Part shown: piece after piece, positions 1 through 64,000 of the stretch
Position numbering within the stretch: the stretch's first letter is position 1
How the letters are laid out: each line of letters starts with the position of its first letter
NCBI RefSeq assembly: GCF_030143245.1
Contig: NZ_JARJNS010000006.1
Coordinates: 186,001-250,000 of the forward strand
Source: Rhabdaerophilum sp. SD176
GTDB lineage: Bacteria > Pseudomonadota > Alphaproteobacteria > Rhizobiales > Beijerinckiaceae
Reading direction: 5' to 3'
DNA: 64,000 nt
The notes under the pieces: generated by a model
The model's database searches: none
Told to the model about the DNA's origin: nothing
Seen by the model: only the letters and a program-made list of their open reading frames with translations
Made by a program: the position numbers and the translations under genes

Positions 1-1220
1 GGATCGATGCGCGCCGCCGGCGCGGCGAGGCCCTGCCGCCGCTGGCGGGGATGCCCTTCGCCGTGAAGAACCTGTTCGACATTGCCGGGCTGCCAACCCG
101 AGCCGGATCGAAGATCAACCGCGACCGGCCATCGAGCGAAAGCGATGCCACCGCCATCTCCCGGCTGGAAGCGGCAGGCGCCATCCTCATCGGCGGTGTG
201 AACATGGGCGAATATGCCTATGATTTCACTGGGCGAAATGCCCACGATGGTCACTCCAGGAACCCGCATGATCCCGAACGGATGACAGGCGGCTCGTCCG
301 GTGGATCGGGCGGCTGTGTCGCGGCAGGTATGGTTCCCGTTGCGCTCGGCTCCGACACGAATGGCTCCATCCGGGTGCCTGCTTCGCTCTGCGGCCTGTT
401 CGGCCTGAAGCCGACCTATGGCGCCCTTTCCCGCGGCGGGAGTTTCCCCTTCGTCACCAGCCTGGACCATGTCGGGCCGCTGGCGCGCAGTGTCGAGGAT
501 CTCGCGCGGGTCCATGATGCGATGCGCGGCCGCGACCCGCGTGACCCTGCCTGCTGGGGCGGCCCGGTGGAGCCGCTTGCACCGCAGATCGAGACCGGCA
601 TTGGCGGCCTCCGCATCGCCCGCGCGGGAGGCTATTTCACGCGGCTGGCTTCACCGCAGGCCCTTGAAGCCGTTGAGACGGTTGCCGGCGCGCTCGGGGC
701 CTTCCAGGTGGCGGAAATTCCGGAGGCCGAGCGCGCGCGCGCCGCCGCATTCGTGATGACGATGACCGAAGGCGCTGCCCTGCACCAGGAGCGGTTGCGG
801 CAGCGGATCGCCGATTTCGACCCGGAAGTCCGCGACCGGCTGCTCGCAGGGGCGATGCTGCCCGGTGCCTGGTATCACCGCGCGCAGGTGTTCCGAGCCT
901 GGTACAAGGAGGCGGTAGCCGAGCTCTTCCGGCAGGTCGATGTGCTGATCGCGCCGGCCACGCCGGTTTCCGCGCCGCTTGTCGACCAGCGGGTCTTCAC
1001 CGTCGATGGGCAGGACCTGCCCGTCCGGGCCAATCTCGGCATCTTCACGCAGCCGATCTCCTTTATCGGGCTCCCGGTTGCGGCGGTTCCGGTCTGGCCA
1101 GCGGAAGGCATGCCAATCGGCGTGCAGGTGATTGCAGCAGCAGGGCGGGATGACGTGGTGCTCCGCGTCGCGCGCCATCTCGAGCGTGCGGGCGTTTGTA
1201 CGTCCCGCGTGGCGGGTTGA
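1..1220 (+). CDS. AtzE/HpxY-family amidase, 5' end missing
   Basis: Amidase-signature hydrolase that cleaves a C-N amide bond. The reading frame is already open at base 3 and runs through without a start, so the N-terminus lies outside the window. The catalytic triad is visible: the Lys in PFAVKN near base 66, the cis-Ser in the GGSSGGSGG loop near base 295, and the nucleophile Ser in TNGSIRVPASL near base 365. The stretch from VKNLFDIAG to FGLKPTYG resembles AtzE (biuret amidohydrolase) and HpxY rather than GatA. Such enzymes usually sit beside a small DUF4089 protein (AtzG/HpxX), which would lie upstream. An HpxW-like protein lies 59 kb away in this window. Family assignment is firm; the substrate is inferred. 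Confidence 0.85.
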   Translation, partial: IDARRRRGEALPPLAGMPFAVKNLFDIAGLPTRAGSKINRDRPSSESDATAISRLEAAGAILIGGVNMGEYAYDFTGRNAHDGHSRNPHDPERMTGGSSGGSGGCVAAGMVPVALGSDTNGSIRVPASLCGLFGLKPTYGALSRGGSFPFVTSLDHVGPLARSVEDLARVHDAMRGRDPRDPACWGGPVEPLAPQIETGIGGLRIARAGGYFTRLASPQALEAVETVAGALGAFQVAEIPEAERARAAAFVMTMTEGAALHQERLRQRIADFDPEVRDRLLAGAMLPGAWYHRAQVFRAWYKEAVAELFRQVDVLIAPATPVSAPLVDQRVFTVDGQDLPVRANLGIFTQPISFIGLPVAAVPVWPAEGMPIGVQVIAAAGRDDVVLRVARHLERAGVCTSRVAG

Positions 1221-1380
1221 TGCACCCAAGTTGTGGGCGCGGCGCGGCACTCTCTGGTGCCCTGCCCGGTTTCCGCAACGCAGCCATTGGAAAAGACCCC
1301 TGCCATGAAGGAACGAGACCTGCTAAGGGGACCATCCTGGCGCCGAGCCGGTTGCGCGATTCACGCGCCGCGAACCAAGA

Positions 1381-3120
1381 ATGCCCTCCCGAATGTCCGT
1401 TTCCTCCATCCTGCCCTCCGCGCTGCATCCGTTTCTGGCTGCGTCCCTCGCACGGAAGGGCTATGACAGCCTGACCCCCGTACAATCTGCCGTTGCCGAT
1501 CCGGCTTTGGCCCATCGTGATCTGCTCGTTTCGTCGCGGACCGGATCCGGCAAGACGGTCGCCTACGGGCTCGGCATCGCGCCGGCCCTGCTGAAGGACG
1601 CTCTCCCCCCGGCCGGCAAGCCGCTGGCGCTTGTCATTGCGCCGACGCGCGAACTTGCCCTGCAGGTGCAGCGCGAACTTCGCTGGCTCTACGAGGATGC
1701 GGGCGCGATCATCACGTCCTGTGTCGGCGGCATGGATTCCCGGGCGGAGCGCAAGCATCTCGAACGCGGCGTGCATATCGTCGTCGGCACGCCCGGGCGG
1801 CTGGTCGACCATCTGACCCGCGGCGCGCTTGATCTCGGTGTCCTTGCCGCCATCGTTCTCGACGAGGCCGACGAGATGCTCGATCTCGGCTTCCGCGAGG
1901 ATCTCGAAACAATCCTGGCCGCAACGCCGGAGAGGCGGCGGACATTGCTGTTCTCGGCGACCCTGCCGAAGGGCATCGTCGCGCTCGCCACACGCTTCCA
2001 GCGCGATGCCGCGCGGATCGAGGTGGCCAGCGACGTATCCGGCCATGCCGATATCGAGCATCGCGCGGCCATGGTCCGGCCGCATGCGGTCGAGCATGGC
2101 GTCGTGAACCTGCTGCGCCAGAGCGACTCGCCGGCTACCCTTGTCTTCTGCAACACCCGCGAGGCCGTGCGGCATCTCCACGCGACGCTCACCGAGCGCG
2201 GATTTGCCGCCGTCACGCTGTCGGGCGAGCTCGGCCAGAACGAGCGGAACCAGGCCCTGCAGGCCCTGCGTGATGGCCGGGCCCGCGTCTGCATCGCCAC
2301 CGATGTGGCGGCGCGCGGCATCGACCTGCCGCATCTCGGCCTCGTCATCCATGCCGACCTGCCGCATGATTCCGAAGTGCTGCAGCATCGCTCCGGCCGG
2401 ACGGGCCGGGCGGGTCGCAAGGGCGTCAGCGTCATGCTCATCCCGCCCAGCAAGCGGCGGAAGGCTGAGCGACTCTTTGCCGAAGGGGGCATCCAGCCGC
2501 GCTGGGTTGCGCTGCCGGGGGCGGACGAGATCCGCCAGCTCGACCGGGAACGCATGTTGCTCGACGAAAGCCCTTTCCAGGATCTCAGCGAGTTCGACTG
2601 GGAAATGGCTTCGACATACCTGTCGAAACGATCGCCGAAGGAAATTGCCGCCGCCCTCGCCCGTGTCTTCCGCCAGCGCCTGCCCGAACCGGAGGAGATA
2701 GACCCCCTCCCTGTCGAGGAGCCGCGCGCCATCGGCAAGAGCAAGCCGGGGCCAGGCCCGACCGGGCCGATGGCCGGCCGCTGGTTCGAACTGTCGATCG
2801 GACGGGCGAACAAGGCCGAGCCAAAGGGCATCCTCAAGATGCTGACACGGCGGGGCAATCTCGAACGGCACATGATCGGCGCGATCCGCATCCATGACCG
2901 GACGACCGAAGTCGAGATCAGCGCCGAGGCAGCCGAGAAATTCGAGCGGCGCATGGCGAATGGCAAGCCTGACGAGGTGGCCATCCGCCCGCTTGCCGAA
3001 CCGGCGCCGCGCCAGAAGCGCAGGCCACCGCCCCGCGACCGGGCGCCTGAGCCTGCCCGCGCCAAACCTGACCGCAAACCGGATCGCAAGCCGCATCGCA
3101 AGGGGAAGCGCCAGGGGTGA
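1381..3120 (+). CDS. DEAD-box ATP-dependent RNA helicase (DeaD/DbpA type)
   Basis: 579-residue RNA helicase that unwinds structured RNA using ATP, probably in ribosome assembly or mRNA decay. Both RecA lobes are present: Q motif (LTPVQSA), Walker A TGSGKT, DEAD box (VLDEADEML), SAT (FSATLP), and the lobe-2 motifs TDVAARGID and HRSGRTGRAG. A DbpA-like RNA-binding domain follows at about residues 460-535. The tail is strongly basic and Arg/Lys/Pro-rich, typical of cold-adapted DeaD proteins. An in-frame ATG at 1393 is an equally good start because neither ATG has a convincing Shine-Dalgarno. It stands alone, in the same direction as the Hsp70 gene that follows. Confidence 0.92.
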   Translation: MPSRMSVSSILPSALHPFLAASLARKGYDSLTPVQSAVADPALAHRDLLVSSRTGSGKTVAYGLGIAPALLKDALPPAGKPLALVIAPTRELALQVQRELRWLYEDAGAIITSCVGGMDSRAERKHLERGVHIVVGTPGRLVDHLTRGALDLGVLAAIVLDEADEMLDLGFREDLETILAATPERRRTLLFSATLPKGIVALATRFQRDAARIEVASDVSGHADIEHRAAMVRPHAVEHGVVNLLRQSDSPATLVFCNTREAVRHLHATLTERGFAAVTLSGELGQNERNQALQALRDGRARVCIATDVAARGIDLPHLGLVIHADLPHDSEVLQHRSGRTGRAGRKGVSVMLIPPSKRRKAERLFAEGGIQPRWVALPGADEIRQLDRERMLLDESPFQDLSEFDWEMASTYLSKRSPKEIAAALARVFRQRLPEPEEIDPLPVEEPRAIGKSKPGPGPTGPMAGRWFELSIGRANKAEPKGILKMLTRRGNLERHMIGAIRIHDRTTEVEISAEAAEKFERRMANGKPDEVAIRPLAEPAPRQKRRPPPRDRAPEPARAKPDRKPDRKPHRKGKRQG

Positions 3121-3201
3121 AGCCGGGCCGGCTTCCTCTTGTCAGACGGGCTCCGGGCCGATAGACAGCGCCTCCAACCTCAGAAACAAACCGGAAATCC
3201 C

Positions 3202-4515
3202 ATGCCGAGCGACAAGCCCGCCGTCTCGATCGGCATCGATTTCGGCACGTCCAACACCGTCGTGGCTCTCGCCGGAGCGGACCATTCCGTCCGCACCTTG
3301 CGCTTCCATCATGACGGTAAGGATCACGATGTCTATGCCTCGGCCCTTTGCTTCTGGCAGGACAGGCCGGGCAGCAGCGTGCCGGCAAAGATCGAGGGTG
3401 GCCCCTGGGCACTGGAACAGATGCGCGAAAGCCTCACGGCGCTTCGCTTCATCCAGTCCTTCAAGACCTTCGCCGCCAGCCGCACCTTCCAGCACACGAC
3501 CATCTTCCGCCAGCGCTACCGGTTCGAGGATTTGCTGGCGACGTTCCTTCGGACGCTTGCCCGGCATGCCGGGCCCGATCTCGATCTTGGCGCGGCGCGA
3601 GTCCAGATCGGCCGCCCCGTGCGGTTCGCGGGCAGCCATGCCGATGACGGGCTGGCGATGCAGCGCTATGGCGAGGCGTTCGGCCGCCTCGGTGCAACAT
3701 CGCCGCGCTATATCTACGAGCCAGTCGGCGCGGCCTTTTCCTTCGCCCGGAGCCTCGATCGCGACGCGACCGTGCTGGTCGCGGATTTCGGGGGCGGCAC
3801 CAGCGATTTCTCGATCATGCGCTTCAGCCGCGAGGCGGGCCTGCTGCGGGCCGAGCCGCTGGGCCATGCCGGTATCGGCATTGCCGGCGACACGTTCGAT
3901 GCACGGATCGTCGACCATGTCGTCTCGCCGCGGCTGGGCAAGGGCGGGCGCTATCGCTCCTTCGGCAAGATCCTACCCATCCCGGTCCATTATTACGGCA
4001 CGCTGGCGCGCTGGAACGAGCTGGCCCTGATGAAGGGCAGCGCGGATCTGCGCGAGTTGCATGAGCTGGCCCGCGCGGCGCTCGAACCCGGGCCGCTGGA
4101 GGATTTCATCTCGCTTGTCGAGAATGATCTCGGTTTCGCGCTGTATCGGGCTGTTTCTGCTGCCAAGGTCGGCCTTTCGCGCGAGGAAGCGGTCGAGTTC
4201 CACTTTGCCGATGGAGATCTCGAACTCGCCTCAACGATCCACCGGGCGGATTTCGAGCAATGGATCGCCGAGGATCTCGGCAAGCTGGACCGGACCGTCG
4301 ATCAGGTGATGGCCGAAGCCGGGCTCGCGCCGGAGGCGATCGAGCGGGTCTTCCTGACAGGCGGCACGTCCTTTGTGCCGGCTGTGCAGCAGCTTTTCGC
4401 GCGGCGGTTCGGCGAGGCCAAGCTGACAGCGGCTGACCAGTTCGAATCCATCGCGCAGGGGCTGGCCCTGATCGGCCATGCCGATAATCCGGATCAATGG
4501 GCCATGGCGGCCTGA
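3202..4515 (+). CDS. Hsp70-family protein, YegD-like
   Basis: 437-residue member of the Hsp70/actin ATPase superfamily. The N-terminal phosphate-1 loop IGIDFGTSNTVVAL and the phosphate-2 segment DFGGGTSDFS (about residue 195) are present, followed near the C-terminus by FLTGGTSFVP, the adenosine motif. The protein stops after the nucleotide-binding domain and has no classical peptide-binding domain, as in E. coli YegD. The ATG at 3202 is chosen because the conserved ATPase core begins seven residues later; an upstream TTG would add an unconserved extension. The client and cellular role of this subfamily are unknown. Confidence 0.85.
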   Translation: MPSDKPAVSIGIDFGTSNTVVALAGADHSVRTLRFHHDGKDHDVYASALCFWQDRPGSSVPAKIEGGPWALEQMRESLTALRFIQSFKTFAASRTFQHTTIFRQRYRFEDLLATFLRTLARHAGPDLDLGAARVQIGRPVRFAGSHADDGLAMQRYGEAFGRLGATSPRYIYEPVGAAFSFARSLDRDATVLVADFGGGTSDFSIMRFSREAGLLRAEPLGHAGIGIAGDTFDARIVDHVVSPRLGKGGRYRSFGKILPIPVHYYGTLARWNELALMKGSADLRELHELARAALEPGPLEDFISLVENDLGFALYRAVSAAKVGLSREEAVEFHFADGDLELASTIHRADFEQWIAEDLGKLDRTVDQVMAEAGLAPEAIERVFLTGGTSFVPAVQQLFARRFGEAKLTAADQFESIAQGLALIGHADNPDQWAMAA

Positions 4516-4565
4516 ACGGCGCCTCGCGACACTCTGTCACTTGGCAAATCCGGCGCCTTCTGTAA

Positions 4566-4583
4566 TTTCAGAAATATCTGAAA
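4566..4583. promoter_or_regulatory. Palindromic operator candidate upstream of gbsR-cydAB
   Basis: TTTCAGA-aata-TCTGAAA is a perfect inverted repeat with 7-bp arms and a 4-bp spacer. A second overlapping palindrome, ATTTC-a-GAAAT, occupies 4565-4575. It ends 16 bases before the GbsR-family start codon. The position suggests autoregulation of the regulator and control of the oxidase genes behind it. Seen directly; the binding protein is inferred. Confidence 0.5.
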
Positions 4584-4599
4584 ATCCAGGATTGCGTCG

Positions 4600-5181
4600 A
4601 TGTCCGTGCCCCCTGTCTGCGAAGCTTTTGTCCTTCACTTCGGTGAAATGGGAAGTCGTTGGGGCATCAACCGGACGGTCGGGCAGATCTATGCCGTACT
4701 TTTCATCGCAGAGCGACCGCTCTGCGCCGACGACATCGTTGAACGGCTCGGCATCTCGCGGTCCAATGTCTCGATGGGCCTGAAGGAGCTTCAAAGCTGG
4801 AACCTTCTGCGTCAGCGCTCGATTTCCGGCGACCGGCGGGAATTCTTCCACACCCCGGATGACATCTATGCCATCGTGCGCACTCTGGTGGACGAGCGGA
4901 AAAAGCGGGAAATCGACCCGACCCTCTCGGTGCTGCGCGAGTTGCTGATGCGCTCGCCGGAAAGCGAGAGCGAGCGTCATGCGCAGGAGCGCATGCGCGA
5001 GATGCACGACCTCATCGAGTTGCTGACCAGCTGGTATGCCGATGTGCAGAAGCTTGAGACCGAACGCCTGATCCAGCTCCTGAGCCTCGGCTCGCGGATC
5101 GTGAAGGTCCTGGACATGAAGGACCGGCTTTTCGCCCTGCCGGGCGGGAAGCGGAGCGCCAATCCCGACAAAGGAAACTGA
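4600..5181 (+). CDS. GbsR/MarR-family transcriptional regulator
   Basis: 193-residue winged-helix regulator of the GbsR subfamily. The HTH lies at about residues 45-85 (ADDIVERLGISRSNVSMGLKELQ), followed by the wing with GDRREFF and a helical dimerisation C-terminus. The gene ends 3 bases before the oxidase subunit I start, so it is very likely cotranscribed with cydAB. A palindrome sits 16 bases upstream of the start. GbsR proteins often sense osmolytes, but here the neighbours point to control of respiration; the effector is unknown. Confidence 0.88.
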   Translation: MSVPPVCEAFVLHFGEMGSRWGINRTVGQIYAVLFIAERPLCADDIVERLGISRSNVSMGLKELQSWNLLRQRSISGDRREFFHTPDDIYAIVRTLVDERKKREIDPTLSVLRELLMRSPESESERHAQERMREMHDLIELLTSWYADVQKLETERLIQLLSLGSRIVKVLDMKDRLFALPGGKRSANPDKGN

Positions 5182-5184
5182 CCG

Positions 5185-6531
5185 ATGGATCCGATCCTCC
5201 TCGCCCGCATCCAGTTCGGCGCGAATATCTCGTTCCACATCCTTTTCCCGACGATCACGATCGCGCTGGGCTGGGTGCTGTTGTTCTTCAAGTTGCGCTT
5301 CAATGCCACGGGCAACGAAGCTTGGATGAATGCGTATCGCTTCTGGGTGAAGGTGTTTGCGCTGTCCTTCGCGCTGGGCGTCGTCTCGGGAATCACGATG
5401 AGCTTCCAGTTCGGCACCAACTGGCCGGGCTTCATGGAGCGCGTCGGCAATATTGCCGGCCCGCTACTGGCCTATGAGGTGCTGACGGCCTTCTTCCTCG
5501 AGGCGACCTTCCTCGGCATCATGCTTTTCGGCTTCCGCCGTGTACCCGGCTGGGCGCATACCCTGGCGACTTTCCTCGTCGCCTTCGGCACCACCATGTC
5601 GGCCTTCTGGATCCTTGTCCTCAATTCCTGGATGCATACGCCGGCCGGGTTCGAGATGCGCGAGGGTGTGGCCCATGCGACGGACTGGATGGCGATCATT
5701 TTCAACCCCTCCATGCCGTACCGTCTGGGCCATATGCTGCTCGCCTCGGGCCTGACCTGTGCTTTCCTGATCGCGGGTCTCTCGGCCTGGCGCTGGCTGC
5801 GGCAGGATCGCGGCGAAGATGTGCGCCTTGCCCTGCGTGCCGGGGTCTTTCTGGCGGCCGCGCTGATCCCGGTGCAGATCCTCGTGGGTGACCTGCATGG
5901 CCTCAACACGCTCGAGCATCAGCCCGCCAAGGTGGCGGCGATGGAAGGCAACTGGGAGACGCGTGGTAACGTGCCTCTTGTGCTCTTCGCCATCCCGAAC
6001 GAGCGCGAGCGCCGGAATGACTACGCGATCGAAGTTCCGAACGGGGCGAGCCTGATCCTGAAGCACAAGGCCGATGGCGTCGTGCCGGGGCTCAACGACC
6101 ATATCGGCAAGCACCCGCCGGTTGCGCCGGTGTTCTATGCCTTCCGCATCATGGTCGGGATGGGTATGGCCATGCTCGCGCTGAGCTGGCTCGGAGCATT
6201 CCTGCTCTGGCGGAAGGGCGAAATCCCGAAGTTGATCGCCTGGGGCTTCGTCGCGATGACCTTCTCTGGCTGGGTGGCGACTTTGGCCGGCTGGTATGTG
6301 ACCGAGATCGGCCGCCAGCCCTGGCTGGTGACCGGCGTCTTGACGACGGCGCAGGCGGCCTCGGCCGTGCCCGCAGGCATGATCGGAACGACGCTCGCGC
6401 TCTATCTCGCCATCTATGCCTTGCTGATGGCGGCCTATATCTCGGTGCTGTTCCACCTCGCCCGGAAAGCGAGTGGTGCGGGCTCTTCACCCCCGCAGGC
6501 CTATGCGCCGCGCCTCCAGCCTGCGGAGTGA
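5185..6531 (+). CDS. cydA: Cytochrome bd-type ubiquinol oxidase subunit I (CioA-like)
   Basis: 448-residue integral membrane subunit that oxidises ubiquinol and reduces oxygen to water at the cytoplasmic membrane. The haem-ligand His lies in the first helix (SFHILFPTI, His18), with RLGHMLLASG further on and the conserved GRQPW quinol-site motif near residue 375. The Q loop is short, as in the cyanide-insensitive CIO branch, and the MEGNWETRG block is typical of that branch. Translation is tightly coupled to gbsR upstream and cydB follows after 6 bases. No CydX-like small subunit is present. Confidence 0.93.
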   Translation: MDPILLARIQFGANISFHILFPTITIALGWVLLFFKLRFNATGNEAWMNAYRFWVKVFALSFALGVVSGITMSFQFGTNWPGFMERVGNIAGPLLAYEVLTAFFLEATFLGIMLFGFRRVPGWAHTLATFLVAFGTTMSAFWILVLNSWMHTPAGFEMREGVAHATDWMAIIFNPSMPYRLGHMLLASGLTCAFLIAGLSAWRWLRQDRGEDVRLALRAGVFLAAALIPVQILVGDLHGLNTLEHQPAKVAAMEGNWETRGNVPLVLFAIPNERERRNDYAIEVPNGASLILKHKADGVVPGLNDHIGKHPPVAPVFYAFRIMVGMGMAMLALSWLGAFLLWRKGEIPKLIAWGFVAMTFSGWVATLAGWYVTEIGRQPWLVTGVLTTAQAASAVPAGMIGTTLALYLAIYALLMAAYISVLFHLARKASGAGSSPPQAYAPRLQPAE

Positions 6532-6537
6532 CCGGAG

Positions 6538-7539
6538 ATGGACCTGATCTCGAACAACCTGCCCATCGTGTTTGCCGGCCTGATGGCCATCTCGATCCTC
6601 GCCTATGTCATCCTCGACGGCTACGATCTCGGCATCGGGTTGCTGATGGCCCGGGGCGACCGGAGCGAGCGCGACCGGATGATCGCGACGATCGGTCCGT
6701 TCTGGGATGCGAACGAAACCTGGCTCGTGCTGGGCATCGGCCTGCTGCTTGTTGCCTTCCCCGCTGCACATGGGATGATCCTGACGGAACTTTACCTGCC
6801 CGTCGCGCTGATGCTGCTGGGCCTGACGCTGCGAGGCGTGGCCTTCGAGTTCCGCGTCAAGGCGCAGGTGCGGTTCCAGAATGCGTGGGATCGGGCCTTT
6901 ATCGGCGGGTCGCTGCTGGCCGCACTGACGCAGGGCTATATGCTCGGGCGTTACATCATGGGATTCCAGAACGGGCTCTGGCAGGAGGCCTTCGCGCTCG
7001 CAGCCGGTTTCGGGCTCGCAGCGGCCTATACGTTTGTGGGCTCGACCTGGCTGATCGCCAAGACCGAGGGCGAATTGCAGGCGCGGGCCGTGGGCTGGGC
7101 GCGGGCGAGCCTGCTGCTGACGCTGATCGGGATGATTGCCGTGTCGCTTGCAACGCCACTGGTTTCCCCGCGCATTTTCGATCGCTGGTTCAGCTTCCCG
7201 AACATTATCGGCCTCGCCTCGATTCCGTTGATGACCGGCGCCCTGTTCCTCTCGCTGTGGATTTTCCTGCGCCGCATGCCGCGCGCGGATCACAGCCTTG
7301 ACCTTGTGCCCTTCCTGGGGGCAATGGCGCTGTTCACGCTTGGCTTTCTCGGCCTCGCCTATTCCTTCTACCCCTATATCGTGCCGGAAAAGCTGACGAT
7401 CCGCGCCGCTGCGAGCGCCACGGAGAGCCTCTGGATCATCCTGCTCGGCGCCGTTTTCGTGCTGCCCTTTATCGCCGGCTACACGGCATTCAGCTATTAT
7501 GTGTTCCGGGGCAAGGCGCGCGAATTGCGCTACGACTGA
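6538..7539 (+). CDS. cydB: Cytochrome bd-type ubiquinol oxidase subunit II (CioB-like)
   Basis: 333-residue, multi-helix membrane partner of subunit I. Hallmarks are the first-helix DGYDLGIG and the segment FWDANETWLVLGIGLLLVAFP. Its length fits the CydB/CioB family (about 335-380). A GGAG sequence just before the ATG serves as the ribosome binding site. Together with the upstream genes it forms a gbsR-cydA-cydB operon giving a high-affinity or cyanide-tolerant terminal oxidase. The gene ends 18 bases from the convergent photolyase gene. Confidence 0.92.
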   Translation: MDLISNNLPIVFAGLMAISILAYVILDGYDLGIGLLMARGDRSERDRMIATIGPFWDANETWLVLGIGLLLVAFPAAHGMILTELYLPVALMLLGLTLRGVAFEFRVKAQVRFQNAWDRAFIGGSLLAALTQGYMLGRYIMGFQNGLWQEAFALAAGFGLAAAYTFVGSTWLIAKTEGELQARAVGWARASLLLTLIGMIAVSLATPLVSPRIFDRWFSFPNIIGLASIPLMTGALFLSLWIFLRRMPRADHSLDLVPFLGAMALFTLGFLGLAYSFYPYIVPEKLTIRAAASATESLWIILLGAVFVLPFIAGYTAFSYYVFRGKARELRYD

Positions 7540-7557
7540 CCGCTCGGCGGCCGACGC

Positions 7558-9126
7558 TCAGATATCGAGGTCAAGCTGGTCGGGGGGCAGTTCCGGCATC
7601 TCACTGCGGGCGCGGGTCGTGTTCTCCATAGCCCGGGCATCTGAGGGATGCCGCTTCCGGCTGCCGTGGCGCTGATAAACGCGCCGGGCTTCCCCGCCAT
7701 ATCCATCCATGCGGCGCAAGACGCCAAGCCGGGCGCGGGCCTCGCGTGCGGCAACCTCGTGGTCGACGATGCGGAGCGGATAATCCTGCCCGATCCGGCA
7801 CCGGCTGGCTGCCTGCTCCGCCGCATCCATCCGCCACGGTTCCTGCAGGAGGGCCAGCGGTACCTCGGCGAGTTCGGGCACCCATTTCCGGGTGAAGACA
7901 CCGTCGGGATCCTGATCGAGGCCCTGCTTGACGGGGTTGTAGATCCGCGGCGTGTTGATGCCTGTATGGCCAGATTGCATCTGGACCTGCGGCCAGTGGA
8001 TGCCAGGCTCGTAATCCGTGAAGGAGCGTGCCAGATGGTGCCCTGTCTCGGACCAGTCGAGCGCGAGATGATAGCTCGCGAAGGCCTGCACCATCGCGCG
8101 CATGCGGAAATTCAACCAGCCCGTCGCCGCCAGCGCGCGCATGCAGGCATCGAGGAAGGGAAAGCCGGTCCGCCCCTCGTCCCAGGCCAGAAGATGGGGG
8201 TGATCCGGCGGAGTCGGCTGGCGATTCGCTTCGTGCAGCCGGTGCTGGGACCGGAATTCCAGCGAAGGCTCGCTTTCGAGCTTCTGGATGAAATGGCAGT
8301 GCCAATGCAGCCGCGCGATCAGGGAATCGACCGAACGCAGTTCGATGGGGCGCATTTCCGGCGGCATCCCGTTCAGGACCGACCGCTCGCGCAAAGCCCG
8401 CTGGAGGGTTTCGCGCAACGAGATCGACCCCGTTGCGAGATGCACCGACAGGCGCGAGCAGCTCCGTTCGCCGGCCAGCGGGCTCGACATCTCGCTGGTA
8501 TAGCGCCGGCCGCGCCCCGCAAAGAAGCTGTCCAGCAGGATCAGGGCCGCCTTCCTTCCCCCGGGCTGACGGCCGGGGCACGGATCCTCCGCCAGCCCCA
8601 GCTCGGTCGCTTCCGGCACAGGACCGGGCTCGATCCCCTCGACCGGCGGCAACTGGCGGGGCGGAGCCAAGCAAGGGCGCCGCATGAAGTCCTCGAAGGC
8701 CCGGGACCATTGATCGCGGGACTTCAGCCGGCGGACAACGCCAAATTGTGGCAACTCTGTCCACGGAATTCCGGCTTCGCGGCAGAAGGCCCCGACGGCC
8801 CTGTCGCGGGCATAGGTCCAGCTGTTGCCGGTTTCCTCATGCGACCAGAGATGCGCGATCCCATGGCGGGCATGGAGGCGACGGAACAGCTTGACCGCCT
8901 CGCCCTGGCGGATCACCAGCGGCTGCCCGAGCCGAGCCAGCGCAGCGCGCAGATCGACCAGCCCGTCGCGGAAGACCTCCCATTGCCGGCCAGATGTATC
9001 CCGCAGGGCCCAATAGCCCGGCTCGGCGACATAAATCGGCAGCACCGGTCCGTTCTGCGCGGCCGCGACCAATGGCGCGTGATCGACGATCCGAAGATCG
9101 CGCTTGAACCAGACGACTTGGAGCAT
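7558..9126 (-). CDS. Deoxyribodipyrimidine photolyase / cryptochrome-family protein
   Basis: 522-residue flavoprotein predicted to split UV-induced pyrimidine dimers using light. The N-terminal Rossmann antenna domain begins VVWFKRDLRIVDH, just after the chosen ATG at 9126. The C-terminal FAD-binding domain holds TGFPFLDACMRAL, GWLNFRMRAM and the NTPRIYNP segment. An ATG five codons upstream is possible but adds nothing conserved. The block around WPQVQMQSGHTGINTPRIYNPVKQ differs from canonical PhrB, so it may belong to a cryptochrome-like branch. It is a single gene converging on cydB. Confidence 0.85.
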   Translation of the reverse strand: MLQVVWFKRDLRIVDHAPLVAAAQNGPVLPIYVAEPGYWALRDTSGRQWEVFRDGLVDLRAALARLGQPLVIRQGEAVKLFRRLHARHGIAHLWSHEETGNSWTYARDRAVGAFCREAGIPWTELPQFGVVRRLKSRDQWSRAFEDFMRRPCLAPPRQLPPVEGIEPGPVPEATELGLAEDPCPGRQPGGRKAALILLDSFFAGRGRRYTSEMSSPLAGERSCSRLSVHLATGSISLRETLQRALRERSVLNGMPPEMRPIELRSVDSLIARLHWHCHFIQKLESEPSLEFRSQHRLHEANRQPTPPDHPHLLAWDEGRTGFPFLDACMRALAATGWLNFRMRAMVQAFASYHLALDWSETGHHLARSFTDYEPGIHWPQVQMQSGHTGINTPRIYNPVKQGLDQDPDGVFTRKWVPELAEVPLALLQEPWRMDAAEQAASRCRIGQDYPLRIVDHEVAAREARARLGVLRRMDGYGGEARRVYQRHGSRKRHPSDARAMENTTRARSEMPELPPDQLDLDI

Positions 9127-9303
9127 GCCGGACCCCCGCACCCGGAAACCTTGCCAGCGGGGCGCCCACTGCCACCCCGGGGCGAAGGTTGTGGCATGGT
9201 CGATCCGGGCGCGGGCATGCGACGGCTTGTCTCACCTCGCTCGCCTTCCGCCTGCGCGGACCGGGCGGGTGCCAGAGAAATCATGCCAGACGGCGGGCAA
9301 CTG

Positions 9304-9951
9304 TCAGGTGCAGGTTGTCAATTGAAGCGGGCAGGTCATAACAGGCGGCGCCTGCCCCTCTTCGGCATCGCGAACCAGCCAGCCCCGGCCGATCTCCTTG
9401 CCATCCATGGTTGTCAAAGTGGCCTCGACATTGCGCCCGCTGCAGCCATGCATCTGAAGGACGACCGCATCCGGATCACCGATGCCATCCGGACCGGCCT
9501 GCCGGAAGCGGACCGAGACCGGTGCGTCGCGCGAGGGCGTGGCGCGCAACCCGTCTCCGCTCTGGATGTGGAAAGCCAGCTGGCTACCATGGATCCACCC
9601 GGACCCGCGAAACACTTTGCCAAGCTTCCGATCGGGAGTGGCGGTCTCGATATCGTCAACATCGATGCTGCCGACAAGAAAGAAGCCGTTCATGCTCGCG
9701 ATCACCGAAACGCCGGCGCCCTCTTCGGGGCTTGCGATCCGCCGGCTGGCGGAAGGAACCGTGCCGAGAATGGCCGCCCTGATTGAAGGCGCAGCCCGCA
9801 CATTCGTCCTGCCCTGTCGATCCACGGTCCAGGCTTCAAAACTGCACCGTTTGGCGCCCGGCGGAATGGCCTGGGCATAGGTCGGCAAGCCGGACAAGGC
9901 CAGCAGCAAGCCTGCCAAAGTCGAACCCGCCGCGATCCGCATCATTCGCAT
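9304..9951 (-). CDS. Exported protein with SH3-like domain
   Basis: 215-residue predicted periplasmic or secreted protein. An N-terminal signal peptide (basic MRMMR, hydrophobic core, cleavage near YAQA) is followed by a bacterial SH3-like segment at about residues 40-75 containing TNVRAAPSIRAAILGTVP. The rest is unfamiliar and carries several Cys residues that could form disulphides. The start at 9951 is supported by GGAG nine bases upstream; an ATG at 9966 is possible. It follows the VWA-protein gene after 79 bases, so the two may be cotranscribed. SH3-like domains often bind cell-wall peptides, but no function is established. Confidence 0.7.
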   Translation of the reverse strand: MRMMRIAAGSTLAGLLLALSGLPTYAQAIPPGAKRCSFEAWTVDRQGRTNVRAAPSIRAAILGTVPSASRRIASPEEGAGVSVIASMNGFFLVGSIDVDDIETATPDRKLGKVFRGSGWIHGSQLAFHIQSGDGLRATPSRDAPVSVRFRQAGPDGIGDPDAVVLQMHGCSGRNVEATLTTMDGKEIGRGWLVRDAEEGQAPPVMTCPLQLTTCT

Positions 9952-10030
9952 CGGCTCATGCTCCATGGGGACAGCGGTCGCAGGATGCATGCCTCGGGAA
10001 GGACGAGCAAGTGCCTGCTGCCCGAACCCT

Positions 10031-11782
10031 TCAGCGAATCTCGACCGGAGTCCGTGCAAGGATCCGCCTTCCATCCGGTGCCTCGAGGATATAGCGGATC
10101 TCGTATCGCCCTGCGCGATCCGGCGCCTGCAGGGTCGCCGGAGATTGACCGGCATTCGCCGTGTAGAAATAGGTCAGCTCACCACTGGTCTCCTGTGAAC
10201 CCTGTGGTACGAGATCGATGTAATCCTGTCCGCCATTCGGCCCGGTCCAACTCACGGGGATGGCCGTACCCCGCTGCACGCTGGCCGGCGCCGACACGGT
10301 CGCCTGCGCGGCGGCGACGACCAGCAGCTGGTCGGCCAGGATCTTGCGGCCGCCGGCGGCCTCGAGAATGTACCGGATGCGATAGCGCCCGGCCTCGCCG
10401 GGAACGCGCAACGTCGATGTCTCGCCATCCGGGGATTGCTCGACATAGGCATAGGACAATTCACCCGCGGCCTCCTTCTGGCCATCGGGAACGATGTCGA
10501 GATAATCGCCGGCTGCGGCCGGGCCGCGCCAATGGACCGTGACCTCGCCACCGGCCACCGCATTGGGCGGAAAGGCCAGGCTCGCCACGGAGGGCGTAAC
10601 CTCGATCGGAACGGTGACCAGAACCTTCCGTCCGTCCGGCGCTTCGAGGACATATCGGAGGTCATAACGCCCCGCGTCACCCGGGGCTTTCAACTGCACA
10701 GGGTTGCCGCTCTCGACATAGGCGTAGGACAGTTCCCCGGAGACGTCCTTGCTGCCCTGGCGGACGAGATCGACATAGTCGCCCGGCCTGCCGGGCCCCT
10801 TCCACGCAACCGAAAAGGCAGTGCCGGCAGGAACGCTGGCCGGCGCGTCCAGCGCAATGGGCGTATCCCCGACTGTCACGCGCGTTGTTGCCAGCACATG
10901 GCGTCGATCGGGGCCTGCCCACACATACCGCATGTCGTAGGTGCCCGGCTTTCCCGGCGCCCGAACAAGCGTCGGCTTGCCCTTCTCGATATAGACATAC
11001 GACAGTTCGCCATCGACGGCTTTCCAGCCCACCGGAACAATATCAATATAGTCCAGTTTCGCGGCGGGGCCCGTCCAGTCCACGGCAAAGCCCTGGCCAA
11101 TGACCGGCTTCGCCTTTGTGGCGATGGTGGCCGCCGGGAGCTTCACGGGCGGCGCGGCTTCAGGGCGAGGCGGCACGCTCACCGTCCGGCGGAGGGCATC
11201 CTGCAAGTCGCCGGCATTGCCGGCGGGAATGTACCGGCCACCGGTTTTCTCCGCGAGGCAGGCAACCTTGCGCCCCTCCTCGCGCGACAGGCCGAACCCG
11301 ACGACATGGGCGGTGAACCCGACACCCGCTTTCGCAAGTTCCTCGGCAAGGGCGCAGGGATCGGCCTGGCAGGTCTCGACGCCATCGGTGATGAGGATGA
11401 CCGTGGCCTTCTCCTCGGTATAGCGCAAAGAAACCGCCGCCTGCCGGACTGCCTCGGTCAACGGAGTCTTGCCCAGGAATTTCAGGCGGGCAGCGGCTTC
11501 CGACACGGCCGCCGCCTTTCCCTTGCCGGGCGGCACGACAAGCTCGATATCGGCGCAGTTGCCTTTCTCGCGATGGCCATAGGCCAGCAAGCCGATCTCG
11601 GCATCGGCCGGCGTGCCCGCCAGCACCGAGCGCAGGGCATCCCGCGCGATCTGCAACTTGGGCTTGCCTTCGATCTGGCCCCACATCGAACCGGAGGCAT
11701 CAAGTACAATCAACGTGCGTTGGGCCATGGCGGGCGCCTGCCCGAGACAGAACAAGGCAAGCGCAAGAAGCCAGAGGCGCAT
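10031..11782 (-). CDS. Exported von Willebrand factor A protein with four tandem modules
   Basis: 583-residue predicted exported protein. A signal peptide (about residues 1-21) leads into a VWA domain (about 22-200) with an intact MIDAS motif DASGSM at residues 28-33, implying metal-dependent ligand binding. A short linker is followed by four copies of an about 85-residue beta-rich module, each carrying DY-D-V, GELSYVY-like and G-Y-RY motifs. The start at 11782 is set by AAGGA upstream and the signal peptide; the frame extends 11 codons further up without support. Neighbouring genes also encode exported proteins. The modules suggest adhesion or assembly of a surface structure, but the ligand is unknown. 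Confidence 0.85.
   Translation of the reverse strand: MRLWLLALALFCLGQAPAMAQRTLIVLDASGSMWGQIEGKPKLQIARDALRSVLAGTPADAEIGLLAYGHREKGNCADIELVVPPGKGKAAAVSEAAARLKFLGKTPLTEAVRQAAVSLRYTEEKATVILITDGVETCQADPCALAEELAKAGVGFTAHVVGFGLSREEGRKVACLAEKTGGRYIPAGNAGDLQDALRRTVSVPPRPEAAPPVKLPAATIATKAKPVIGQGFAVDWTGPAAKLDYIDIVPVGWKAVDGELSYVYIEKGKPTLVRAPGKPGTYDMRYVWAGPDRRHVLATTRVTVGDTPIALDAPASVPAGTAFSVAWKGPGRPGDYVDLVRQGSKDVSGELSYAYVESGNPVQLKAPGDAGRYDLRYVLEAPDGRKVLVTVPIEVTPSVASLAFPPNAVAGGEVTVHWRGPAAAGDYLDIVPDGQKEAAGELSYAYVEQSPDGETSTLRVPGEAGRYRIRYILEAAGGRKILADQLLVVAAAQATVSAPASVQRGTAIPVSWTGPNGGQDYIDLVPQGSQETSGELTYFYTANAGQSPATLQAPDRAGRYEIRYILEAPDGRRILARTPVEIR
10034..11116 (-). repeat. Four tandem about 85-residue coding repeats in the VWA protein
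   Basis: Approximate module boundaries on the minus strand are 11116-10871, 10849-10598, 10585-10316 and 10294-10034. Each copy has a W-GP turn, a DY(I/V/L)D(I/L)V strand, GELSY or GELTY, an AP-or-VP turn and a (R/T)Y-(I/L/M)RY(I/V) strand followed by a GR-(V/I)LA-like end. Copies 2 and 3 look closest. They resemble Ig-like beta sandwiches, which is inference. Confidence 0.8.
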
Positions 11783-11886
11783 CGTGATTCCTTCATTGTG
11801 GTGAACCGGTGTCATGAGAGCGGGTTCATGTATCCGTGTCTACCGGAAGACTACGCAGCAAAGGGTGCGCAGGCGCGGGCCCTGTT

Positions 11887-12774
11887 TCAGGGCCGGCCGA
11901 GGGAGAGCGTATCGCGTGCGAGGACGCGCTGGAGTACGGACAGGTCGATATGCGGCAGCAGGAGCCGGCGGAAGGCCCTGTCGACTTGCCCGAACTCATC
12001 CGCGCAGCCCTCCGCCCGGTCAGCCGGCAGAGCGCCGCGCTGGATTGCGGGGCCAAACAGTTCCGGGCTGGCGCCATAGGCGAGACACAATGTGTTGAAC
12101 ATGCGCTGGAGTGGCGTGCTGTGCACGTCGGCGTAATGCTTGTGATCAACGATCTTGAGGCGCCGGCGACGCAGCGACGGAAAATCGCGGATTCCCGCCT
12201 CGTTGAGGTAGATATAGACGATCCCGGCCACGAGATTCGGCGTATCCTGACGGCCGAGGCTCAGCAGCATATAAGCCGCGACCTGGTCAGCCGCATCCTC
12301 CTCGCGCCCGAGCAGCGGAATGTCGAGATAGGCGAACAGGGCGTGGGCGCCCTCGTGCAGGAACACATCCATCAACGCGCCGGCAATGGCGTGATGCTCG
12401 CTCACCCATTCCGGGCGCCGCCGGCTGGCCGCGCTTTCCATGACATATTCGATATATTCGTAGCAGATGGTCACGGCATCGCTTTCGAACCAGGCATTGA
12501 CCTCACCGTCGCAGCCAGAGGTCCGGAAGGTCAGCGGTCGCGGCAGGCGGAAGGGCGATAGCAGGGTCTGGATCCGTTCGAGCACCTGCTTCTGGCGGAG
12601 CAGGTCGAGGATCGGCTGGTGTTTCGGGTCCGTCGGCGCGGTATATTCGATCAGGATCCGGCCAGGTTCGGCTGTCTGTGCCCGGGCCATGTCAGCTGCC
12701 AGGATCAAGGCGAAGGCCTGCGCGGCCAGCATCCAGGCAAGCGGCCGCAAGCCTGTTCTCCCGAAGATGCGCAT
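11887..12774 (-). CDS. Exported DUF4344-family putative zinc metallopeptidase
   Basis: 295-residue predicted exported protein with an N-terminal signal peptide ending around ARAQ. The zincin motif HEGAH (HExxH) lies at about residue 139 in FLHEGAHALFAYLDIP, and the following GREEDAADQ supplies a plausible third ligand Glu, as in DUF4344 putative metallopeptidases. Four or more Cys residues may form disulphides. The gene lies 58 bases after aspA and 104 bases before the VWA gene, all on the minus strand. Substrates of this family are not known. Alternative functions are unlikely given the intact motif. Confidence 0.82.
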   Translation of the reverse strand: MRIFGRTGLRPLAWMLAAQAFALILAADMARAQTAEPGRILIEYTAPTDPKHQPILDLLRQKQVLERIQTLLSPFRLPRPLTFRTSGCDGEVNAWFESDAVTICYEYIEYVMESAASRRRPEWVSEHHAIAGALMDVFLHEGAHALFAYLDIPLLGREEDAADQVAAYMLLSLGRQDTPNLVAGIVYIYLNEAGIRDFPSLRRRRLKIVDHKHYADVHSTPLQRMFNTLCLAYGASPELFGPAIQRGALPADRAEGCADEFGQVDRAFRRLLLPHIDLSVLQRVLARDTLSLGRP

Positions 12775-12832
12775 GCGAGCTCCTCCCCTGCACCGGATCG
12801 GCCCGGCATCATGCGGCGCGCCGGCGCCCGCT

Positions 12833-14236
12833 TCAAGTGCCGCCGGTCAGTGCTGCCGGCGCCAGGATTTCATCGAGGCGTGCCTTGTCGAGAAGGCCGC
12901 GCTTGATCACGAGATCATACACACTCGCTCCGGTTTCCAGAGCTTCCTTGGCGATCGTCGTCGCGTTGACATAGCCGATATGCGGGTTGAGCGCCGTCAC
13001 GATTCCGATCGAGTTCTCAACCATGCCCCGGAGCCGCGCAGCATTGGCCGTTATGCCGGTGACACAGCGATCCGCGAGGACACGGCAGGCGGCCTCGAGG
13101 TGATTGACACTCTTGAACAGGCTGTGCGCGATGACCGGCTCGAAAGCGTTGAGCTGCAACTGCCCGGCTTCGGCCGCAAAACTGATCGTCATGTCATTGC
13201 CAATCACCTCGAAAGCCACCTGGTTGACGACTTCGGGGATCACCGGATTGACCTTGCCGGGCATGATCGAGGAGCCCGCCTGCATCGGTGGAAGATTGAT
13301 CTCGTTGAAGCCCGCCCGGGGGCCGGATGACAGAAGGCGAAGATCGTTGCAGGTTTTCGAGAGCTTGACCGCCACGCGTTTCAACACGCCCGAAAGCTGG
13401 ACGAAGCTGCCGCAATCCTGCGTCGCCTCGACAAGGTTTACCGCTGTCTGCAGCGGAATGCCGGTGAGCTCGACAAGGTGCCGGCACACGCATGCGGCAT
13501 AGCCGGGCGGCGCATTGAGCCCGGTGCCGATGGCTGTCGCGCCCATATTGATCTCGCAGATCAGGCTGGTGGCCTCACGCAGGCGCTGTTCGTCCTCGCC
13601 GAGCATGACGGCATAGGTCGAGAATTCCTGGCCGAGCGTCATCGGTACGGCATCCTGGAGCTGCGTGCGCCCCATCTTGATGATCTCGCGGAACTCGACG
13701 ACTTTCTCCTCGAAAGCGTGGCGCAGATGGGCCATCGCGTCGATCAGGCGCATCACGCCGGCATAGGCCGCGATCTTCAGGGCTGTCGGATAGACGTCGT
13801 TGGTGCTCTGGCTCAGATTGACATGCTCGTTGGGATGCAGTGCCTTGTAGTCGCCTTTGGGGTAGCCCATCAGCTCGAGCGCCCGGTTGGCGATGACCTC
13901 GTTGGCATTCATGTTGGTCGAGGTGCCGGCGCCACCCTGGATGACATCAACGACGAAGAATTCGTGCAACCGGCCCTCCCGGATCTCCCGGCAGGCCATG
14001 GCGATGGCTTCGGCACGCTGGGCCGAGAGCAAACCGAGCTCGGCATTGGCCAGAGCGGCAGCCTGCTTGATGACTGCCAATGCGCGGATCAGGTCCGGAT
14101 AGATCGAGATCGGCGTGCCGGTTATCGGGAAATTCTCGACCGCCCGCAGGGTATGGATGCCAAAATAGGTCTCTGCGGGGATATCACGCGGGCCGAGCAG
14201 ATCGGTTTCGGTGCGGCAGAGAGTCGGGAGGGACAT
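12833..14236 (-). CDS. aspA: Aspartate ammonia-lyase
   Basis: 467-residue cytosolic enzyme that converts L-aspartate to fumarate and ammonia. The fumarase/aspartase signature GSSIMPGKVNPV is intact at about residue 315-325 and contains the catalytic Ser loop. The N-terminal TETDLLGPRDIPAETYFGIHT and the FSTNMNANEVI-like block (here TSTNMNANEVI) are typical of aspartase rather than fumarase, and the length is normal. The adjacent GltIJKL-type transporter on the same strand suggests uptake of acidic amino acids coupled to deamination. A gap of 167 bases separates it from gltL, so it may have its own promoter. Confidence 0.92.
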   Translation of the reverse strand: MSLPTLCRTETDLLGPRDIPAETYFGIHTLRAVENFPITGTPISIYPDLIRALAVIKQAAALANAELGLLSAQRAEAIAMACREIREGRLHEFFVVDVIQGGAGTSTNMNANEVIANRALELMGYPKGDYKALHPNEHVNLSQSTNDVYPTALKIAAYAGVMRLIDAMAHLRHAFEEKVVEFREIIKMGRTQLQDAVPMTLGQEFSTYAVMLGEDEQRLREATSLICEINMGATAIGTGLNAPPGYAACVCRHLVELTGIPLQTAVNLVEATQDCGSFVQLSGVLKRVAVKLSKTCNDLRLLSSGPRAGFNEINLPPMQAGSSIMPGKVNPVIPEVVNQVAFEVIGNDMTISFAAEAGQLQLNAFEPVIAHSLFKSVNHLEAACRVLADRCVTGITANAARLRGMVENSIGIVTALNPHIGYVNATTIAKEALETGASVYDLVIKRGLLDKARLDEILAPAALTGGT

Positions 14237-14403
14237 GGAGACTGGCCTCGGGTTCTATGCCCTCTTGCGCCTTCCGGCGGGGGCTGTTGCCACAAGGCCA
14301 TCGTCCCCCGATTCCCGCAACGGCAGGCGGCCCTTTTCCTCAGAAACCGGGGAAGCCGGGTACCGGACGGGCAGGAATTCGTAATTCCGGATGCGAAGCA
14401 GGC

Positions 14404-15156
14404 CTAGTGTGCCAGGATCTTCGACAGGAAGAGCTGTGCCCGGTCAGAGCGGGGCGAGCCGAAGAACTCGTCCTTGCTGCGGTCCTCGATGATCTCGCCG
14501 CGATCCATGAAAACCACACGATGGGCCACCTTGCGGGCGAAGCCCATTTCATGGGTGACAACCATCATGGTCATGCCTTCCCGGGCGAGTTCGACCATGA
14601 CATCCAGCACTTCCGTGATCATTTCCGGGTCGAGAGCGGAGGTCGGTTCGTCGAACAGCATCGCGATCGGATCCATCGCCAGGGCCCGGGCGATGGCCAC
14701 GCGCTGTTGCTGGCCGCCGGAGAGCTGGCCGGGAAATTTCTCGGCATGTTCACTGAGGCCGACCCGGTCAAGCAGCGCCCTGCCCTTGGCCATGGCCTCC
14801 TCCCGGCTTCGGCCGAGCACCTTTTCCTGCGCGAGGCACAGATTCTCGGTGATCTTCAGATGGGGAAACAGCTCGAAATGCTGGAACACCATGCCGATCC
14901 GGGCGCGCAGCTTCGGCAGGTTCGTTCCGGGATCGGACAGGTTGATGCCATCCACCCGGATCGTTCCGGACTGGAAGGGTTCGAGCGCATTGACGCATTT
15001 GATCAGCGTCGACTTCCCGGAGCCGGAGGGGCCGCAGACCACGACGACCTCGCCCCGGTCGACGGAGGTCGTGCAGTCCTTCAGAACCTGGAATTGCGGC
15101 GAATACCATTTGGAAACGGCAGCCATTTCGATCATGGGCGCGGCGGAGTTCGACAT
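14404..15156 (-). CDS. gltL: Amino acid ABC transporter ATP-binding protein
   Basis: 250-residue ATPase of the polar amino acid importer family (GltL/AapP/GlnQ). Walker A GPSGSGKST is at about residue 41, the signature LSGGQQQRVAIARAL at about 145 and Walker B MLFDEPTSALDPE just after. It is the last gene of a four-gene unit, GltI-GltJ-GltK-GltL, read on the minus strand and energises uptake of glutamate or aspartate. The assignment to acidic amino acids rests on the neighbouring aspA and on overall similarity to the Glt group. Confidence 0.9.
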   Translation of the reverse strand: MSNSAAPMIEMAAVSKWYSPQFQVLKDCTTSVDRGEVVVVCGPSGSGKSTLIKCVNALEPFQSGTIRVDGINLSDPGTNLPKLRARIGMVFQHFELFPHLKITENLCLAQEKVLGRSREEAMAKGRALLDRVGLSEHAEKFPGQLSGGQQQRVAIARALAMDPIAMLFDEPTSALDPEMITEVLDVMVELAREGMTMMVVTHEMGFARKVAHRVVFMDRGEIIEDRSKDEFFGSPRSDRAQLFLSKILAH

Positions 15157-15165
15157 GTTGGTTCC

Positions 15166-15855
15166 TCAACGGATGATCGCGGTCCGGGCCTGAAGCCGCC
15201 GGACCAGCAGCGAGGCCAGGAACGAAATCAGGAAATAGACAAGCGCAGCAAAGAGATACATTTCGATCAGGCGGCCATCGCGCTGCGCCACTTTCGAGGC
15301 TGCGCCGAGGAAATCCGTGATCGAGATGACGTAGACGAGCGAGGTATCCTGAAACAGCACGATGGTCTGCGTCAGGATGACCGGCAGCATGTTGCGCAGG
15401 GCCTGCGGCACGACGACATAGCTCATTACCTGCCGGTAGTTCAGCCCGAGCGCATAGCCGGCCGAGAGCTGTCCCTTCGGCACGGACTGGATGCCGGCGC
15501 GCATGATCTCGGAGAAATAGGCGGCCTCGAACAGGGTGAAGGTGATCAGCGCCGAGGCAAAGGCGCCCACTTCCACCGGGCGCTCCGTGCGCAGGATTGC
15601 CTGGCCGATATACGGCACGAGGAAATAGAACCAGAAGATCACCAGCACGAGCGGCAGCGAACGCATCAGGTTCACATAGCCGGTAGCCGCCAAGGCGAGG
15701 CCGGGAAGGGTGGAAAGGCGCATCAGCGCCAGAAGCGTGCCGAGCACAAGCCCGCCGAAGGCCGCAAGCGCGGTCAGCGTCAGCGTGAAGGCCATGCCTT
15801 CCTTCAATAGGTAGGGCAATGTCTTGAGAATGATGTCGAAATCAAACTGGAACAT
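15166..15855 (-). CDS. gltK: Amino acid ABC transporter permease (GltK-like)
   Basis: 229-residue membrane permease of the HisM/GltK family, with about five helices. The EAA loop, which contacts the ATPase, reads EAAYFSEIMRAGIQSVPKGQ at about residues 108-127. It begins 3 bases after the stop of the GltJ-like permease and ends 9 bases before gltL, so it lies inside a tight operon. It forms the translocation pore together with GltJ. Confidence 0.88.
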   Translation of the reverse strand: MFQFDFDIILKTLPYLLKEGMAFTLTLTALAAFGGLVLGTLLALMRLSTLPGLALAATGYVNLMRSLPLVLVIFWFYFLVPYIGQAILRTERPVEVGAFASALITFTLFEAAYFSEIMRAGIQSVPKGQLSAGYALGLNYRQVMSYVVVPQALRNMLPVILTQTIVLFQDTSLVYVISITDFLGAASKVAQRDGRLIEMYLFAALVYFLISFLASLLVRRLQARTAIIR

Positions 15856-15858
15856 CGG

Positions 15859-16590
15859 TCATTTCCCGGTGACATAGCCCGGAACGGACACTGCCCGTTC
15901 GAGCCTTCGCATCAGAAACGTCAGGGTGGCATTGAGCGCGAGGTAGATCAGCGTCGCCGCGGTGAAGGCCTCGAACACCTGGAAGGAATATTCCTGCATC
16001 GCCCGCGTGCGCGCGGTGAGTTCCATCAGGCCGATGGTCAGCGCCACCGAGGTGTTCTTGACGGTGTTCAGCAATTCAGAGGTGAGCGGCGGCAGGATGA
16101 TGCGGAACGCCATCGGCAGGAGGACGTAGCGGTAGGTCTGCGCGGTGGTCAGGCCAAGTGCCGTGCCCGCCATGGACTGGCCGCGCGGCAAGGATCGGAT
16201 GCCCGCCTTGACCTGTTCGGCAACGCGGGACGACATGAACAGCCCGACCCCGATCGCCCCCGTCCAGAAGGACGCGTTGGGCAGGGTCTTCAGCCACATG
16301 CCGGCTGCCTTGGGCAAGAGCTCGGGCAGCACGAAATACCAGAGAAAAAGCTGCACCAGCAGCGGGATGTTGCGGAAGAACTCAACCCAGGCATCGCCGG
16401 CGAGAACCAGACCCCGATGCTGCAGGGTGCGGATCACCCCGATGATCGAACCGAAAACAAGCGCGATCACCGCAGCGAGGGCTGCTGCTGCCAGCGTCCA
16501 GCGCAGGCCCATCAGCAGCATGTCGAGATAGGTGCCGGTGCCTTCGGGATTGAGCTCCCAGAAGATACCCCAGTTCCAGTTGTAGCTCAT
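15859..16590 (-). CDS. gltJ: Amino acid ABC transporter permease (GltJ-like)
   Basis: 243-residue membrane permease paired with GltK. The start at 16590 is supported by AGGGG about 8 bases upstream; the open frame reaches 16656 and would otherwise run into the upstream gene. The EAA-type loop (SSRVAEQVKAGIRSLPRGQ) is at about residues 120-138. The protein begins MSYNWNWGIF, typical of GltJ. The 62-base gap from the binding-protein gene holds a 10-bp-stem hairpin. Confidence 0.87.
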   Translation of the reverse strand: MSYNWNWGIFWELNPEGTGTYLDMLLMGLRWTLAAAALAAVIALVFGSIIGVIRTLQHRGLVLAGDAWVEFFRNIPLLVQLFLWYFVLPELLPKAAGMWLKTLPNASFWTGAIGVGLFMSSRVAEQVKAGIRSLPRGQSMAGTALGLTTAQTYRYVLLPMAFRIILPPLTSELLNTVKNTSVALTIGLMELTARTRAMQEYSFQVFEAFTAATLIYLALNATLTFLMRRLERAVSVPGYVTGK

Positions 16591-16608
16591 GTCCAGCCCC
16601 TGCGAATG

Positions 16609-16644
16609 GGGCAAGGGCATGCGGGGAGACGCACGCCCTTGCCC
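16609..16644 (-). other. Intercistronic hairpin between gltI and gltJ
   Basis: GGGCAAGGGC and GCCCTTGCCC form perfect 10-bp arms around a 16-base loop, between the stop of the binding-protein gene and the start of the permease. No T-run follows on the minus strand, so it looks like an mRNA-stabilising or partial attenuating stem-loop rather than a full terminator. Confidence 0.55.
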
Positions 16645-16652
16645 TGCGATGT

Positions 16653-17552
16653 TCAATAGGCGGCAGGATCAGCCGAGTCCGTCGGCTTCTCGAGCATTTT
16701 CCTGAGCATCGCATTCAGCGGCACGTTGAGATTGATCCCGTTCGGGGGAATGGGGCTGAGGAACCATTTCCTGTACAGGGCCTCGCCCTCCGGGCTCTTG
16801 AACAAGGCCGCGGTGGTCCGGTCCGCCAGCGCCTTGAACTGCGCATCATCCTTGCGGAGCATGATCCCGTAGGGTTCGGGCAACGAGAAGGCCTCGTCCG
16901 ACAACTGGTAAAGACCCGGATCCTTCGACGAGGCCACGAGGCTCGCCAGCAGGATATCGTCCATGATGAAGGCTTCCGCACGATCGAGTTCGACCAGCAG
17001 GAACGCTGCCGCATGGTCCTTGGCCGGCAGGACGGTCAGGCCGAGATTCTTCGCGGCATTGGCCTCGACAACCTGCTTCATGTTGGTCGTTCCCGCGGTC
17101 GAAACGACGGTCTTGCCCTTGAGATCCTCGATCTTCTTCAGGTTCTTCGCCTTCTTGGACACGAAAGCAGATGCGGTCAGGAAATGGGTGTTGGTATAGG
17201 CGACCTGCTTCTGGCGCTCGGCATTGTTGGTGGTCGAGCCGCATTCGAGATCGATCGTGCCGTTCGCCATCAGCGGAATCCGCGTCGAGGGCGTAACCGG
17301 CAGGAGCCGGACATCCAGCTTGTCCATCTTCAGTTCGGCTTTGACGGCTTCAACGATCTTGCCGCAGATATCCATCGAGTAGCCGACAACCTTGGCATTG
17401 TTGTCGATATACGAGAACGGGACCGAACTCTCGCGATGGCCGAGGGTGATCGCCCCGGTTTCCTTGATCTTCTTCAGCGTGCCCGTAAGGTCCTGGGCAG
17501 AGGCAAGTCCTGGCAGCGCCAGAAGCGCTACGGCAATTCCGAACAGTTTCAT
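16653..17552 (-). CDS. gltI: Amino acid ABC transporter substrate-binding protein (GltI-like)
   Basis: 299-residue periplasmic binding protein for an acidic or polar amino acid. It has a signal peptide (MKLFGIAVALLALPGLASAQ) and a family-3 solute-binding fold with ITLGHRESSVPFSYID, the typical start of GltI/AapJ, and the ECGSTTNNAERQ block found in glutamate/aspartate binders. The ATG at 17552 follows GGGAGA; a longer frame to 17594 lacks support. It is the first gene of the four-gene transport operon and is followed by a stable hairpin, consistent with higher expression than the permeases. Confidence 0.9.
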   Translation of the reverse strand: MKLFGIAVALLALPGLASAQDLTGTLKKIKETGAITLGHRESSVPFSYIDNNAKVVGYSMDICGKIVEAVKAELKMDKLDVRLLPVTPSTRIPLMANGTIDLECGSTTNNAERQKQVAYTNTHFLTASAFVSKKAKNLKKIEDLKGKTVVSTAGTTNMKQVVEANAAKNLGLTVLPAKDHAAAFLLVELDRAEAFIMDDILLASLVASSKDPGLYQLSDEAFSLPEPYGIMLRKDDAQFKALADRTTAALFKSPEGEALYRKWFLSPIPPNGINLNVPLNAMLRKMLEKPTDSADPAAY

Positions 17553-17876
17553 CGAGGTTCTCCCGTTTGCAGCACGTCGCTCCCGCAGGAGCATGGATCC
17601 GGCCCGGACCTCGCGGCCCGGGTGTCTCGCGAGGCCTTTCCGGCCTTCTCCCAGCTGCTTTCACAGCCGTTTCCGGCTCCGGGCCAGGATGTTCCCGCCC
17701 TTTCGATCCGGTATGGCCAGTGAAACAAATCCGCGACACAGGAGCCAATGCAAAGAACGCAACGGATCATGCGTGCCGGCGCGCCCGATGAACCCGGCGG
17801 GAGGATGCCGACCGCCAACCCGATGCAGAATCTGCATCAAGCCAACGAACGGAACCCCCAGTTCCGGGGCGAAACC
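17553..17876. other. Intergenic region upstream of gltI
   Basis: This 324-base stretch separates the gltI start from the end of the DUF1428 gene and must hold the gltIJKL promoter. No convincing reading frame is present. It contains a perfect 17-bp palindrome, GATGCAGA-a-TCTGCATC (17822-17838), described separately. No canonical -35/-10 pair is obvious. Confidence 0.5.
17822..17838. promoter_or_regulatory. Perfect 17-bp palindrome, possible operator
   Basis: GATGCAGA and TCTGCATC flank a single A. It lies 270 bases upstream of gltI and 39 bases beyond the stop of the DUF1428 gene. It could be an operator for the amino acid transporter or part of an RNA 3' end; no T-run follows, so a terminator is unlikely. 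Confidence 0.35.
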
Positions 17877-18230
17877 TTAAAGGTCCAATGCCATTTCGAA
17901 TCCGCCATAGATCAGGCGCTTGCCGTCGAACGGCATCGGGTTCGCGCCTGGCTGCATGCGCGGATCCTGCATCATGCGCGCCCAGCCGGAATCCCGGACG
18001 GCCTTCGAGGGCCAGACGAGCCAGGCGAAAACCACCGTCTCGCCCGGCTCTGCCTTCACGGCCATCGGAAACGAGGTCAGCTTGCCATCGGGAACATCAT
18101 CACCCCAGCATTCAACGGACCGGATTGCCCCGAACTCCTTCATGATCCCGGCCATGAGCGTTGCATGCTCCAGGTAGGCTTCACGATTTGCGGTCGGCAC
18201 CGCGGCAACGAACCCATCGATATAAGACAT
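17877..18230 (-). CDS. DUF1428 (YbaA-like) protein
   Basis: 117-residue small cytosolic protein of the DUF1428 family. It opens MSYIDGFVAAVPTANREAYLEHA and carries the family blocks ECWGDDVP and TVVFAWLVWPSKAVRD, near the usual length. It has a ferredoxin-like dimeric fold in known relatives; the function is unknown. It is the last of four closely packed minus-strand genes led by a TetR regulator, 20 bases after the VOC gene, so it probably belongs to the same stress-responsive unit. Confidence 0.85.
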   Translation of the reverse strand: MSYIDGFVAAVPTANREAYLEHATLMAGIMKEFGAIRSVECWGDDVPDGKLTSFPMAVKAEPGETVVFAWLVWPSKAVRDSGWARMMQDPRMQPGANPMPFDGKRLIYGGFEMALDL

Positions 18231-18250
18231 TTGCTTCTCCTCTCGGCCTG

Positions 18251-18721
18251 TCAGGCGGCTGCGTTTTCAATGGCGGCGATGTTGATCCGTTTCATTTCCA
18301 TCATGGCCCGGAACACGCGCCCTGCCCTTTCCCGATCAGGATCGGCGATGAGGTGCAGCAGGCGCGACGGAATGATCTGCCAGGAAAGACCGTAACGATC
18401 CTTCACCCAGCCGCATTGCTCGGCTTCGGGATGGGCGGACAAGGCATCGGAGAGACGCTCGATCTCGCCTTGCGTCTCGGCAGGGACCATCAGGGAAACG
18501 GCCTCGTTGAACCGGAAATGCGGTCCTCCGTTCAGGCCCACGAAGCGCCTCCCCATCAGCGTGAATTCAACTGTCAGGACCGAACCGGCCTTGCCCGAGG
18601 GGAAATCGTCCGGCGCGTGGTGGATGGCATCGACCCGGCTGTCGGGAAGCAGGGACGCGTAGAATTCCGCTGCCTCCTGCGCTGCGCCGTCGAACCAGAG
18701 GCAAGGCGTCACTGTCTCCAT
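18251..18721 (-). CDS. VOC-family protein (PhnB/3-demethylubiquinone methyltransferase-like)
   Basis: 156-residue vicinal-oxygen-chelate fold protein. The start METVTPCLWFDGAAQEAAEFYASLLPDS and the later GLNGGPHFRFNEAVSL and CGWVKDRYGLSWQI blocks are the hallmarks of the PhnB-like subgroup. The ATG at 18721 begins the conserved domain, with GAAGGA-like sequence nearby; upstream codons overlap the preceding gene. Members are usually annotated as glyoxalase-like, with no proven reaction. It is part of the TetR-SRPBCC-VOC-DUF1428 unit. Confidence 0.85.
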   Translation of the reverse strand: METVTPCLWFDGAAQEAAEFYASLLPDSRVDAIHHAPDDFPSGKAGSVLTVEFTLMGRRFVGLNGGPHFRFNEAVSLMVPAETQGEIERLSDALSAHPEAEQCGWVKDRYGLSWQIIPSRLLHLIADPDRERAGRVFRAMMEMKRINIAAIENAAA

Positions 18722-18767
18722 GGAAGGATCCTTTGAATTGTCTGGAAAAGGCGGTTCCGCGCGTCGG

Positions 18768-19223
18768 TCAGGCCGGGTCCGACGGCCCGGACGGGGCCGT
18801 GACAAGGCGCTCCAGCTTGTGAAGGGAATCCTGCCAGCCCAGGTAACAACTCTCCGGCGGGATTGCATCCGGGATGCCACTCTGCTCGATCGTCAGCTCG
18901 GTGCCGCAGGAAACCGCCCTGAGGCCAACCACAACGCGGATTTCGCCCGGCAGGCCGGGATCATCGAAGCGGTCCGTGTAGACGAGCCGCTCGGATGGCA
19001 CGAGTTCGAGAAACTCGCCGCCGAAGCTGTGGACATGGCCATTCGCGAAATCCCGGAACGACATCCTGAAGGTCCCGCCGACCTTCGGCTCGAGGGCGTG
19101 CACCGTACACAGATAGCCATTCGGTGGCAGCCAGCTTGCAAGGGCGTCCGGCTCGAGAAAGGCACGATAGAGCCTGTCCGGGCTTGTGGCGAAGACGCGA
19201 TGTAGGCGAACGGTTCCGGGCAT
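18768..19223 (-). CDS. SRPBCC/AHSA1-family protein
   Basis: 151-residue START-like (SRPBCC) fold protein of the Aha1 C-terminal type. Typical features are VFATSPDRLYRAFLEPDALASWLPP at the N-terminus and GGTFRMSFRDF in the middle. The fold makes a hydrophobic cavity that binds small ligands. It starts 14 bases after the TetR gene ends and precedes the VOC gene, and this trio with DUF1428 is probably one transcript. The ligand is unknown. Confidence 0.83.
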   Translation of the reverse strand: MPGTVRLHRVFATSPDRLYRAFLEPDALASWLPPNGYLCTVHALEPKVGGTFRMSFRDFANGHVHSFGGEFLELVPSERLVYTDRFDDPGLPGEIRVVVGLRAVSCGTELTIEQSGIPDAIPPESCYLGWQDSLHKLERLVTAPSGPSDPA

Positions 19224-19237
19224 ACAGGTTCTCCGTG

Positions 19238-19876
19238 TCAGGGACTGGGATCGGGATTGGCGCCTGCCGACGTGAAGAGCAGGCGGATGTACCGCGTGAG
19301 ATGATCGACGCTGTCCCGCGCGATTGCCGGGCCACCGCTCCCCTTGGCGAGGATGAAGGCGCCCTGCAGGACAACCTGGCTGTGAAGAGCCAGCCCGGAC
19401 GCCGTCCAGCCTGTCGACGCGCCTTCGGGGTCAAGCCCGCGCGCCAGCATGGCGGCAGAGATCATGGGCTCGAGCGTTGCTGCGTGGCTGGCGATCGATT
19501 CCTGGCAGGCCGCAGCGATCGCAGGATGCTGGGCATAGACTTCCTGGAGCATCGTGCCTGCAAGGCAGGTGAACTCGCATAATTCACCGCCAAGGATGTC
19601 CCGCCGGAACCGGAGATAGGCCAGCAGTCTTTCCAGAGGATCCTCGACCTGCTGGTAAGGCGCGGCAGCAAAAAGGGCGCCCGTCATCTTCGACCAATAC
19701 TCGGCCGCCGCGATCCCCAACGCTTCCTTGCTGGCGAAATGGTGGAAGAAGGCCCCCTTTGTCACGCCGGCTTCAACGCAGAGATCATCCACGCTTGTCG
19801 CGGCAAACCCTTTCGACCGGACGACCTTTACGGCGGCTTCAAGCAGTTTCTCGCGGGCGTTGACCGAGCGGCTCAT
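19238..19876 (-). CDS. TetR/AcrR-family transcriptional regulator
   Basis: 212-residue repressor. The N-terminal HTH lies at about residues 26-50 (TSVDDLCVEAGVTKGAFFHHFASKEAL), followed by an all-helical ligand domain with Cys residues (ELCEFTCLAG) that could sense electrophiles. ATG 19876 is preferred because it directly precedes the conserved region; the frame reaches 19912 and would overlap the operator. A perfect 18-bp palindrome sits 30 bases upstream, so the gene probably represses itself and the three downstream small-enzyme genes. Confidence 0.88.
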   Translation of the reverse strand: MSRSVNAREKLLEAAVKVVRSKGFAATSVDDLCVEAGVTKGAFFHHFASKEALGIAAAEYWSKMTGALFAAAPYQQVEDPLERLLAYLRFRRDILGGELCEFTCLAGTMLQEVYAQHPAIAAACQESIASHAATLEPMISAAMLARGLDPEGASTGWTASGLALHSQVVLQGAFILAKGSGGPAIARDSVDHLTRYIRLLFTSAGANPDPSP

Positions 19877-19905
19877 GGAAAGACATCCTTTGAGCGCGAA
19901 GATAG

Positions 19906-19923
19906 ATACCAACCGGTTGGTAT
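19906..19923. promoter_or_regulatory. 18-bp palindromic operator of the TetR unit
   Basis: ATACCAACC-GGTTGGTAT is a perfect inverted repeat with no spacer. It is 30 bases upstream of the TetR start codon, in the gap between the LysR stop and the TetR gene. Size, symmetry and place fit a TetR-family operator overlapping the promoter. Confidence 0.75.
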
Positions 19924-19976
19924 GTCAAATAGCCAATCCCCTCTTCTCTGGGTCTGTACGCCGCTATCGGATCGGG

Positions 19977-20885
19977 CTACCGCGTGCCTGGCTTCCCACG
20001 GTCGCTGCGGAACGCCCTGGTGATCCATTCGACGAAGGCCAATACGTCCGGATGACCGTCATCCTCCCGCCGGAAGATCAACCGATGCGCCACCACGGGA
20101 ATTCCGACCTCGCCGAACGGCAAAATGAGCCGGCGCTGATCGAGATAGCCCTTGGCCTGCAATGTCGATTCGAGCACGATCCCGAGGCCGTCAGCGGCGG
20201 AAGCAAGGGCAAGATGTGCCCGGTCGAACTGGAAGCCGCGCGGGTTGAGCGTCAGGCCCGGCGCGAAACGGGCTGACCATTGCGGCCATTGCACAACGCA
20301 GCGAAGGGAATGCAGCAGCGGCACGCGACCGATATCCGCGAAGGCACCGATATGGTGCTCGGCCACGAAGGCGGGGCTCGCCATGGGGACGATCGTCTCG
20401 TCCGCGAGGACGATCGCCTCGCAGGTTTCAGGCACCGGACGCGCATACTGAATGTCGATCAGGATCCCGTCCTGCCCGAGCCGGGCAGGCTCATGGCTGG
20501 CGAAGAGCGCTATATCGATGGCCGGGTGCTCGCGCATGAAATCCTTCAACCGCGGCACCAGCCAGAGAGTCGCAAAGCTCGGCGAACAATGGATCGGCAG
20601 GCGACGCGCGCCCGCCCCGGTCGCGAGCCGGTTGGTCGCCGCGATCAGGCGGGCGAAGCTTTCCGAGATCGTCGTGGCATAGGCCAGTGCCTCCTCGGTC
20701 GGTGTCACCTGCCGCTTGTCACGCAGGAAGAGGCGCTGGCCGAGCATGCCCTCCAGCGCCCGCATCTGGTGGCTGATGGCGGAGGGCGTCAGGCCCAGCG
20801 ACTTGGCGGCTCCGGCGAAACTGCCGGATTCGATGACAGCCTGAAAGGTCGCCAACCACTGAAGCGGAGGCATATTGCCCAGCAT
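19977..20885 (-). CDS. LysR-family transcriptional regulator (GcvA-like)
   Basis: 302-residue LysR regulator. The N-terminal winged HTH (residues 8-65) includes GSFAGAAKSLGLTPSAISHQMRALE, and the C-terminal half is a periplasmic-binding-like effector domain with the GcvA-type motif LALASAADGLGIVLES. It is divergent from the SAF-domain dehydrogenase/TRAP operon, whose start lies 243 bases away, so it most likely controls that operon in response to its substrate. A weak inverted repeat, GATGA-N7-TCATC, is at 20887-20903 next to the start codon. Confidence 0.9.
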   Translation of the reverse strand: MLGNMPPLQWLATFQAVIESGSFAGAAKSLGLTPSAISHQMRALEGMLGQRLFLRDKRQVTPTEEALAYATTISESFARLIAATNRLATGAGARRLPIHCSPSFATLWLVPRLKDFMREHPAIDIALFASHEPARLGQDGILIDIQYARPVPETCEAIVLADETIVPMASPAFVAEHHIGAFADIGRVPLLHSLRCVVQWPQWSARFAPGLTLNPRGFQFDRAHLALASAADGLGIVLESTLQAKGYLDQRRLILPFGEVGIPVVAHRLIFRREDDGHPDVLAFVEWITRAFRSDRGKPGTR

Positions 20886-21128
20886 TGATGAATACTCCTC
20901 ATCTTTTTCCGCATCCTAATTCGCTTTTCGCACGGGAGAAACATGTTAGCGTCTGCTTTGAGGAATGCTGCTCATGAGACACGAAGCAGCATCCGGCCGG
21001 GAAGAAACGATCGCCAGGACGCGGCATGACGGAACCACGGGATTCCGGCTGCCTTTCTGCGCGCTTCCTTCCGGCCATGATGTGGATCGGTTCGGCCACG
21101 CGCCGACAGGAAAGGAAGGCCAGGCCCC

Positions 21129-22469
21129 ATGAATCTTCACCGCATGCTGCTGGAACGCCAGTCTGCCGGAAAGCCGATCACCATCGGGATCATCGGCGCG
21201 GGGAAATTCGGAACGATGTTCCTGTCGCAGGCCCGCCAGACAGCCGGGATGCATGTCGTGGCGGTGGCCGATCTCAATACGACGCGGGCGCGCTCCCAGC
21301 TCAAGCTGGCCTGCTGGCCGGAAGAGCAATATGCCGCGACTTCGCTCGACGACGCGCTGATGAACGGCGCGACGCTGGTCACCGAGAATGGTGACAGCCT
21401 CGTCGCCCATCCCGGCATCGAGGTGATCATCGAGGCGACCGGCGATCCCGGCGCGGGCATCCGCTTCGCGCTGAAGGCGATCGAGAACGGCAAGCACATC
21501 ATCATGGTCAATGTCGAGGCCGATGCCGTGGCGGGCCCGTTGCTCGCCCGCAAGGCGAAGCAGGCCGGCGTGGTGTATTCGCTGGCCTGGGGCGATCAGC
21601 CGGCGCTGATCGCCGACCATGTCGACTGGGCGCGCGCAGCGGGATTCCGGGTGGTCGCTGCCGGCAAGGGCACGCGCTACCACCCGACCTATCACCAGTC
21701 GACGCCGGATACGGTGTGGGACATTCTCGACAAGTACATGAAGATCCGCGACCGGAATTCCATCAACCCGAAGATGTTCAATTCCTTTGTCGACGGCACC
21801 AAATCCGGCATCGAAATGACGGCGGTGTGCAACGCGACCGGGCTGGAAAGCCAGACCGAAGGGCTTTCCTTCCCGCCGGCGACCCGGTTCGAGCATGCCG
21901 AGATCTGCAAGCCGAAATCCGATGGCGGCGTGCTGGAACGCAAGGGCGTGACGGAGGTGACATCCTCGGTCTATCGCGACGGCAGCGATGTGCCGCATTC
22001 GCTGGTGATGGGCACCTATGTCGTCTTCGAGACGGACAGCGCCTATTCCGAGGAATGCTTCCGCGAATACTCGATGCTGCAAGACAGATCCGGCAAGTAT
22101 TCCTGCCTGTACCGGCCAACGCACATGATCGGCCTCGAACTGGGGATCTCGGTGGCCTCGGCGGCGCTCCGCAAGGAGCCAACAGGGGCGCCGGTCTGCT
22201 TCAATGCCGATGTCGTGGCCACAGCTAAGCGCGATCTCAAGGCCGGCGAGATGCTCGACGGCGAAGGCGGCTTCTGCGTCTGGGGCAAGCAGACCCCGGC
22301 CAAGGCCTCGCTGGCCGAAGGCTACCTGCCGCTCGGGCTCGCGCACAAGATCAAGCTCAAGCGCGACATTCCGCAGGGAGCCCGCCTGAAATGGTCGGAT
22401 GTCGAATTCGACCCCAACGATGCCGCCATCAAGGTTCGCCGCGAGATGGAAGCCCTGTTCTCGAGCTGA
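21129..22469 (+). CDS. NAD(P)-dependent oxidoreductase with SAF domain (homoserine-dehydrogenase-like)
   Basis: 446-residue predicted cytosolic dehydrogenase. A Rossmann fold opens with IGIIGAGKFGTMF at residues 19-31, and a catalytic domain like that of homoserine dehydrogenase follows with EATGDPGAG and GTRYHPTYHQSTP. A SAF (antifreeze/AFP-like) domain occupies about residues 355-440 (TAKRDLKAGEML). This architecture is known but mostly uncharacterised. The adjoining TRAP transporter and divergent LysR suggest it oxidises an imported hydroxy- or sugar-acid. The start at 21129 has GGAAAGGAAGGCC upstream. Confidence 0.8.
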   Translation: MNLHRMLLERQSAGKPITIGIIGAGKFGTMFLSQARQTAGMHVVAVADLNTTRARSQLKLACWPEEQYAATSLDDALMNGATLVTENGDSLVAHPGIEVIIEATGDPGAGIRFALKAIENGKHIIMVNVEADAVAGPLLARKAKQAGVVYSLAWGDQPALIADHVDWARAAGFRVVAAGKGTRYHPTYHQSTPDTVWDILDKYMKIRDRNSINPKMFNSFVDGTKSGIEMTAVCNATGLESQTEGLSFPPATRFEHAEICKPKSDGGVLERKGVTEVTSSVYRDGSDVPHSLVMGTYVVFETDSAYSEECFREYSMLQDRSGKYSCLYRPTHMIGLELGISVASAALRKEPTGAPVCFNADVVATAKRDLKAGEMLDGEGGFCVWGKQTPAKASLAEGYLPLGLAHKIKLKRDIPQGARLKWSDVEFDPNDAAIKVRREMEALFSS

Positions 22470-22484
22470 AAGTCCAACGACATG

Positions 22485-22506
22485 CCGGAGACAGAACCGT
22501 CTCCGG
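22485..22506 (+). other. Hairpin between dehydrogenase and TRAP genes
   Basis: CCGGAGAC and GTCTCCGG pair as perfect 8-bp arms around a 6-base loop, followed by TTTC. It is in the 88-base gap before the binding-protein gene and may act as a processing or partial termination site. Confidence 0.5.
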
Positions 22507-22557
22507 TTTCAACCGCCAGAGCCCGAAACGGGCCAGCATCTTTCCAGGGAGGAAAAC

Positions 22558-23553
22558 ATGACAAAGCCGTTCGAAATGTCAGCCAGCCGCCGCACCGTCC
22601 TGCTGGGCACGGCCGGTCTTGCCGGAATGGTGGCGATGCCCGCCATCCTTAGGGCCCAGACCGTGAAATGGATCGGGGCTTCCGCAACCCCGCCGACGGA
22701 TTTCATCGCACAGGGGCTCGATTTCTTTGCCGCCCGCGTCAAGGAGCTGACCAAGGGCCAGATCGAGATCGCCACGCACCATGCCGGATCGCTGGGCGGG
22801 GAGCGCGAGCATGTCGAAGGGCTGCTTCAGGGCTCGATCCATGTGGCCTCGCCAGGCGCGGCGATCCTCGGCGGCTGGTACAAGCCCGCAGAGGTCTGGA
22901 CCTACCCCTATCTGTTCAAGAACGTGGCCCACAAGGACAAGGTCATGACGAGCGTCATGACCGAGTATGGCGATGATGCCGGGGCGCAGGCCAAGCTCCG
23001 TCCGATGGCCTCGATCCCCCGCATGCCGCGCATGCTCTCCTCGAACCGCGTGGTCAAGAGCCCGGCCGATATGAAGGGCTTCAAGATCCGCGTGCCCGAA
23101 ACCACCATGTGGCGCCGGACCTTCGAGCGGTTCGGCGCCTCACCGACGCCGCTGCCCTGGCCGGAAGTGTTCCAGGCGTTGAAGTCGGGTATCATCGAGG
23201 GGCAGGAAAACCCGATGGCACTGACCTACAATGGTGGCATTTTCGACGTGAACAAGAACTTCGCGCTGACCGAGCACATGATGCAGGACAACATGATCGT
23301 CATCGCGGAAGCCACCTATCGCCGCGTCAACGAGGACCAGCGGAAGGCGCTCGTGCAGGCCTCCCGTGACATGGAGGATGCCCTGCGTCCGAAGGTCATC
23401 GCGGATGACAACCGGATCCTTGACCTGGTCAAGGCCAAGAACATCGCCATCAACGAGGTCGACAAGGACGCCTTCCGCAAGGCGATCGATGGCATGGAAG
23501 CCGAGTTCACCCATGTGAAGAAGTGGGTGGAGCGGATCAAGACCATCGCCTGA
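22558..23553 (+). CDS. TRAP transporter solute-binding protein (DctP family)
   Basis: 331-residue periplasmic receptor of a TRAP transporter. The leader has twin Arg in SASRRTVLLGTAGLAGM and a hydrophobic stretch, so export may be by Tat. The body has DctP-family features: GSLGGEREHVEGLLQGSIHVAS and MKGFKIRVPETTMWRRTFERFGA, where the Arg in IRVPE is the usual carboxylate clamp. The GGGAGGAAAAC site gives a strong start at 22558. It binds an organic acid and passes it to DctQM; identity is unknown. Confidence 0.9.
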   Translation: MTKPFEMSASRRTVLLGTAGLAGMVAMPAILRAQTVKWIGASATPPTDFIAQGLDFFAARVKELTKGQIEIATHHAGSLGGEREHVEGLLQGSIHVASPGAAILGGWYKPAEVWTYPYLFKNVAHKDKVMTSVMTEYGDDAGAQAKLRPMASIPRMPRMLSSNRVVKSPADMKGFKIRVPETTMWRRTFERFGASPTPLPWPEVFQALKSGIIEGQENPMALTYNGGIFDVNKNFALTEHMMQDNMIVIAEATYRRVNEDQRKALVQASRDMEDALRPKVIADDNRILDLVKAKNIAINEVDKDAFRKAIDGMEAEFTHVKKWVERIKTIA

Positions 23554-23569
23554 AACCGGCCTCTCCCTC

Positions 23570-23597
23570 GCCGGATCCCCGCGCCCGGGGATCCGGC
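23570..23597 (+). terminator. Terminator-like hairpin after the DctP gene
   Basis: GCCGGATCCCC and GGGGATCCGGC form perfect 11-bp arms around a 6-base loop, followed by ACTTTTCATTCTT. It lies between the binding-protein gene and the DctQ gene, so it is probably a leaky terminator that raises binding-protein mRNA relative to the permease genes. Confidence 0.75.
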
Positions 23598-23624
23598 ACT
23601 TTTCATTCTTGTCCCGGAGGCCCG

Positions 23625-24140
23625 ATGTCGGCATCCCCTGGAATCGTTCTCGGCTGGCGGCGGCTCTGCGATGCTGCCGAAACGCTGAGCCGCTTCATTG
23701 TCGGCGGCGCGATCCTCGCGATCGTCAGCATCACGATCCTCTCGGTCTGGTATCGTTACGCGCTCAACGCACCGCTTTCCTGGACAGAGCAGATGTGCCG
23801 GATCCTGTTCGTCTGGTCGGTCTTCGCCGGCGCGGCGATCCTATATCGCCAGATGCTGCATATCGCCATCGACATGATGGTCGTCATGCTGCCGCCCGGC
23901 CTTCAGAAGATCGTGGGCTGGATCAACCAAATCCTGATGCTGCTGACGGGCATCCTGATGCTCGTCTACGGGCTGCAGATCTCGATCGGAACGCTGGACC
24001 AGACGTTCGGCGCGCTGGAAATCTCGCCTGCCAGTTTCTACTTCGCCGCGCCCTATTGCGGATTGCTGATCGTGGTGTTCTGGGTCGAGAAGCTGTTCGA
24101 CCCCGCCCGGCGAGAGCCGCTCGGCGAAATCCATCTGTGA
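23625..24140 (+). CDS. TRAP transporter small permease (DctQ family)
   Basis: 171-residue membrane protein with four predicted helices. The GGAGG site seven bases upstream fixes the start at 23625. Typical DctQ blocks are SVWYRYALNAPLSWTEQMCRILFVW, where the Glu of the SWTEE/Q motif is conserved, and GAAILYRQMLHIAIDM. It forms the membrane unit with DctM and is encoded 72 bases after the receptor gene behind a terminator-like hairpin. Transport is driven by sodium or proton gradients in this family. Confidence 0.9.
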   Translation: MSASPGIVLGWRRLCDAAETLSRFIVGGAILAIVSITILSVWYRYALNAPLSWTEQMCRILFVWSVFAGAAILYRQMLHIAIDMMVVMLPPGLQKIVGWINQILMLLTGILMLVYGLQISIGTLDQTFGALEISPASFYFAAPYCGLLIVVFWVEKLFDPARREPLGEIHL

Positions 24141-24149
24141 GGATGCATC

Positions 24150-25430
24150 ATGGCCAGCATTCTCATATTCTCCTTCATCATGCTGATGGCGATTGGCCTG
24201 CCGATCGCCTTTGCGATGGCGCTGGCCTCGGTCGCCACGATCGCCAATCATCCTTCGCTGCCCTTTTCTGTCTTCATCCAGCGCGCCCTGATCGGCGCTG
24301 ACAGCTATTCGCTTCTTGCGATCCCGTTCTTCATCCTCGCCGGCAACATCATGAATGTCGGCGGAATCACTGCCCGGATCATCAACTTCGCGAATGCCTG
24401 CGTCGGTCGCTTTGCTGGCGGGCTGGGCCTGACAACCGTGATGAGCTGCATGGTCTTTTCCGGCGTGTCCGGTTCGGCGGTTGCGGATGCAACCGCTCTC
24501 GGCAAGGTCCTCATTCCCGGCATGAAGAAGGCCGGCTACGAGCCCGGCTTCGCGGCCTCGATCACCGCCTCGGCCTCGGTGATGGGGCCGATCATCCCGC
24601 CCTCCATCCCGTTGGTGATCTACGGGCTCTCCGTGGGCAAGGGGGTTTCGGTCGCAGCGCTGTTCCTCGGCGGCGTGATCCCCGGATTGCTGCTCGGCTT
24701 CGGACTCGCGGCCGTGACCTATCTGATCGCGCGGAAGCGCAACTACCCGGTGCATGAAGCCGTGCCGATGCGGCAGGTTCTCCAGTCCGGCTCGAAGGCG
24801 ATCTGGGCTCTGATGATGCCCTTCGTCATCCTGTTCGGCGTGACGGGCGGCGTGGTGACGGTAACGGAAAGCGCTGCATTCGCCGTGATGTATGCGCTTT
24901 TCGTGTCGATGGTGATCCACCGGGAACTCTCGGTCAGGCAGCTCTGGGCGATCTACGTGCAATCGGGCATCGATTCCGCCGTGGTGATGATCATCATTGC
25001 CTTTGCCGGCGCTTTTGGCTGGCTGATGGCGGTATCCGGCCTGCCACGGGAAATCGCGGCCTGGATCGGCAGCGTTTCGTCCAACCCGATCGTCATCCTC
25101 CTGCTGATCAATGGCCTGCTGCTGGTCGTGGGCTGCTTCATGGAAGCGATCGCGGCCATGATCATCCTGATCCCGGTGCTGATCCCGATCGTGGAGGCCG
25201 CCGGAATCGATCTCGTCCATTTCGGGCTGGTCATGGTGTTCAACCTGATGCTGGGCCTTCTGACGCCTCCGGTCGGGATCCTGCTTTACATCTGCGGCAA
25301 CTTTGCATCGGTGAAGATCGAACGCGTGGTCCGCGAGGTCATGCCATTCCTCGGCGTCGGCTTCCTCGTGCTGTTCGTGATCACGCTGTTCCCCGAGGTG
25401 GTGCTTTGGCTGCCAAGGGTCTTGCTCTGA
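24150..25430 (+). CDS. TRAP transporter large permease (DctM family)
   Basis: 426-residue integral membrane protein with about twelve helices, the transport subunit of the TRAP system. Hallmarks are LAIPFFILAGNIMNVGGIT, the GVSGSAVADATALGKVLIPGM loop and ASVMGPIIPPSIPLVIYG, which match the DctM ion- and substrate-binding repeats. It begins 9 bases after DctQ. The operon continues with a DUF2938 gene. Confidence 0.92.
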   Translation: MASILIFSFIMLMAIGLPIAFAMALASVATIANHPSLPFSVFIQRALIGADSYSLLAIPFFILAGNIMNVGGITARIINFANACVGRFAGGLGLTTVMSCMVFSGVSGSAVADATALGKVLIPGMKKAGYEPGFAASITASASVMGPIIPPSIPLVIYGLSVGKGVSVAALFLGGVIPGLLLGFGLAAVTYLIARKRNYPVHEAVPMRQVLQSGSKAIWALMMPFVILFGVTGGVVTVTESAAFAVMYALFVSMVIHRELSVRQLWAIYVQSGIDSAVVMIIIAFAGAFGWLMAVSGLPREIAAWIGSVSSNPIVILLLINGLLLVVGCFMEAIAAMIILIPVLIPIVEAAGIDLVHFGLVMVFNLMLGLLTPPVGILLYICGNFASVKIERVVREVMPFLGVGFLVLFVITLFPEVVLWLPRVLL

Positions 25431-25476
25431 CCGCTGCAACCGGGCAAGCCAGCCACAGGCAAATGGGAGGTTCACC

Positions 25477-25944
25477 ATGGTTCAGGGCCTGATCATCGGG
25501 ATCGGCGCCACGATCGTCTTCGATCTGTGGAACCTTCTCCTGAACCGGTTTTTCGGCATTCCGCTGCCGAACTGGGCGATGGTGGGCCGCTGGTTCCGCC
25601 ACATTTTCCGCGGGCAGTTCCTGCATGAGGATATTGCCCGCGCCGAACCTGTGGCGCACGAACGCGTCTGGGGCTGGGCCTTCCATTATGCGGTCGGCGC
25701 GAGTTTCGGCCTCGCAACCGTGGTTCTCGGCGGGCCGGGCTGGACATCCAGCCCGACACTTCTTCCCGCGATGGCGATCGGGCTCGGCACGGTCCTGCTC
25801 GGCTGGTTCGTCCTTGCCCCGGGCATGGGCGCGGGCATCGCCGCGCGCCTAAGGCCCAATGCAGTACATATCCGGGGGCTCAACCTGCTTGCCCATACCG
25901 TCTTCGGGTTGGCCATGTATGGGCTGGCCCGGCTGATCAGCTAG
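25477..25944 (+). CDS. DUF2938 membrane protein
   Basis: 155-residue integral membrane protein with about four helices. It opens MVQGLIIGIGATIVFDLWNLLLNRFFGIP and carries WAMVGRWFRHI, then HERVWGWAFHYAVGASFG, which are DUF2938 features. The start has AAATGGGAGG upstream and lies 46 bases after dctM, so it is likely part of the same transcript. The function is unknown; its place suggests a minor role connected with the imported substrate, or simple hitch-hiking. Confidence 0.82.
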   Translation: MVQGLIIGIGATIVFDLWNLLLNRFFGIPLPNWAMVGRWFRHIFRGQFLHEDIARAEPVAHERVWGWAFHYAVGASFGLATVVLGGPGWTSSPTLLPAMAIGLGTVLLGWFVLAPGMGAGIAARLRPNAVHIRGLNLLAHTVFGLAMYGLARLIS

Positions 25945-25959
25945 AACGATCCCCGCCCC

Positions 25960-26787
25960 TCAGCGCGCAAGGCCGAGGGCCACGAGATGGTCGACGCCCT
26001 TCATCAGGTTCGCCTGATCCTTGACCTCGAGGATCAGCCGCGCGGCCGGGCTGGCGACAGCAAGCGCCCGAAAGATGGCAGGCCAGTTCACGCTGCCCTC
26101 GCCCGGGTGCCAATGCCGGTCAGCATAGCCATCCATATCCTGAAGGTGGACATGCGCCAGCGCCGACCCTGCCTTGTGGACATAGACATCGACCGGCGGC
26201 GCGCCGGTCGAGACATGGGCATAATGGGCATGGCCCGTATCGATTGACACGCGGACAGGGTCCCCGAGGGCCTCCGCCAGCCGGACGCGTGCCGAGGGGT
26301 CCTTGTCCTCGATATTCTCGATGACAAGTTCGCAGCCGATATCCCGAGCACGGACAATCACCGGGGCAAGGCATTCCGCAACACGCCCGACCATCTTCTG
26401 CTCGGCACCCGGAAAAGCATCGAGATTGTTGTAATCCCAGGTCGTGAACGGGGAATGGATCACCATCTGCGTGGCACCGAGCCGTTCCGCGATCACCAGC
26501 GCCTGCAGGAAGCGCTTCTGGACCACCGCTCGAACCAGTGGATCCTCGGTGGAAATCCGGAAACCCCAGAACGGACCATGAAGCCCGAGGCGACCGTGAT
26601 ATCCGTCGAGCAGTCCGGCAATCTCATCCGCAACCGCCTCGGCATCGCCATCGAGCAAAGTGTGCTCAATGAAATCCTGGATCTCGAGATCGCGCTGATG
26701 GTCAAGGAGCCATTGCCGGTGGAGCGGCAACGTGCGCCGGCTAAGGGCCGCCCCGAGGAGCGGCAAGGATGGAACAGGAACAGTCAT
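25960..26787 (-). CDS. Sugar phosphate isomerase/epimerase-like TIM-barrel protein
   Basis: 275-residue xylose-isomerase-like TIM barrel (AP endonuclease family 2 fold). Metal-site residues are visible as Glu in VIENIEDKDPSAR, Asp-His in SIDTGHAHY, His in HVHLQDMDG and Glu near the end in LILEVKD. The gene is divergent from phnDCE, and a good Pho-box match in its own orientation lies 46 bases upstream of the ATG. This suggests that the enzyme is induced by phosphate starvation and handles a phosphorus-linked sugar or product. The true substrate is unknown, and it could equally be a glyoxylate or myo-inositol pathway enzyme. Confidence 0.8.
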   Translation of the reverse strand: MTVPVPSLPLLGAALSRRTLPLHRQWLLDHQRDLEIQDFIEHTLLDGDAEAVADEIAGLLDGYHGRLGLHGPFWGFRISTEDPLVRAVVQKRFLQALVIAERLGATQMVIHSPFTTWDYNNLDAFPGAEQKMVGRVAECLAPVIVRARDIGCELVIENIEDKDPSARVRLAEALGDPVRVSIDTGHAHYAHVSTGAPPVDVYVHKAGSALAHVHLQDMDGYADRHWHPGEGSVNWPAIFRALAVASPAARLILEVKDQANLMKGVDHLVALGLAR

Positions 26788-26832
26788 CGTGGTTCTCCGG
26801 TCAAGCTTCGGCTGTTTCCGTGGCGCCTCTCC

Positions 26833-26850
26833 ATGACAGGCTGATGATGG
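26833..26850 (-). promoter_or_regulatory. Pho box, minus orientation
   Basis: Read on the minus strand, CCATCAT-cagc-CTGTCAT matches the PhoB consensus CTGTCAT-N4-CTGTCAT at 12 of 14 positions, with exact 11-bp spacing. It ends 46 bases before the ATG of the TIM-barrel gene. Confidence 0.6.
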
Positions 26851-26905
26851 CCGGCTTCATCGTGCCGGAGACGGGGCCGTGCCGCTCCTGCCGGCCTGCG
26901 CCCCC

Positions 26906-26923
26906 GTGTCATCAGACTGTCGT
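26906..26923 (+). promoter_or_regulatory. Pho box, plus orientation, upstream of phnD
   Basis: GTGTCAT-caga-CTGTCGT matches the PhoB consensus at 12 of 14 positions with the correct 4-base spacer. A third, weaker unit, CTGCGCT, continues the 11-bp period. It lies 55 bases upstream of the phnD start codon. Confidence 0.7.
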
Positions 26924-26978
26924 GACGCTGCGCTAGCGCTCGCGAAAGTGAACCCCAAACCCGCCAAGAGGGCCCCTA

Positions 26979-27845
26979 ATGATCCTGCGCCGTCTGTTCC
27001 TTGCCGCCGCCATCGCCATGACTGCCGGCCTTCCGGCCATCGCCCAGGAAAAGATCCGCTTCGCGGTGACCGATGTCGACGGTCTCGAGAGCCTGCAGCG
27101 CGAATTCGGGCCGTTCAAGGACGCATTCGAGAAGGTTTCGGGCCTGAAGGTCGATTTCTTCGCCGTATCGGGCCGCACCGCCGCTGTTGAAGCCATGGCG
27201 GCGGATCAGGTTGATTTCGTCCTGACCGGTCCGGCCGAATATGTCGTGTTCAACGCCCGCATGAAGGCGCAGCCGGTCGTTGTGTGGGAGCGGCCGAACT
27301 ATCGCTCGTCGATCGTGGTTCCCGACAACAGCCCGATCAAGACGCTCGCGGACCTGAAGGGCAAGAAGGTCTCGTTCGGCGAGATCGGCTCGACCTCCCA
27401 GCATCTCGCGCCGGCGACCATTCTTGCCGATGGCGGCCTCGCCTATGGCAAGGATTACGAGCCGGTTTTCCTGAAGCTCAACGTGGCGGCCGAGGCGTTG
27501 CTGCGGAATGATATCGCGGCGATCGGGATGAACCAGACGCATCTCGAGCGCATCACCAAGGCCTTCCCGAACCAGAAGTTCCGCACCCTCGGCGATGGCG
27601 CGAACCTGCCGAACGACCTGATTGTCGTCTCGTCGAAGGTGAAGCCGGAAACCGTTGCGAAGTTCCGCGCTGCCTTCCGTGATCATGGCCCGATGCTGCT
27701 CGGCGCAATCACGACAACCAAGGAGAACGCCAAATTCGTCGGCGGAAAGTTCCTCTGGGATGTGCAGGACAAGGATTATGACCTCGTCCGCAAGATGTTT
27801 GTGAATGTCGGCGTGCGCGAATTCACGAAGTTCATCGGCGGCTGA
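26979..27845 (+). CDS. phnD: Phosphonate ABC transporter substrate-binding protein PhnD
   Basis: 288-residue periplasmic receptor of the PhnD/SsuA/transferrin class. The signal peptide is MILRRLFLAAAIAMTAGLPAIAQ. The body begins KIRFAVTDVDGLESL, carries DFVLTGPAEYVVF, the family ligand site, and VSFGEIGSTSQHLAP, the Ser/Thr-rich loop that holds the phosphonate group. It is the first gene of phnDCE and is preceded by a Pho box at 26906-26923. It probably binds a phosphonate, phosphite or phosphate-like anion. Confidence 0.88.
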   Translation: MILRRLFLAAAIAMTAGLPAIAQEKIRFAVTDVDGLESLQREFGPFKDAFEKVSGLKVDFFAVSGRTAAVEAMAADQVDFVLTGPAEYVVFNARMKAQPVVVWERPNYRSSIVVPDNSPIKTLADLKGKKVSFGEIGSTSQHLAPATILADGGLAYGKDYEPVFLKLNVAAEALLRNDIAAIGMNQTHLERITKAFPNQKFRTLGDGANLPNDLIVVSSKVKPETVAKFRAAFRDHGPMLLGAITTTKENAKFVGGKFLWDVQDKDYDLVRKMFVNVGVREFTKFIGG

Positions 27846-27848
27846 ACC

Positions 27849-28652
27849 ATGGCGCTAGCCCTTGCCTTGCCGGACGAGTCCCTGATCGAAGCGCTCACTC
27901 CAGCGCTCCGGATCCAGGGGCTCCGCAAGGCATTCGGCGCCCGGACAATTCTTGACGGCCTGGATCTCGAGGTCGAGCCGGGCACCGCAGTCGCCCTGAT
28001 CGGGGCCAACGGCGCGGGTAAATCGACCTTGCTGCGCATGCTGGTGCGGTTGATCGAACCGGATGCCGGCCAGATGACGTTGCTCGGAGAAGCTGTGACG
28101 GAGCTGGCTCCCGGTCCCCTCCGCACGTTCCGGCGCCGGGTCGGCATCGTCTTCCAGCGGCATAACCTTGTCGGGCGGTTATCCGCTCTGAGCAATGTCC
28201 TTCATGGCGTGCAGGCGCGGAAAAGCGGCCCACGGACATGGCTTCAGGCGCTTGCACCGGCTGCGGACCGGGCCGAGGCTCTCGCCTGCCTCGCCGAGGT
28301 CGGCCTCGCCGATCGCGCGCTCCAGCGCGCGGATTCCCTGTCCGGTGGTCAATCCCAGCGTGTGGCAATCGCCCGCATGCTGATGCAGCGACCGGAATTC
28401 ATCCTTGCCGATGAACCGGATGCCAGCCTCGATCCGCGTTCGGGCGAGGAGATCATGGACCTGCTCTACCGGCTTGCCAAGGACAAGGGCCTGACATTGA
28501 TCGTGATTTCGCATCGGCTCGAACATACCATTCGTTATTCGGACCGGATCGTCGGCCTCGCGGACGGGCGCATCACGCTGGACAGGCCCTCGCGCCAAGC
28601 CGATCCGCGCCATCTCCGGCAATTCTTCACCGGACGGGACCACGAGGAATGA
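27849..28652 (+). CDS. phnC: Phosphonate ABC transporter ATP-binding protein PhnC
   Basis: 267-residue ATPase of the phosphonate importer. Walker A GANGAGKST is at about residue 53, the signature LSGGQSQRVAIARML at about 162 and Walker B FILADEPDASLDPR follows. PhnC-specific blocks are RRVGIVFQRHNLVGRLSALSNVLHG and the 'VISHRLEHTIRYSDRIVGL' strand. It begins 3 bases after phnD ends and overlaps phnE by 4 bases (ATGA). Confidence 0.9.
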   Translation: MALALALPDESLIEALTPALRIQGLRKAFGARTILDGLDLEVEPGTAVALIGANGAGKSTLLRMLVRLIEPDAGQMTLLGEAVTELAPGPLRTFRRRVGIVFQRHNLVGRLSALSNVLHGVQARKSGPRTWLQALAPAADRAEALACLAEVGLADRALQRADSLSGGQSQRVAIARMLMQRPEFILADEPDASLDPRSGEEIMDLLYRLAKDKGLTLIVISHRLEHTIRYSDRIVGLADGRITLDRPSRQADPRHLRQFFTGRDHEE

Positions 28653-29446
28653 GCCTGCCTTCGCCGGCTGTCGCCGTGCCCCGCTGGGACCGGCCAAATG
28701 CCCTCACTTTCATTCTCACCGTCCTCGCCCTGGCCTTCCTTGTCTGGTCATTCTCGAATGTCGGGCTTTCATGGGAGCGGATGCAGCGTGGATTTCCGGC
28801 GCTGGGTTCTATCCTCGACCGGATGTTTCCGCCGGACCTCGAACGGCTGCCACAGATCCTGCGTTCCTTGCTCATCACATTCCAGATGGCGCTTGTCGGT
28901 TGTGTGCTCGGGCTGATCCTCGCATTCCCGCTGGCCATCCTTGCAGCCGACGGTCTCTCGCCCCATCCCGTCATCAAGCAATTGGCACGCGGGCTGATTG
29001 CCTTCTTCCGAACCGTGCCGGACCTCGTCTGGGCGCTGCTCTTCGTGATCGCGGTCGGGCTCGGGCCGGCAGCCGGTGTCATGGCAATCATGGTCGACAA
29101 GATCGGCTTTGCGGGGCGCTTCTTCGCGGAAGCGATGGAAGAAGTCGACAAGGGTCCGCAGGAAGCGCTGGCAGCAATCGGCGCGACGCGTTCCGGGCTG
29201 ATCTTCTCCGCCGTCGTGCCGCAGGCCCTGCCCTCTTTCATCGCCACGTCACTGTTCAGCCTCGAAAAGGCGGTGCGCGGCTCTGTGATCCTCGGGCTTG
29301 TCGGGGCCGGCGGCATCGGCGTCGAGCTCAAGGTGGCCTTCGACCTGTTTGACTACGACACGGCGGCGACAATCATCATCGCAGTGTTCCTGCTGGTCGT
29401 TCTGGTCGAGCAGGTCTCGAACCGCGTCCGCAAGCGGCTGCTCTGA
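28649..29446 (+). CDS. phnE: Phosphonate ABC transporter permease PhnE
   Basis: 265-residue inner-membrane permease of the PhnE family, with about six helices. The EAA-type loop, FFAEAMEEVDKGPQEALAAIGA (about residues 153-174), and the C-terminal GLVGAGGIGVELK are typical. The gene overlaps phnC by ATGA, which indicates translational coupling. No C-P lyase genes follow, so any further breakdown must be encoded elsewhere. Confidence 0.9.
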   Translation: MSLPSPAVAVPRWDRPNALTFILTVLALAFLVWSFSNVGLSWERMQRGFPALGSILDRMFPPDLERLPQILRSLLITFQMALVGCVLGLILAFPLAILAADGLSPHPVIKQLARGLIAFFRTVPDLVWALLFVIAVGLGPAAGVMAIMVDKIGFAGRFFAEAMEEVDKGPQEALAAIGATRSGLIFSAVVPQALPSFIATSLFSLEKAVRGSVILGLVGAGGIGVELKVAFDLFDYDTAATIIIAVFLLVVLVEQVSNRVRKRLL

Positions 29447-29595
29447 CAGCGCAGGATGCGTTAGCCGGCGCGACGCCAAAGTGACATCAGGCCATCACCG
29501 GCATGTCATCGCCGGTCGCTAGCGGAACGACAGATCGGCAATCAACGGTTGCCGACAGCACCCGCCCTTGGGGCGATCTCATCACGGGGAAGCCG

Positions 29596-30936
29596 ATGTC
29601 CAGACGCATTCTTGCCGCCGCAGCGCTTGCGGCCACTACCCTTGGGCTTGCCGGTCCGGCCCAGGCCCAGCAGCGCATCCAGTTCGAGTTCTGGTATGGC
29701 CTGACCGGCCGTCTCGGCGAGATCATGGAAGAGCATTGCAAGCGCTTCAATGACAGCCAGACCAAGTACGAGGCCAAGTGTGTCGGCCAGGGTGGCTACG
29801 ACAAGGCCGAGCAGAACACGATTGCCGCCTTCCGCTCGAAGCAGCACCCGACGCTCGTCCAGATCTATGATGCCGGCACCGTCAATTTCATGCTCTCCGG
29901 CGCGACCTATAATGCGCCGGATCTCGCGCGCGACTTCAACATGAAGATCGACTGGTCGGGCTATTTCCCCGGCATCGCGAACTATTACGCCACGTCGAAG
30001 GGCCAGATGTGGTCGTTCCCCTACAATTCCTCGACCGCCCTGCTCTACTGGAACAAGGATGCGTGGGCGAAGATTGGCAAGACCAAGGCGCCGGAGACGA
30101 TCGAGGAATGGTGGGACGATGTCCGCGCCATGAAAAAGGCGGGTGTCGAGTGCGGCTTTGCCTTCGATTACGATACCTGGATGCCGCTGGAACAGTTCTC
30201 GGCGATCCACAACCTGCCGATCGCGACCAAGAACAACGGCTATGACGGCCTCGATGCCGAAGTCATGTTCAACAAGACCAAGTTCGCCGATTACATGAAG
30301 GACTGGAAGAAGCTGCTCGACGAGGGCGTTGCCCGGATCCAGACCGCCCAGACCGGCAAGACCATCCTGCAGGCCTTCACCGACGGCTCCTGCGCCTCGA
30401 TGCTGAGCTCGGTCGCCAACCATGGTGTCGTGGGTTCGACCGCCAAGCCGGGCCTGAACTGGGGTGTCGCCAAGCTGCCGGTCTACAAGGACTTCAAGCG
30501 TCATAACAGCCTCGTCGGCGGCGCCTCGCTCTGGATCCTCCAGGGCAAGTCCAAGCCGCAATACGAAGCGGCTGCTGCCTATATCCAGTTCCTCCTCCAG
30601 CCGAAGGAAGAGCAGTGGTTTGCCGATGTGACCGGCTACATCCCGGTCACCCAGGCGGGCTACAAGGCGATGGTGGATGCCGGGTTCTATGCCGATCCCA
30701 AGCGCCAGGGCCGCGAAATCGCCATCGAGTCGCTGACCTTCACGCCCCCGACCGCCGTGTCGCGCGGAATCCGCCTCGGCAACTTCACGCAGATCCGCGC
30801 CGAGATCCGCTCGGAGCTCGAAGCCGCGTTCACCGGCAAGAAGGACGTCCAGACCGCGCTGGATGATGCCGCCCAGCGTTCGAACCAGATCCTCCGTCGG
30901 TTCGAGCAGACCTTCAAGGGCAAGCAGCTGCCCTGA
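29596..30936 (+). CDS. ugpB: Glycerol-3-phosphate ABC transporter substrate-binding protein UgpB
   Basis: 446-residue periplasmic receptor for sn-glycerol-3-phosphate or glycerophosphodiesters. A signal peptide ending PAQAQ is followed by EFWYGLTGRLGEIMEEHCKRFN, the UgpB opening; downstream are LVGGASLWILQGKSK, TGYIPVTQAGYKA and RLGNFTQIRAEI, all UgpB hallmarks. The length is near the family norm. GGGGAAG upstream supports ATG 29596. It leads ugpBAEC and is followed by a strong hairpin. No convincing Pho box was found in front of it. Confidence 0.92.
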   Translation: MSRRILAAAALAATTLGLAGPAQAQQRIQFEFWYGLTGRLGEIMEEHCKRFNDSQTKYEAKCVGQGGYDKAEQNTIAAFRSKQHPTLVQIYDAGTVNFMLSGATYNAPDLARDFNMKIDWSGYFPGIANYYATSKGQMWSFPYNSSTALLYWNKDAWAKIGKTKAPETIEEWWDDVRAMKKAGVECGFAFDYDTWMPLEQFSAIHNLPIATKNNGYDGLDAEVMFNKTKFADYMKDWKKLLDEGVARIQTAQTGKTILQAFTDGSCASMLSSVANHGVVGSTAKPGLNWGVAKLPVYKDFKRHNSLVGGASLWILQGKSKPQYEAAAAYIQFLLQPKEEQWFADVTGYIPVTQAGYKAMVDAGFYADPKRQGREIAIESLTFTPPTAVSRGIRLGNFTQIRAEIRSELEAAFTGKKDVQTALDDAAQRSNQILRRFEQTFKGKQLP

Positions 30937-30956
30937 TCGCCGCCCTCTGAACCCTT

Positions 30957-30980
30957 GTCCCGGGCCATACGGCCCGGGAC
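30957..30980 (+). terminator. Terminator-like hairpin after ugpB
   Basis: GTCCCGGGCC and GGCCCGGGAC form perfect 10-bp arms around ATAC, followed by CTCTCTTTT. It sits between ugpB and ugpA, so it probably gives partial termination and protects the ugpB transcript. Confidence 0.78.
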
Positions 30981-31001
30981 CTCTCTTTTCGGGGAAGCGG
31001 C

Positions 31002-31886
31002 ATGGACAGGCGCGCCACCTTTGACAATCTCTGGCTCGCCGGCGCCCTCGTGGCTCCGCAGATCCTGCTGGTTGTCGTGTTCTTCTACTGGCCGACGATG
31101 CAGGCGCTCTATTGGGCCTTCTCGACCCAGCCGCCATTTGGCGGAACCAACCAATGGGTAGGCTGGCAGAATTTCGAGCAGATCTTTTCGGATGCCGTGT
31201 ATTGGAACTCGGTCCGCGTCTCTATCGTCTTCGCGATCCTCTCGACGGCCCTGTCGATCGGCATGGCCCTGCTCCTCGCGCTGATGATCGACAGGCAACT
31301 TGCGGGGCACAAGGCCTATCGCTTTGTCTATTTCTGGCCCTATGCCATCGCCGCGCCTGCGGTCGGGCTCGCCTTTCGCTTCATCTTTGCGCCGGATGCC
31401 GGGTTCGTTTCAGCCATCAACCAGCTTGCTCCCAATCTCTGGAACCCCGCTCTCAAGGGCTGGGATGCGATGCTCCTCATCGTGATCGCCAATTCCTGGA
31501 AGATGATGGCCTATAATTTCATCTTCTTCCTCGCCGCGCTCCAGAGCATTCCGCGCAGCCTCGTCGAGGCGGCGGCGATGGATGGCTCTGGCGTCCTCCG
31601 CCGCGCGCGCGACATCCAGATCCCGCTGCTTGCGCCAACCCTGTTCTTCCTGCTGGTCATCAACATCACCGAAAGCTTCGTCGACAGCTTCGGCATTGTT
31701 GACATCACCACCGGCGGCGGGCCGGCCCGCGCCACGGATCTGATGGTCTTCAAGATCTATTCCGACGGGTTCAAGGGCCTCGACTACTCGATGGCAGCAG
31801 CGCAATCGATCGTGCTGATGCTGCTCGTGATCGGCCTGACCTTCGTCCAGTTCCGCTATGTCGAGAAACGGGTGCATTATGCGTGA
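31002..31886 (+). CDS. ugpA: Glycerol-3-phosphate ABC transporter permease UgpA
   Basis: 294-residue permease of the MalF/UgpA type with about six helices. It opens with a cytosolic segment, then LVAPQILLVVVFFYWPTMQALYWAF, the UgpA first helix. The EAA loop is SLVEAAAMDGSGVLRRARDIQIPLL (about residue 184-208). The gene overlaps ugpE by 8 bases and is separated from ugpB by a hairpin. It pairs with UgpE to form the channel. Confidence 0.92.
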   Translation: MDRRATFDNLWLAGALVAPQILLVVVFFYWPTMQALYWAFSTQPPFGGTNQWVGWQNFEQIFSDAVYWNSVRVSIVFAILSTALSIGMALLLALMIDRQLAGHKAYRFVYFWPYAIAAPAVGLAFRFIFAPDAGFVSAINQLAPNLWNPALKGWDAMLLIVIANSWKMMAYNFIFFLAALQSIPRSLVEAAAMDGSGVLRRARDIQIPLLAPTLFFLLVINITESFVDSFGIVDITTGGGPARATDLMVFKIYSDGFKGLDYSMAAAQSIVLMLLVIGLTFVQFRYVEKRVHYA

Positions 31887-32787
31887 TGCCGGCATGATCG
31901 AACGCGCCCCTCTGCTGAACGCGGTGACGCATGTCCTCATGATCGCAGGGCTGCTGATCGCGGCCTTCCCGATCTACGTGGTCTTCATCGCCTCGACGCA
32001 TGACCTGCCGACGGTGAACCGGGTGCCCATGCCGCTCTGGCCGGGCGAACATCTCGTCCAGAACTACACGACGGTGTGGAACAAGTCTGATTTCGGCGCA
32101 AAGATGATCAACTCGCTGATCGTCGCTACCGGTGTCACGATCGGGAAGATCACCCTTGCTGCCCTGACCGCCTTCTCCATCGTCTTCTTCCGCTATCGGG
32201 CGCGAATGCTGATCTTCTGGGCGATCTTCATCACGCTCATGCTGCCGCTTGAAGTGCGCATCGTCCCGACCTATGCCGTTGCTGCCGATGTGGCCGAGCC
32301 GCTGCGCTGGCTGGTCTGGCTGTTCGGGTTCGAACTTGGCATCGCTCCGATCAACCTGCTGAACACCTATACCGGCCTGATCCTGCCGCTGGTCGCCACG
32401 GCAACGGGCACCTTCCTCTACCGCCAGTTCTTTCTGACGATCCCGGATACGCTGGTGGAGGCCGCCCGCATGGATGGCGCCGGACCGCTGCGATTCTTCC
32501 GCGAGCATCTTCTCCCGCTCTCCCGCAACAACATGGCGGCGCTGGCAACCATCATGTTCGTCTATGCCTGGAACCAGTATCTCTGGCCCTTGCTGATCAC
32601 CACCGATGCCCGGATGGCCACCGCGACCATGCAATTGCAGAAGATCGTGCCCGGCCCACTTTTCGGGCAGCCGCCGGTCTGGAACGAGGCCATGGCCGCC
32701 ACGCTTCTCGTGATGGTGCCCCCGCTTCTCGTTGTCATTTTCATGCAGGGCGCCTTCGTGCGCGGCCTCGTCGCCACTGACAAGTAA
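31879..32787 (+). CDS. ugpE: Glycerol-3-phosphate ABC transporter permease UgpE
   Basis: 302-residue permease of the MalG/UgpE type. The start at 31879 (ATGCGTGATG) overlaps the ugpA stop, suggesting coupled translation. Features are [31 protein letters not shown]-like helices and the EAA loop [28 protein letters not shown], the UgpE/MalG signature, is near residue 232. It works with UgpA, UgpC and UgpB. Confidence 0.92.
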
Positions 32788-32807
32788 ACCCGAACTGGAG
32801 GCTCTCC

Positions 32808-33920
32808 ATGGCCGATATCGCGATCCGGAATGTCGAGAAATCCTACGGCAAGACCGCCGTCCTGCATGGCATCGACCTGCAGATCGCGGACGGTGAATTC
32901 CTGGTCATCCTCGGGCCTTCTGGGTGCGGAAAATCTACCTTGCTGCGGATGATCGCAGGGCTGGAAGGCATCAGCCGGGGCGAGATCGCCATTGCCGGCC
33001 GCGTCGTCAACGCCCTGGAACCCCGTGAGCGCGGCTGCGCCATGGTGTTCCAGAACTATGCGCTCTATCCGCACATGACGGTTGGGGAAAACATTGGCTA
33101 TGCGCTCAAGGTCGCGGGCCTGCCGAAGCCGGAGCGGGAGCGCCGCGTCGCGGAGATCGCGCGGATTGTCGGGCTGGAGGCGTTTCTGGCCCGCCGGCCC
33201 AGCGAATTGTCTGGCGGGCAGCGTCAGCGCGTGGCCATGGGGCGAGCGATGATCCGCGAGCCGAAAGTCTTCCTGTTCGACGAGCCGCTGTCGAACCTCG
33301 ATGCCAAGCTCCGCGTGCAGATGCGGCTCGAAATCCGGCGCCTCCATCAGCGACTGCAGGCGACTTCGGTCTTTGTCACCCATGACCAGATCGAAGCCAT
33401 GTCTCTGGCCGACAGGATCGTCGTGATGAACCAGGGGCGGATCGAGCAGGCTGGGCCGCCCCGCCTGCTCTATGCCGAGCCCGCCACACGATTCGTGGCT
33501 TCCTTCCTCGGAGCGCCGGCGATGAACCTTTTGCCCGCGACCATCATTGCGAAGGATCGCGCACGCATGGCCGACGGGACGGAGATCGCCCTTGATCCGG
33601 CCCGCTTCATCGTCGAGATCGGGCAGGCTGTGGAGATCGGCATCCGGCCCGAGGATGTCATGATCGTCTGGCCGGGAAGCGAGGGCGCCCATGCACTCGA
33701 AGTCGAGTTCACGGAGGATATGGGGTCAAGCCGTCTCCTCCATACCCGGCTGGGCGGCATGGAATTCACAGTCCTGCAGCCTGCCGCGCAGATCGAGGCG
33801 GAAGGCCAACTCCCGATCACGATTCCCGAAAACGCCATCCATCTGTTCGACCTGAACACCGGCAAGCGGCTTAATCGGCAGATTCCGGTGATCGGGACGG
33901 CTGCATCGGCCGCCGCCTGA
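32808..33920 (+). CDS. ugpC: Glycerol-3-phosphate ABC transporter ATP-binding protein UgpC
   Basis: 370-residue ATPase of the MalK/UgpC group. Walker [10 protein letters not shown] is at about residue 37, the signature [15 protein letters not shown] at about 135 and Walker [15 protein letters not shown] follows. The regulatory TOBE domain occupies about residues 240-370, as in MalK. GGAGG precedes the ATG. It closes the ugpBAEC operon and is 82 bases from the next ABC unit on the same strand. Confidence 0.92.
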
Positions 33921-33948
33921 TAGTCCGAAGCCTGATGATGAGCCGGCT

Positions 33949-33966
33949 GCGTCACACAAGCGTCAA
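33949..33966 (+). promoter_or_regulatory. GCGTCA direct repeat, weak Pho-box-like
   Basis: GCGTCAC-acaa-GCGTCAA repeats GCGTCA at an 11-bp interval. Each half matches only the GTCA core (4 of 7) of CTGTCAT. It lies 36 bases before the GTG start of the second ABC unit. Confidence 0.3.
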
Positions 33967-34002
33967 GTCCAAGCCCTAAGCCGCCGGAGCGGAGGGCCGA
34001 GC

Positions 34003-35169
34003 GTGGAACACAGCCTGGAACTGGCACAAATTTCGAAAGCATTCGGGAAAACCGGCGTGCTTTCCGAAATCGATCTTGCGGTCCAGCCGGGTGAATTCCT
34101 TTCGCTTGTCGGCCCGTCAGGTTGCGGAAAATCGACCCTGCTGCGCATCATTTCCGGGCTCGAACGACAGGATGCCGGGCAGGTCCGCATCGCTGGCCGC
34201 ACCGTGGACGCGCTGTCGCCGCGGGCGCGCAACATCGCCATGGTCTTTCAGAACTACGCGCTCTATCCCCACATGAGCGCGGCAGAAAATATCGCGCTTC
34301 CGCTCATGGTGGATCGGCTTTCGCTGTTCGAAAGGCTGCCGCTCATCCGGCATCTCTCACCAAGGCGGAAGCGGATCGAGGCCGCAATTTCCGGCGAAAT
34401 CGGCAAGGTGGCCGAAGCCCTGCAGATCGAACCGTTGCTGGCCCGCAAGCCCGGCCAGCTTTCCGGCGGCCAGCGCCAGCGCGTGGCCCTGGCGCGCGCC
34501 ATGGTCCGCCAGCCGAGCCTGTTCCTGATGGACGAGCCACTTTCCAATCTTGATGCGCAGTTGCGCGTCCACATGCGCGACGAGCTGACCGACCTGCATC
34601 GACGCCTGGGCGCCACCTTCATCTACGTGACCCATGACCAGATCGAAGCGATGACGATGTCTACCCGCATCGCCATGCTCGATGGCGGCCGGCTGGCTCA
34701 AATCGGCAGCCCGGCTGATCTCTATGAGCGCCCGGCCTCATTGACGGTGGCCCGGTTCATCGGTTCGCCGGCCATCAACGTCCTGCCTGCCCGCCTCGAT
34801 CCGCAGGGCCATGTCATTCTCGGAACCCTGCCGACCGGGCTCGTCGTGCCTGACGGCATGGCAGGCCCCGTCTCGCTCGGCCTGCGCCCGGAGCACATCC
34901 GGCTTCATGCAGCCTGTGACCGCGCCATGCCCATGGCCACGCTTCGCCGCAGCGAGCATCACGGTGCAGACCGCCTCCTGCATCTCGACCTTGCCGAAGA
35001 CCGGCAGACCGGACTGATCGTACGGATCCCGCAGGATGAGACAGGCCAGTTTCAGCCTGGCGAGACGTATGGCATTGGGTTTGCACCGGAAAAGGCGCAT
35101 CTTTTCGACGCGTCCGGCCTGCGGATGGCCACCCGCACCGTTCCGGCCCGGATCGGGGCAGCGGCATGA
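34003..35169 (+). CDS. ABC sugar/polyol-type ATP-binding protein (second Ugp-like system)
   Basis: 388-residue ATPase of the MalK/UgpC group. The GTG start at 34003 is set by GGAGGG upstream. Walker [10 protein letters not shown] is near residue 41, the signature [15 protein letters not shown] near 157 and Walker [15 protein letters not shown] follows. Compared with the neighbouring UgpC it carries an extra segment of about 25 residues (SLFERLPLIRHLSPRRKRIE) just before the signature helix region. It leads a four-gene unit and overlaps the next permease by ATGA. Substrate is not evident, but the context suggests a glycerophosphodiester or related compound. Confidence 0.88.
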   Translation: MEHSLELAQISKAFGKTGVLSEIDLAVQPGEFLSLVGPSGCGKSTLLRIISGLERQDAGQVRIAGRTVDALSPRARNIAMVFQNYALYPHMSAAENIALPLMVDRLSLFERLPLIRHLSPRRKRIEAAISGEIGKVAEALQIEPLLARKPGQLSGGQRQRVALARAMVRQPSLFLMDEPLSNLDAQLRVHMRDELTDLHRRLGATFIYVTHDQIEAMTMSTRIAMLDGGRLAQIGSPADLYERPASLTVARFIGSPAINVLPARLDPQGHVILGTLPTGLVVPDGMAGPVSLGLRPEHIRLHAACDRAMPMATLRRSEHHGADRLLHLDLAEDRQTGLIVRIPQDETGQFQPGETYGIGFAPEKAHLFDASGLRMATRTVPARIGAAA

Positions 35170-36083
35170 CGACCCTCGCCCTTGCGCCGGCTGTCGGCCG
35201 GGTGCCACGGCGTTCCCGACCGGTCCGGGAATGGCTGGCCGGAACGCTCTTCGTTGTGCCGGCGACAATGCTGTTGCTGGCGATCATTCTCGCGCCGCTG
35301 TTGTGCCTCCTCATCCTCAGCCTGACCGACTACGAAATCGGCGCCATGCAGATCCGGTGGCTCGGGCTGGGTAATTTCGAAAAAGCGCTGTCCGACCCGG
35401 TTTTCCGGCGGGCCATGGGCAATACCCTCCTTTATGTGGCGCTCGTCCTTCCCGGCGGGGTCATCCTCGGCCTGCTCGTGGCCCTGCTGGTTCACGGACG
35501 GACGCGTTCGCGGGCTTTCTACGAAGTCGCCTACTTCCTGCCCGTCACGGCCACGTTGATCGCCATGGCGGCCGTATGGCAGTTCCTGCTCCATCCGAAG
35601 CTGGGGCCGGTCAATGGGCTGCTGAAAGCGGCAGGTTTTCCCGAAATGGCCTTCATTTCTGAGCCGTCGCTGCTGATTCCGACACTCGCGGTGATCGGGC
35701 TCTGGAACCTGATCGGCTTCAACATGATCCTGTTTCTGGCCGGTCTGACAGCGATCCCGCGTGATCTCTACGACGCCGCCGAGATCGACGGCGCCGGCGG
35801 GCCGATCGACCGCTTCCTGACCGTCACATGGCCCCAGCTCGCGCCCACGACGATGTTCGTTGCGGTAACCACCTCGATCACCGCATTCAAGGTGTTCGAC
35901 ACCGTCGCCGTGCTGACGCGCGGCCGCGACGGCTCGGAGGTGCTGCTCTACGCGATCTATCTGGAAGGGTTCCAGTATTTCAAGATCGGCTATTCCGCCG
36001 CCCTCACGGTCATCTTCCTCGCCTTCATGCTGGCCTTCTCGGTCTTCCAGGCCTTCCAGCTCGACCGCCGGGTGCATTACTGA
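35166..36083 (+). CDS. ABC sugar-type permease (UgpA/MalF-like)
   Basis: 305-residue membrane permease with about six helices. The first helix reads LAGTLFVVPATMLLLAIILAP and the EAA loop is LYDAAEIDGAGGPIDRFLTVTWPQL (about residues 200-224). The gene starts inside the ATPase stop codon (ATGA) and overlaps the next gene by one base, so translation is coupled. It forms the pore with the next gene's product. Confidence 0.9.
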   Translation: MTTLALAPAVGRVPRRSRPVREWLAGTLFVVPATMLLLAIILAPLLCLLILSLTDYEIGAMQIRWLGLGNFEKALSDPVFRRAMGNTLLYVALVLPGGVILGLLVALLVHGRTRSRAFYEVAYFLPVTATLIAMAAVWQFLLHPKLGPVNGLLKAAGFPEMAFISEPSLLIPTLAVIGLWNLIGFNMILFLAGLTAIPRDLYDAAEIDGAGGPIDRFLTVTWPQLAPTTMFVAVTTSITAFKVFDTVAVLTRGRDGSEVLLYAIYLEGFQYFKIGYSAALTVIFLAFMLAFSVFQAFQLDRRVHY

Positions 36084-36934
36084 TGAAGGCCGCCCGCTTT
36101 CCCCTCCCGACCGGGCGGCTCCTGCGCTTCGCAGGTGCCCACGCGGTCCTGCTTGTCGGCGCGGCCTTCATGTTGCTGCCGTTCATCTGGATGCTGCTGA
36201 CGGCGATCCGCGCGCCGGACGAGATCCTGACCGGCGGGCTGAACCCGATCCCGCGCAGCTTCCACGCTGTCGAGAATTTCAGCGCGGCCCTTCAGCAGGC
36301 GCCTCTTCTCCGCTTCATGGTCAACGGTGTGATCATCTGCGGCGGGATCCTGATCATCCAGCTGATCGTCGCCATTCCTGCTGCCTATGCCCTTGCGAAG
36401 CTGCGGTTTCCGGGCCGGGGGCTGCTCTTCGCGGCGGTGATCGGCGGGCTCTGCATCCCGATCCAGGTGCCGGCCCTGCCCATTTATCTCGCGCTGGCCG
36501 AGTTCGGGCTGCTGGACAGCTATTTCGCGATGATGGTGCCGTTCTTCCTCTCGGTTTTCGCCATCTTCCTGTTCCGCCAGACTTTCCGCGGCTTTCCGGA
36601 CGAGATCCTGCAGGCTGCGCGGGTCGATGGCCTCGGCGAGTTCGAGATCCTCTGGCGGATCGTCGTCCCGAGCGCTCTACCAGCCATCGCTGCCTTTTCG
36701 ATCTTCTCGATCGTTGCCCACTGGAACGATCTCTACTGGCCGATGATCGTCATCCAGCGGATGGATTATGCCCCGCCGCCGCTGGGCATGCTGTTCTTCG
36801 CCAATTCCGAGACCGGCGCTTCCTATGGCGTGCTCATGGCGGGGGCCACGATCATCACCGCCCCGCTGGTCCTCGTGTTCCTGCTCGCACGCCGCCGCTT
36901 CGTGCAGGGCATCACCATGACCGGCATCAAGTAG
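36083..36934 (+). CDS. ABC sugar-type permease (UgpE/MalG-like)
   Basis: 283-residue permease of the MalG/UgpE type. Features are VGAAFMLLPFIWMLLTAIRAPDEI, the EAA loop EILQAARVDGLGEFEILWRIVVPSALP (about residues 173-199) and the WNDLYWPMIVIQ signature. The start codon begins one base inside the preceding stop (TGATG). The binding-protein gene follows after 86 bases, with its own strong ribosome site. Confidence 0.9.
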   Translation: MKAARFPLPTGRLLRFAGAHAVLLVGAAFMLLPFIWMLLTAIRAPDEILTGGLNPIPRSFHAVENFSAALQQAPLLRFMVNGVIICGGILIIQLIVAIPAAYALAKLRFPGRGLLFAAVIGGLCIPIQVPALPIYLALAEFGLLDSYFAMMVPFFLSVFAIFLFRQTFRGFPDEILQAARVDGLGEFEILWRIVVPSALPAIAAFSIFSIVAHWNDLYWPMIVIQRMDYAPPPLGMLFFANSETGASYGVLMAGATIITAPLVLVFLLARRRFVQGITMTGIK

Positions 36935-37020
36935 CCCTTCCGGCGCCGGCCGGCAGGGTGCGCCGGACGGAGCCGTCTCCCCGAATGCACCCGAAGCCGA
37001 CACCAACAGGAGGCGTCTCC

Positions 37021-38304
37021 ATGTTCCTCACCAAACGAAGCCTGCTGGCCGCTGCCCTTTCCGCAGCCGCCATCCTGCCTGCGCATGCCCAGCAGATCAC
37101 GCTCGACGTGCTCTATTGTTTTCCGAGCTTCGCGCGCTTCCATGAGCCGGTTGCCGCCGAATTCATGAAGAAGAACCCCAACATCAAGATCAACTTCCGG
37201 GCCCCGTCGCCGACCTATGATGATGGCCATCAGGTGATCCTGCGCTCGGCCCTGACGCGGCAACTGCCGGACATCTTCTATTCGGGCTTCCACCTGCTGC
37301 CGGAAATGGTCCGCACCCTCGACGCGCGCGGCCAGATCACCGTGCTTGATGGCATGCTCGCCGCCGAAGGTGCCGAATTTGCCAAAACCAACTATCCGCA
37401 GAGCCTGATGTCCCTCGCGGTCTTCAACAAGAAGACCTATGGCATCGCCTTCAATGCCTCGAACCCGATCGTCTATTTCAACGCCGACCTCGTGAAGAAG
37501 GCAGGCGGCGATCCGAACAACTTCCCCAAGACCTTCGATGGCATCATCAAGCTTGCCGCGAAGATCAACGATCCGGCCAACGGCATCAATGGCATGGCCT
37601 ATGATGTCCATGGCTGGCCCGATAGCTGGCTCTTCGAGGCCGCGATCGGCCAGGCGGGCGGGCGCCTGCTCAATGCCGAGGGCACCGATATCGCCTTTGA
37701 CGGCCCCGCAGGCCTGAACGCCATGAAGACCTTCCGCCGCTTTGTGACCGAGGGCGGGATGCAGCTGATCGACTGGGACCAGAGCCGCCAGCAGTTCGGT
37801 GCCGGCAAGATCGGCATCATCTTCTCGACGCCGGCCCATCTGACGCAGGTGACGGGGCTGGTCGGCAACAAGTTCGACCTGAAGACCTCGACCTTCCCGA
37901 TGGACGACCCGAAGAACGGCTACATCCCGACTGGTGGCAATGCCGTGGTCATGCTGACGCAGGATGCCGCCAAGCAGAAGGCTGCCTGGGAATTCATCAA
38001 GTTCGTGACGGGCCCGGAAGCCCAGAAGATCGTGGTGGAGATGACCGGCTACCTGCCGACCAATGCCCGTGCCTCCGGCGCGGACTTCCTCGGCCCGTTC
38101 TATGAAAAGAACCCGAACTACAAGACGCCGATCCTGCAGATCGACCGTGCCGGCCCATGGGGTGCCTATCCGGGCGGCAATACCGTGCGCATCTGGCGTG
38201 CCCAGCGTGACATCGTCGGTCAGGTCATGCGCGGCGAAAAGACGCCGGAACAGGGCCTCGCCGATATCGTCAAGACCACGCGCGACATGATGAAGGGCGC
38301 CTGA
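37021..38304 (+). CDS. ABC extracellular solute-binding protein, UgpB-like
   Basis: 427-residue periplasmic receptor of solute-binding family 1. Signal peptide MFLTKRSLLAAALSAAAILPAHAQ is followed by ITLDVLYCFPSFARFHEPVAAEF. The AGGAGGCGTCTCC site fixes the start at 37021. Aromatic and TGY residues (VEMTGYLPTNA) resemble UgpB and other phosphorylated-glycerol binders, but identity with ugpB of this window is moderate at best. It is last in the ABC unit and followed by a terminator-like hairpin and a phosphodiesterase gene. Confidence 0.87.
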   Translation: MFLTKRSLLAAALSAAAILPAHAQQITLDVLYCFPSFARFHEPVAAEFMKKNPNIKINFRAPSPTYDDGHQVILRSALTRQLPDIFYSGFHLLPEMVRTLDARGQITVLDGMLAAEGAEFAKTNYPQSLMSLAVFNKKTYGIAFNASNPIVYFNADLVKKAGGDPNNFPKTFDGIIKLAAKINDPANGINGMAYDVHGWPDSWLFEAAIGQAGGRLLNAEGTDIAFDGPAGLNAMKTFRRFVTEGGMQLIDWDQSRQQFGAGKIGIIFSTPAHLTQVTGLVGNKFDLKTSTFPMDDPKNGYIPTGGNAVVMLTQDAAKQKAAWEFIKFVTGPEAQKIVVEMTGYLPTNARASGADFLGPFYEKNPNYKTPILQIDRAGPWGAYPGGNTVRIWRAQRDIVGQVMRGEKTPEQGLADIVKTTRDMMKGA

Positions 38305-38313
38305 GCCCTTCCC

Positions 38314-38344
38314 CGGGCAGGCGATGCGCCGCATTGCCTGCCCG
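38314..38344 (+). terminator. Terminator-like hairpin after the second ABC binding protein
   Basis: CGGGCAGGCGATGC and GCATTGCCTGCCCG pair along 14 positions with one G-T wobble, around a 3-base loop, followed by CCTTTCGTTTTCC. It separates the binding-protein gene from the phosphodiesterase gene and may be leaky. Confidence 0.75.
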
Positions 38345-38370
38345 CCTTTCGTTTTCCAAGGACCGAGCCG

Positions 38371-39180
38371 ATGAAGATCATCCAGATCACCGACACCCAT
38401 CTCGTCCGCCCGGGCGAGACGATCTACGGGCTTGACCCGGCCGCCAGGCTGCGTGCGGTCGTCGACGATATCCTGCTCTGCCACGCCGATGCCGACCTCG
38501 TGGTCGTGACCGGCGACCTGACGGATCGCGGCGAGCGGGAAGCTTTCCGCCTGTTCCGGGACGAGATTGCCAGGCTGCCTATGCCGGCGCGGCTTCTGCT
38601 TGGAAACCATGACGACCGCCGGGCGTTTCGCGATGTGTTCATCGATCACCCGGTTGATCCGAACGGCTTTGTCCAATCGATCATGGACCTTCCTGAAGGG
38701 GTTGGCCGCCTTGTCTTCCTCGACACGAACGAGGCGGGATGGAGTGGCGGGCGCCTTTGCCCGGCCCGGCTAGCCTGGCTGGAAGCGCGCCTTGCGGAGG
38801 CCCCCGACGCGCCGGTGACGGTTTTCATGCATCATCCACCGGCGGATCTCGGCGTAACCCATTTCGAGAAGATCAATCTGGAGGATCCGGCGCCGCTGAT
38901 GGCGATCCTTTCGGCCCATCCCGGCGGTGTCCGGATGATCGTGGTCGGCCATGTGCATCTGCCGATTTCCGGCACGCTGCCGGGTGGCCTGCCCTTCCAT
39001 GCCGGGCGTGGCGCCAATCATCACATGCAGTTCGATGCCGCCGCCCGCGATTGCGCGTGGAAGGCGGGCGGCCCGAATTACAGCGTGATGCTGATCGATG
39101 CCCACCGTCTCCTTGTTTTCGGGGTCGACCTGATCGACCAGCCGGTTATCGCCAAAGGGGCCTACCCGCCCGGGCCCTGA
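38371..39180 (+). CDS. Metallophosphodiesterase (GpdQ/CpdA-like calcineurin superfamily)
   Basis: 269-residue metal-dependent phosphodiesterase. The five calcineurin motifs are present: DTHL (residues 8-11), GDLTDRG (about 47-53), GNHDD (about 75-80), HHPP near 152 and GHVHLPIS near 190. The group includes GpdQ, which hydrolyses glycerophosphodiesters, and cyclic-nucleotide CpdA. Its place right behind Ugp-like transporters favours the glycerophosphodiester role; the leaky hairpin upstream suggests some cotranscription. The usual alternative would be cAMP phosphodiesterase. No signal peptide is seen, so it acts in the cytosol. Confidence 0.85.
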   Translation: MKIIQITDTHLVRPGETIYGLDPAARLRAVVDDILLCHADADLVVVTGDLTDRGEREAFRLFRDEIARLPMPARLLLGNHDDRRAFRDVFIDHPVDPNGFVQSIMDLPEGVGRLVFLDTNEAGWSGGRLCPARLAWLEARLAEAPDAPVTVFMHHPPADLGVTHFEKINLEDPAPLMAILSAHPGGVRMIVVGHVHLPISGTLPGGLPFHAGRGANHHMQFDAAARDCAWKAGGPNYSVMLIDAHRLLVFGVDLIDQPVIAKGAYPPGP

Positions 39181-39246
39181 TCAGGGGCGGCCTGCCCTTG
39201 CCGCCTGCCCAACGGCTCTGCCAAGACGGGGCGTGCGGCAGCAAGC

Positions 39247-39423
39247 ATGGTGAGAGATTACGCGGCGATGGACCGGGACCGGGGCGCGGCGTCGATCCTC
39301 ATCGTCGGTGATGACAGCGACATCCTGACCCTGCCAGGCGCCATCTAGGAGACGCATGGCGTTCCGGTCACGAAGGCCCGCAACAGTGTCGAAATGCAGG
39401 CTAGCCTCGCGCTTGGCCCATGA
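39247..39423 (+). pseudogene. Degenerate response-regulator receiver fragment
   Basis: Read from ATG 39247 the frame gives ASILIVGDDSDILTLPGAI, then a TAG at 39346, then ETHGVPVTKARNSVEMQASLA up to a TGA at 39421. Together these match the first 50 residues of a CheY-like receiver (usual pattern ILVVDDD-DI--LL--YLE-HGY-VT-A--G-EM--AL). The second acidic position is damaged, an internal stop interrupts the domain and the rest of the gene is gone. It is therefore a decayed remnant. Confidence 0.65.
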
Positions 39424-39613
39424 ACAGCGAACGGGACCGCGCGGCGGCGCGCTTGTCGATGCCGGGCGCTGTCATGTCGAGCTGGTCACGCGCAGCAAGC
39501 CGGTCGAGATCGTTGTCAGCGATGCACTCCTGGGCAACCGGACTCATCGGCATCCCCTTCTCATCATCCTTTCAAAGGAACCGAATGAGGAAAAGGCTCC
39601 TTGGAATGAGTGA
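39424..39613 (+). pseudogene. Possible gene remnant in the spacer, family uncertain
   Basis: In the frame beginning at 39422, codons give GPRGGALVDAGRCHVELVTRS followed by KPVEIVVSDALL, which resembles a pattern seen in some small periplasmic metal-associated proteins (GG-LVDAG-YHVELV). It is not a complete gene, since no start or signal peptide precedes it. The remainder of the gap up to 39775 shows no coding signal apart from a Pho-box-like half-site. The match is weak and could be chance. Confidence 0.3.
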
Positions 39614-39713
39614 AGCCTGATCTTGGCTGGTCGATGGCCGATCATTCCAGCCACGCCATGGACGAAGGCCGAATGATGCGGGCGCTCTGGCGGGATGCCT
39701 CAGGACGCGCCAA

Positions 39714-39731
39714 CTGTCATCAAACCGAGAC
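39714..39731 (+). promoter_or_regulatory. Pho-box-like half-site upstream of the AfuA/PhnS-like gene
   Basis: CTGTCAT matches the PhoB half-site perfectly, followed by a CAAA spacer and CCGAGAC, a poor second half. It lies 44 bases before the ATG of the binding-protein gene. The context of phosphorus-related transporters makes it worth noting, though the second half is weak. Confidence 0.35.
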
Positions 39732-39775
39732 AATGCTGCGGCAGGCCGAACAAAGTTCAATTTCAGGAGAGACCC

Positions 39776-40756
39776 ATGCTCATCCGGACCTTTTTCCTTT
39801 GCCTGCTCGCGCTGGTCATGACCGGCGCGCCCGCCGCCGCCCAAAACGGGAAGCTCGTGCTCTATACCAGCCAACCCAGTCAGGACGCGCAGCAGACGAT
39901 CGATGCTTTCCGGGCCAAGCATCCGGATGTCGAGATCTCGTTTGTCCGTGATGGAACGCCTCGCCTGATGGCGAAGCTTCGGGCCGAATTCCAGGCGGGA
40001 GCGCCGCAAGCCGACCTTCTTCTGATCGCGGACAGCGTCACGATGGAAAGCCTGAAGGCCGAAGGGCGCCTGCTCGCCCACCCGTCGGCCGATGTTTCGG
40101 TCTATCCGGCCGGTATCCACGACCCGGCGAAGTTCTGGTTCGCGACCAAGCTGATCACCACCGGGATCATCTACAACACCAAGGCTCCCTTCCGCCCCGA
40201 AAGCTGGCAGGACCTGCTGCGGCCGGAACTTCGCGGCCAGCTCGTGATGCCGAGCCCGCTGAATTCCGGTGCGGCGCTGATCCATGCCGCGACCCTGACC
40301 GGTTCGCTCCCCGGCGGCTGGGATTTCTACAAGCAGTTGAAATCCAACAACGCCCTTGCCGGAGGCGCCAATGGCGACGTTCTTCGTCAGGTCGCCGGCG
40401 GCGAGAAGCTGGTCGGGATGATCGTCGATTTCATGCCGATCCGCGAGAAGGCCAAGGGCGCGCCGGTAGAGTTTGTCTTCCCGAAGGAAGGGGTTTCCGC
40501 CGTCAGCGAACCGGTTGCCATCCTCGCGAACACGAAGAACGAGAAAGCGGCAAAAGCGTTCGTTGATTTCCTCCTCTCCCGTGACGGGCAGATGCTTGCT
40601 GCCCGCCAAGGCTATCTGGCCGCCCACCCCGATGTGCCGGTTCCGGCCGGCTTCCCCGACCGCAAGGGCATCCGTCTGATGCCGTTCGACCCGGCGCGGA
40701 CGCTGGCTGAGGAGACCCGGATCCGCAAGACCTTCGCCGATATCTTCGGCCAGTAA
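39776..40756 (+). CDS. ABC solute-binding protein, iron(III)/aminoethylphosphonate type
   Basis: 326-residue periplasmic receptor of the AfuA/FbpA/PhnS class. The signal peptide ends GAPAAAQ and the mature protein opens NGKLVLYTSQPSQDAQQTI, then ELRGQLVMPSPLNSG. The start at 39776 has AGGAGA upstream. Members bind iron(III), putrescine, or 2-aminoethylphosphonate; the surrounding phosphorus genes make the last plausible. It lies 5 bases before the permease gene, and no ATPase gene is adjacent. Confidence 0.8.
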   Translation: MLIRTFFLCLLALVMTGAPAAAQNGKLVLYTSQPSQDAQQTIDAFRAKHPDVEISFVRDGTPRLMAKLRAEFQAGAPQADLLLIADSVTMESLKAEGRLLAHPSADVSVYPAGIHDPAKFWFATKLITTGIIYNTKAPFRPESWQDLLRPELRGQLVMPSPLNSGAALIHAATLTGSLPGGWDFYKQLKSNNALAGGANGDVLRQVAGGEKLVGMIVDFMPIREKAKGAPVEFVFPKEGVSAVSEPVAILANTKNEKAAKAFVDFLLSRDGQMLAARQGYLAAHPDVPVPAGFPDRKGIRLMPFDPARTLAEETRIRKTFADIFGQ

Positions 40757-40761
40757 GTGGC

Positions 40762-42501
40762 ATGGGCCAAACGACGGGAATGGGCCGGGCAACCGGACGC
40801 TCCTTCCTTGAGAAGGAGGGGCGCAGCCTGCTCATTCCGGTCATCGGATGGGTTGGGCTGGTAACGGTCCTTCCCCTTGCCATGCTGGCTTGGGTCGCCC
40901 TCTCCATCGAGGGCGCGCCGCGTCTGACACCCCTGATCGACGAATGGGCGCGCCCCGGCACGATGCGCGCCGTGCGGAACAGCCTGCTGACAAGCGGGGG
41001 CGCCATGATCCTCTCGCTTCTCGTTGGCGGGACGGCCGCCATGGTGATCGGTATGGCGAGGCTTCCCGGGCGGCGGCTCTTCGCGCTCCTGTTCACGCTG
41101 TCGATGCTGATCGCCCCGCATGTTGTTGCATTGGCCTTCAAGACCCTGCTGGGGCCTGCATCGCCCGTGCTTCAGGCGCTTGGTCTGGCGCCGCCGCCGG
41201 GCAGCGCCAATCCGCTGGTCAGCCTCGGCGGGATCGTGGTGGTGCTCGGCCTCCACCACGCCCCGATCGTCATGCTGACGCTGCTGGCCGGCATGCGCCA
41301 GGTGCCGCACCAACTCGTCGAGGCTGCCCAAATGGATGGCGCCCGGGCATGGGGCATCTTCCGGGACATCCTCCTCCCCCTGCTCTCGGGCCATTGGTTG
41401 GCGGCTGGCCTGCTGGCCTTCGTGGCGGCTTTCGGCAATTTCGGAATTCCCGCGCTGCTCGGCCTGCCTGTCAACGTCCTGACCCTGCCGACGCTGATCT
41501 ACCGCGAACTCACGAGCTTCGGCCCGTCAGTCCTGCCCGGCGTTGCAGGACTGGCGCTTCTGACCATGCTGATCGCCGGCGTGATCCTCCTGATGGTCGG
41601 ACGGTTCCAGAACCGGGGCGCCATGCAACCGGATGCGGAACAGCCGTTGCGGGCCTTCTGGCAGCCCAGCCCGGCCTCGAAAGCGGTCCTGCTCGCCTTC
41701 GGGTCGACGCTGCTGCTGATCGCGCTGGTCCTGCCTGTCCTTTCGTTGCTGGCCGCCTCGCTGGTTCCCAGCTACGGGGTTCCCCTGACGCCGCAAACCC
41801 TCACGGGGCACGCCTATGCCGAGGTCCTGTTCCGCCAGCAGGCCACCCGGGAGGCTTTCCTGAACTCGTTCCGGCTGGCCGGGCTCGCAGCATTGCTGCT
41901 CGGCCTCATCTCCATCCCCATGGCGTTTGCGATCCATCGCTATGCCGGCCGGCTCCGCCCTTTCTTCCTGCTCCTTGCCGACCTGCCCTATGCCCTGCCC
42001 GGCATCGTGGTGGCGATCGCGATGATCCTGGTTTTCCTGAAGCCATTGCCGCTCGCCGGGTTCAGCCTCTATGCGACGCCGTGGATCATCCTTCTCGCCT
42101 ATCTGGTCCGGTTCCTGCCGCTGGCGCTGAAGCCGACGCTGGCCTCAATGGCGATGCTGCCTGCCTCGATCGAGGAAGCCGGAGCGCTGTGCGGTGCCCG
42201 CGCCCGGCGACGCCTGGTCGATCTTGTCGCGCCCAGCCTGATACCGGCCGTCGGTGCCGGAATCCTGATGATTTTCCTGATGGCGTTTACGGAACTGACT
42301 GTCTCCGCCCTGCTCTGGAGCGCCGGCAGCCGGACCGTTGGTGTCGTCATGTACGGGCTGGAAGAAGCCGGGCAGACAACGGAAGCGTCGGCCATCGGGA
42401 TCGCGACGATCGTGCTGGTCGGCATGGCGATGTTGCTGATCGACCGGCTCGCGCCCTTGCTGCCTCCGGGTGCTGTACCGTGGAAGCCCGTCGAAGGATG
42501 A
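40762..42501 (+). CDS. Double-domain ABC permease (AfuB/FbpB type)
   Basis: 579-residue permease built from two fused permease halves, each with about six helices, as in AfuB/FbpB iron(III) or 2-aminoethylphosphonate systems. EAA-type loops are at LVEAAQMDGARAWGIFRDILLPLL (about residues 180-205) and IEEAGALCGARARRRLVDLVAPS (about 470-493). It starts 5 bases after the binding-protein gene. An ATPase is missing from the cluster, so it may share one with another unit. Confidence 0.88.
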   Translation: MGQTTGMGRATGRSFLEKEGRSLLIPVIGWVGLVTVLPLAMLAWVALSIEGAPRLTPLIDEWARPGTMRAVRNSLLTSGGAMILSLLVGGTAAMVIGMARLPGRRLFALLFTLSMLIAPHVVALAFKTLLGPASPVLQALGLAPPPGSANPLVSLGGIVVVLGLHHAPIVMLTLLAGMRQVPHQLVEAAQMDGARAWGIFRDILLPLLSGHWLAAGLLAFVAAFGNFGIPALLGLPVNVLTLPTLIYRELTSFGPSVLPGVAGLALLTMLIAGVILLMVGRFQNRGAMQPDAEQPLRAFWQPSPASKAVLLAFGSTLLLIALVLPVLSLLAASLVPSYGVPLTPQTLTGHAYAEVLFRQQATREAFLNSFRLAGLAALLLGLISIPMAFAIHRYAGRLRPFFLLLADLPYALPGIVVAIAMILVFLKPLPLAGFSLYATPWIILLAYLVRFLPLALKPTLASMAMLPASIEEAGALCGARARRRLVDLVAPSLIPAVGAGILMIFLMAFTELTVSALLWSAGSRTVGVVMYGLEEAGQTTEASAIGIATIVLVGMAMLLIDRLAPLLPPGAVPWKPVEG

Positions 42502-42629
42502 GGGCCACACGTCACTTGACCGGCAGGGCCGCATTCCCTAGACGGGATGACACGGGGCGGATCCGCGAAGGCCCCGTGAGGCCCCGGCCCAACATTCGCG
42601 TCCATGAACCCGAACAAAGGGGTGGACGC

Positions 42630-43466
42630 ATGCCGTCTCCAACCGAAATCTCTGTCGCCCAACTCGCCCGACTCGTGGGCACGCCCCATGCGCCGATCCT
42701 GATCGATGTCCGCATCGACGAGGATCACGCCGCTGATCCGCGCATGATCCCGGCCTCGTTCCGGCGGGACCATCGTCTGGTCGAGGCATGGGCCGGCGCG
42801 TTTCGCGACCGCAAGGTCGTGGTTTCCTGCCAGCGGGGCCTGAAGCTCAGCCAGGGTGCCGCAGCCTGGCTTCGCCATGCCGGTGCCGATGCCCAATCGC
42901 TCGAAGGCGGGTTCGAGGCCTGGCGCGACGCCGGGGAAATGCTTGTTGACATGGCGAAGATCGCGAACCGTGACGCCAGCGGCCGGTCGATCTGGGTAAC
43001 GCGGGCGCGGCCGAAGGTCGACCGCATCGCCTGCCCATGGCTGATCCGGCGCTTCATCGATCCTGAAGCGGTGTTCCTGTTCGTCGCGCCGTCGGAGCTC
43101 CGCGCCGTCGCCGAGCGGTTCGGTGCCATGCCCTTCGATATCGACGACGTCTTCTGGAGTCACCGGGGCGACATCACCTCCCCGGATCACACCTGCACCT
43201 TCGATACGATGGTCAGCGAGTTCGGGCTCGACAGCCCGGCGCTGCTTCACCTCGCCCGGATTGTAAGGGCAGCGGATACCGCTCGGCCGTCGCTGGCGCC
43301 GCAAGCGGAAGGCCTGCTTGCCGCATCGCTTGGCCTGTCCCGCATGTTCAAGGATGATCTCGGGCAACTCGAGGCCGGGATGATGCTCTATGATGCCTTC
43401 TATCGCTGGTGCAGGGATGGCGTGGAGGAAACCCATAACTGGTCAAACCCGACAAAGAAGGGCTGA
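42630..43466 (+). CDS. chrB: Rhodanese-ChrB fusion, chromate resistance protein
   Basis: 278-residue protein. A rhodanese-like domain occupies about residues 1-110, with the loop CQRGLKLS, whose Cys is the likely active site. It is fused to a ChrB C-terminal domain (about 115-278) with RPKVDRIACPWLIRRFIDPEAVFLFV and THNWSNP at the end. ChrB controls or aids chromate resistance. ChrA follows after 4 bases, so they form an operon. The rhodanese part suggests sulphur-linked redox chemistry. Confidence 0.83.
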   Translation: MPSPTEISVAQLARLVGTPHAPILIDVRIDEDHAADPRMIPASFRRDHRLVEAWAGAFRDRKVVVSCQRGLKLSQGAAAWLRHAGADAQSLEGGFEAWRDAGEMLVDMAKIANRDASGRSIWVTRARPKVDRIACPWLIRRFIDPEAVFLFVAPSELRAVAERFGAMPFDIDDVFWSHRGDITSPDHTCTFDTMVSEFGLDSPALLHLARIVRAADTARPSLAPQAEGLLAASLGLSRMFKDDLGQLEAGMMLYDAFYRWCRDGVEETHNWSNPTKKG

Positions 43467-43470
43467 AGCG

Positions 43471-44859
43471 ATGAACAATCCGTCCTCTGACCCGGTGCCG
43501 GCAGGGCACCCCACGTTCCATGAAGCACTCGCTGTCTGGATCAGGATCGGACTGTTGAGCTTCGGAGGCCCTGCCGGGCAGATCGCCCTGATGCACCGCA
43601 TGCTCGTCGAGGAGAAGCGTTGGATCTCGGAAGCCCGCTTTCTCCATGCACTCAACTACTGCATGTTGTTGCCCGGGCCCGAGGCACAGCAGCTGGCGAC
43701 TTATATCGGCTGGCTGCTGCACGGCGTGCGTGGCGGCATCGTCGCCGGAACCCTGTTCGTCCTGCCCGGGTTCTGTGTCATTCTTGCGCTTTCGACGGCC
43801 TATGCGCTCTATCAGGAGACTGCATGGCTCGGCGCGCTGTTCTTCGGACTGAAAGCCGCTGTGCTGGCGGTGGTTATCGAGGCGGTGATCCGGGTCGGCA
43901 AGCGGGCTCTGAAAAATCGGGTGATGTTGGCGATCGCTGTGCTTGCCTTCGTGGCGATCTTTGCTTTCCGCTTGCCGTTTCCGGTCATTATCGCCGCAGC
44001 AGCGCTTGCGGGCTGGCTCGGCGCGCGCTTCCGCCCGGACATCTTCATGGCGCAGGGCCATGGCGGCAAAAGCGATGGCGGTATCGTGGATGGTCTCGCC
44101 GCGAGGGCACCCGCGACGGATCTCGGCCTGAAACGTGCCCTCACGGTGATCGTCCTCTGCGGCGCGCTCTGGGTTGCCCCGGTCCTGCTGCTGGGCCTGA
44201 TTCTGGGATGGAAGACCGTCTTCACGCCGATCGCCACCTTCTTCTCGACCATGGCTGTCGTGACCTTCGGCGGCGCCTATGCCGTGCTGGCCTATGTGGC
44301 ACAGCAGGCGGTCGAGACCTATCAATGGCTCAAGCCTGGCGAAATGCTGGACGGGCTTGCGCTGGCGGAAACGACGCCGGGCCCGTTGATCCTCGTCCTC
44401 GTCTATGTCGGCTTTCTCGCAGCGTTTCGCGACCCCGGAACGCTGTCGCCGCTCATGGCAGGCGTGATGGGAGCAACGCTGACGACCTGGGTCACTTTTG
44501 TGCCCTGCTTTCTCTGGATCTTCCTTGGCGCCCCCCATATCGAGCGCCTCGCCGGCAACCGGGCCCTTTCCGGTGCCCTGAGTGCGGTGACCGCAGCGGT
44601 CGTCGGCGTGATCCTCAATCTCGCGATCTGGTTCGGGCTGCATACCCTGTTCGGGAAAGTCGCAACGCTCCGGGCCGGCCCGCTCGACATGCCCTGGCCG
44701 GAGGCTGCCAGCCTCGATCCTGCCGCGGCCTTCGTGTCTTTGGTTGCCATGCTCGCGCTGTTCCGGTTCAGGCTCGGGATGATCCCGACGCTCGCCTTGT
44801 GCGGGGCGATCGGGCTGGGCTGGCGCGCGCTGTCCGGCTCGGTCATGGGCCCGATCTGA
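43471..44859 (+). CDS. chrA: Chromate efflux transporter ChrA (long-chain type)
   Basis: 462-residue membrane transporter of the CHR superfamily with two homologous halves. The first half has LSFGGPAGQIALMHRMLV and LLPGPEAQQLATYIGWLLHG, and the second has VVTFGGAYAVLAYV and ETTPGPLILVLVYVGFLA. Both contain the signature regions expected in LCHR proteins. It extrudes chromate and follows chrB by 4 bases. It converges on a LysR gene whose stop is 56 bases away. Confidence 0.9.
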   Translation: MNNPSSDPVPAGHPTFHEALAVWIRIGLLSFGGPAGQIALMHRMLVEEKRWISEARFLHALNYCMLLPGPEAQQLATYIGWLLHGVRGGIVAGTLFVLPGFCVILALSTAYALYQETAWLGALFFGLKAAVLAVVIEAVIRVGKRALKNRVMLAIAVLAFVAIFAFRLPFPVIIAAAALAGWLGARFRPDIFMAQGHGGKSDGGIVDGLAARAPATDLGLKRALTVIVLCGALWVAPVLLLGLILGWKTVFTPIATFFSTMAVVTFGGAYAVLAYVAQQAVETYQWLKPGEMLDGLALAETTPGPLILVLVYVGFLAAFRDPGTLSPLMAGVMGATLTTWVTFVPCFLWIFLGAPHIERLAGNRALSGALSAVTAAVVGVILNLAIWFGLHTLFGKVATLRAGPLDMPWPEAASLDPAAAFVSLVAMLALFRFRLGMIPTLALCGAIGLGWRALSGSVMGPI

Positions 44860-44914
44860 CATGGTGCCCGGCAACCCAACGACCTTTCCGCGAGACTGCC
44901 GGGCGCCGTGCTCC

Positions 44915-45799
44915 CTAGCCGGGCAGCGCCAGTTCGGTTGCCAGCCAGCCCGAAAAGATCTTGAGCAGGCTGCCCTGCCGCGTCTCGCGTGGATAGACGA
45001 GCGTGTGACCGACATAGGTGATGTCGACGGATTTTCCGGCCAAAGGCGCGACGAGGCGGCCGCTCGCCAGTTCCCTGCTGGCCAGCAAGGTCGATTCAAG
45101 GGCCACGCCGAGCCCGTCGGCGGCCACGGCGAGCGCGAGGAAACTCCTGTCAAACCGGAGCGTGTGATTCAGCGCCGGGTTCAGGCCATTGGCATCAAAC
45201 CAATGCGGCCAACGGACCTGCTTGTTGTCACTCAGGATGAGGTTGCATTCCAGCAGATCACGGGGCGCGTTGATCCGGCTGGCGATTTCCGGTGAACAAA
45301 GCGGCGTGACAGTCTCGCTCACCAGCGGAATGGCGACCACGCCCGGCGCGTGAACCGGGCCGTAGACGATATCGGCATCGAAATCATCTGTCGTGAAGCG
45401 GGAATAATCGGCGCCGGCCGACAACCGGACCTCGATGCCCGGATGCGCCGCCAGAAATTGCGGCAGCCGCGGCGCAAGCCAGGCATAGGCAATGGACGGG
45501 GCCGAGTGAAGGCGCAGGACCCGCTTGCCCTGTCGCGTGGCGACCATGTCGAACCCGCGCCTGAGTTCGTCGAAAGCCGCGATGACGTGGCGCATGAAGA
45601 CTTCGCCGCTCACTGTCAGTCGAACGTTTCGTCCCGCCTTTTCCAGAAGCTGGACATTCATCGACTGTTCGAGAGACTTGATCGCATGGGAAATGGCGCT
45701 CTGGGACAGGTTCAACTCGGCCGCAGCGGCCTTGTGGGATCCCCGACGGGCAACGGCCTCGAAGATGCGAAGGGCCGGAAGTGAAATCCTGCTGAGCAT
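44915..45799 (-). CDS. LysR-family transcriptional regulator (GcvA-like)
   Basis: 294-residue LysR regulator with the HTH in residues 6-60 (GSHKAAAAELNLSQSAISHAIKSLE) and a GcvA-like effector domain containing LALAVAADGLGVALESTLLAS. It resembles the other GcvA-like regulator of this window near 20 kb in layout and blocks. The ATG at 45799 is taken because it begins the conserved MLSRISLPALRIFEA; the frame extends far upstream but without support. It is divergent from the split transketolase genes and probably controls them. Confidence 0.9.
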   Translation of the reverse strand: MLSRISLPALRIFEAVARRGSHKAAAAELNLSQSAISHAIKSLEQSMNVQLLEKAGRNVRLTVSGEVFMRHVIAAFDELRRGFDMVATRQGKRVLRLHSAPSIAYAWLAPRLPQFLAAHPGIEVRLSAGADYSRFTTDDFDADIVYGPVHAPGVVAIPLVSETVTPLCSPEIASRINAPRDLLECNLILSDNKQVRWPHWFDANGLNPALNHTLRFDRSFLALAVAADGLGVALESTLLASRELASGRLVAPLAGKSVDITYVGHTLVYPRETRQGSLLKIFSGWLATELALPG

Positions 45800-45913
45800 C
45801 ACGATTGATCCCTGCTCACGTGTTGGGCCGAATGCCGAAGAGCCATTGGAAAGCAGGCGTTTCCGGCCTAATATTTGAAGAGAATTCCTGAAGCTTCCGC
45901 TAGATACTTGAAT

Positions 45914-45938
45914 GATTTTCATGTCAAAATGAAAAATC
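45914..45938. promoter_or_regulatory. Inverted repeat in the LysR-transketolase intergenic region
   Basis: GATTTTCAT-gtcaaa-ATGAAAAATC is an imperfect dyad with one inserted A in the right arm. It lies 115 bases from the LysR start and 157 bases from the transketolase start, in the AT-rich part of the gap. This is a plausible LysR binding site. Confidence 0.45.
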
Positions 45939-46024
45939 ACCGTTTGTAAAGACGGGCCAATCGCGGTTTCCTGACTGGCAAGGATATCCTGCGCCAGAAG
46001 CGGGATCGGCAAGGGAAACGCACC

Positions 46025-46102
46025 ATGCACCTTGATGGACATTCCGTCGCCGTCACCGGCACGGTCATCGATGCCAACCCAGACAAGGTGATCCATGGCT
46101 GA
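46025..46102 (+). CDS. 25-codon leader ORF overlapping transketolase start
   Basis: An ATG at 46025 with AAGGGAAA upstream opens a frame encoding 25 residues that begins MHLDGHSVAVTGT. Its stop TGA overlaps the transketolase start by 8 bases, so reading it could couple to translation of that gene. It resembles the start of a Rossmann protein, so it may instead be a gene remnant. No family is recognised. Confidence 0.35.
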   Translation: MHLDGHSVAVTGTVIDANPDKVIHG

Positions 46103-46931
46103 GCTGCCCAACAAGTCGCTGGCCGACCGGGCCTATCACATCCGCCGCAACGCGGTGCTGATGGGCGAGGTACAGGGTCAGGGCTATATCGCGCAGGCAC
46201 TGGACATCGCGGATGTGCTCGCCGTCGCCTATTTTCATGCGATGCGCTATCGGCCGGAGGAACCGGAATGGGAAGGGCGCGACCGCTTCCTGCTGTCCAA
46301 CGGCCATTATGCAATCGCGCTCTACGCTGCATTGATCGAGGCCGGAATCATCCCCGAGAGCGAACTGGAAACCTACGGCTCGGATGACAGCCGCCTGCCA
46401 ATGAGCGGCATGGCGCAATATACACCGGGCATGGAAATGTCCGGCGGCTCGCTCGGCATCGGCCTGTCCATAGCGGTCGGGAAATGCCTGGGCCTTAAGC
46501 GCAAGGGCTCGTCAAGCTTTGTCTATACCCTGTTCTCGGATGGCGAACTGGATGAGGGCTCGGTCTGGGAGGCCATCCTGTCGGCAGCCCATCACAGGCT
46601 CGATAACCTGATCGCGATTGTCGACATCAACAACATGCAGGCCGACGGTCCCTCGACACAGATGATGGGTTTCGAGCCCCTCATGGAAAAGCTCGAGGCG
46701 TTCGGCTGGTTCACCCAGCGGATTGACGGGAATGATCTCGGTGCGGTGGTGGCGGCCTTCGACGCGGCGAAAGCCCATCAGGGTCCGCAGCCCCGCATGA
46801 TCATCGCAGATACGCTGATGGGCAAGGGCGTACCCTTCCTCGAAACGCGCGACAAGAGCCACTTCATCCGCGTCGATCCCCATGAATGGCAACTTGCCCT
46901 GCAGGCGCTGGACGCCGGGAGGACGGCATGA
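46095..46931 (+). CDS. Transketolase, N-terminal subunit (thiamine diphosphate binding)
   Basis: 278-residue half of a split transketolase. It corresponds to the N-terminal ThDP domain, with EVQGQGYIAQALDIADVLAVAYFH, the SNGHYAIALYAAL block and the ThDP-binding motif GDG-like SDGELDEGSVWEA (about residue 139-151) through the NN at IVDINNMQADGPS. The C-terminal half is encoded by the next gene, overlapping by ATGA. Split transketolases are often sugar- or pathway-specific rather than part of the central pentose cycle. Confidence 0.9.
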   Translation: MAELPNKSLADRAYHIRRNAVLMGEVQGQGYIAQALDIADVLAVAYFHAMRYRPEEPEWEGRDRFLLSNGHYAIALYAALIEAGIIPESELETYGSDDSRLPMSGMAQYTPGMEMSGGSLGIGLSIAVGKCLGLKRKGSSSFVYTLFSDGELDEGSVWEAILSAAHHRLDNLIAIVDINNMQADGPSTQMMGFEPLMEKLEAFGWFTQRIDGNDLGAVVAAFDAAKAHQGPQPRMIIADTLMGKGVPFLETRDKSHFIRVDPHEWQLALQALDAGRTA

Positions 46932-47941
46932 AACCGAAATTCACGCCCCCGGCACCCGGCAAGCCGCGCCTGACCACCTCGGCAATGATCGCCTCGATTG
47001 CCGCCGAAGGCCAGGCCACCAAGCCGGCCCCGTTCGGGCATGCGCTGGTCGAACTCGCCGGAGCCCGCCCTGATATCGTGGGGATGACGGCCGATCTCGG
47101 CAAATACACGGACCTGCATATTTTCGCGAAGGCCTATCCGGACCGGTTCTACCAGATGGGCATGGCGGAACAGCTGCTCTTCGGTGCCGCCGGCGGGCTG
47201 GCCTCGGAAGGGTTCACGCCGTTTGCGACCACCTATGCCGTGTTTGCCTCGCGCCGCGCCTATGACTTCATCCACCAGACCATCGCCGAGGAAGACCGCG
47301 ACGTGAAGATCGTCGCGGCCTTGCCCGGGCTCACTTCCGGCTATGGACCGAGCCACCAGGCCGCCGAAGACCTCGCCCTGTTCCGGGCCATGCCGAACAT
47401 GGTGGTGGTCGATCCCTGCGATGCCCTGGATACCGAGCAGGCAACCGCCGCCATCGCCGCCCACAAGGGCCCGGCCTATATGCGCCTGCTGCGGGGGAAC
47501 GTGCCGCTGGTGCTGGACGCGTACGATTACCGCTTCGAACTGGGCAAGGCCAAGGTCATCCGTGAAGGGCGTGATGTCCTTGTGATTTCCTCCGGCATTC
47601 TCACGATGCGGGCGCTGGAAGCCGCAAAGCTGCTCGACAGCGACAATATCAGCCTCGGTGTGCTGCATTGCCCGACCATCAAGCCGCTGGATGTCGAGAC
47701 AATCCGCCGCGAAGCCGCGAAGTCCGGCCGCCTTGTGGTCGTGGCCGAGAACCATACGGAGATCGGCGGTCTCGGCGAAGCGATCGCGCGGGACCTGATG
47801 CTGTCGGGCATCCACCCGACCTTCCGCCATATCGCCCTGCCGGACGAATTCCTCGGAGCGGGGGCGCTGCCGACCCTGCATGACCGCTATGGCATCTCCA
47901 CCGAGGCCATCACCGCCTCCATCAAGGGCTGGCTTGGCTGA
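46928..47941 (+). CDS. Transketolase, C-terminal subunit
   Basis: 337-residue partner of the preceding gene. It contains the transketolase pyrimidine-binding domain (FGHALVELAGARPDIVGMTADLGKYTD with the Glu in MGMAEQLL) and the C-terminal transketolase domain with VLVISSGILTMRALEAAKLL and NHTEIGGLGEA. The start overlaps the upstream stop by ATGA, giving coupled translation. Both halves together catalyse transfer of a two-carbon unit between sugar phosphates. Confidence 0.9.
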   Translation: MKPKFTPPAPGKPRLTTSAMIASIAAEGQATKPAPFGHALVELAGARPDIVGMTADLGKYTDLHIFAKAYPDRFYQMGMAEQLLFGAAGGLASEGFTPFATTYAVFASRRAYDFIHQTIAEEDRDVKIVAALPGLTSGYGPSHQAAEDLALFRAMPNMVVVDPCDALDTEQATAAIAAHKGPAYMRLLRGNVPLVLDAYDYRFELGKAKVIREGRDVLVISSGILTMRALEAAKLLDSDNISLGVLHCPTIKPLDVETIRREAAKSGRLVVVAENHTEIGGLGEAIARDLMLSGIHPTFRHIALPDEFLGAGALPTLHDRYGISTEAITASIKGWLG

Positions 47942-47944
47942 AAG

Positions 47945-47972
47945 CCGGGCATTTACTGCTGGTGCTGCCCGG
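47945..47972 (+). other. Weak hairpin after the split transketolase genes
   Basis: CCGGGCA and TGCCCGG form perfect 7-bp arms around a 14-base loop just after the stop codon at 47941. No T-run follows, so its value as a terminator is uncertain. The rest of the 207-base gap to the convergent gene shows nothing else. Confidence 0.3.
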
Positions 47973-48148
47973 AATGTGCCAAACCAGCTCCGCAACAGTC
48001 CATTGCGTCGGACGCAGCTGACGACGAAACCGGTCACGGATGATCCATCCGAACAGGCAGTCGTCAGGGTCGTAGTCCTGTGCGGAGCAGTCGACATTGC
48101 GCGAACAGGGTGCCCTGAGAGGTCGGCCCCGGTTGAGGATTGGACAGG

Positions 48149-48925
48149 TCAGTCCTTGGGCAAGAGCAGTTCTGCACCCTTTTCCATGCCAAAGGCATCG
48201 AGATGGGCTGTCCGGGTGCGGGCCACGTCGATCCAATGGAAATGGAACAATTCACCGGGGTGGGTCAGAACACCATGCATCGTCGAGGGCGCATAAATCC
48301 CGACGACATCACCCGCAATCTGCGCATGGCTGAACTCATCCTGCCTGGCCATGTGGACCTTCGAACCATGCCCTGTGAAGCCATCATTCGGCGCCTCGAT
48401 CACGTGCATGGCAACGTCAACAAGCATACCCTTCAGGCGCAACGGGAAGGGCTTGTCCAGGTCGATGCCCTTCGCCCTGGCTTGGGTGCTGATGAACTCC
48501 TCCAGCGATTTTCCGGCCATCCGCTCCGGGAAGCGGATCGGGGCGTGCCAGTTCCTGACCTGCCCCGTACCAAGAAGGGCAGCCGTCTCGAGATGGGGTA
48601 GCGGGCATTGCCCCTTGCAGCCGCCGCCATAGGACACAATGGCGAGACCATCGATAAGGCTGATCTCGCCACGAAGCCCGGAAACCGCGCCGACGCCATC
48701 CGTCAGGCCCATGGCCTTGGCCTCGCCGAGGCTGACCTTGGGGGAATAGTCCTGCTTCTGCATGAAGAGTCGGAACGCACCATAGGCCCGGACCTGAAAG
48801 CTGCCCATCGGCTCGGCTGCCTTGCCCGGCGGACCGTGGGTGCTTGCGCCGGAATGAGCGGGCTGACCGGCGGTCGGTCCCGCGATCAGAAGGCCGGACA
48901 GGACGAGAGCGTAACCCAGACGCAT
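48149..48925 (-). CDS. Exported acetolactate-decarboxylase-like protein
   Basis: 258-residue protein of the alpha-acetolactate decarboxylase fold. A signal peptide (MRLGYALVLSGLLIAGPTAG) precedes it, unlike the usual cytosolic enzyme. Zinc ligands are in place: His228 and His230 in FHFHWID and His241, spaced as in AlsD (HxH then 11 residues to the third His). Glu87 in LRGEISLIDG corresponds to the conserved active-site region. It is divergent from a Crp/Fnr regulator. An exported location suggests a novel or secondary role, not butanediol synthesis. Confidence 0.8.
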   Translation of the reverse strand: MRLGYALVLSGLLIAGPTAGQPAHSGASTHGPPGKAAEPMGSFQVRAYGAFRLFMQKQDYSPKVSLGEAKAMGLTDGVGAVSGLRGEISLIDGLAIVSYGGGCKGQCPLPHLETAALLGTGQVRNWHAPIRFPERMAGKSLEEFISTQARAKGIDLDKPFPLRLKGMLVDVAMHVIEAPNDGFTGHGSKVHMARQDEFSHAQIAGDVVGIYAPSTMHGVLTHPGELFHFHWIDVARTRTAHLDAFGMEKGAELLLPKD

Positions 48926-48979
48926 ATTGGCAAGTCTCCATGAAGCCACATGTCAATAGCCAGGATCGCCGCTCGTCAG

Positions 48980-48995
48980 TATGATCCCGATCATA
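48980..48995. promoter_or_regulatory. FNR-type box in the divergent gap
   Basis: TATGATCCCGATCATA is a perfect palindrome holding TGAT-N4-ATCA, the core of the Crp/Fnr-family (FNR/DNR) site TTGAT-N4-ATCAA. It lies 16 bases before the Crp/Fnr start and 54 bases before the acetolactate-decarboxylase-like start, so both could be controlled. Confidence 0.6.
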
Positions 48996-49011
48996 TTGGA
49001 TAGGAGTGTCC

Positions 49012-49614
49012 GTGGAATCCGCCAGCCTGCTCACCACCATTCTCGAGACCTCGACGATGAACGGCATTGAGCGGATCTTTGCCAAGGGCGAGCGGCTCTT
49101 TTCACGCGGGGACGCGCCGCGTTTCATGTTCTGGGTGCAATCGGGCGAGGCACGCCTTGTCCGCACATCGTCCATGGGCAGCGAGATTGTCTACCAGCGC
49201 ACGCGGTCCGGATTTCTGGCTGAAGCGAGCCATGACCAGAAAGCCTATCATTGCGACGGCGTTGCTGCGATGACCACCCGCGTTCAGGCAGTACCGATTG
49301 GCCTGTTCCGCACCGCGATCACCCGGCCCGAGGTTCAGACTGTCTGGATCCGGCATCTTGGTCGGGAATTGCGGAGGGTTCGCGCCCATGCCGAACGCCT
49401 GTCCCTCCGTTCCGCCGAAGATCGGATCATCCATTTCATCGAGACCGAGGGAATCCACGGAGAGCTGATCCTGTCCCAGTCGAAAAAGAGCTGGGCGTCA
49501 GAAATGGGGCTGTCGCATGAAGCGCTCTATCGTGTGCTACGCTCGATGGCAGATCGCGGCAAACTCACCGTATGCGGGTCTTCCCTTCAGCTAAAGGCCA
49601 CCCTCCACTCTTGA
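49012..49614 (+). CDS. Crp/Fnr-family transcriptional regulator
   Basis: 200-residue regulator with a cyclic-nucleotide-binding-like domain (about residues 15-115) and a C-terminal winged HTH (WASEMGLSHEALYRVLRSMADRGKL, about 160-185). No N-terminal Cys cluster is present, so it is not an iron-sulphur FNR; it may bind haem or another ligand. GTG 49012 is chosen because AGGAG lies 5 bases upstream; GTG 49006 would overlap that site. A TGAT-N4-ATCA box upstream suggests autoregulation. Confidence 0.82.
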   Translation: MESASLLTTILETSTMNGIERIFAKGERLFSRGDAPRFMFWVQSGEARLVRTSSMGSEIVYQRTRSGFLAEASHDQKAYHCDGVAAMTTRVQAVPIGLFRTAITRPEVQTVWIRHLGRELRRVRAHAERLSLRSAEDRIIHFIETEGIHGELILSQSKKSWASEMGLSHEALYRVLRSMADRGKLTVCGSSLQLKATLHS

Positions 49615-49692
49615 ACTTGGACGCGGACCATGCCGGTCTTGTTCTCCCGTCATGGTCAGCCCGGTTGTACCGCCTTGAGTGGAAAGCTCCCC

Positions 49693-52600
49693 TCAGGCCG
49701 CTTTCGGGCCTCGCAGCACGAGATAGATCGCGGGGATGACCAGCACCGTCAGCAGGGTCGACGAGGCGAGCCCGAAGAGCAGCGAGATCGCAAGGCCCTG
49801 GAAGATCGGGTCTGTCAGGATGGTGATCGCCCCGATCATCGCCGCCAGAGCGGTAAGCAGGATCGGCTTGAAACGGATTGCACCGGCCTCGATCAGCGTT
49901 TTCACCAGCAGAGTATCGGGACGTCTTGCGTGGCGGATGAAATCCACCAGCAGGATGGAGTTCCGGACGATAATCCCGGCCAGGGCGATGAAGCCGATCA
50001 TCGAGGTGGCCGAGAACGGTGCGCCGAAAGCCCAGTGCCCAAAGAGAATGCCGATGAAGGTCAGCGGGATCGGCGTGAGGATCACCAGCGGAACCTTGAA
50101 GGAGCCGAACTGGGCAACCACGAGAATATAGATGCCCAGCAAGGCCACGGCGAAGGCCGCGCCCATGTCGCGGAACGTCACCCAGGTGACCTCCCACTCG
50201 CCTTCCCAGAGGAGCGTGGTCTTCGACAGGTCATCCGGCTGGCCGTTGAGGCGGATTACCGGTTTCGGCAGGGTGCCCCAATCGGCCTTGTCCATCGCCC
50301 GCTGCACGGCAAGCATGCCATAGAGCGGGGCCTCGAACGCGCCGGCGAGTTCCGCTGTTACCATCTCGGCCGGGCGGCCATTGCGCCGGAAGATCGGGAA
50401 GGAGGCCTTCTCGCTCACGATGCGCGTGACATCGCCGAGTTCCACGGTCGAGCGATCACCGGGCAGGAGGTTCGCCGGCACGGGAATGGCGAGCGCGCGC
50501 TCATCCAGCACCATGCTTCCCTTCGATAACCCGAGCCGGATCGGAATGGGCTGCCTGCCCTGCCCGCGATGGGAATACCCCACGACCTGACCGCCGAAAT
50601 ACAGGCGGATGGTTTCGTAGATGTCGCGTTGCTCGACCTTGAAGAATTCGAGCTGATCCTCCGCGATGGCAAGGCGCTTCTGCTCGGCGCGGATGCCGAA
50701 GCTGTCATCGATATCGACAATGAAGGGCACGCTCCGGAAGATATCGCGCAGCTTGGTGGCCACGGCGCGGCGCGTTTCGGGATCGGGGCCGTAGATCTCG
50801 GCAAGCAGGGTGGCGAGCACCGGCGGTCCGGGCGGGGGTTCAACCACCTTGACCCGCGCGCCATCCGGCAGGCCGGCCTGCGCAAGACGCTGGCGCAGCT
50901 CAAGCGCAATGGCATGGCTAGCCCGGGTGCGAGCGGATTTTGCCTTCAGGTTCACCTGAAGGTCGCCCATCTGCGGCTCGGTGCGCAGGTAGGCATGGCG
51001 CACGAGGCCGTTGAAATTGAAGGGCGCGGCAGTGCCGGCATGGCTTTGCAGGCTCTCCACCTCGGCAACCGGCCGGATGGCCTCGGCAATCCGCTGGAGA
51101 ACGCGGTCCGTCTCCTCCACCGAGGCGCCGCGGGGCAGATCAAGCTGCACGGCGAGTTCGGGCTTGTCGTCGAAGGGCAGCAGTTTCACGGTCACATGCT
51201 GGGTGTAGAACAAGGCCAGCGAACCGAGGGTCGCGACACCAACCATCAGCAGGAAAATCCACGCCTTGCGTTTCGTCGCCAGGATGGGTGTGGCCATTGC
51301 GGTGTACAGCGCGCCCAGCCGGCCGCCCTCCGCATGGCCCTCGCCAGCGGGCGCATGATGGGAAGCGCCAAGCTTCATCATCAGCCATGGCGTGACCATC
51401 ACTGCGACAAAGAACGAGAAGATCATCGCCGCCGAGGCATTGGCAGGGATCGGGCTCATATAGGGGCCCATCAGCCCGGACACGAAGAGCATAGGCAGCA
51501 GCGCTGCAACCACGGTCAGCGTGGCGACAATCGTGGGATTGCCCACCTCGGCCACGGCATCCACCGCCGCTTCCGCGCGGGAGCGGCCATCACCCATCGC
51601 CCAGTGGCGCGCGATATTCTCGATCACGACAATCGCGTCATCAACGAGGATGCCGATGGAGAAGATGAGCGCGAACAGGCTCACCCGGTTCAGCGTGTAG
51701 CCCATGATCCAGGCAGCGAAGAGCGTCAGCAGGATCGTGACCGGGATGACGATCGCCACGACCATCGCCTCGCGCCGGCCGATGGCGAACCAGACGAGCG
51801 CAACGATGGAGAGCGTTGCGAGCCCGAGATGGAAGAGCAGTTCATCGGCCTTCTCCTTGGCCGTTTCGCCATAATCACGCGTGATATGGAGCGAAAGATC
51901 CGCCGGAATGACATTGCCTTTCAGCTTTTCGGCGGACGCAATCACCGCATGTGCGATCGTCACCGCATTGGCGCCCGCGCGCTTTGCAATGGCGAGCGAA
52001 ACGGCTGGCGCGCGCTCGAAGCTGCCATCGGCCTTCCGGGCGAGATGGGCTACACGCGCTTCCTTGGTATCGGTGGCGAGCGAAACGTCGGCGACATCGC
52101 GCAGATAGACCGGGCGGCCATCGCGGGTCGTGATGGTGAGGTTGCCGATCTCCTCGATCGAAGCGAGGGTCTGCCCGGCCATCAGCGCGATCTGCTGGCC
52201 CTTGTCGCGGATTTGCCCGGCGGGAAAGGCGCGGTTCGCGCCTTCGATCTTTGCCGCCAGCGCCTGAAGGGTCAGGCCTGCTTTCGCCAGCCGCTCCGGA
52301 TCTGGTGCGATGCGGATTTCCTCGGGCTGTTCGCCCACGAGATAGGTGAGCCCGACATTCTCGACGCGGGCAATCTCCACGCGTACCTCGCGCATCACTC
52401 GCGAGAGGTCATTCGGCGTCCAGCGATGCGCGGCCTCGGGCTTCGGCGTGAGCGTGAGGACCACGATCGCCACATCATCGATACCCCGCCCGACAACCAA
52501 TGGCTCGGGAATGCCAACGGGAATCCGGTCCATATTGGCGCGGATCTTTTCGTGAACCCGCAGGATCGCGGCATCCGACGGCGTTCCGACGAGAAAGCGG

Positions 52601-52902
52601 GCCGTGACCATTGCGCCATTGTCGCGGGTCTGGCTGTAGACATGCTCCACGCCGGCGATCGACTTGACGATGGTTTCGAGCGGCTCCGTCACGAGCTTCA
52701 CGGCATCTTCTGCGGAAAGCCCTTCTGCGCGCAGATGGATATCCACCATCGGCACCGAGATCTGCGGCTCTTCCTCGCGCGGGAGAGCGCCCAATGCCAC
52801 GAGCCCCAGCGCCAGGGCCGCCACCAGGAAAAGTGGCGTGAGCGGCGATGCGATGAACGCGCGGGTGAGAAAGCCTGCAAGGCCGGGAGAAGCGGGCGTC
52901 AC
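49693..52902 (-). CDS. RND efflux transporter, inner-membrane permease
   Basis: 1069-residue RND permease with about twelve helices. N-terminal TM1 and large periplasmic loops are present, and the proton relay motif ILVDDAIVVIEN is at about residue 410 (Asp-Asp). GTG start at 52902 overlaps the adaptor stop (GTGA). It is nearer to the multidrug/heavy-metal (CzcA-like) branch; the substrate is unknown. No outer-membrane channel gene is in the operon, so an OMF encoded elsewhere is needed. Confidence 0.9.
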   Translation of the reverse strand: MTPASPGLAGFLTRAFIASPLTPLFLVAALALGLVALGALPREEEPQISVPMVDIHLRAEGLSAEDAVKLVTEPLETIVKSIAGVEHVYSQTRDNGAMVTARFLVGTPSDAAILRVHEKIRANMDRIPVGIPEPLVVGRGIDDVAIVVLTLTPKPEAAHRWTPNDLSRVMREVRVEIARVENVGLTYLVGEQPEEIRIAPDPERLAKAGLTLQALAAKIEGANRAFPAGQIRDKGQQIALMAGQTLASIEEIGNLTITTRDGRPVYLRDVADVSLATDTKEARVAHLARKADGSFERAPAVSLAIAKRAGANAVTIAHAVIASAEKLKGNVIPADLSLHITRDYGETAKEKADELLFHLGLATLSIVALVWFAIGRREAMVVAIVIPVTILLTLFAAWIMGYTLNRVSLFALIFSIGILVDDAIVVIENIARHWAMGDGRSRAEAAVDAVAEVGNPTIVATLTVVAALLPMLFVSGLMGPYMSPIPANASAAMIFSFFVAVMVTPWLMMKLGASHHAPAGEGHAEGGRLGALYTAMATPILATKRKAWIFLLMVGVATLGSLALFYTQHVTVKLLPFDDKPELAVQLDLPRGASVEETDRVLQRIAEAIRPVAEVESLQSHAGTAAPFNFNGLVRHAYLRTEPQMGDLQVNLKAKSARTRASHAIALELRQRLAQAGLPDGARVKVVEPPPGPPVLATLLAEIYGPDPETRRAVATKLRDIFRSVPFIVDIDDSFGIRAEQKRLAIAEDQLEFFKVEQRDIYETIRLYFGGQVVGYSHRGQGRQPIPIRLGLSKGSMVLDERALAIPVPANLLPGDRSTVELGDVTRIVSEKASFPIFRRNGRPAEMVTAELAGAFEAPLYGMLAVQRAMDKADWGTLPKPVIRLNGQPDDLSKTTLLWEGEWEVTWVTFRDMGAAFAVALLGIYILVVAQFGSFKVPLVILTPIPLTFIGILFGHWAFGAPFSATSMIGFIALAGIIVRNSILLVDFIRHARRPDTLLVKTLIEAGAIRFKPILLTALAAMIGAITILTDPIFQGLAISLLFGLASSTLLTVLVIPAIYLVLRGPKAA

Positions 52903-53867
52903 GGCGTCACCACCCGGTCACCGGCCTCCAGGCCTGTCAGAACCTCAACGCGGCTGCCGGGGATTTCCTGCCCGAGAACCACCAGCACCTGCCGCAGGCC
53001 GTTCGGGCCCTTCACAGAAATGAAGTCAAGGCCAGAGCGGGTATTCACAGCGGCCCTGGGCACCAGAAGCGCCATGCGCTCGCCGACGGGCACATCCGCC
53101 AGAACGCGCGCGCCGACAAAGAAGTCCCCGATGCTTGCGAGTTCCACATCCGCGATCACACGGCCATTCTCGATCTGCGGGAAAATCTTGACCAGCTTGC
53201 CCTCGGTGCGGGAACCGCCTTCGAGGGTGATCGGCACGGCAGCGCCAAGGCGCAATTGCGCGGCATGGCGTTCAGGCAAGGCGAGCCGCAGGAAAAAGCC
53301 GCCGCCGGCGATCAGGGCCACCTGTTCGCCGGGCATCACCACGGCGCCGCGCGTCACGGGCACTTTCAGCACCCGTCCGGCTACAGGCGCGAGCACCTCA
53401 CCCTCCGAGGCCTGCTGGACGATGACGGCCTTGTCGGCCTCTGCCGCAGTGATCTGGTTCCGGATGATGTCCTGCTGCGTGCGCAGGGAATCGACCCGCT
53501 GCTGCGTGCCCGCGCCACGCTCGAGCAACGTTCGGGCACGCTCGTATTCGGCCTGCACATTGGCCTGTTCGGAGGCAAGCGCGCGGATCCGAGCCTCGGC
53601 CGCGCGCAATTGCAGCGCCAGCTTGTCATCGATCACGGTTGCGATGGATTGCCCCTCGACAATGCGATCCCCTTCCGAGACGGACAGGAGCACCAAAGTT
53701 CCGCCGATGCGCGGGCGCGCCGGAATGACGTCCCGCGCCTCGATCCGCCCGACCACCGCTTTCGTTTCGATGATGCGCTGAGGCGCCAGTTCCAGCTCGG
53801 CCGCCATGGCGGGAGCCGCGGCGAGGCAGAACAGCAAAACACGGAGGAGAAAAGGACCGACCGGCAT
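52899..53867 (-). CDS. RND efflux periplasmic adaptor subunit
   Basis: 322-residue membrane-fusion protein with signal peptide (MPVGPFLLRVLLFCLAAAPAMAA). Features are the lipoyl-like half-motifs VLLSVSEGDRIVEGQSIATV and EVLAPVAGRVLKVPV flanking a coiled-coil hairpin (about residues 70-125), then a beta-barrel region. AGGAG precedes the ATG. It links the RND permease to an outer-membrane channel. It overlaps the permease gene by 4 bases. Confidence 0.88.
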   Translation of the reverse strand: MPVGPFLLRVLLFCLAAAPAMAAELELAPQRIIETKAVVGRIEARDVIPARPRIGGTLVLLSVSEGDRIVEGQSIATVIDDKLALQLRAAEARIRALASEQANVQAEYERARTLLERGAGTQQRVDSLRTQQDIIRNQITAAEADKAVIVQQASEGEVLAPVAGRVLKVPVTRGAVVMPGEQVALIAGGGFFLRLALPERHAAQLRLGAAVPITLEGGSRTEGKLVKIFPQIENGRVIADVELASIGDFFVGARVLADVPVGERMALLVPRAAVNTRSGLDFISVKGPNGLRQVLVVLGQEIPGSRVEVLTGLEAGDRVVTP

Positions 53868-53884
53868 GTGCTCCTGATCCTTGT

Positions 53885-54088
53885 TCAGCGGAAGACGCTG
53901 CCGGCCTTCAAGCCAAGCTTCTTCAGGATGATCGCCGCCGGGCAGAAGCCGGTAAAGGCCGTCTGGAACAGGTTCGCGCCGACAAAGACGGTCAACAGCA
54001 AGAACCAGGGCGAGACGAAATGGGCCAGCGCGACGGAAGCCATGATCATGAGGCCGGCAAAGGCCATGACTGCGTTTTCAACCTGCAT
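53885..54088 (-). CDS. DUF2892 (YgaP-like) two-helix membrane protein
   Basis: 67-residue membrane protein with two hydrophobic helices (AVMAFAGLMIMASVALAHF and LLTVFVGANLFQTAFTGFCPAAIIL). The FTGFCPA block is the DUF2892 hallmark, as in rhodanese-linked YgaP; the Cys may be redox active. AAGGAG upstream sets the ATG. It leads the adaptor-RND operon, suggesting sulphide or reactive sulphur stress, which is inference. Confidence 0.85.
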   Translation of the reverse strand: MQVENAVMAFAGLMIMASVALAHFVSPWFLLLTVFVGANLFQTAFTGFCPAAIILKKLGLKAGSVFR

Positions 54089-54122
54089 GGAAATCTCCTT
54101 GGGGTCAGTCGATGTCACATAC

Positions 54123-54147
54123 ATATTCATGTTTTTATATATATTCA
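54123..54147. promoter_or_regulatory. ATATTCA direct repeats upstream of the DUF2892-RND operon
   Basis: ATATTCA occurs at 54123-54129 and 54141-54147, 18 bases apart in a very AT-rich stretch. It lies 35-59 bases upstream of the DUF2892 start at 54088. A similar CATGAATAT sequence occurs upstream of cfa. Candidate promoter or operator. Confidence 0.4.
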
Positions 54148-54253
54148 AGTGTGAACTCGTTGCTGATCGAACGATCACGGCGATTCCGGGCTACAACGCC
54201 TTTGCCCAGCCATTCCTGGCCAACTGCCCTCCCCCGCGCAGTCGCGCCCCGGC

Positions 54254-54736
54254 TCAGGCCTCTGGTTTCAGACCGGCCCGCTTCAGCCGCACGATCGCCA
54301 GATCAAGCGCGGACAGGAAAGTCGAGCGGTCCTGTTTCGAGAAGGGACGCGGCCCGCCTGTGACCTGCCCGGTGGAGCGCAAATCATCCATGAGGTTGCG
54401 CGTTGCCAGCGCCATCCTGATCGATTGCTCGGAATGGGCGCGGCCATTCGGCGCGATGACATCCGCCCCGGCCTTGATGCACCGCGCCGCCAGCGGAACA
54501 TCCGCCGTGATCACGACAATGCCGCGTCGGGCGCGTTCGGCGATATAGTCGTCGGCGACATCAAGCCCCGCGCCTACGACTACCCGCTCGATGAGCGGAT
54601 CACGCGGAAGCTGCATGTAGCTGTTGGAGACCACGAATGTCCTGACGCCATGGCGGCCCGCGACCTTGTAGACCTCGTCCTTGACCGGGCAGGCATCGGC
54701 ATCGATGAAAACGAGGATAGTCGGGGGCGTGTTCAT
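54254..54736 (-). CDS. YaiI/YqxD family protein (DUF188)
   Basis: 160-residue protein of the YaiI/YqxD (DUF188) family, with a PIN-like nuclease fold. It has [20 protein letters not shown] near residue 10-29 and [19 protein letters not shown] near 73-91, both family hallmarks. The conserved acidic residues suggest metal-dependent nuclease chemistry, but no function is proven. It is 93 bases downstream of cfa on the same strand. Confidence 0.88.
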
Positions 54737-54829
54737 GCCTTCCCGATGCGGGCCGAAAGGCGACCCGTCAAGCGGCTCCGCCGCGAAGCGGACTTGTACG
54801 TCGCGCGCAGAGCGCTCATGGTCCCGGCA

Positions 54830-56149
54830 TCATCGATAGAGATCGGCCCGGCTGGGCGGCACATTGATGGACAGGGTATCGCCTTCGCGCGTCTTCCGCG
54901 AGGCCAGGGTCTGGAACAGGCTGAGTGACCCGCGGGAAAACGCCAGGCTCACCCCTGCGAGATAGGCCAGCCAGATCCGCGTCCGCTCCGGTCCGATCAT
55001 CGCCTCGGCCTCGGCACGCCGCGCATGCAGCCTCTGGCACCAAAGGGCACAGGTGCGCGCATAATGCGGCCGCCACCCCTCGATATCGTGGACTTCGAAG
55101 CCATGGGCTTCCAGCATCGTCGTCGAATGCCCGATATGATCAACCTCACCGCCGGGGAAGATGTAGGAGGTCATGGCCTTGTATTCCGGCCGCATCCGGT
55201 GGAAGGCACGGTCGCTCCGGCGCCCACGTCGGGTAATCGCATGGTGCAGATAGAGCCCCCCCGGCTTGAGCAGCCGATGGACTGCGCTGAAATAGGTCGC
55301 ATGGGCCTTGAACCCGACATGCTCGTACATGCCGATCGAGGCAATCTTGTCGAAACTGCCGGTCATCTCCTCGTAAGGCTTCAGTTCTAGCGTGACGAGG
55401 TGGTCCAGCCCGGCAGCAGTGACGCGCCGGCGTCCTTCCTCGATCTGCGCCGGGGAGAGCGTGACGCCGTGACCCTTTACGCCGTATTCCCGCGCGGCGT
55501 GAATCAACAGGGCGCCCCAGCCGCAGCCGATATCGAGCAGCGTCTCGCCGGGCCGGAGCCGCAGCTTGCGGCAAATCATGTCGATCTTGTCCAGCTGCGC
55601 CCGCTCGATATTGTCGTGCCATTCGGCGAAGTAGGCGCAGGTATAGACCATTCGCTCATCGAGAAAGAGCTGATAGAATTCGTTGGACAGATCGTAGTGG
55701 AATGGAATGTCGACGGCATTCGCCTTCGCCGCGTTCAGCGCCAACGGGCGCCCCTGTCCGTCAAACCCGCTGCCGGGCCGCATGCCCTTGCCGAAAGCAA
55801 GGGGCAGCGCGGCCCGGATCAACCGCATCAGCCCCATACGCCTGATGACCGCCTTCGGCTTTTCCGAAGGCCGCAGGGCAGCGAGATCGATAAAGGTACC
55901 GCCGCTCAGATCAACCGCACCGATGGCATAGCCCTTGAGCAGCGTATCGAGCCGCGGACGGCGCAGCAGGCTTGGCAGAAAACCGGGATCGCGCAGGTGC
56001 AGACGGAGTGTGGGATGGCGCAAAGTCGGCCCGAGCAGGATCGTGCTGCCATCCCAGAACTCGACAGGAATACCCAGCGGAAAGGCTTCGCCCAGAACCC
56101 GGAACACCCCCCGAGTTGGTTCGAGCACTTTGACGTCTGTGCTTTTCAC
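54830..56149 (-). CDS. cfa: Cyclopropane-fatty-acyl-phospholipid synthase
   Basis: 439-residue SAM-dependent enzyme that adds a methylene bridge to unsaturated acyl chains of membrane lipids. The SAM motif LLDIGCGWGALLIHAA is at about residue 199-214. Typical Cfa blocks are FHYDLSNEFYQLFLDERMVYTCAYF and YEHVGFKAHATYF. The start is GTG at 56149, as no ATG lies nearby. It is usually induced in stationary phase or stress. A 13-bp inverted repeat lies 36-72 bases upstream. Confidence 0.92.
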   Translation of the reverse strand: MKSTDVKVLEPTRGVFRVLGEAFPLGIPVEFWDGSTILLGPTLRHPTLRLHLRDPGFLPSLLRRPRLDTLLKGYAIGAVDLSGGTFIDLAALRPSEKPKAVIRRMGLMRLIRAALPLAFGKGMRPGSGFDGQGRPLALNAAKANAVDIPFHYDLSNEFYQLFLDERMVYTCAYFAEWHDNIERAQLDKIDMICRKLRLRPGETLLDIGCGWGALLIHAAREYGVKGHGVTLSPAQIEEGRRRVTAAGLDHLVTLELKPYEEMTGSFDKIASIGMYEHVGFKAHATYFSAVHRLLKPGGLYLHHAITRRGRRSDRAFHRMRPEYKAMTSYIFPGGEVDHIGHSTTMLEAHGFEVHDIEGWRPHYARTCALWCQRLHARRAEAEAMIGPERTRIWLAYLAGVSLAFSRGSLSLFQTLASRKTREGDTLSINVPPSRADLYR

Positions 56150-56184
56150 CTGGCGTACCCACCCATTCCATGCCTGCGCTCGGA

Positions 56185-56221
56185 CATATACTCATGAATC
56201 GCGTCACGTCATGAATATACG
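56185..56221. promoter_or_regulatory. Inverted repeat upstream of cfa
   Basis: CATATACTCATGA and TCATGAATATACG are inverted copies matching at 11 of 13 positions, with an 11-base spacer. It lies 36-72 bases before the cfa GTG. The CATGAATAT motif is shared with the DUF2892-RND promoter region near 54.12 kb. Confidence 0.45.
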
Positions 56222-56372
56222 CTTGGGCGTGGATGCTCAACCCAGGCATGAACCACCCTCCCGGTGTTGATCTGCACGAGGCGACCAGCGCCGCTCTCGC
56301 CCCTGCCCGGAAAGCCTTCGAAGCCGCGTGCACGCGACGCTCTGGAGGTTGGCCCCAACTTGGCGCGTCACA

Positions 56373-57290
56373 TCAGGCTGGCTGCATCCGGCGGGTGGCC
56401 CCGGTGGAATGCGCCTGCCAGTTGCGGGCGGCGCCAATGTCGAACAGCCTTTGCGCCACGAGAACGGCCGCCGGCGCATTGATTGCCGTAGCATCAGCAC
56501 CGACTTCAGCGACGATTTCGGGATGTCCCGCAAAGGGCGGACCGCCGACCATGATGCCGATGGCGGGGTTGCAGGATTGCGACCGGATCGCCCGGATTGT
56601 GGAGACCAGCTGTGGAAGCTGGCTGGTTGAGCCAATCGTCAGGCCGGCAACCGCGAACCATTCTTGCGAAACCATCGCCTCAACCTGCTCGACCGACGCG
56701 CGATGGAGCGGGGTAACCGCCCATCCACCCGCATGGAGGAAGGTTTCAACCATCGTGATCCCGAGCGAATGCTTTTCATCGGCAAGCGTGACCATGAACA
56801 CGGTACGCTTCTGGCTGAACTCGGGAACCGAATGGGAGTGGCTGCCCAAGGCGAGCAATTGCTGCAACCGCGCCACACCGTAGGTCACGTCGACGAAGCT
56901 GCATTCGTCATTGTCCCACATGGTTCCGAGGCAACGGGCGGCCGGCTCGAGCAAGGTGACGAACAAGTCTTCGACCGAATGGCCTGCCTGCTCCAGATGG
57001 CGGATGAAATCCGATGAAAGCTGGATGTTCGGATCCAGGACAAGGTGCGCCAGCTTTGCGATATCGCCGGCAGAGGGGTTCCGCGCAGCAACGGTATCGC
57101 CCCCGGCAGGGCGGGTATGCCGCTCGATCAGGCGCGGCACGATGTTGGTGTGAATGATCGAAGCCAGCCGCTCATGCGTCGACGGCACATCGATTTCCGA
57201 GAGCAGTTCTGCCGCGATGAACGGAGGCAAGACCATGGAAGCATCCCCACCCATGAAGCGCCCCTGTTTGCCAAGGATCGTCATTTCCAT
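56373..57290 (-). CDS. Cobalamin-binding regulatory protein (AerR/PpaA-like)
   Basis: 305-residue protein with a B12-binding architecture. A helical cap (about 70-145) contains GTMWDNDE, and the Rossmann B12 domain follows with EKHSLG at residues 172-177, whose His174 is the expected lower cobalt ligand. Gly-rich VGGPPF is near 260. In phototrophic relatives such as AerR/PpaA, adenosyl- or hydroxycobalamin makes it a light-sensing regulator. ATG at 57290 is uncertain; 57284 and 57254 are alternatives. It is 223 bases from cfa and lies between cfa and cspA. Confidence 0.82.
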   Translation of the reverse strand: MEMTILGKQGRFMGGDASMVLPPFIAAELLSEIDVPSTHERLASIIHTNIVPRLIERHTRPAGGDTVAARNPSAGDIAKLAHLVLDPNIQLSSDFIRHLEQAGHSVEDLFVTLLEPAARCLGTMWDNDECSFVDVTYGVARLQQLLALGSHSHSVPEFSQKRTVFMVTLADEKHSLGITMVETFLHAGGWAVTPLHRASVEQVEAMVSQEWFAVAGLTIGSTSQLPQLVSTIRAIRSQSCNPAIGIMVGGPPFAGHPEIVAEVGADATAINAPAAVLVAQRLFDIGAARNWQAHSTGATRRMQPA

Positions 57291-57423
57291 GAGCGAGACG
57301 AGTGTACGACCTGCGCGGCATCAATCAAGCCCGTGCGGTCAAAACACCGCAGGGGCAAACCGGCCTGCATTCCGGCCAATGTCCAGTGAGCCGGGCGCCA
57401 ATGCGAAGCCGGCGGGAAACAAA

Positions 57424-57447
57424 AAGGCCGGGCTGGTGCCCGGCCTT
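57424..57447 (-). terminator. Rho-independent terminator of cspA
   Basis: AAGGCCGGGC and GCCCGGCCTT form perfect 10-bp arms around TGGT, followed on the minus strand by TTTTT. It lies 55 bases beyond the cspA stop codon and is the clearest terminator in the window. Confidence 0.9.
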
Positions 57448-57502
57448 CAAATTCGTTCGCTCCTGATCCAGCTCCCCAAGGGCGCCGGCGGGAACGAAAT
57501 CG

Positions 57503-57712
57503 TTAGGCGGCGGCGAGGCGGTCGGCCGCCAGCTTGCCCGAACGATTGTCACGCATGGTTTCGAAAGAAATCTTCTGGCCTTCGTTTAGGCCATGCATGC
57601 CGGCGCGTTCGACTGCCGAAATATGGACGAACACGTCCGCGCTGCCATCATCCGGCTGGATGAAGCCGAAACCCTTGGTGGCATTGAACCATTTCACTGT
57701 GCCGGTGGTCAT
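57503..57712 (-). CDS. cspA: Cold-shock protein (CspA family)
   Basis: 69-residue single cold-shock domain. RNP1 KGFGFIQ and RNP2 VFVHISA motifs are present in [18 protein letters not shown], which binds single-stranded nucleic acid. The Shine-Dalgarno AAGGAGG sits before ATG 57712; upstream codons in the same frame are not conserved. It is a single-gene unit with a perfect terminator 55 bases past the stop. Cold-shock mRNAs have long leaders, and the gap upstream is long and AT-rich. Confidence 0.95.
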
Positions 57713-58103
57713 GAGAAACCCTCCTTCTTGGCAATAGAATTCCGCTCGCACGATTGTGCGTCGGGGTGCGATTTTCGAAAGGGAGGAGTTCGTCGGAAGC
57801 ACGCCGAAGCGGCAGAAAACAAAGACCGGCCGAGCAAATATCGATAAACGCTCCTACAGATTTTATCAGGCCGTGACAAGCGATTTTACATTCATTCTGA
57901 GCAATATTTATTTCCCGTCGATTTCCAGAAATTCATCCATGACCGATTCCGGGGGATCGAAAATTTCCGGAATGCTTTTGCCTGCCGCATGACGCGCGCT
58001 GAAATGGATCGCGACCGGTGCCGATAGGGGTTGCTCGGCACAGTCAAGGGAAGAGCCGCTACCTTCCAGGCCGAAGCGTCAGTGCACGCCCGTCCAAAGG
58101 GGA
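57713..58103. other. Intergenic region with the cspA leader
   Basis: This 391-base gap lies between cspA and the nitrile hydratase activator, both on the minus strand. It is AT-rich around 57840-57930 compared with its neighbours, which would suit a cspA promoter and long 5' leader. No reading frame with coding character was found and no clear -35/-10 pair could be fixed. Confidence 0.5.
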
Positions 58104-58454
58104 TCAGGCCTCGCTGTGGTCTCTTGCCTCACGACCGAGCTCGATCGGTTCGCCATGCGGCGTTGCGCGCGCGGCGCGGTCCCATGCTTCGCGACGGTCA
58201 TCGAGTTCCGCCCAGGATGCGACGCCCTTTTCGGCCACGAGTGTTTCCAATGTGGCGAGCCAATGCTCGTAGTAGCGAGAGCCGTCATCTGCAGGACCGG
58301 CATTGGCAAGGGTCGCGCCGAGACGGGTGGCCCACTCGTCCCAGGTGAAGGCGCCACGCTCGTGAAGCGCCAGCGTCATGGCGAAAGCCTGGGCCTGCCA
58401 CGGGGCGGAAAAGACCGGCTCATCCTCAGGCGTAAGCGATCTGGCGGTCGTCAT
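58104..58454 (-). CDS. Nitrile hydratase activator/accessory protein (P14K-like)
   Basis: 116-residue accessory protein of the nitrile hydratase activator group. It resembles the N-terminal region of the beta subunit and carries FSAPWQAQAFAMTLALHERGAFTWDEWA and YYEHWLATLETLV, the family blocks. It overlaps the beta gene by 4 bases (ATGA), so it is the third gene of alpha-beta-activator. Such proteins help load cobalt into the alpha subunit and swap subunits. Confidence is high because the cluster is complete. Confidence 0.87.
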   Translation of the reverse strand: MTTARSLTPEDEPVFSAPWQAQAFAMTLALHERGAFTWDEWATRLGATLANAGPADDGSRYYEHWLATLETLVAEKGVASWAELDDRREAWDRAARATPHGEPIELGREARDHSEA

Positions 58455-59110
58455 GGCGCAAGCTCCAGATAACTCTCCCAGCAATTCAGCGAGACGGTGG
58501 CGGCAGAGGTTGTTTCCCCCCAGAGATCGCTGGCCTCGAAGGTGACGGTGTACATGTGCATGGCGCCATCCTCGCCGCCATGGGCGCGGATATCGGGAAA
58601 GACATGCGCGCCATGGTGGTCGGTTATGGTACCGATCCGCCCGCGTGCATAACGCGGCAGCCGCGTATGCCCCGGGGGATTGGCAAGACTGGTCACAATC
58701 CGGTCCCCGCAGGCGAAACGGGGCGCAACGGCGACGGGCCTGTCCGCAGGAGCGCCACGGAGCAGGACAGGGGCAACATCGCTCGCCGCGAGTTTGCGCG
58801 GCAGGGGCATTCCAGGTTGAGAGAGCTGCCCGGAATGTGTTTCCTCCGGCGATGCGAGGCCTTTTTCGACCAGAAGGCGCTCGAGCCCCGCGAGCCAGAT
58901 CTCGTAGTAGCTCAGGGAGAGATATTCACCGGGCGGGCGGTCTTCCCGCGCGAAGCGGGACATATCGATGTTCCAGGCCCCGGTCGCCCCCATAGCCACG
59001 CTCATTGCCAGGACACGCTTCTCCCAGTCTCCATGGAAGACCGGCTCGTCACGTTCCGGGTTCACCGGACCGAAGCCGCCCATTCCGCCAAGATCATGCA
59101 CGCCATTCAT
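58451..59110 (-). CDS. nthB: Nitrile hydratase subunit beta
   Basis: 219-residue beta subunit. It opens [26 protein letters not shown], the usual start, and ends with the SH3-like barrel carrying [10 protein letters not shown] and [15 protein letters not shown]. It overlaps alpha by 4 bases (ATGA) upstream and the activator by 4 downstream, so all three are translationally coupled. The protein forms the heterodimer with alpha around the metal site. Confidence 0.93.
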
Positions 59111-59772
59111 GGGCGGAGCCCCGGCGAGAGCGGCAGGCCGGTGCCGATCATGCTGTCCCGCGTGACCAGTCCGGCGAGTTGCTCCTCGGTCCAGCCGTCC
59201 GTGCCCTCGGGGCGCATCGGCAGCACGATGTAGCGCAGTTCGGAGTTGGAATCCCAGACATGGATCCGCGTGGCTTCCGGCAGGCTCAACCCGAAATCCG
59301 AGAGCACGCCGCGCGGATCGATCACCGCACGCGAGCGATACGGTGCCGATTTGTACCATACGGGCGGCAGGCCGAGGACCGGCCACGGATAGCACGAGCA
59401 CAAGGTGCAGACGATCATGTGATGGTCGTCCGGGGTGTTCGCCTTCACGACCATATGCTCGCCGCCCCGGCCGGAATAGCCGAGTTCGGCAATCGCCGCC
59501 GTGCCATCCGCCAGAAGGCGCGCGCGATAATCCGGATCTGACCAGGCTTTCGCGACAACCCGCGCGCCGTTCCGGGGGCCGACGCGGGTTTCATAGGTTT
59601 CGACGATGGCATCGAGCGCGGAAGGATCGACATACCCCTTCTCGACAAGCAGCGATTCCAGTGCGCGGACCCGCAATTCCAACGGCGTCAGTTCCGAACC
59701 ATGCTCGTGGTGATGGTGGTGGTCATGATGGTGGTGGCCATCATCATGATCGTGGTCATGCTTTCCGGACAT
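59107..59772 (-). CDS. nthA: Nitrile hydratase subunit alpha, cobalt type, His-rich N-terminus
   Basis: 221-residue catalytic subunit that hydrates nitriles to amides. The metal site VCTLCSC is at residues 121-127 (Cys122, Cys125, Ser126, Cys127); Thr rather than Ser at the second place indicates the cobalt type. Residues 5-24 hold 13 His with several Asp, an unusual extension that might bind cobalt or nickel. The ATG at 59772 is fixed by the conserved core that follows. The upstream 293-base gap to the HpxW-like gene shows no other coding signal. Confidence 0.93.
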
Positions 59773-60065
59773 GCGTGGTCGTCCCTCGTCTGCGTCCGCA
59801 CCCAATATCCAAACCTAGCCCGCCATGGCGGCGAAAGCCAAGGGGCCGCGTGCAAGGCTGGGCGGCGGAAAACCGGGCTTTTGGGGGATAGGCGGCCGAA
59901 CTGTTATCCCGCTTCCTGCCCCTAACGCTCGGGATCGAGCAATGAGCGCGGGATTGTGCTGCCGTTCGTGCAGAACCACCTCCCGACTGCCTCTCCCGCA
60001 GCATGAATGGCTGAAAAAGCGGCACGGCGCGCCAAAGGCCGAAAGACAGGCAGGACAACCGGAGG

Positions 60066-61655
60066 CTAGAACCCCGATGCTGCGCCATCGCTGCGTGGAT
60101 CGGTCGCGCCTTCGAGCACGCCATCCAGGTGGCGGACAATCGCTCCGGCATGGCCCATCGTGCTGGTGAAGGGCTCCAGCAATTCGATATCGTGGCCGGC
60201 GGCGCGAAGCCGGGCGACGAGATCCGGGTCGAACCGGCTTTCCAGTTTCAGCGTCACCGAATTCTCGCCCCAGGTCTTGCCGAGCAGCCAGCGCGGCGCG
60301 GTGATCGCAGCCTGAAGGCCCTGGCCGAACATCGCGTAGCGCGTGAACAGGGCGCTCTGTGTCTGCGGCTGGCCCTCGCCTCCCATGGTGCCGTAGACCA
60401 TGAGCCGGCCGTCATCGAGGCGTGCCATGGCCGGGTTCAGCGTGTGGAAGGGTTTCCGGCCCGGACCGATCCGGCGCGGCCCGTCGCCCTTGAGCAGGAA
60501 GCTCGCGCCGCGATTCTGCCAGACGAAGCCGGTCTGCGGCATCACGCAACCCGAGCCGAATTCGAAATAGATGCTCTGGATGAAGCTCGCGGCATTGCCC
60601 TGCCCGTCAATAGCGCCGAGCCAGACCGTATCGCCAGCCTCGGACGGGCGCGGCCAGCCGAGAGCGCGCTGCCGGTCAATGCGTGCGGCCAGCGCATCGA
60701 GCCGGTCCGCCTGCAGCCAGAGGGCCGGGTCTTCGGCCATGGATCCGGGGTCGCCGATGATGCGGTCGCGCACAAGGAAGGCCTGCTTCGTCGCCTCGAC
60801 AAGGCCGTGAATGTGGTCGAAGCCCTCGGCCTCCGTCACGCCCAGCCGGTCGAACAGAGCGAGGATCATCAGCGAGGCAAGCCCTTGAGTCGGCGGCGGA
60901 AAATTGAAAAGCGACGCCCCCTTGACCGGCACTGAAAGAGCCTCCCGCCGGCTGGCGCGGTGGCGGGCGAGATCTTCCGCCGAAACCGGCGCACCCACGG
61001 CGGCAAGATCGGCGGCAATATCGCGCGCGAGGGCGCCGCGATAGAAACTGTCCGGCCCTTCGGTTCCGATGCGCTTCAACGTTGCCGCCAGCGCCGGGAA
61101 GGCCATCAGGCTGCCCTCGCGCGGCGGAGCGCCCCTCGGCATGAACGTGCTGGAAAAGCCCGGTGACGCCAGGAGTTCCGGCGCTTTGGCGGCGGTGAGT
61201 TCCTCCTGGCTGCGCGTCACGGCAAAGCCATGTTCGGCATGCCAGGCGGCCTCCTCCACGAGCCGGCTCATCGGCAACGTGCCACCCCATTCGCCCGAGA
61301 TGGCATGGGCCTCGCCCCAGCCGGAAATCGTGCCGGCCACGGTATTGGCCGCCATGGGGCCACGCCACGGCACGGCATCGAAGCCATTTGCGGCATAGAG
61401 TTCAGGCGTGGCCGCGGCGGCAGCACCACCGCAGGCATCGATCGCCACCGGCGCCTTGCCCGGCTGCGCGACAAGCCAGAAACCGTCACCGCCGATCGCG
61501 GTCATGTGCGGATAAACCACCGCCAATGTAGCCGCCATGGCGATCGTCGCCTCGATCGCGTTTCCGCCCTCGCGCAGGATGCGCAGGCCGGCTTCGGAGG
61601 CGAGATGATGCGGGGAAGTGACCATCCCCCGGCGGGCACGTGGCGTATTCAGCAT
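60066..61655 (-). CDS. Gamma-glutamyltransferase-family Ntn hydrolase, HpxW (oxamate amidohydrolase)-like
   Basis: 529-residue Ntn-hydrolase precursor. GDTVWLGAID near residue 341 holds Thr343, the likely self-cleavage nucleophile. The C-terminal NPAMARLDDGRLMVYGTMGGEGQPQ and ATDPRSDGAASGF match HpxW-type oxamate amidohydrolases more than classical GGT. There is no signal peptide, consistent with a cytosolic enzyme. HpxW works with HpxXYZ in purine-ring nitrogen salvage, and an HpxY-like amidase occurs at the left end of this window. AGGGG precedes the ATG 61655. Confidence 0.83.
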   Translation of the reverse strand: MLNTPRARRGMVTSPHHLASEAGLRILREGGNAIEATIAMAATLAVVYPHMTAIGGDGFWLVAQPGKAPVAIDACGGAAAAATPELYAANGFDAVPWRGPMAANTVAGTISGWGEAHAISGEWGGTLPMSRLVEEAAWHAEHGFAVTRSQEELTAAKAPELLASPGFSSTFMPRGAPPREGSLMAFPALAATLKRIGTEGPDSFYRGALARDIAADLAAVGAPVSAEDLARHRASRREALSVPVKGASLFNFPPPTQGLASLMILALFDRLGVTEAEGFDHIHGLVEATKQAFLVRDRIIGDPGSMAEDPALWLQADRLDALAARIDRQRALGWPRPSEAGDTVWLGAIDGQGNAASFIQSIYFEFGSGCVMPQTGFVWQNRGASFLLKGDGPRRIGPGRKPFHTLNPAMARLDDGRLMVYGTMGGEGQPQTQSALFTRYAMFGQGLQAAITAPRWLLGKTWGENSVTLKLESRFDPDLVARLRAAGHDIELLEPFTSTMGHAGAIVRHLDGVLEGATDPRSDGAASGF

Positions 61656-61901
61656 GGAATTCCCCTGTCGGCCCTGAAGCCAAGCACAATCCACGCCAAC
61701 TAGACCCGAGATGGGGCCCCGGCGATGGGCGGCAAGAGCAAGAAATTCGTTCCTTTTCGAAAAGAAAGACAGGTGCCAGACATGGCATGGGCTGGTGGGG
61801 GCGCCAGTCATGCAATGACGGCCCGGTCCCTCGCCCGAGCGGGATACGCCATCGGCAGGGGAACCCTCCCTGCGACAGGGCAGCGGCCGGGCGACCCGTC
61901 T

Positions 61902-63131
61902 CTACGACGGCCGAAAAAGGCGCGGTCTCTGGCGCTCGAAGGTCATCCGGCCCTGCCGGAACCCCATCCATGCCGGCGCAATTTCGGCCAGAGCGGTAGT
62001 CAGGTCAGGGGCATCGAGCACGACGAGATCCGCCGGGTTGCCGACTTCGACCCCGTAATCGGGGAGATTCATCAATTGCGCCGGCAAGGACGTCACCATG
62101 TCGATGCAGCGCCCGAACTGTGCCGGCGGCACCTGCGCGACATTGGCGTAGAAATTCGCCATGCGGAGGAGCGAGACATCGCCGAAGGGCGTGAAAGGGT
62201 TGAGCACATTGTTTGTCGCCACCGAGCAAACCACCCCGAGATCGAGCAGCGTATGGGCTGGCGCGAGGCCCCGAGGTGGTGCGTTTACCCCCTTCTGGCT
62301 GGCGAGATACAGATCCGTGGCCGGCAGCACAGTGAGCGCGACGCCGCAATCCGCCATCCGTTTTGCCATAGCCTGGCGCTCGGCCTCGGGCATCATCGAG
62401 AGCTTTGTCACATGCCCAACGGCCACGCGCCCCTGCCAGCCCTGCCGCTCGGTCAGGCGACAGATCGTTGGCAAGTGCATCCAGCTCGGATCGAGATCGA
62501 AATCGAGGTGGAAATCCAGATCGACATCGAAGCGCCGGGCGAGATCGAACAGCCGCGTCATCTGCGCATCGGGGTCACTGTCTGTGTAGGGGCATCCGCC
62601 AAGCGCGTCCGCGCCCTTCTCAAGGGCCTCGACCAGAAGCTCGTCCGCTCCTGGATCGTTGGTGAGGCCCTCCTGGGGGAAAACGCAAATCGACAGATCA
62701 ATCGCCCAGGCATAGTCGCGCTTCAGGGCCCGGATGGCTTCGAAGCTCCGCAGGCCGGCCCGGGGGTCAACCTCGACATGGGTCCGCATGCGCGTCGTTC
62801 CATGCTGGATGGCCTTTTCCAGCACGTTCGCGCCACGGGCATAGACATCCTCGAGAGTGAACTCGCGCTTCATTTGGCTGACAGCCCGGATCGCGACATC
62901 CAACCCGCCATGAATATGCGCGCACCGCCCCAGCAGGCAGGCCTTGTCGAGATGGATATGGGTATCGACAAAGCCAGGAAGGACAGCGCATCCCTGCAAG
63001 TCGACAACGGGGGCATCCGCGACGATCCGGCGCTCGATAGCCATGATTTGCCCCCTGGATACCGCGATATCCATGGGCTCGGCATGGCCCGCGAGGGAAG
63101 CATGGCGGAAGAGTTTATCGATCGATGTCAT
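61902..63131 (-). CDS. Cytosine-deaminase-like amidohydrolase
   Basis: 409-residue metal-dependent amidohydrolase of the CodA group. Metal-site motifs are PGFVDTHIHLDKA (HxH), DFHLDFDLDPSW, VGHVTKLS and VLPATDLYL (catalytic Asp). It probably deaminates or hydrolyses a cyclic amide or pyrimidine. The ATG at 63131 is preferred over one at 63180-63182 which overlaps a palindrome. It is divergent from the SnoaL-like gene across a 93-base gap. Confidence 0.85.
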   Translation of the reverse strand: MTSIDKLFRHASLAGHAEPMDIAVSRGQIMAIERRIVADAPVVDLQGCAVLPGFVDTHIHLDKACLLGRCAHIHGGLDVAIRAVSQMKREFTLEDVYARGANVLEKAIQHGTTRMRTHVEVDPRAGLRSFEAIRALKRDYAWAIDLSICVFPQEGLTNDPGADELLVEALEKGADALGGCPYTDSDPDAQMTRLFDLARRFDVDLDFHLDFDLDPSWMHLPTICRLTERQGWQGRVAVGHVTKLSMMPEAERQAMAKRMADCGVALTVLPATDLYLASQKGVNAPPRGLAPAHTLLDLGVVCSVATNNVLNPFTPFGDVSLLRMANFYANVAQVPPAQFGRCIDMVTSLPAQLMNLPDYGVEVGNPADLVVLDAPDLTTALAEIAPAWMGFRQGRMTFERQRPRLFRPS

Positions 63132-63177
63132 TGCGTGCTTTATCTGTATGCAGTTTGAAACAGGCAGCCGCACGAAT

Positions 63178-63195
63178 TGCATGCATTTTGCATGC
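63178..63195. promoter_or_regulatory. TGCATGCA/GCATGC repeat in the divergent gap
   Basis: TGCATGCA (63178-63185) is followed by GCATGC (63190-63195), with both cores 11 bases apart. It lies between the amidohydrolase and SnoaL-like starts. Such TGCATGCA dyads fit GntR/FCD operators, and the GntR gene is close by. Confidence 0.4.
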
Positions 63196-63224
63196 CGCCC
63201 TGCATCGTTTCACAGGAGATCCCC

Positions 63225-63647
63225 ATGCCCGCCACTTCGCTCGCTGCTGCCTCGACCCCACCCGATCCTGCGGAGATCGTCCGCGCCTATCTCGAGGCGT
63301 CGATGATCCCCGACCCGGAGAAAGCGGCGATCTTCATGCGTCCGGGCACCCTTATCACCTTCACCGGGGGGCGCGAATTCTCGCACCCGCGCGAACCGGC
63401 AAGTTTCAATGCCATGCGCTATCGCTGGGTGAAGAAGCGAATGGACCGTTTCGATGTCTGCCCGGGCGAGGCGGAAACAATCGTCTACAGCATCGGAACG
63501 CTCTATGGCGAATGGCATGACGGCACACCCTTTGAAGGCAACCGCTATGTTGATCGATTCGTGGTGCGTGACGGGCAGATCGTGAAGATGGATGTCTGGA
63601 ATGACAGTGCCGAGCGGATCCTCGTCCGGATGGACATCACCGCATGA
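63225..63647 (+). CDS. SnoaL-like/NTF2-fold protein
   Basis: 140-residue protein with an NTF2-like fold. An alpha-helical start (VRAYLEASMIPDPEKAAIFM) is followed by beta strands containing GTLYGEWHDGTPFEGNRYVDRFVVRDGQIVKMDVWND, typical of SnoaL-like cone barrels. CAGGAGATCCCC fixes ATG 63225. It may be a small enzyme or ligand carrier related to the neighbouring amidohydrolase; HpxZ/AtzH (DUF3225) also have this fold but the match is not close. Its stop overlaps the convergent GntR stop by 11 bases. Confidence 0.75.
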   Translation: MPATSLAAASTPPDPAEIVRAYLEASMIPDPEKAAIFMRPGTLITFTGGREFSHPREPASFNAMRYRWVKKRMDRFDVCPGEAETIVYSIGTLYGEWHDGTPFEGNRYVDRFVVRDGQIVKMDVWNDSAERILVRMDITA

Positions 63648-64000
63648 TGGCGCGCACGCGCGGCTGGCCTGCCGGCGCAACCGGAGCAGGCTCCGCATAG
63701 GGTGCGAGGATATCCATGATGTCCCGACCTCTCGGCTTGGCAGGCGCCACCAGCGCCCTGTCCGCGACGGCTTCGAGATGGTGATGCATGAGGTTCATGA
63801 CATCATCGACCCGCCCGGCCTCCAGCGCATCAATCAGGGCACGATGCTCGGAAATTGCACAATCCGATGAATGGGGCCGGCTGAACGTGGCGAGGATCAG
63901 GCAGCAGCGATACGAGATTTCGCTGACATAGCGGATCAGGATCGGGCTCTCGGTCATCTCCGCCAGGAGGATGTGAAACTCGGTTGCGAGCCGGATCGAC
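63637..64000 (-). CDS. GntR-family regulator, FCD ligand domain, N-terminus missing
   Basis: Only the C-terminal FCD domain is in the window. The frame stays open to the right edge, so the winged HTH lies outside. Visible metal-binding positions are the His in EFHILLAEMT, the His in ISEHRALIDALEAGR and the HHH in NLMHHHLEAVA. It likely represses the amidohydrolase and SnoaL-like genes through the TGCATGCA dyad between them. The end is convergent with the SnoaL-like gene. Confidence 0.85.
   Translation of the reverse strand, partial: SIRLATEFHILLAEMTESPILIRYVSEISYRCCLILATFSRPHSSDCAISEHRALIDALEAGRVDDVMNLMHHHLEAVADRALVAPAKPRGRDIMDILAPYAEPAPVAPAGQPRVRAIMR

Follow-up and report, generated by a model that had tools for sequence, protein, structure and literature searches.

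In the stretch of DNA analysed here (the window, 64,000 nucleotides), a gene for a TIM-barrel protein and a phnDCE-type transporter operon diverge from a shared intergenic region. The locus raises two questions: whether PhoB controls both genes, and what a protein with the look of an isomerase does beside phosphorus importers. The initial annotation had described two opposed Pho boxes in this region, proposed that phosphate starvation induces both genes, and tied the isomerase-like enzyme to phosphonate or phosphite use. The window lies on contig C21 of a 3.96 Mb alphaproteobacterial genome that is 99% complete. The features at the divergence are as follows; both boxes were identified by consensus, matrix, genome scan and conservation.

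25960..26787, minus strand: TIM-barrel gene, 275 aa, PF01261 (Pfam 85 bits, cut-off 31), candidate metallo-hydrolase
26833..26850, minus strand: Pho box facing the TIM-barrel gene, CCATCATCAGCCTGTCAT
26906..26923, plus strand: Pho box facing phnD, GTGTCATCAGACTGTCGT
26979..27845, plus strand: phnD-like binding protein, phosphate/phosphite/phosphonate subfamily (TIGR01098 above cut-off)

Both boxes were present as described, each matching CTGTCAT-N4-CTGTCAT at 12 of 14 positions. The plus box ends 55 bases before the phnD start at 26979, as claimed. The minus box lies 45 bases from the TIM-barrel start codon at 26787 by our recount, rather than the 46 given earlier. CTGTCAT-like repeats with an 11-base period at promoter distance are what is expected of a Pho regulon box, and both boxes have this form. 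At up to two mismatches, the two boxes were the only consensus matches in the window; simulated 64-kb sequences held a mean of 0.18 such sites, and no pair within 100 bp occurred in 60 simulations. A three-mismatch scan was discarded as uninformative, since it gave 5 matches against 3.17 expected. Of note, an Rfam search of positions 20000-40000 gave no match, nor did a tRNA scan. The gene convergent with the TIM-barrel gene (25477-25944) encodes a DUF2938 membrane-type protein.

A PhoB matrix was built from 17 distinct pstS boxes, found in 17 of 18 pstS loci of the same family; the remaining locus had no site within 4 mismatches and was left out. When the window was scanned with it, as the initial annotation had suggested, the plus box ranked first (20.0 bits) and the minus box second (16.3 bits), followed by a site of 14.2 bits, although the matrix is not fully independent because the pstS boxes were chosen by resemblance to the same consensus. 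In 10 simulations with this matrix, a score such as that of the minus box was by itself expected 0.8 times per 64 kb. It is therefore the pairing, position and conservation that carry the minus box. This expectation, together with the poor first half-site of the minus box (CCATCAT), would fit a reading in which the phnD-facing box alone works and the minus box is weak or due to chance, leaving the TIM-barrel gene outside PhoB control here. However, in four relatives (L009-L012), both boxes stand out as conserved islands within the divergent intergenic region. The minus box has 2, 2, 2 and 3 mismatches in these relatives, with its spacing kept, and the plus box has 2, 2, 1 and 3. Moreover, the minus box occupies the same place as the boxes of TIM-barrel homologues in other genera. 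We consider it very improbable that the phnD-facing box works alone.

PhoB control of both genes also agrees with the genome as a whole, where 28 sites with up to two mismatches were found vs 5 for the reversed pattern. On contig C18, a box lies between a PhoR-like and a PstS-like gene. The PhoR and PstS models matched there below their cut-offs, and PhoB, above its family cut-off, is encoded 6 kb beyond these genes. One site each marks where the ppk frame and a GDPD frame begin; another falls where phnK ends, upstream of phnM, and a further one precedes a PhnM-like gene by 39 bases. The PhnJ-like frame adjoining phnK had no NCBIfam match, and our claim is restricted to PhnK and PhnM. The genome thus combines PhoB with boxes at known Pho genes, as expected of a Pho regulon. 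Others of the 28 fall within called frames or next to unassigned genes, and therefore not all of the sites need be functional. The boxes themselves are ordinary. Motif, conservation and regulon context together support the proposed co-regulation of the two transcripts well on computational grounds, and the predicted control of both genes by PhoB is highly probable.

Another of the 28 sites, at L243 (676-1570), precedes a calcineurin-like (metallo)phosphoesterase gene by 23 bases. The next frame there has weak matches to glycosyltransferase models, and these genes possibly serve lipid remodelling at low phosphate. At L234, 26 bases separate a two-mismatch box (1489-1506) from the start of a 487-codon frame that runs on the opposite strand.

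Downstream of phnD, the window continues with these features:

27849..28652, plus strand: phnC-like ATPase (best model TIGR02315, 245 bits, slightly below the cut-off of 266)
28649..29446, plus strand: phnE permease (TIGR01097 above cut-off)
29481..29509, plus strand: degenerate Pho-box-like element before ugpB (three half-sites, 11-base period)
29596..30936, plus strand: ugpB-like binding protein (NF008211, 325 bits, below the cut-off of 411)
31002..33920, plus strand: ugpA-, ugpE- and ugpC-like genes (ugpE model above cut-off, ugpA below)

The phnD-like protein scored 91 bits with the PhnD equivalog model TIGR03431, whose cut-off is 261, and its nearest relative among solved proteins was PtxB. 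A protein labelled ptxD in our marker set was by model merely a 2-hydroxyacid dehydrogenase, and therefore no claim of a phosphite dehydrogenase is made. The ugpB-like reading frame opens at 29503, and its start at 29596 was chosen from the signal peptide. The ugpC-like gene encodes an ABC ATPase with a MalK OB domain. The element at 29481..29509 matches the consensus weakly, with 4 mismatches, scores 12.4 bits by matrix and is nearly unchanged in L009-L012; it is probably the third Pho box of the cluster. No ugpQ (GDPD) gene was found among the genes examined near the ugp genes of the window, and the two GDPD genes of this genome are located on other contigs. The ugp genes are followed by another ABC transporter (34003-38304), made up of an ATPase, two permeases and an SBP_bac_1 binding protein.

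The TIM-barrel protein contains nine His/Asp/Glu ligand residues that are invariant in all 92 homologues in the alignment. Eight of them align on the zinc ligands of endonuclease IV. The E. coli nfo product served as the yardstick for this comparison, as the endonuclease IV model TIGR00587 had no match in 21 genomes at E 0.001, the window's own included. The ninth residue, H70, corresponds to Nfo H69 by motif only, as the global alignment set it on I66. A DxH..PGEG loop was discarded as a mark of hydrolases because FrlC has this loop too. The protein also has the four epimerase ligands (E157, D183, H214 and E254). With the metal-ligand set of endonuclease IV kept, its earlier description as isomerase-like is, as judged from the sequence, doubtful.

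The same four ligands are what a true sugar or sugar-phosphate epimerase/isomerase would need, which would process the sugar freed from an imported diester by another enzyme. Ketose 3-epimerases are indeed among the nearest characterised folds, and the fructoselysine 3-epimerase equivalog model matched weakly (34 bits, cut-off 305). Yet H70, H111, D223 and H225, which are equally invariant, would be superfluous in a one-metal epimerase, and the full nine-residue set is missing from the four E. coli epimerases/isomerases compared. The surroundings of the homologues also bear on this alternative from both sides. A GDPD and a HAD phosphatase adjoin the TIM-barrel gene in L091 and L092, and a PF01663 phosphodiesterase gene is present in L165, which would suit an epimerase acting after another enzyme. 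In contrast, two GDPD queries gave no match in 19 of the 20 loci linked to an AccA-like (agrocinopine-type) binding protein. An epimerase or isomerase is a possible but rather unlikely identity, whereas a phosphodiesterase activity stands at about even chances.

Among 199 genomes of the family, 18 had a homologue of the TIM-barrel protein (E up to 1e-40); at E up to 1e-50, homologues were present in 75 of 397 genomes drawn from the order and 6 of 385 from the class. The sets overlap and include the window's genome. Neighbourhoods were compared for 77 loci from 33 genera, the window locus included and other listed matches left out. Calling the longest ORFs produced false genes in GC-rich loci, and this procedure was replaced by marker tblastn and GC-frame filters. 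Phosphorus markers (phnD/phnE, ugpB, the AccA-like binding protein or GDPD) occurred within 7.5 kb in 35 loci and 14 genera, and none of them in the other 42 loci. The AccA-like protein was found in 20 loci (8 genera), ugpB in 11 (4 genera), phnD/phnE in 10 (6 genera) and GDPD in one. An earlier tally of 20 'phn' loci had been inflated by unrelated ABC ATPases, and the count of 10 is the recount with phnD/phnE only. The combination typical of acc operons, an AccA-type binding protein with a Dpp-type ABC transporter, was present in 20 of the 77 related loci and absent from the window. The sole Dpp-type binding protein compared, that of L089, was AccA-like (4ra1, E 3.5e-79, vs 2e-31 for 5u4o and 6e-27 for DppA), and it reached no NCBIfam cut-off.

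Of 56 matching plasmid records, ten were opened, and nine of these are annotated. A Dpp-type ABC transporter, a GDPD and a HAD accompany the TIM-barrel gene on one Paracoccus plasmid and on a Pseudosulfitobacter plasmid; a second Paracoccus plasmid has the HAD phosphatase only. One Sulfitobacter plasmid carries a phosphodiesterase with a Dpp-type ABC transporter, whereas another Sulfitobacter plasmid and a Salipiger plasmid carry phnCDE. The Rhizobium rhizogenes plasmid encodes aepX, aepY, an AEP transaminase and phnDE, the Marinibacterium plasmid only a Dpp-type ABC transporter and the Deinococcus plasmid a sugar-type one. In the unannotated Rhizobium SSA_523 record, a Dpp-type ABC transporter was detected by tblastn.

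Several loci have arrangements of their own. In L165, the PF01663 type I phosphodiesterase gene (14385-15653) closes an operon of the TIM-barrel gene and an AccA-like ABC transporter, and similar sequences occur in L120, L168, L196, L015 and L122. In L095 (554-6819), on the Rhizobium rhizogenes plasmid, the TIM-barrel gene follows the C-P bond-forming aepX/aepY/AEP transaminase genes and an amidohydrolase gene. In L223, phn transporters of two kinds stand on either side of the homologue: the window's kind and that of Salipiger.

Boxes precede the TIM-barrel gene well beyond the window. On the TIM-barrel strand between -130 and -20, 21 of the 77 loci, from 8 genera, had a box with up to three mismatches, vs 13 of the 879 other genes called in these loci (Fisher 3e-16, for kin loci that are not independent). 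At up to two mismatches, a box was present at 9 TIM-barrel genes (2 genera) and at 8 of the other genes. A 370-base scan on either strand of 81 loci, which count one locus twice (L021 and L172), gave a box in 26, vs 1.8 expected from shuffles and 1 with the reversed pattern. Most Bradyrhizobium TIM-acc operons that we compared have three half-sites, e.g., ATTTCAC-N4-CTGTCAT-N4-CTGGTCT. Of the 35 phosphorus-linked loci, 17 had a box, vs 4 of the 42 others. However, 56 loci have no box of up to three mismatches on the TIM-barrel strand; they include the sugar-ABC lineage, the phn-linked L123, L172, L208, L217 and L223, and, in the ugp-linked genus g29, four loci out of five. When 30 chosen loci were scanned to a distance of 8 kb at up to two mismatches, boxes were found in six (L123, L124, L217, L096, L132 and L218). 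Among the six Rhodobacterales loci scanned in this way, only L096 had a box, 4.5 kb from the TIM-barrel gene, and these loci therefore hardly support PhoB control.

The partners of the homologues also allowed the proposed tie to phosphonate or phosphite to be weighed. An enzyme specific to these substrates would explain the divergent phnDCE of the window, the closeness of its binding protein to PtxB and the recurrence of phnD/phnE at other loci; among the plasmids, two loci carry phnCDE and one carries phnDE together with aepX/aepY. But AccA-like neighbours are commoner than phnD/phnE, and ugpB is as frequent. Furthermore, the window-type phnD itself matched in 26 of 397 genomes; in the 18 loci fetched, marker matches revealed no TIM-barrel homologue, and a plus-strand box with up to three mismatches preceded phnD in 6. 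A phylogenetic tree of 90 rows, computed by a quick method that left 31 of 87 inner branches open, placed the four-row clade of the window nearest by path to the acc-type rows L120 and L165, so that the nearest kin of the window enzyme outside its own arrangement are AccA-linked. On this tree, the phn label requires 6 changes (at least 5 by starred branches), the acc label 12 (at least 6 by starred branches) and the ugp label 2. The partner transporter is therefore swapped while the link to phosphorus persists, which argues against a one-substrate role such as phosphonate use. Specificity for phosphonate or phosphite is thus improbable, and the tie as first proposed is too narrow; what stands of it is a tie to phosphorus scavenging in general, a role that we consider likely for the TIM-barrel enzyme.

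We prefer to read the TIM-barrel protein as a hydrolase that PhoB induces and that acts on small phosphodiesters after their import; to this reading, as a whole, we give an even chance. The 191-base intergenic region would then be a divergent pair of PhoB-controlled promoters. In phosphate starvation, PhoR would phosphorylate PhoB, which is predicted to bind both boxes and to recruit RNA polymerase outwards to phnDCE and to the TIM-barrel gene; ugpBAEC would be reached through the third, weaker box. PhnDCE would import anions of the phosphite/phosphonate type, and Ugp glycerol-3-phosphate and glycerophosphodiesters. The TIM-barrel protein would most likely be a cytoplasmic metallo-hydrolase with a trinuclear zinc centre like that of endonuclease IV. 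It may cut such diesters to yield a phosphomonoester and an alcohol, taking the place of the agrocinopine phosphodiesterase AccF in the acc system or of UgpQ in the ugp system.

The boxes, their conservation and the neighbours in other genera point to a concrete phosphorus-scavenging role for a probably misnamed enzyme family, and its likely three-metal hydrolase site turns an annotation problem into one that can be assayed. More broadly, and with somewhat less than even confidence, we propose that a large alphaproteobacterial family, at present named 'sugar phosphate isomerase/epimerase', consists of PhoB-controlled, endonuclease IV-like three-metal phosphodiesterases that replace AccF and UgpQ and serve interchangeable AccA-like, Ugp and PhnDCE importers. 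If so, alphaproteobacteria hold an unrecognised route to phosphorus from small phosphodiesters. AccA-type import is most familiar from crown-gall plasmids; the neighbourhoods also suggest that it is widespread among bacteria of soil and water (Bradyrhizobium and Rhodobacterales) and partly under phosphate control. Among the papers listed by our searches of the open literature, no title or abstract start described this family in a Pho regulon.

Among known enzymes, endonuclease IV (Nfo) has the same fold and the eight aligned metal-ligand positions. It differs in that its model is unmatched in the window's genome and that the TIM-barrel gene has no DNA-repair context. TTHB071 (3ayt, 3ayv) and MJ1311 (3wqo) are nearest in both sequence and fold, and have the same ligands when the alignments are inspected by eye; 3ayv is a zinc-soaked structure, going by its title. 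The nine residues of endonuclease IV are reportedly pointed out in the MJ1311 structure paper. D-tagatose 3-epimerase and other sugar epimerases have the fold and four metal ligands in common with the TIM-barrel protein, but those compared are without the full nine-residue set. CbiR of Akkermansia likewise belongs to PF01261, probably has a metal site and converts a cobamide to cobinamide phosphate (PMC7733943), but its context is that of cobamides. With the Agrobacterium acc operon (AccA-AccF-AccG), which serves agrocinopine use, the likeness is one of partners, as an AccA-like protein adjoins the TIM-barrel gene in relatives. The differences are that AccF is of the GDPD kind, whereas a PF01261 TIM barrel is found here, and that the partners in the window are phnDCE and ugp, not AccA. 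The likeness extends to control and predicted function: the acc operon responds to phosphate limitation (PMC4086400), and AccF cuts the imported sugar phosphodiester inside the cell (PMC4526662).
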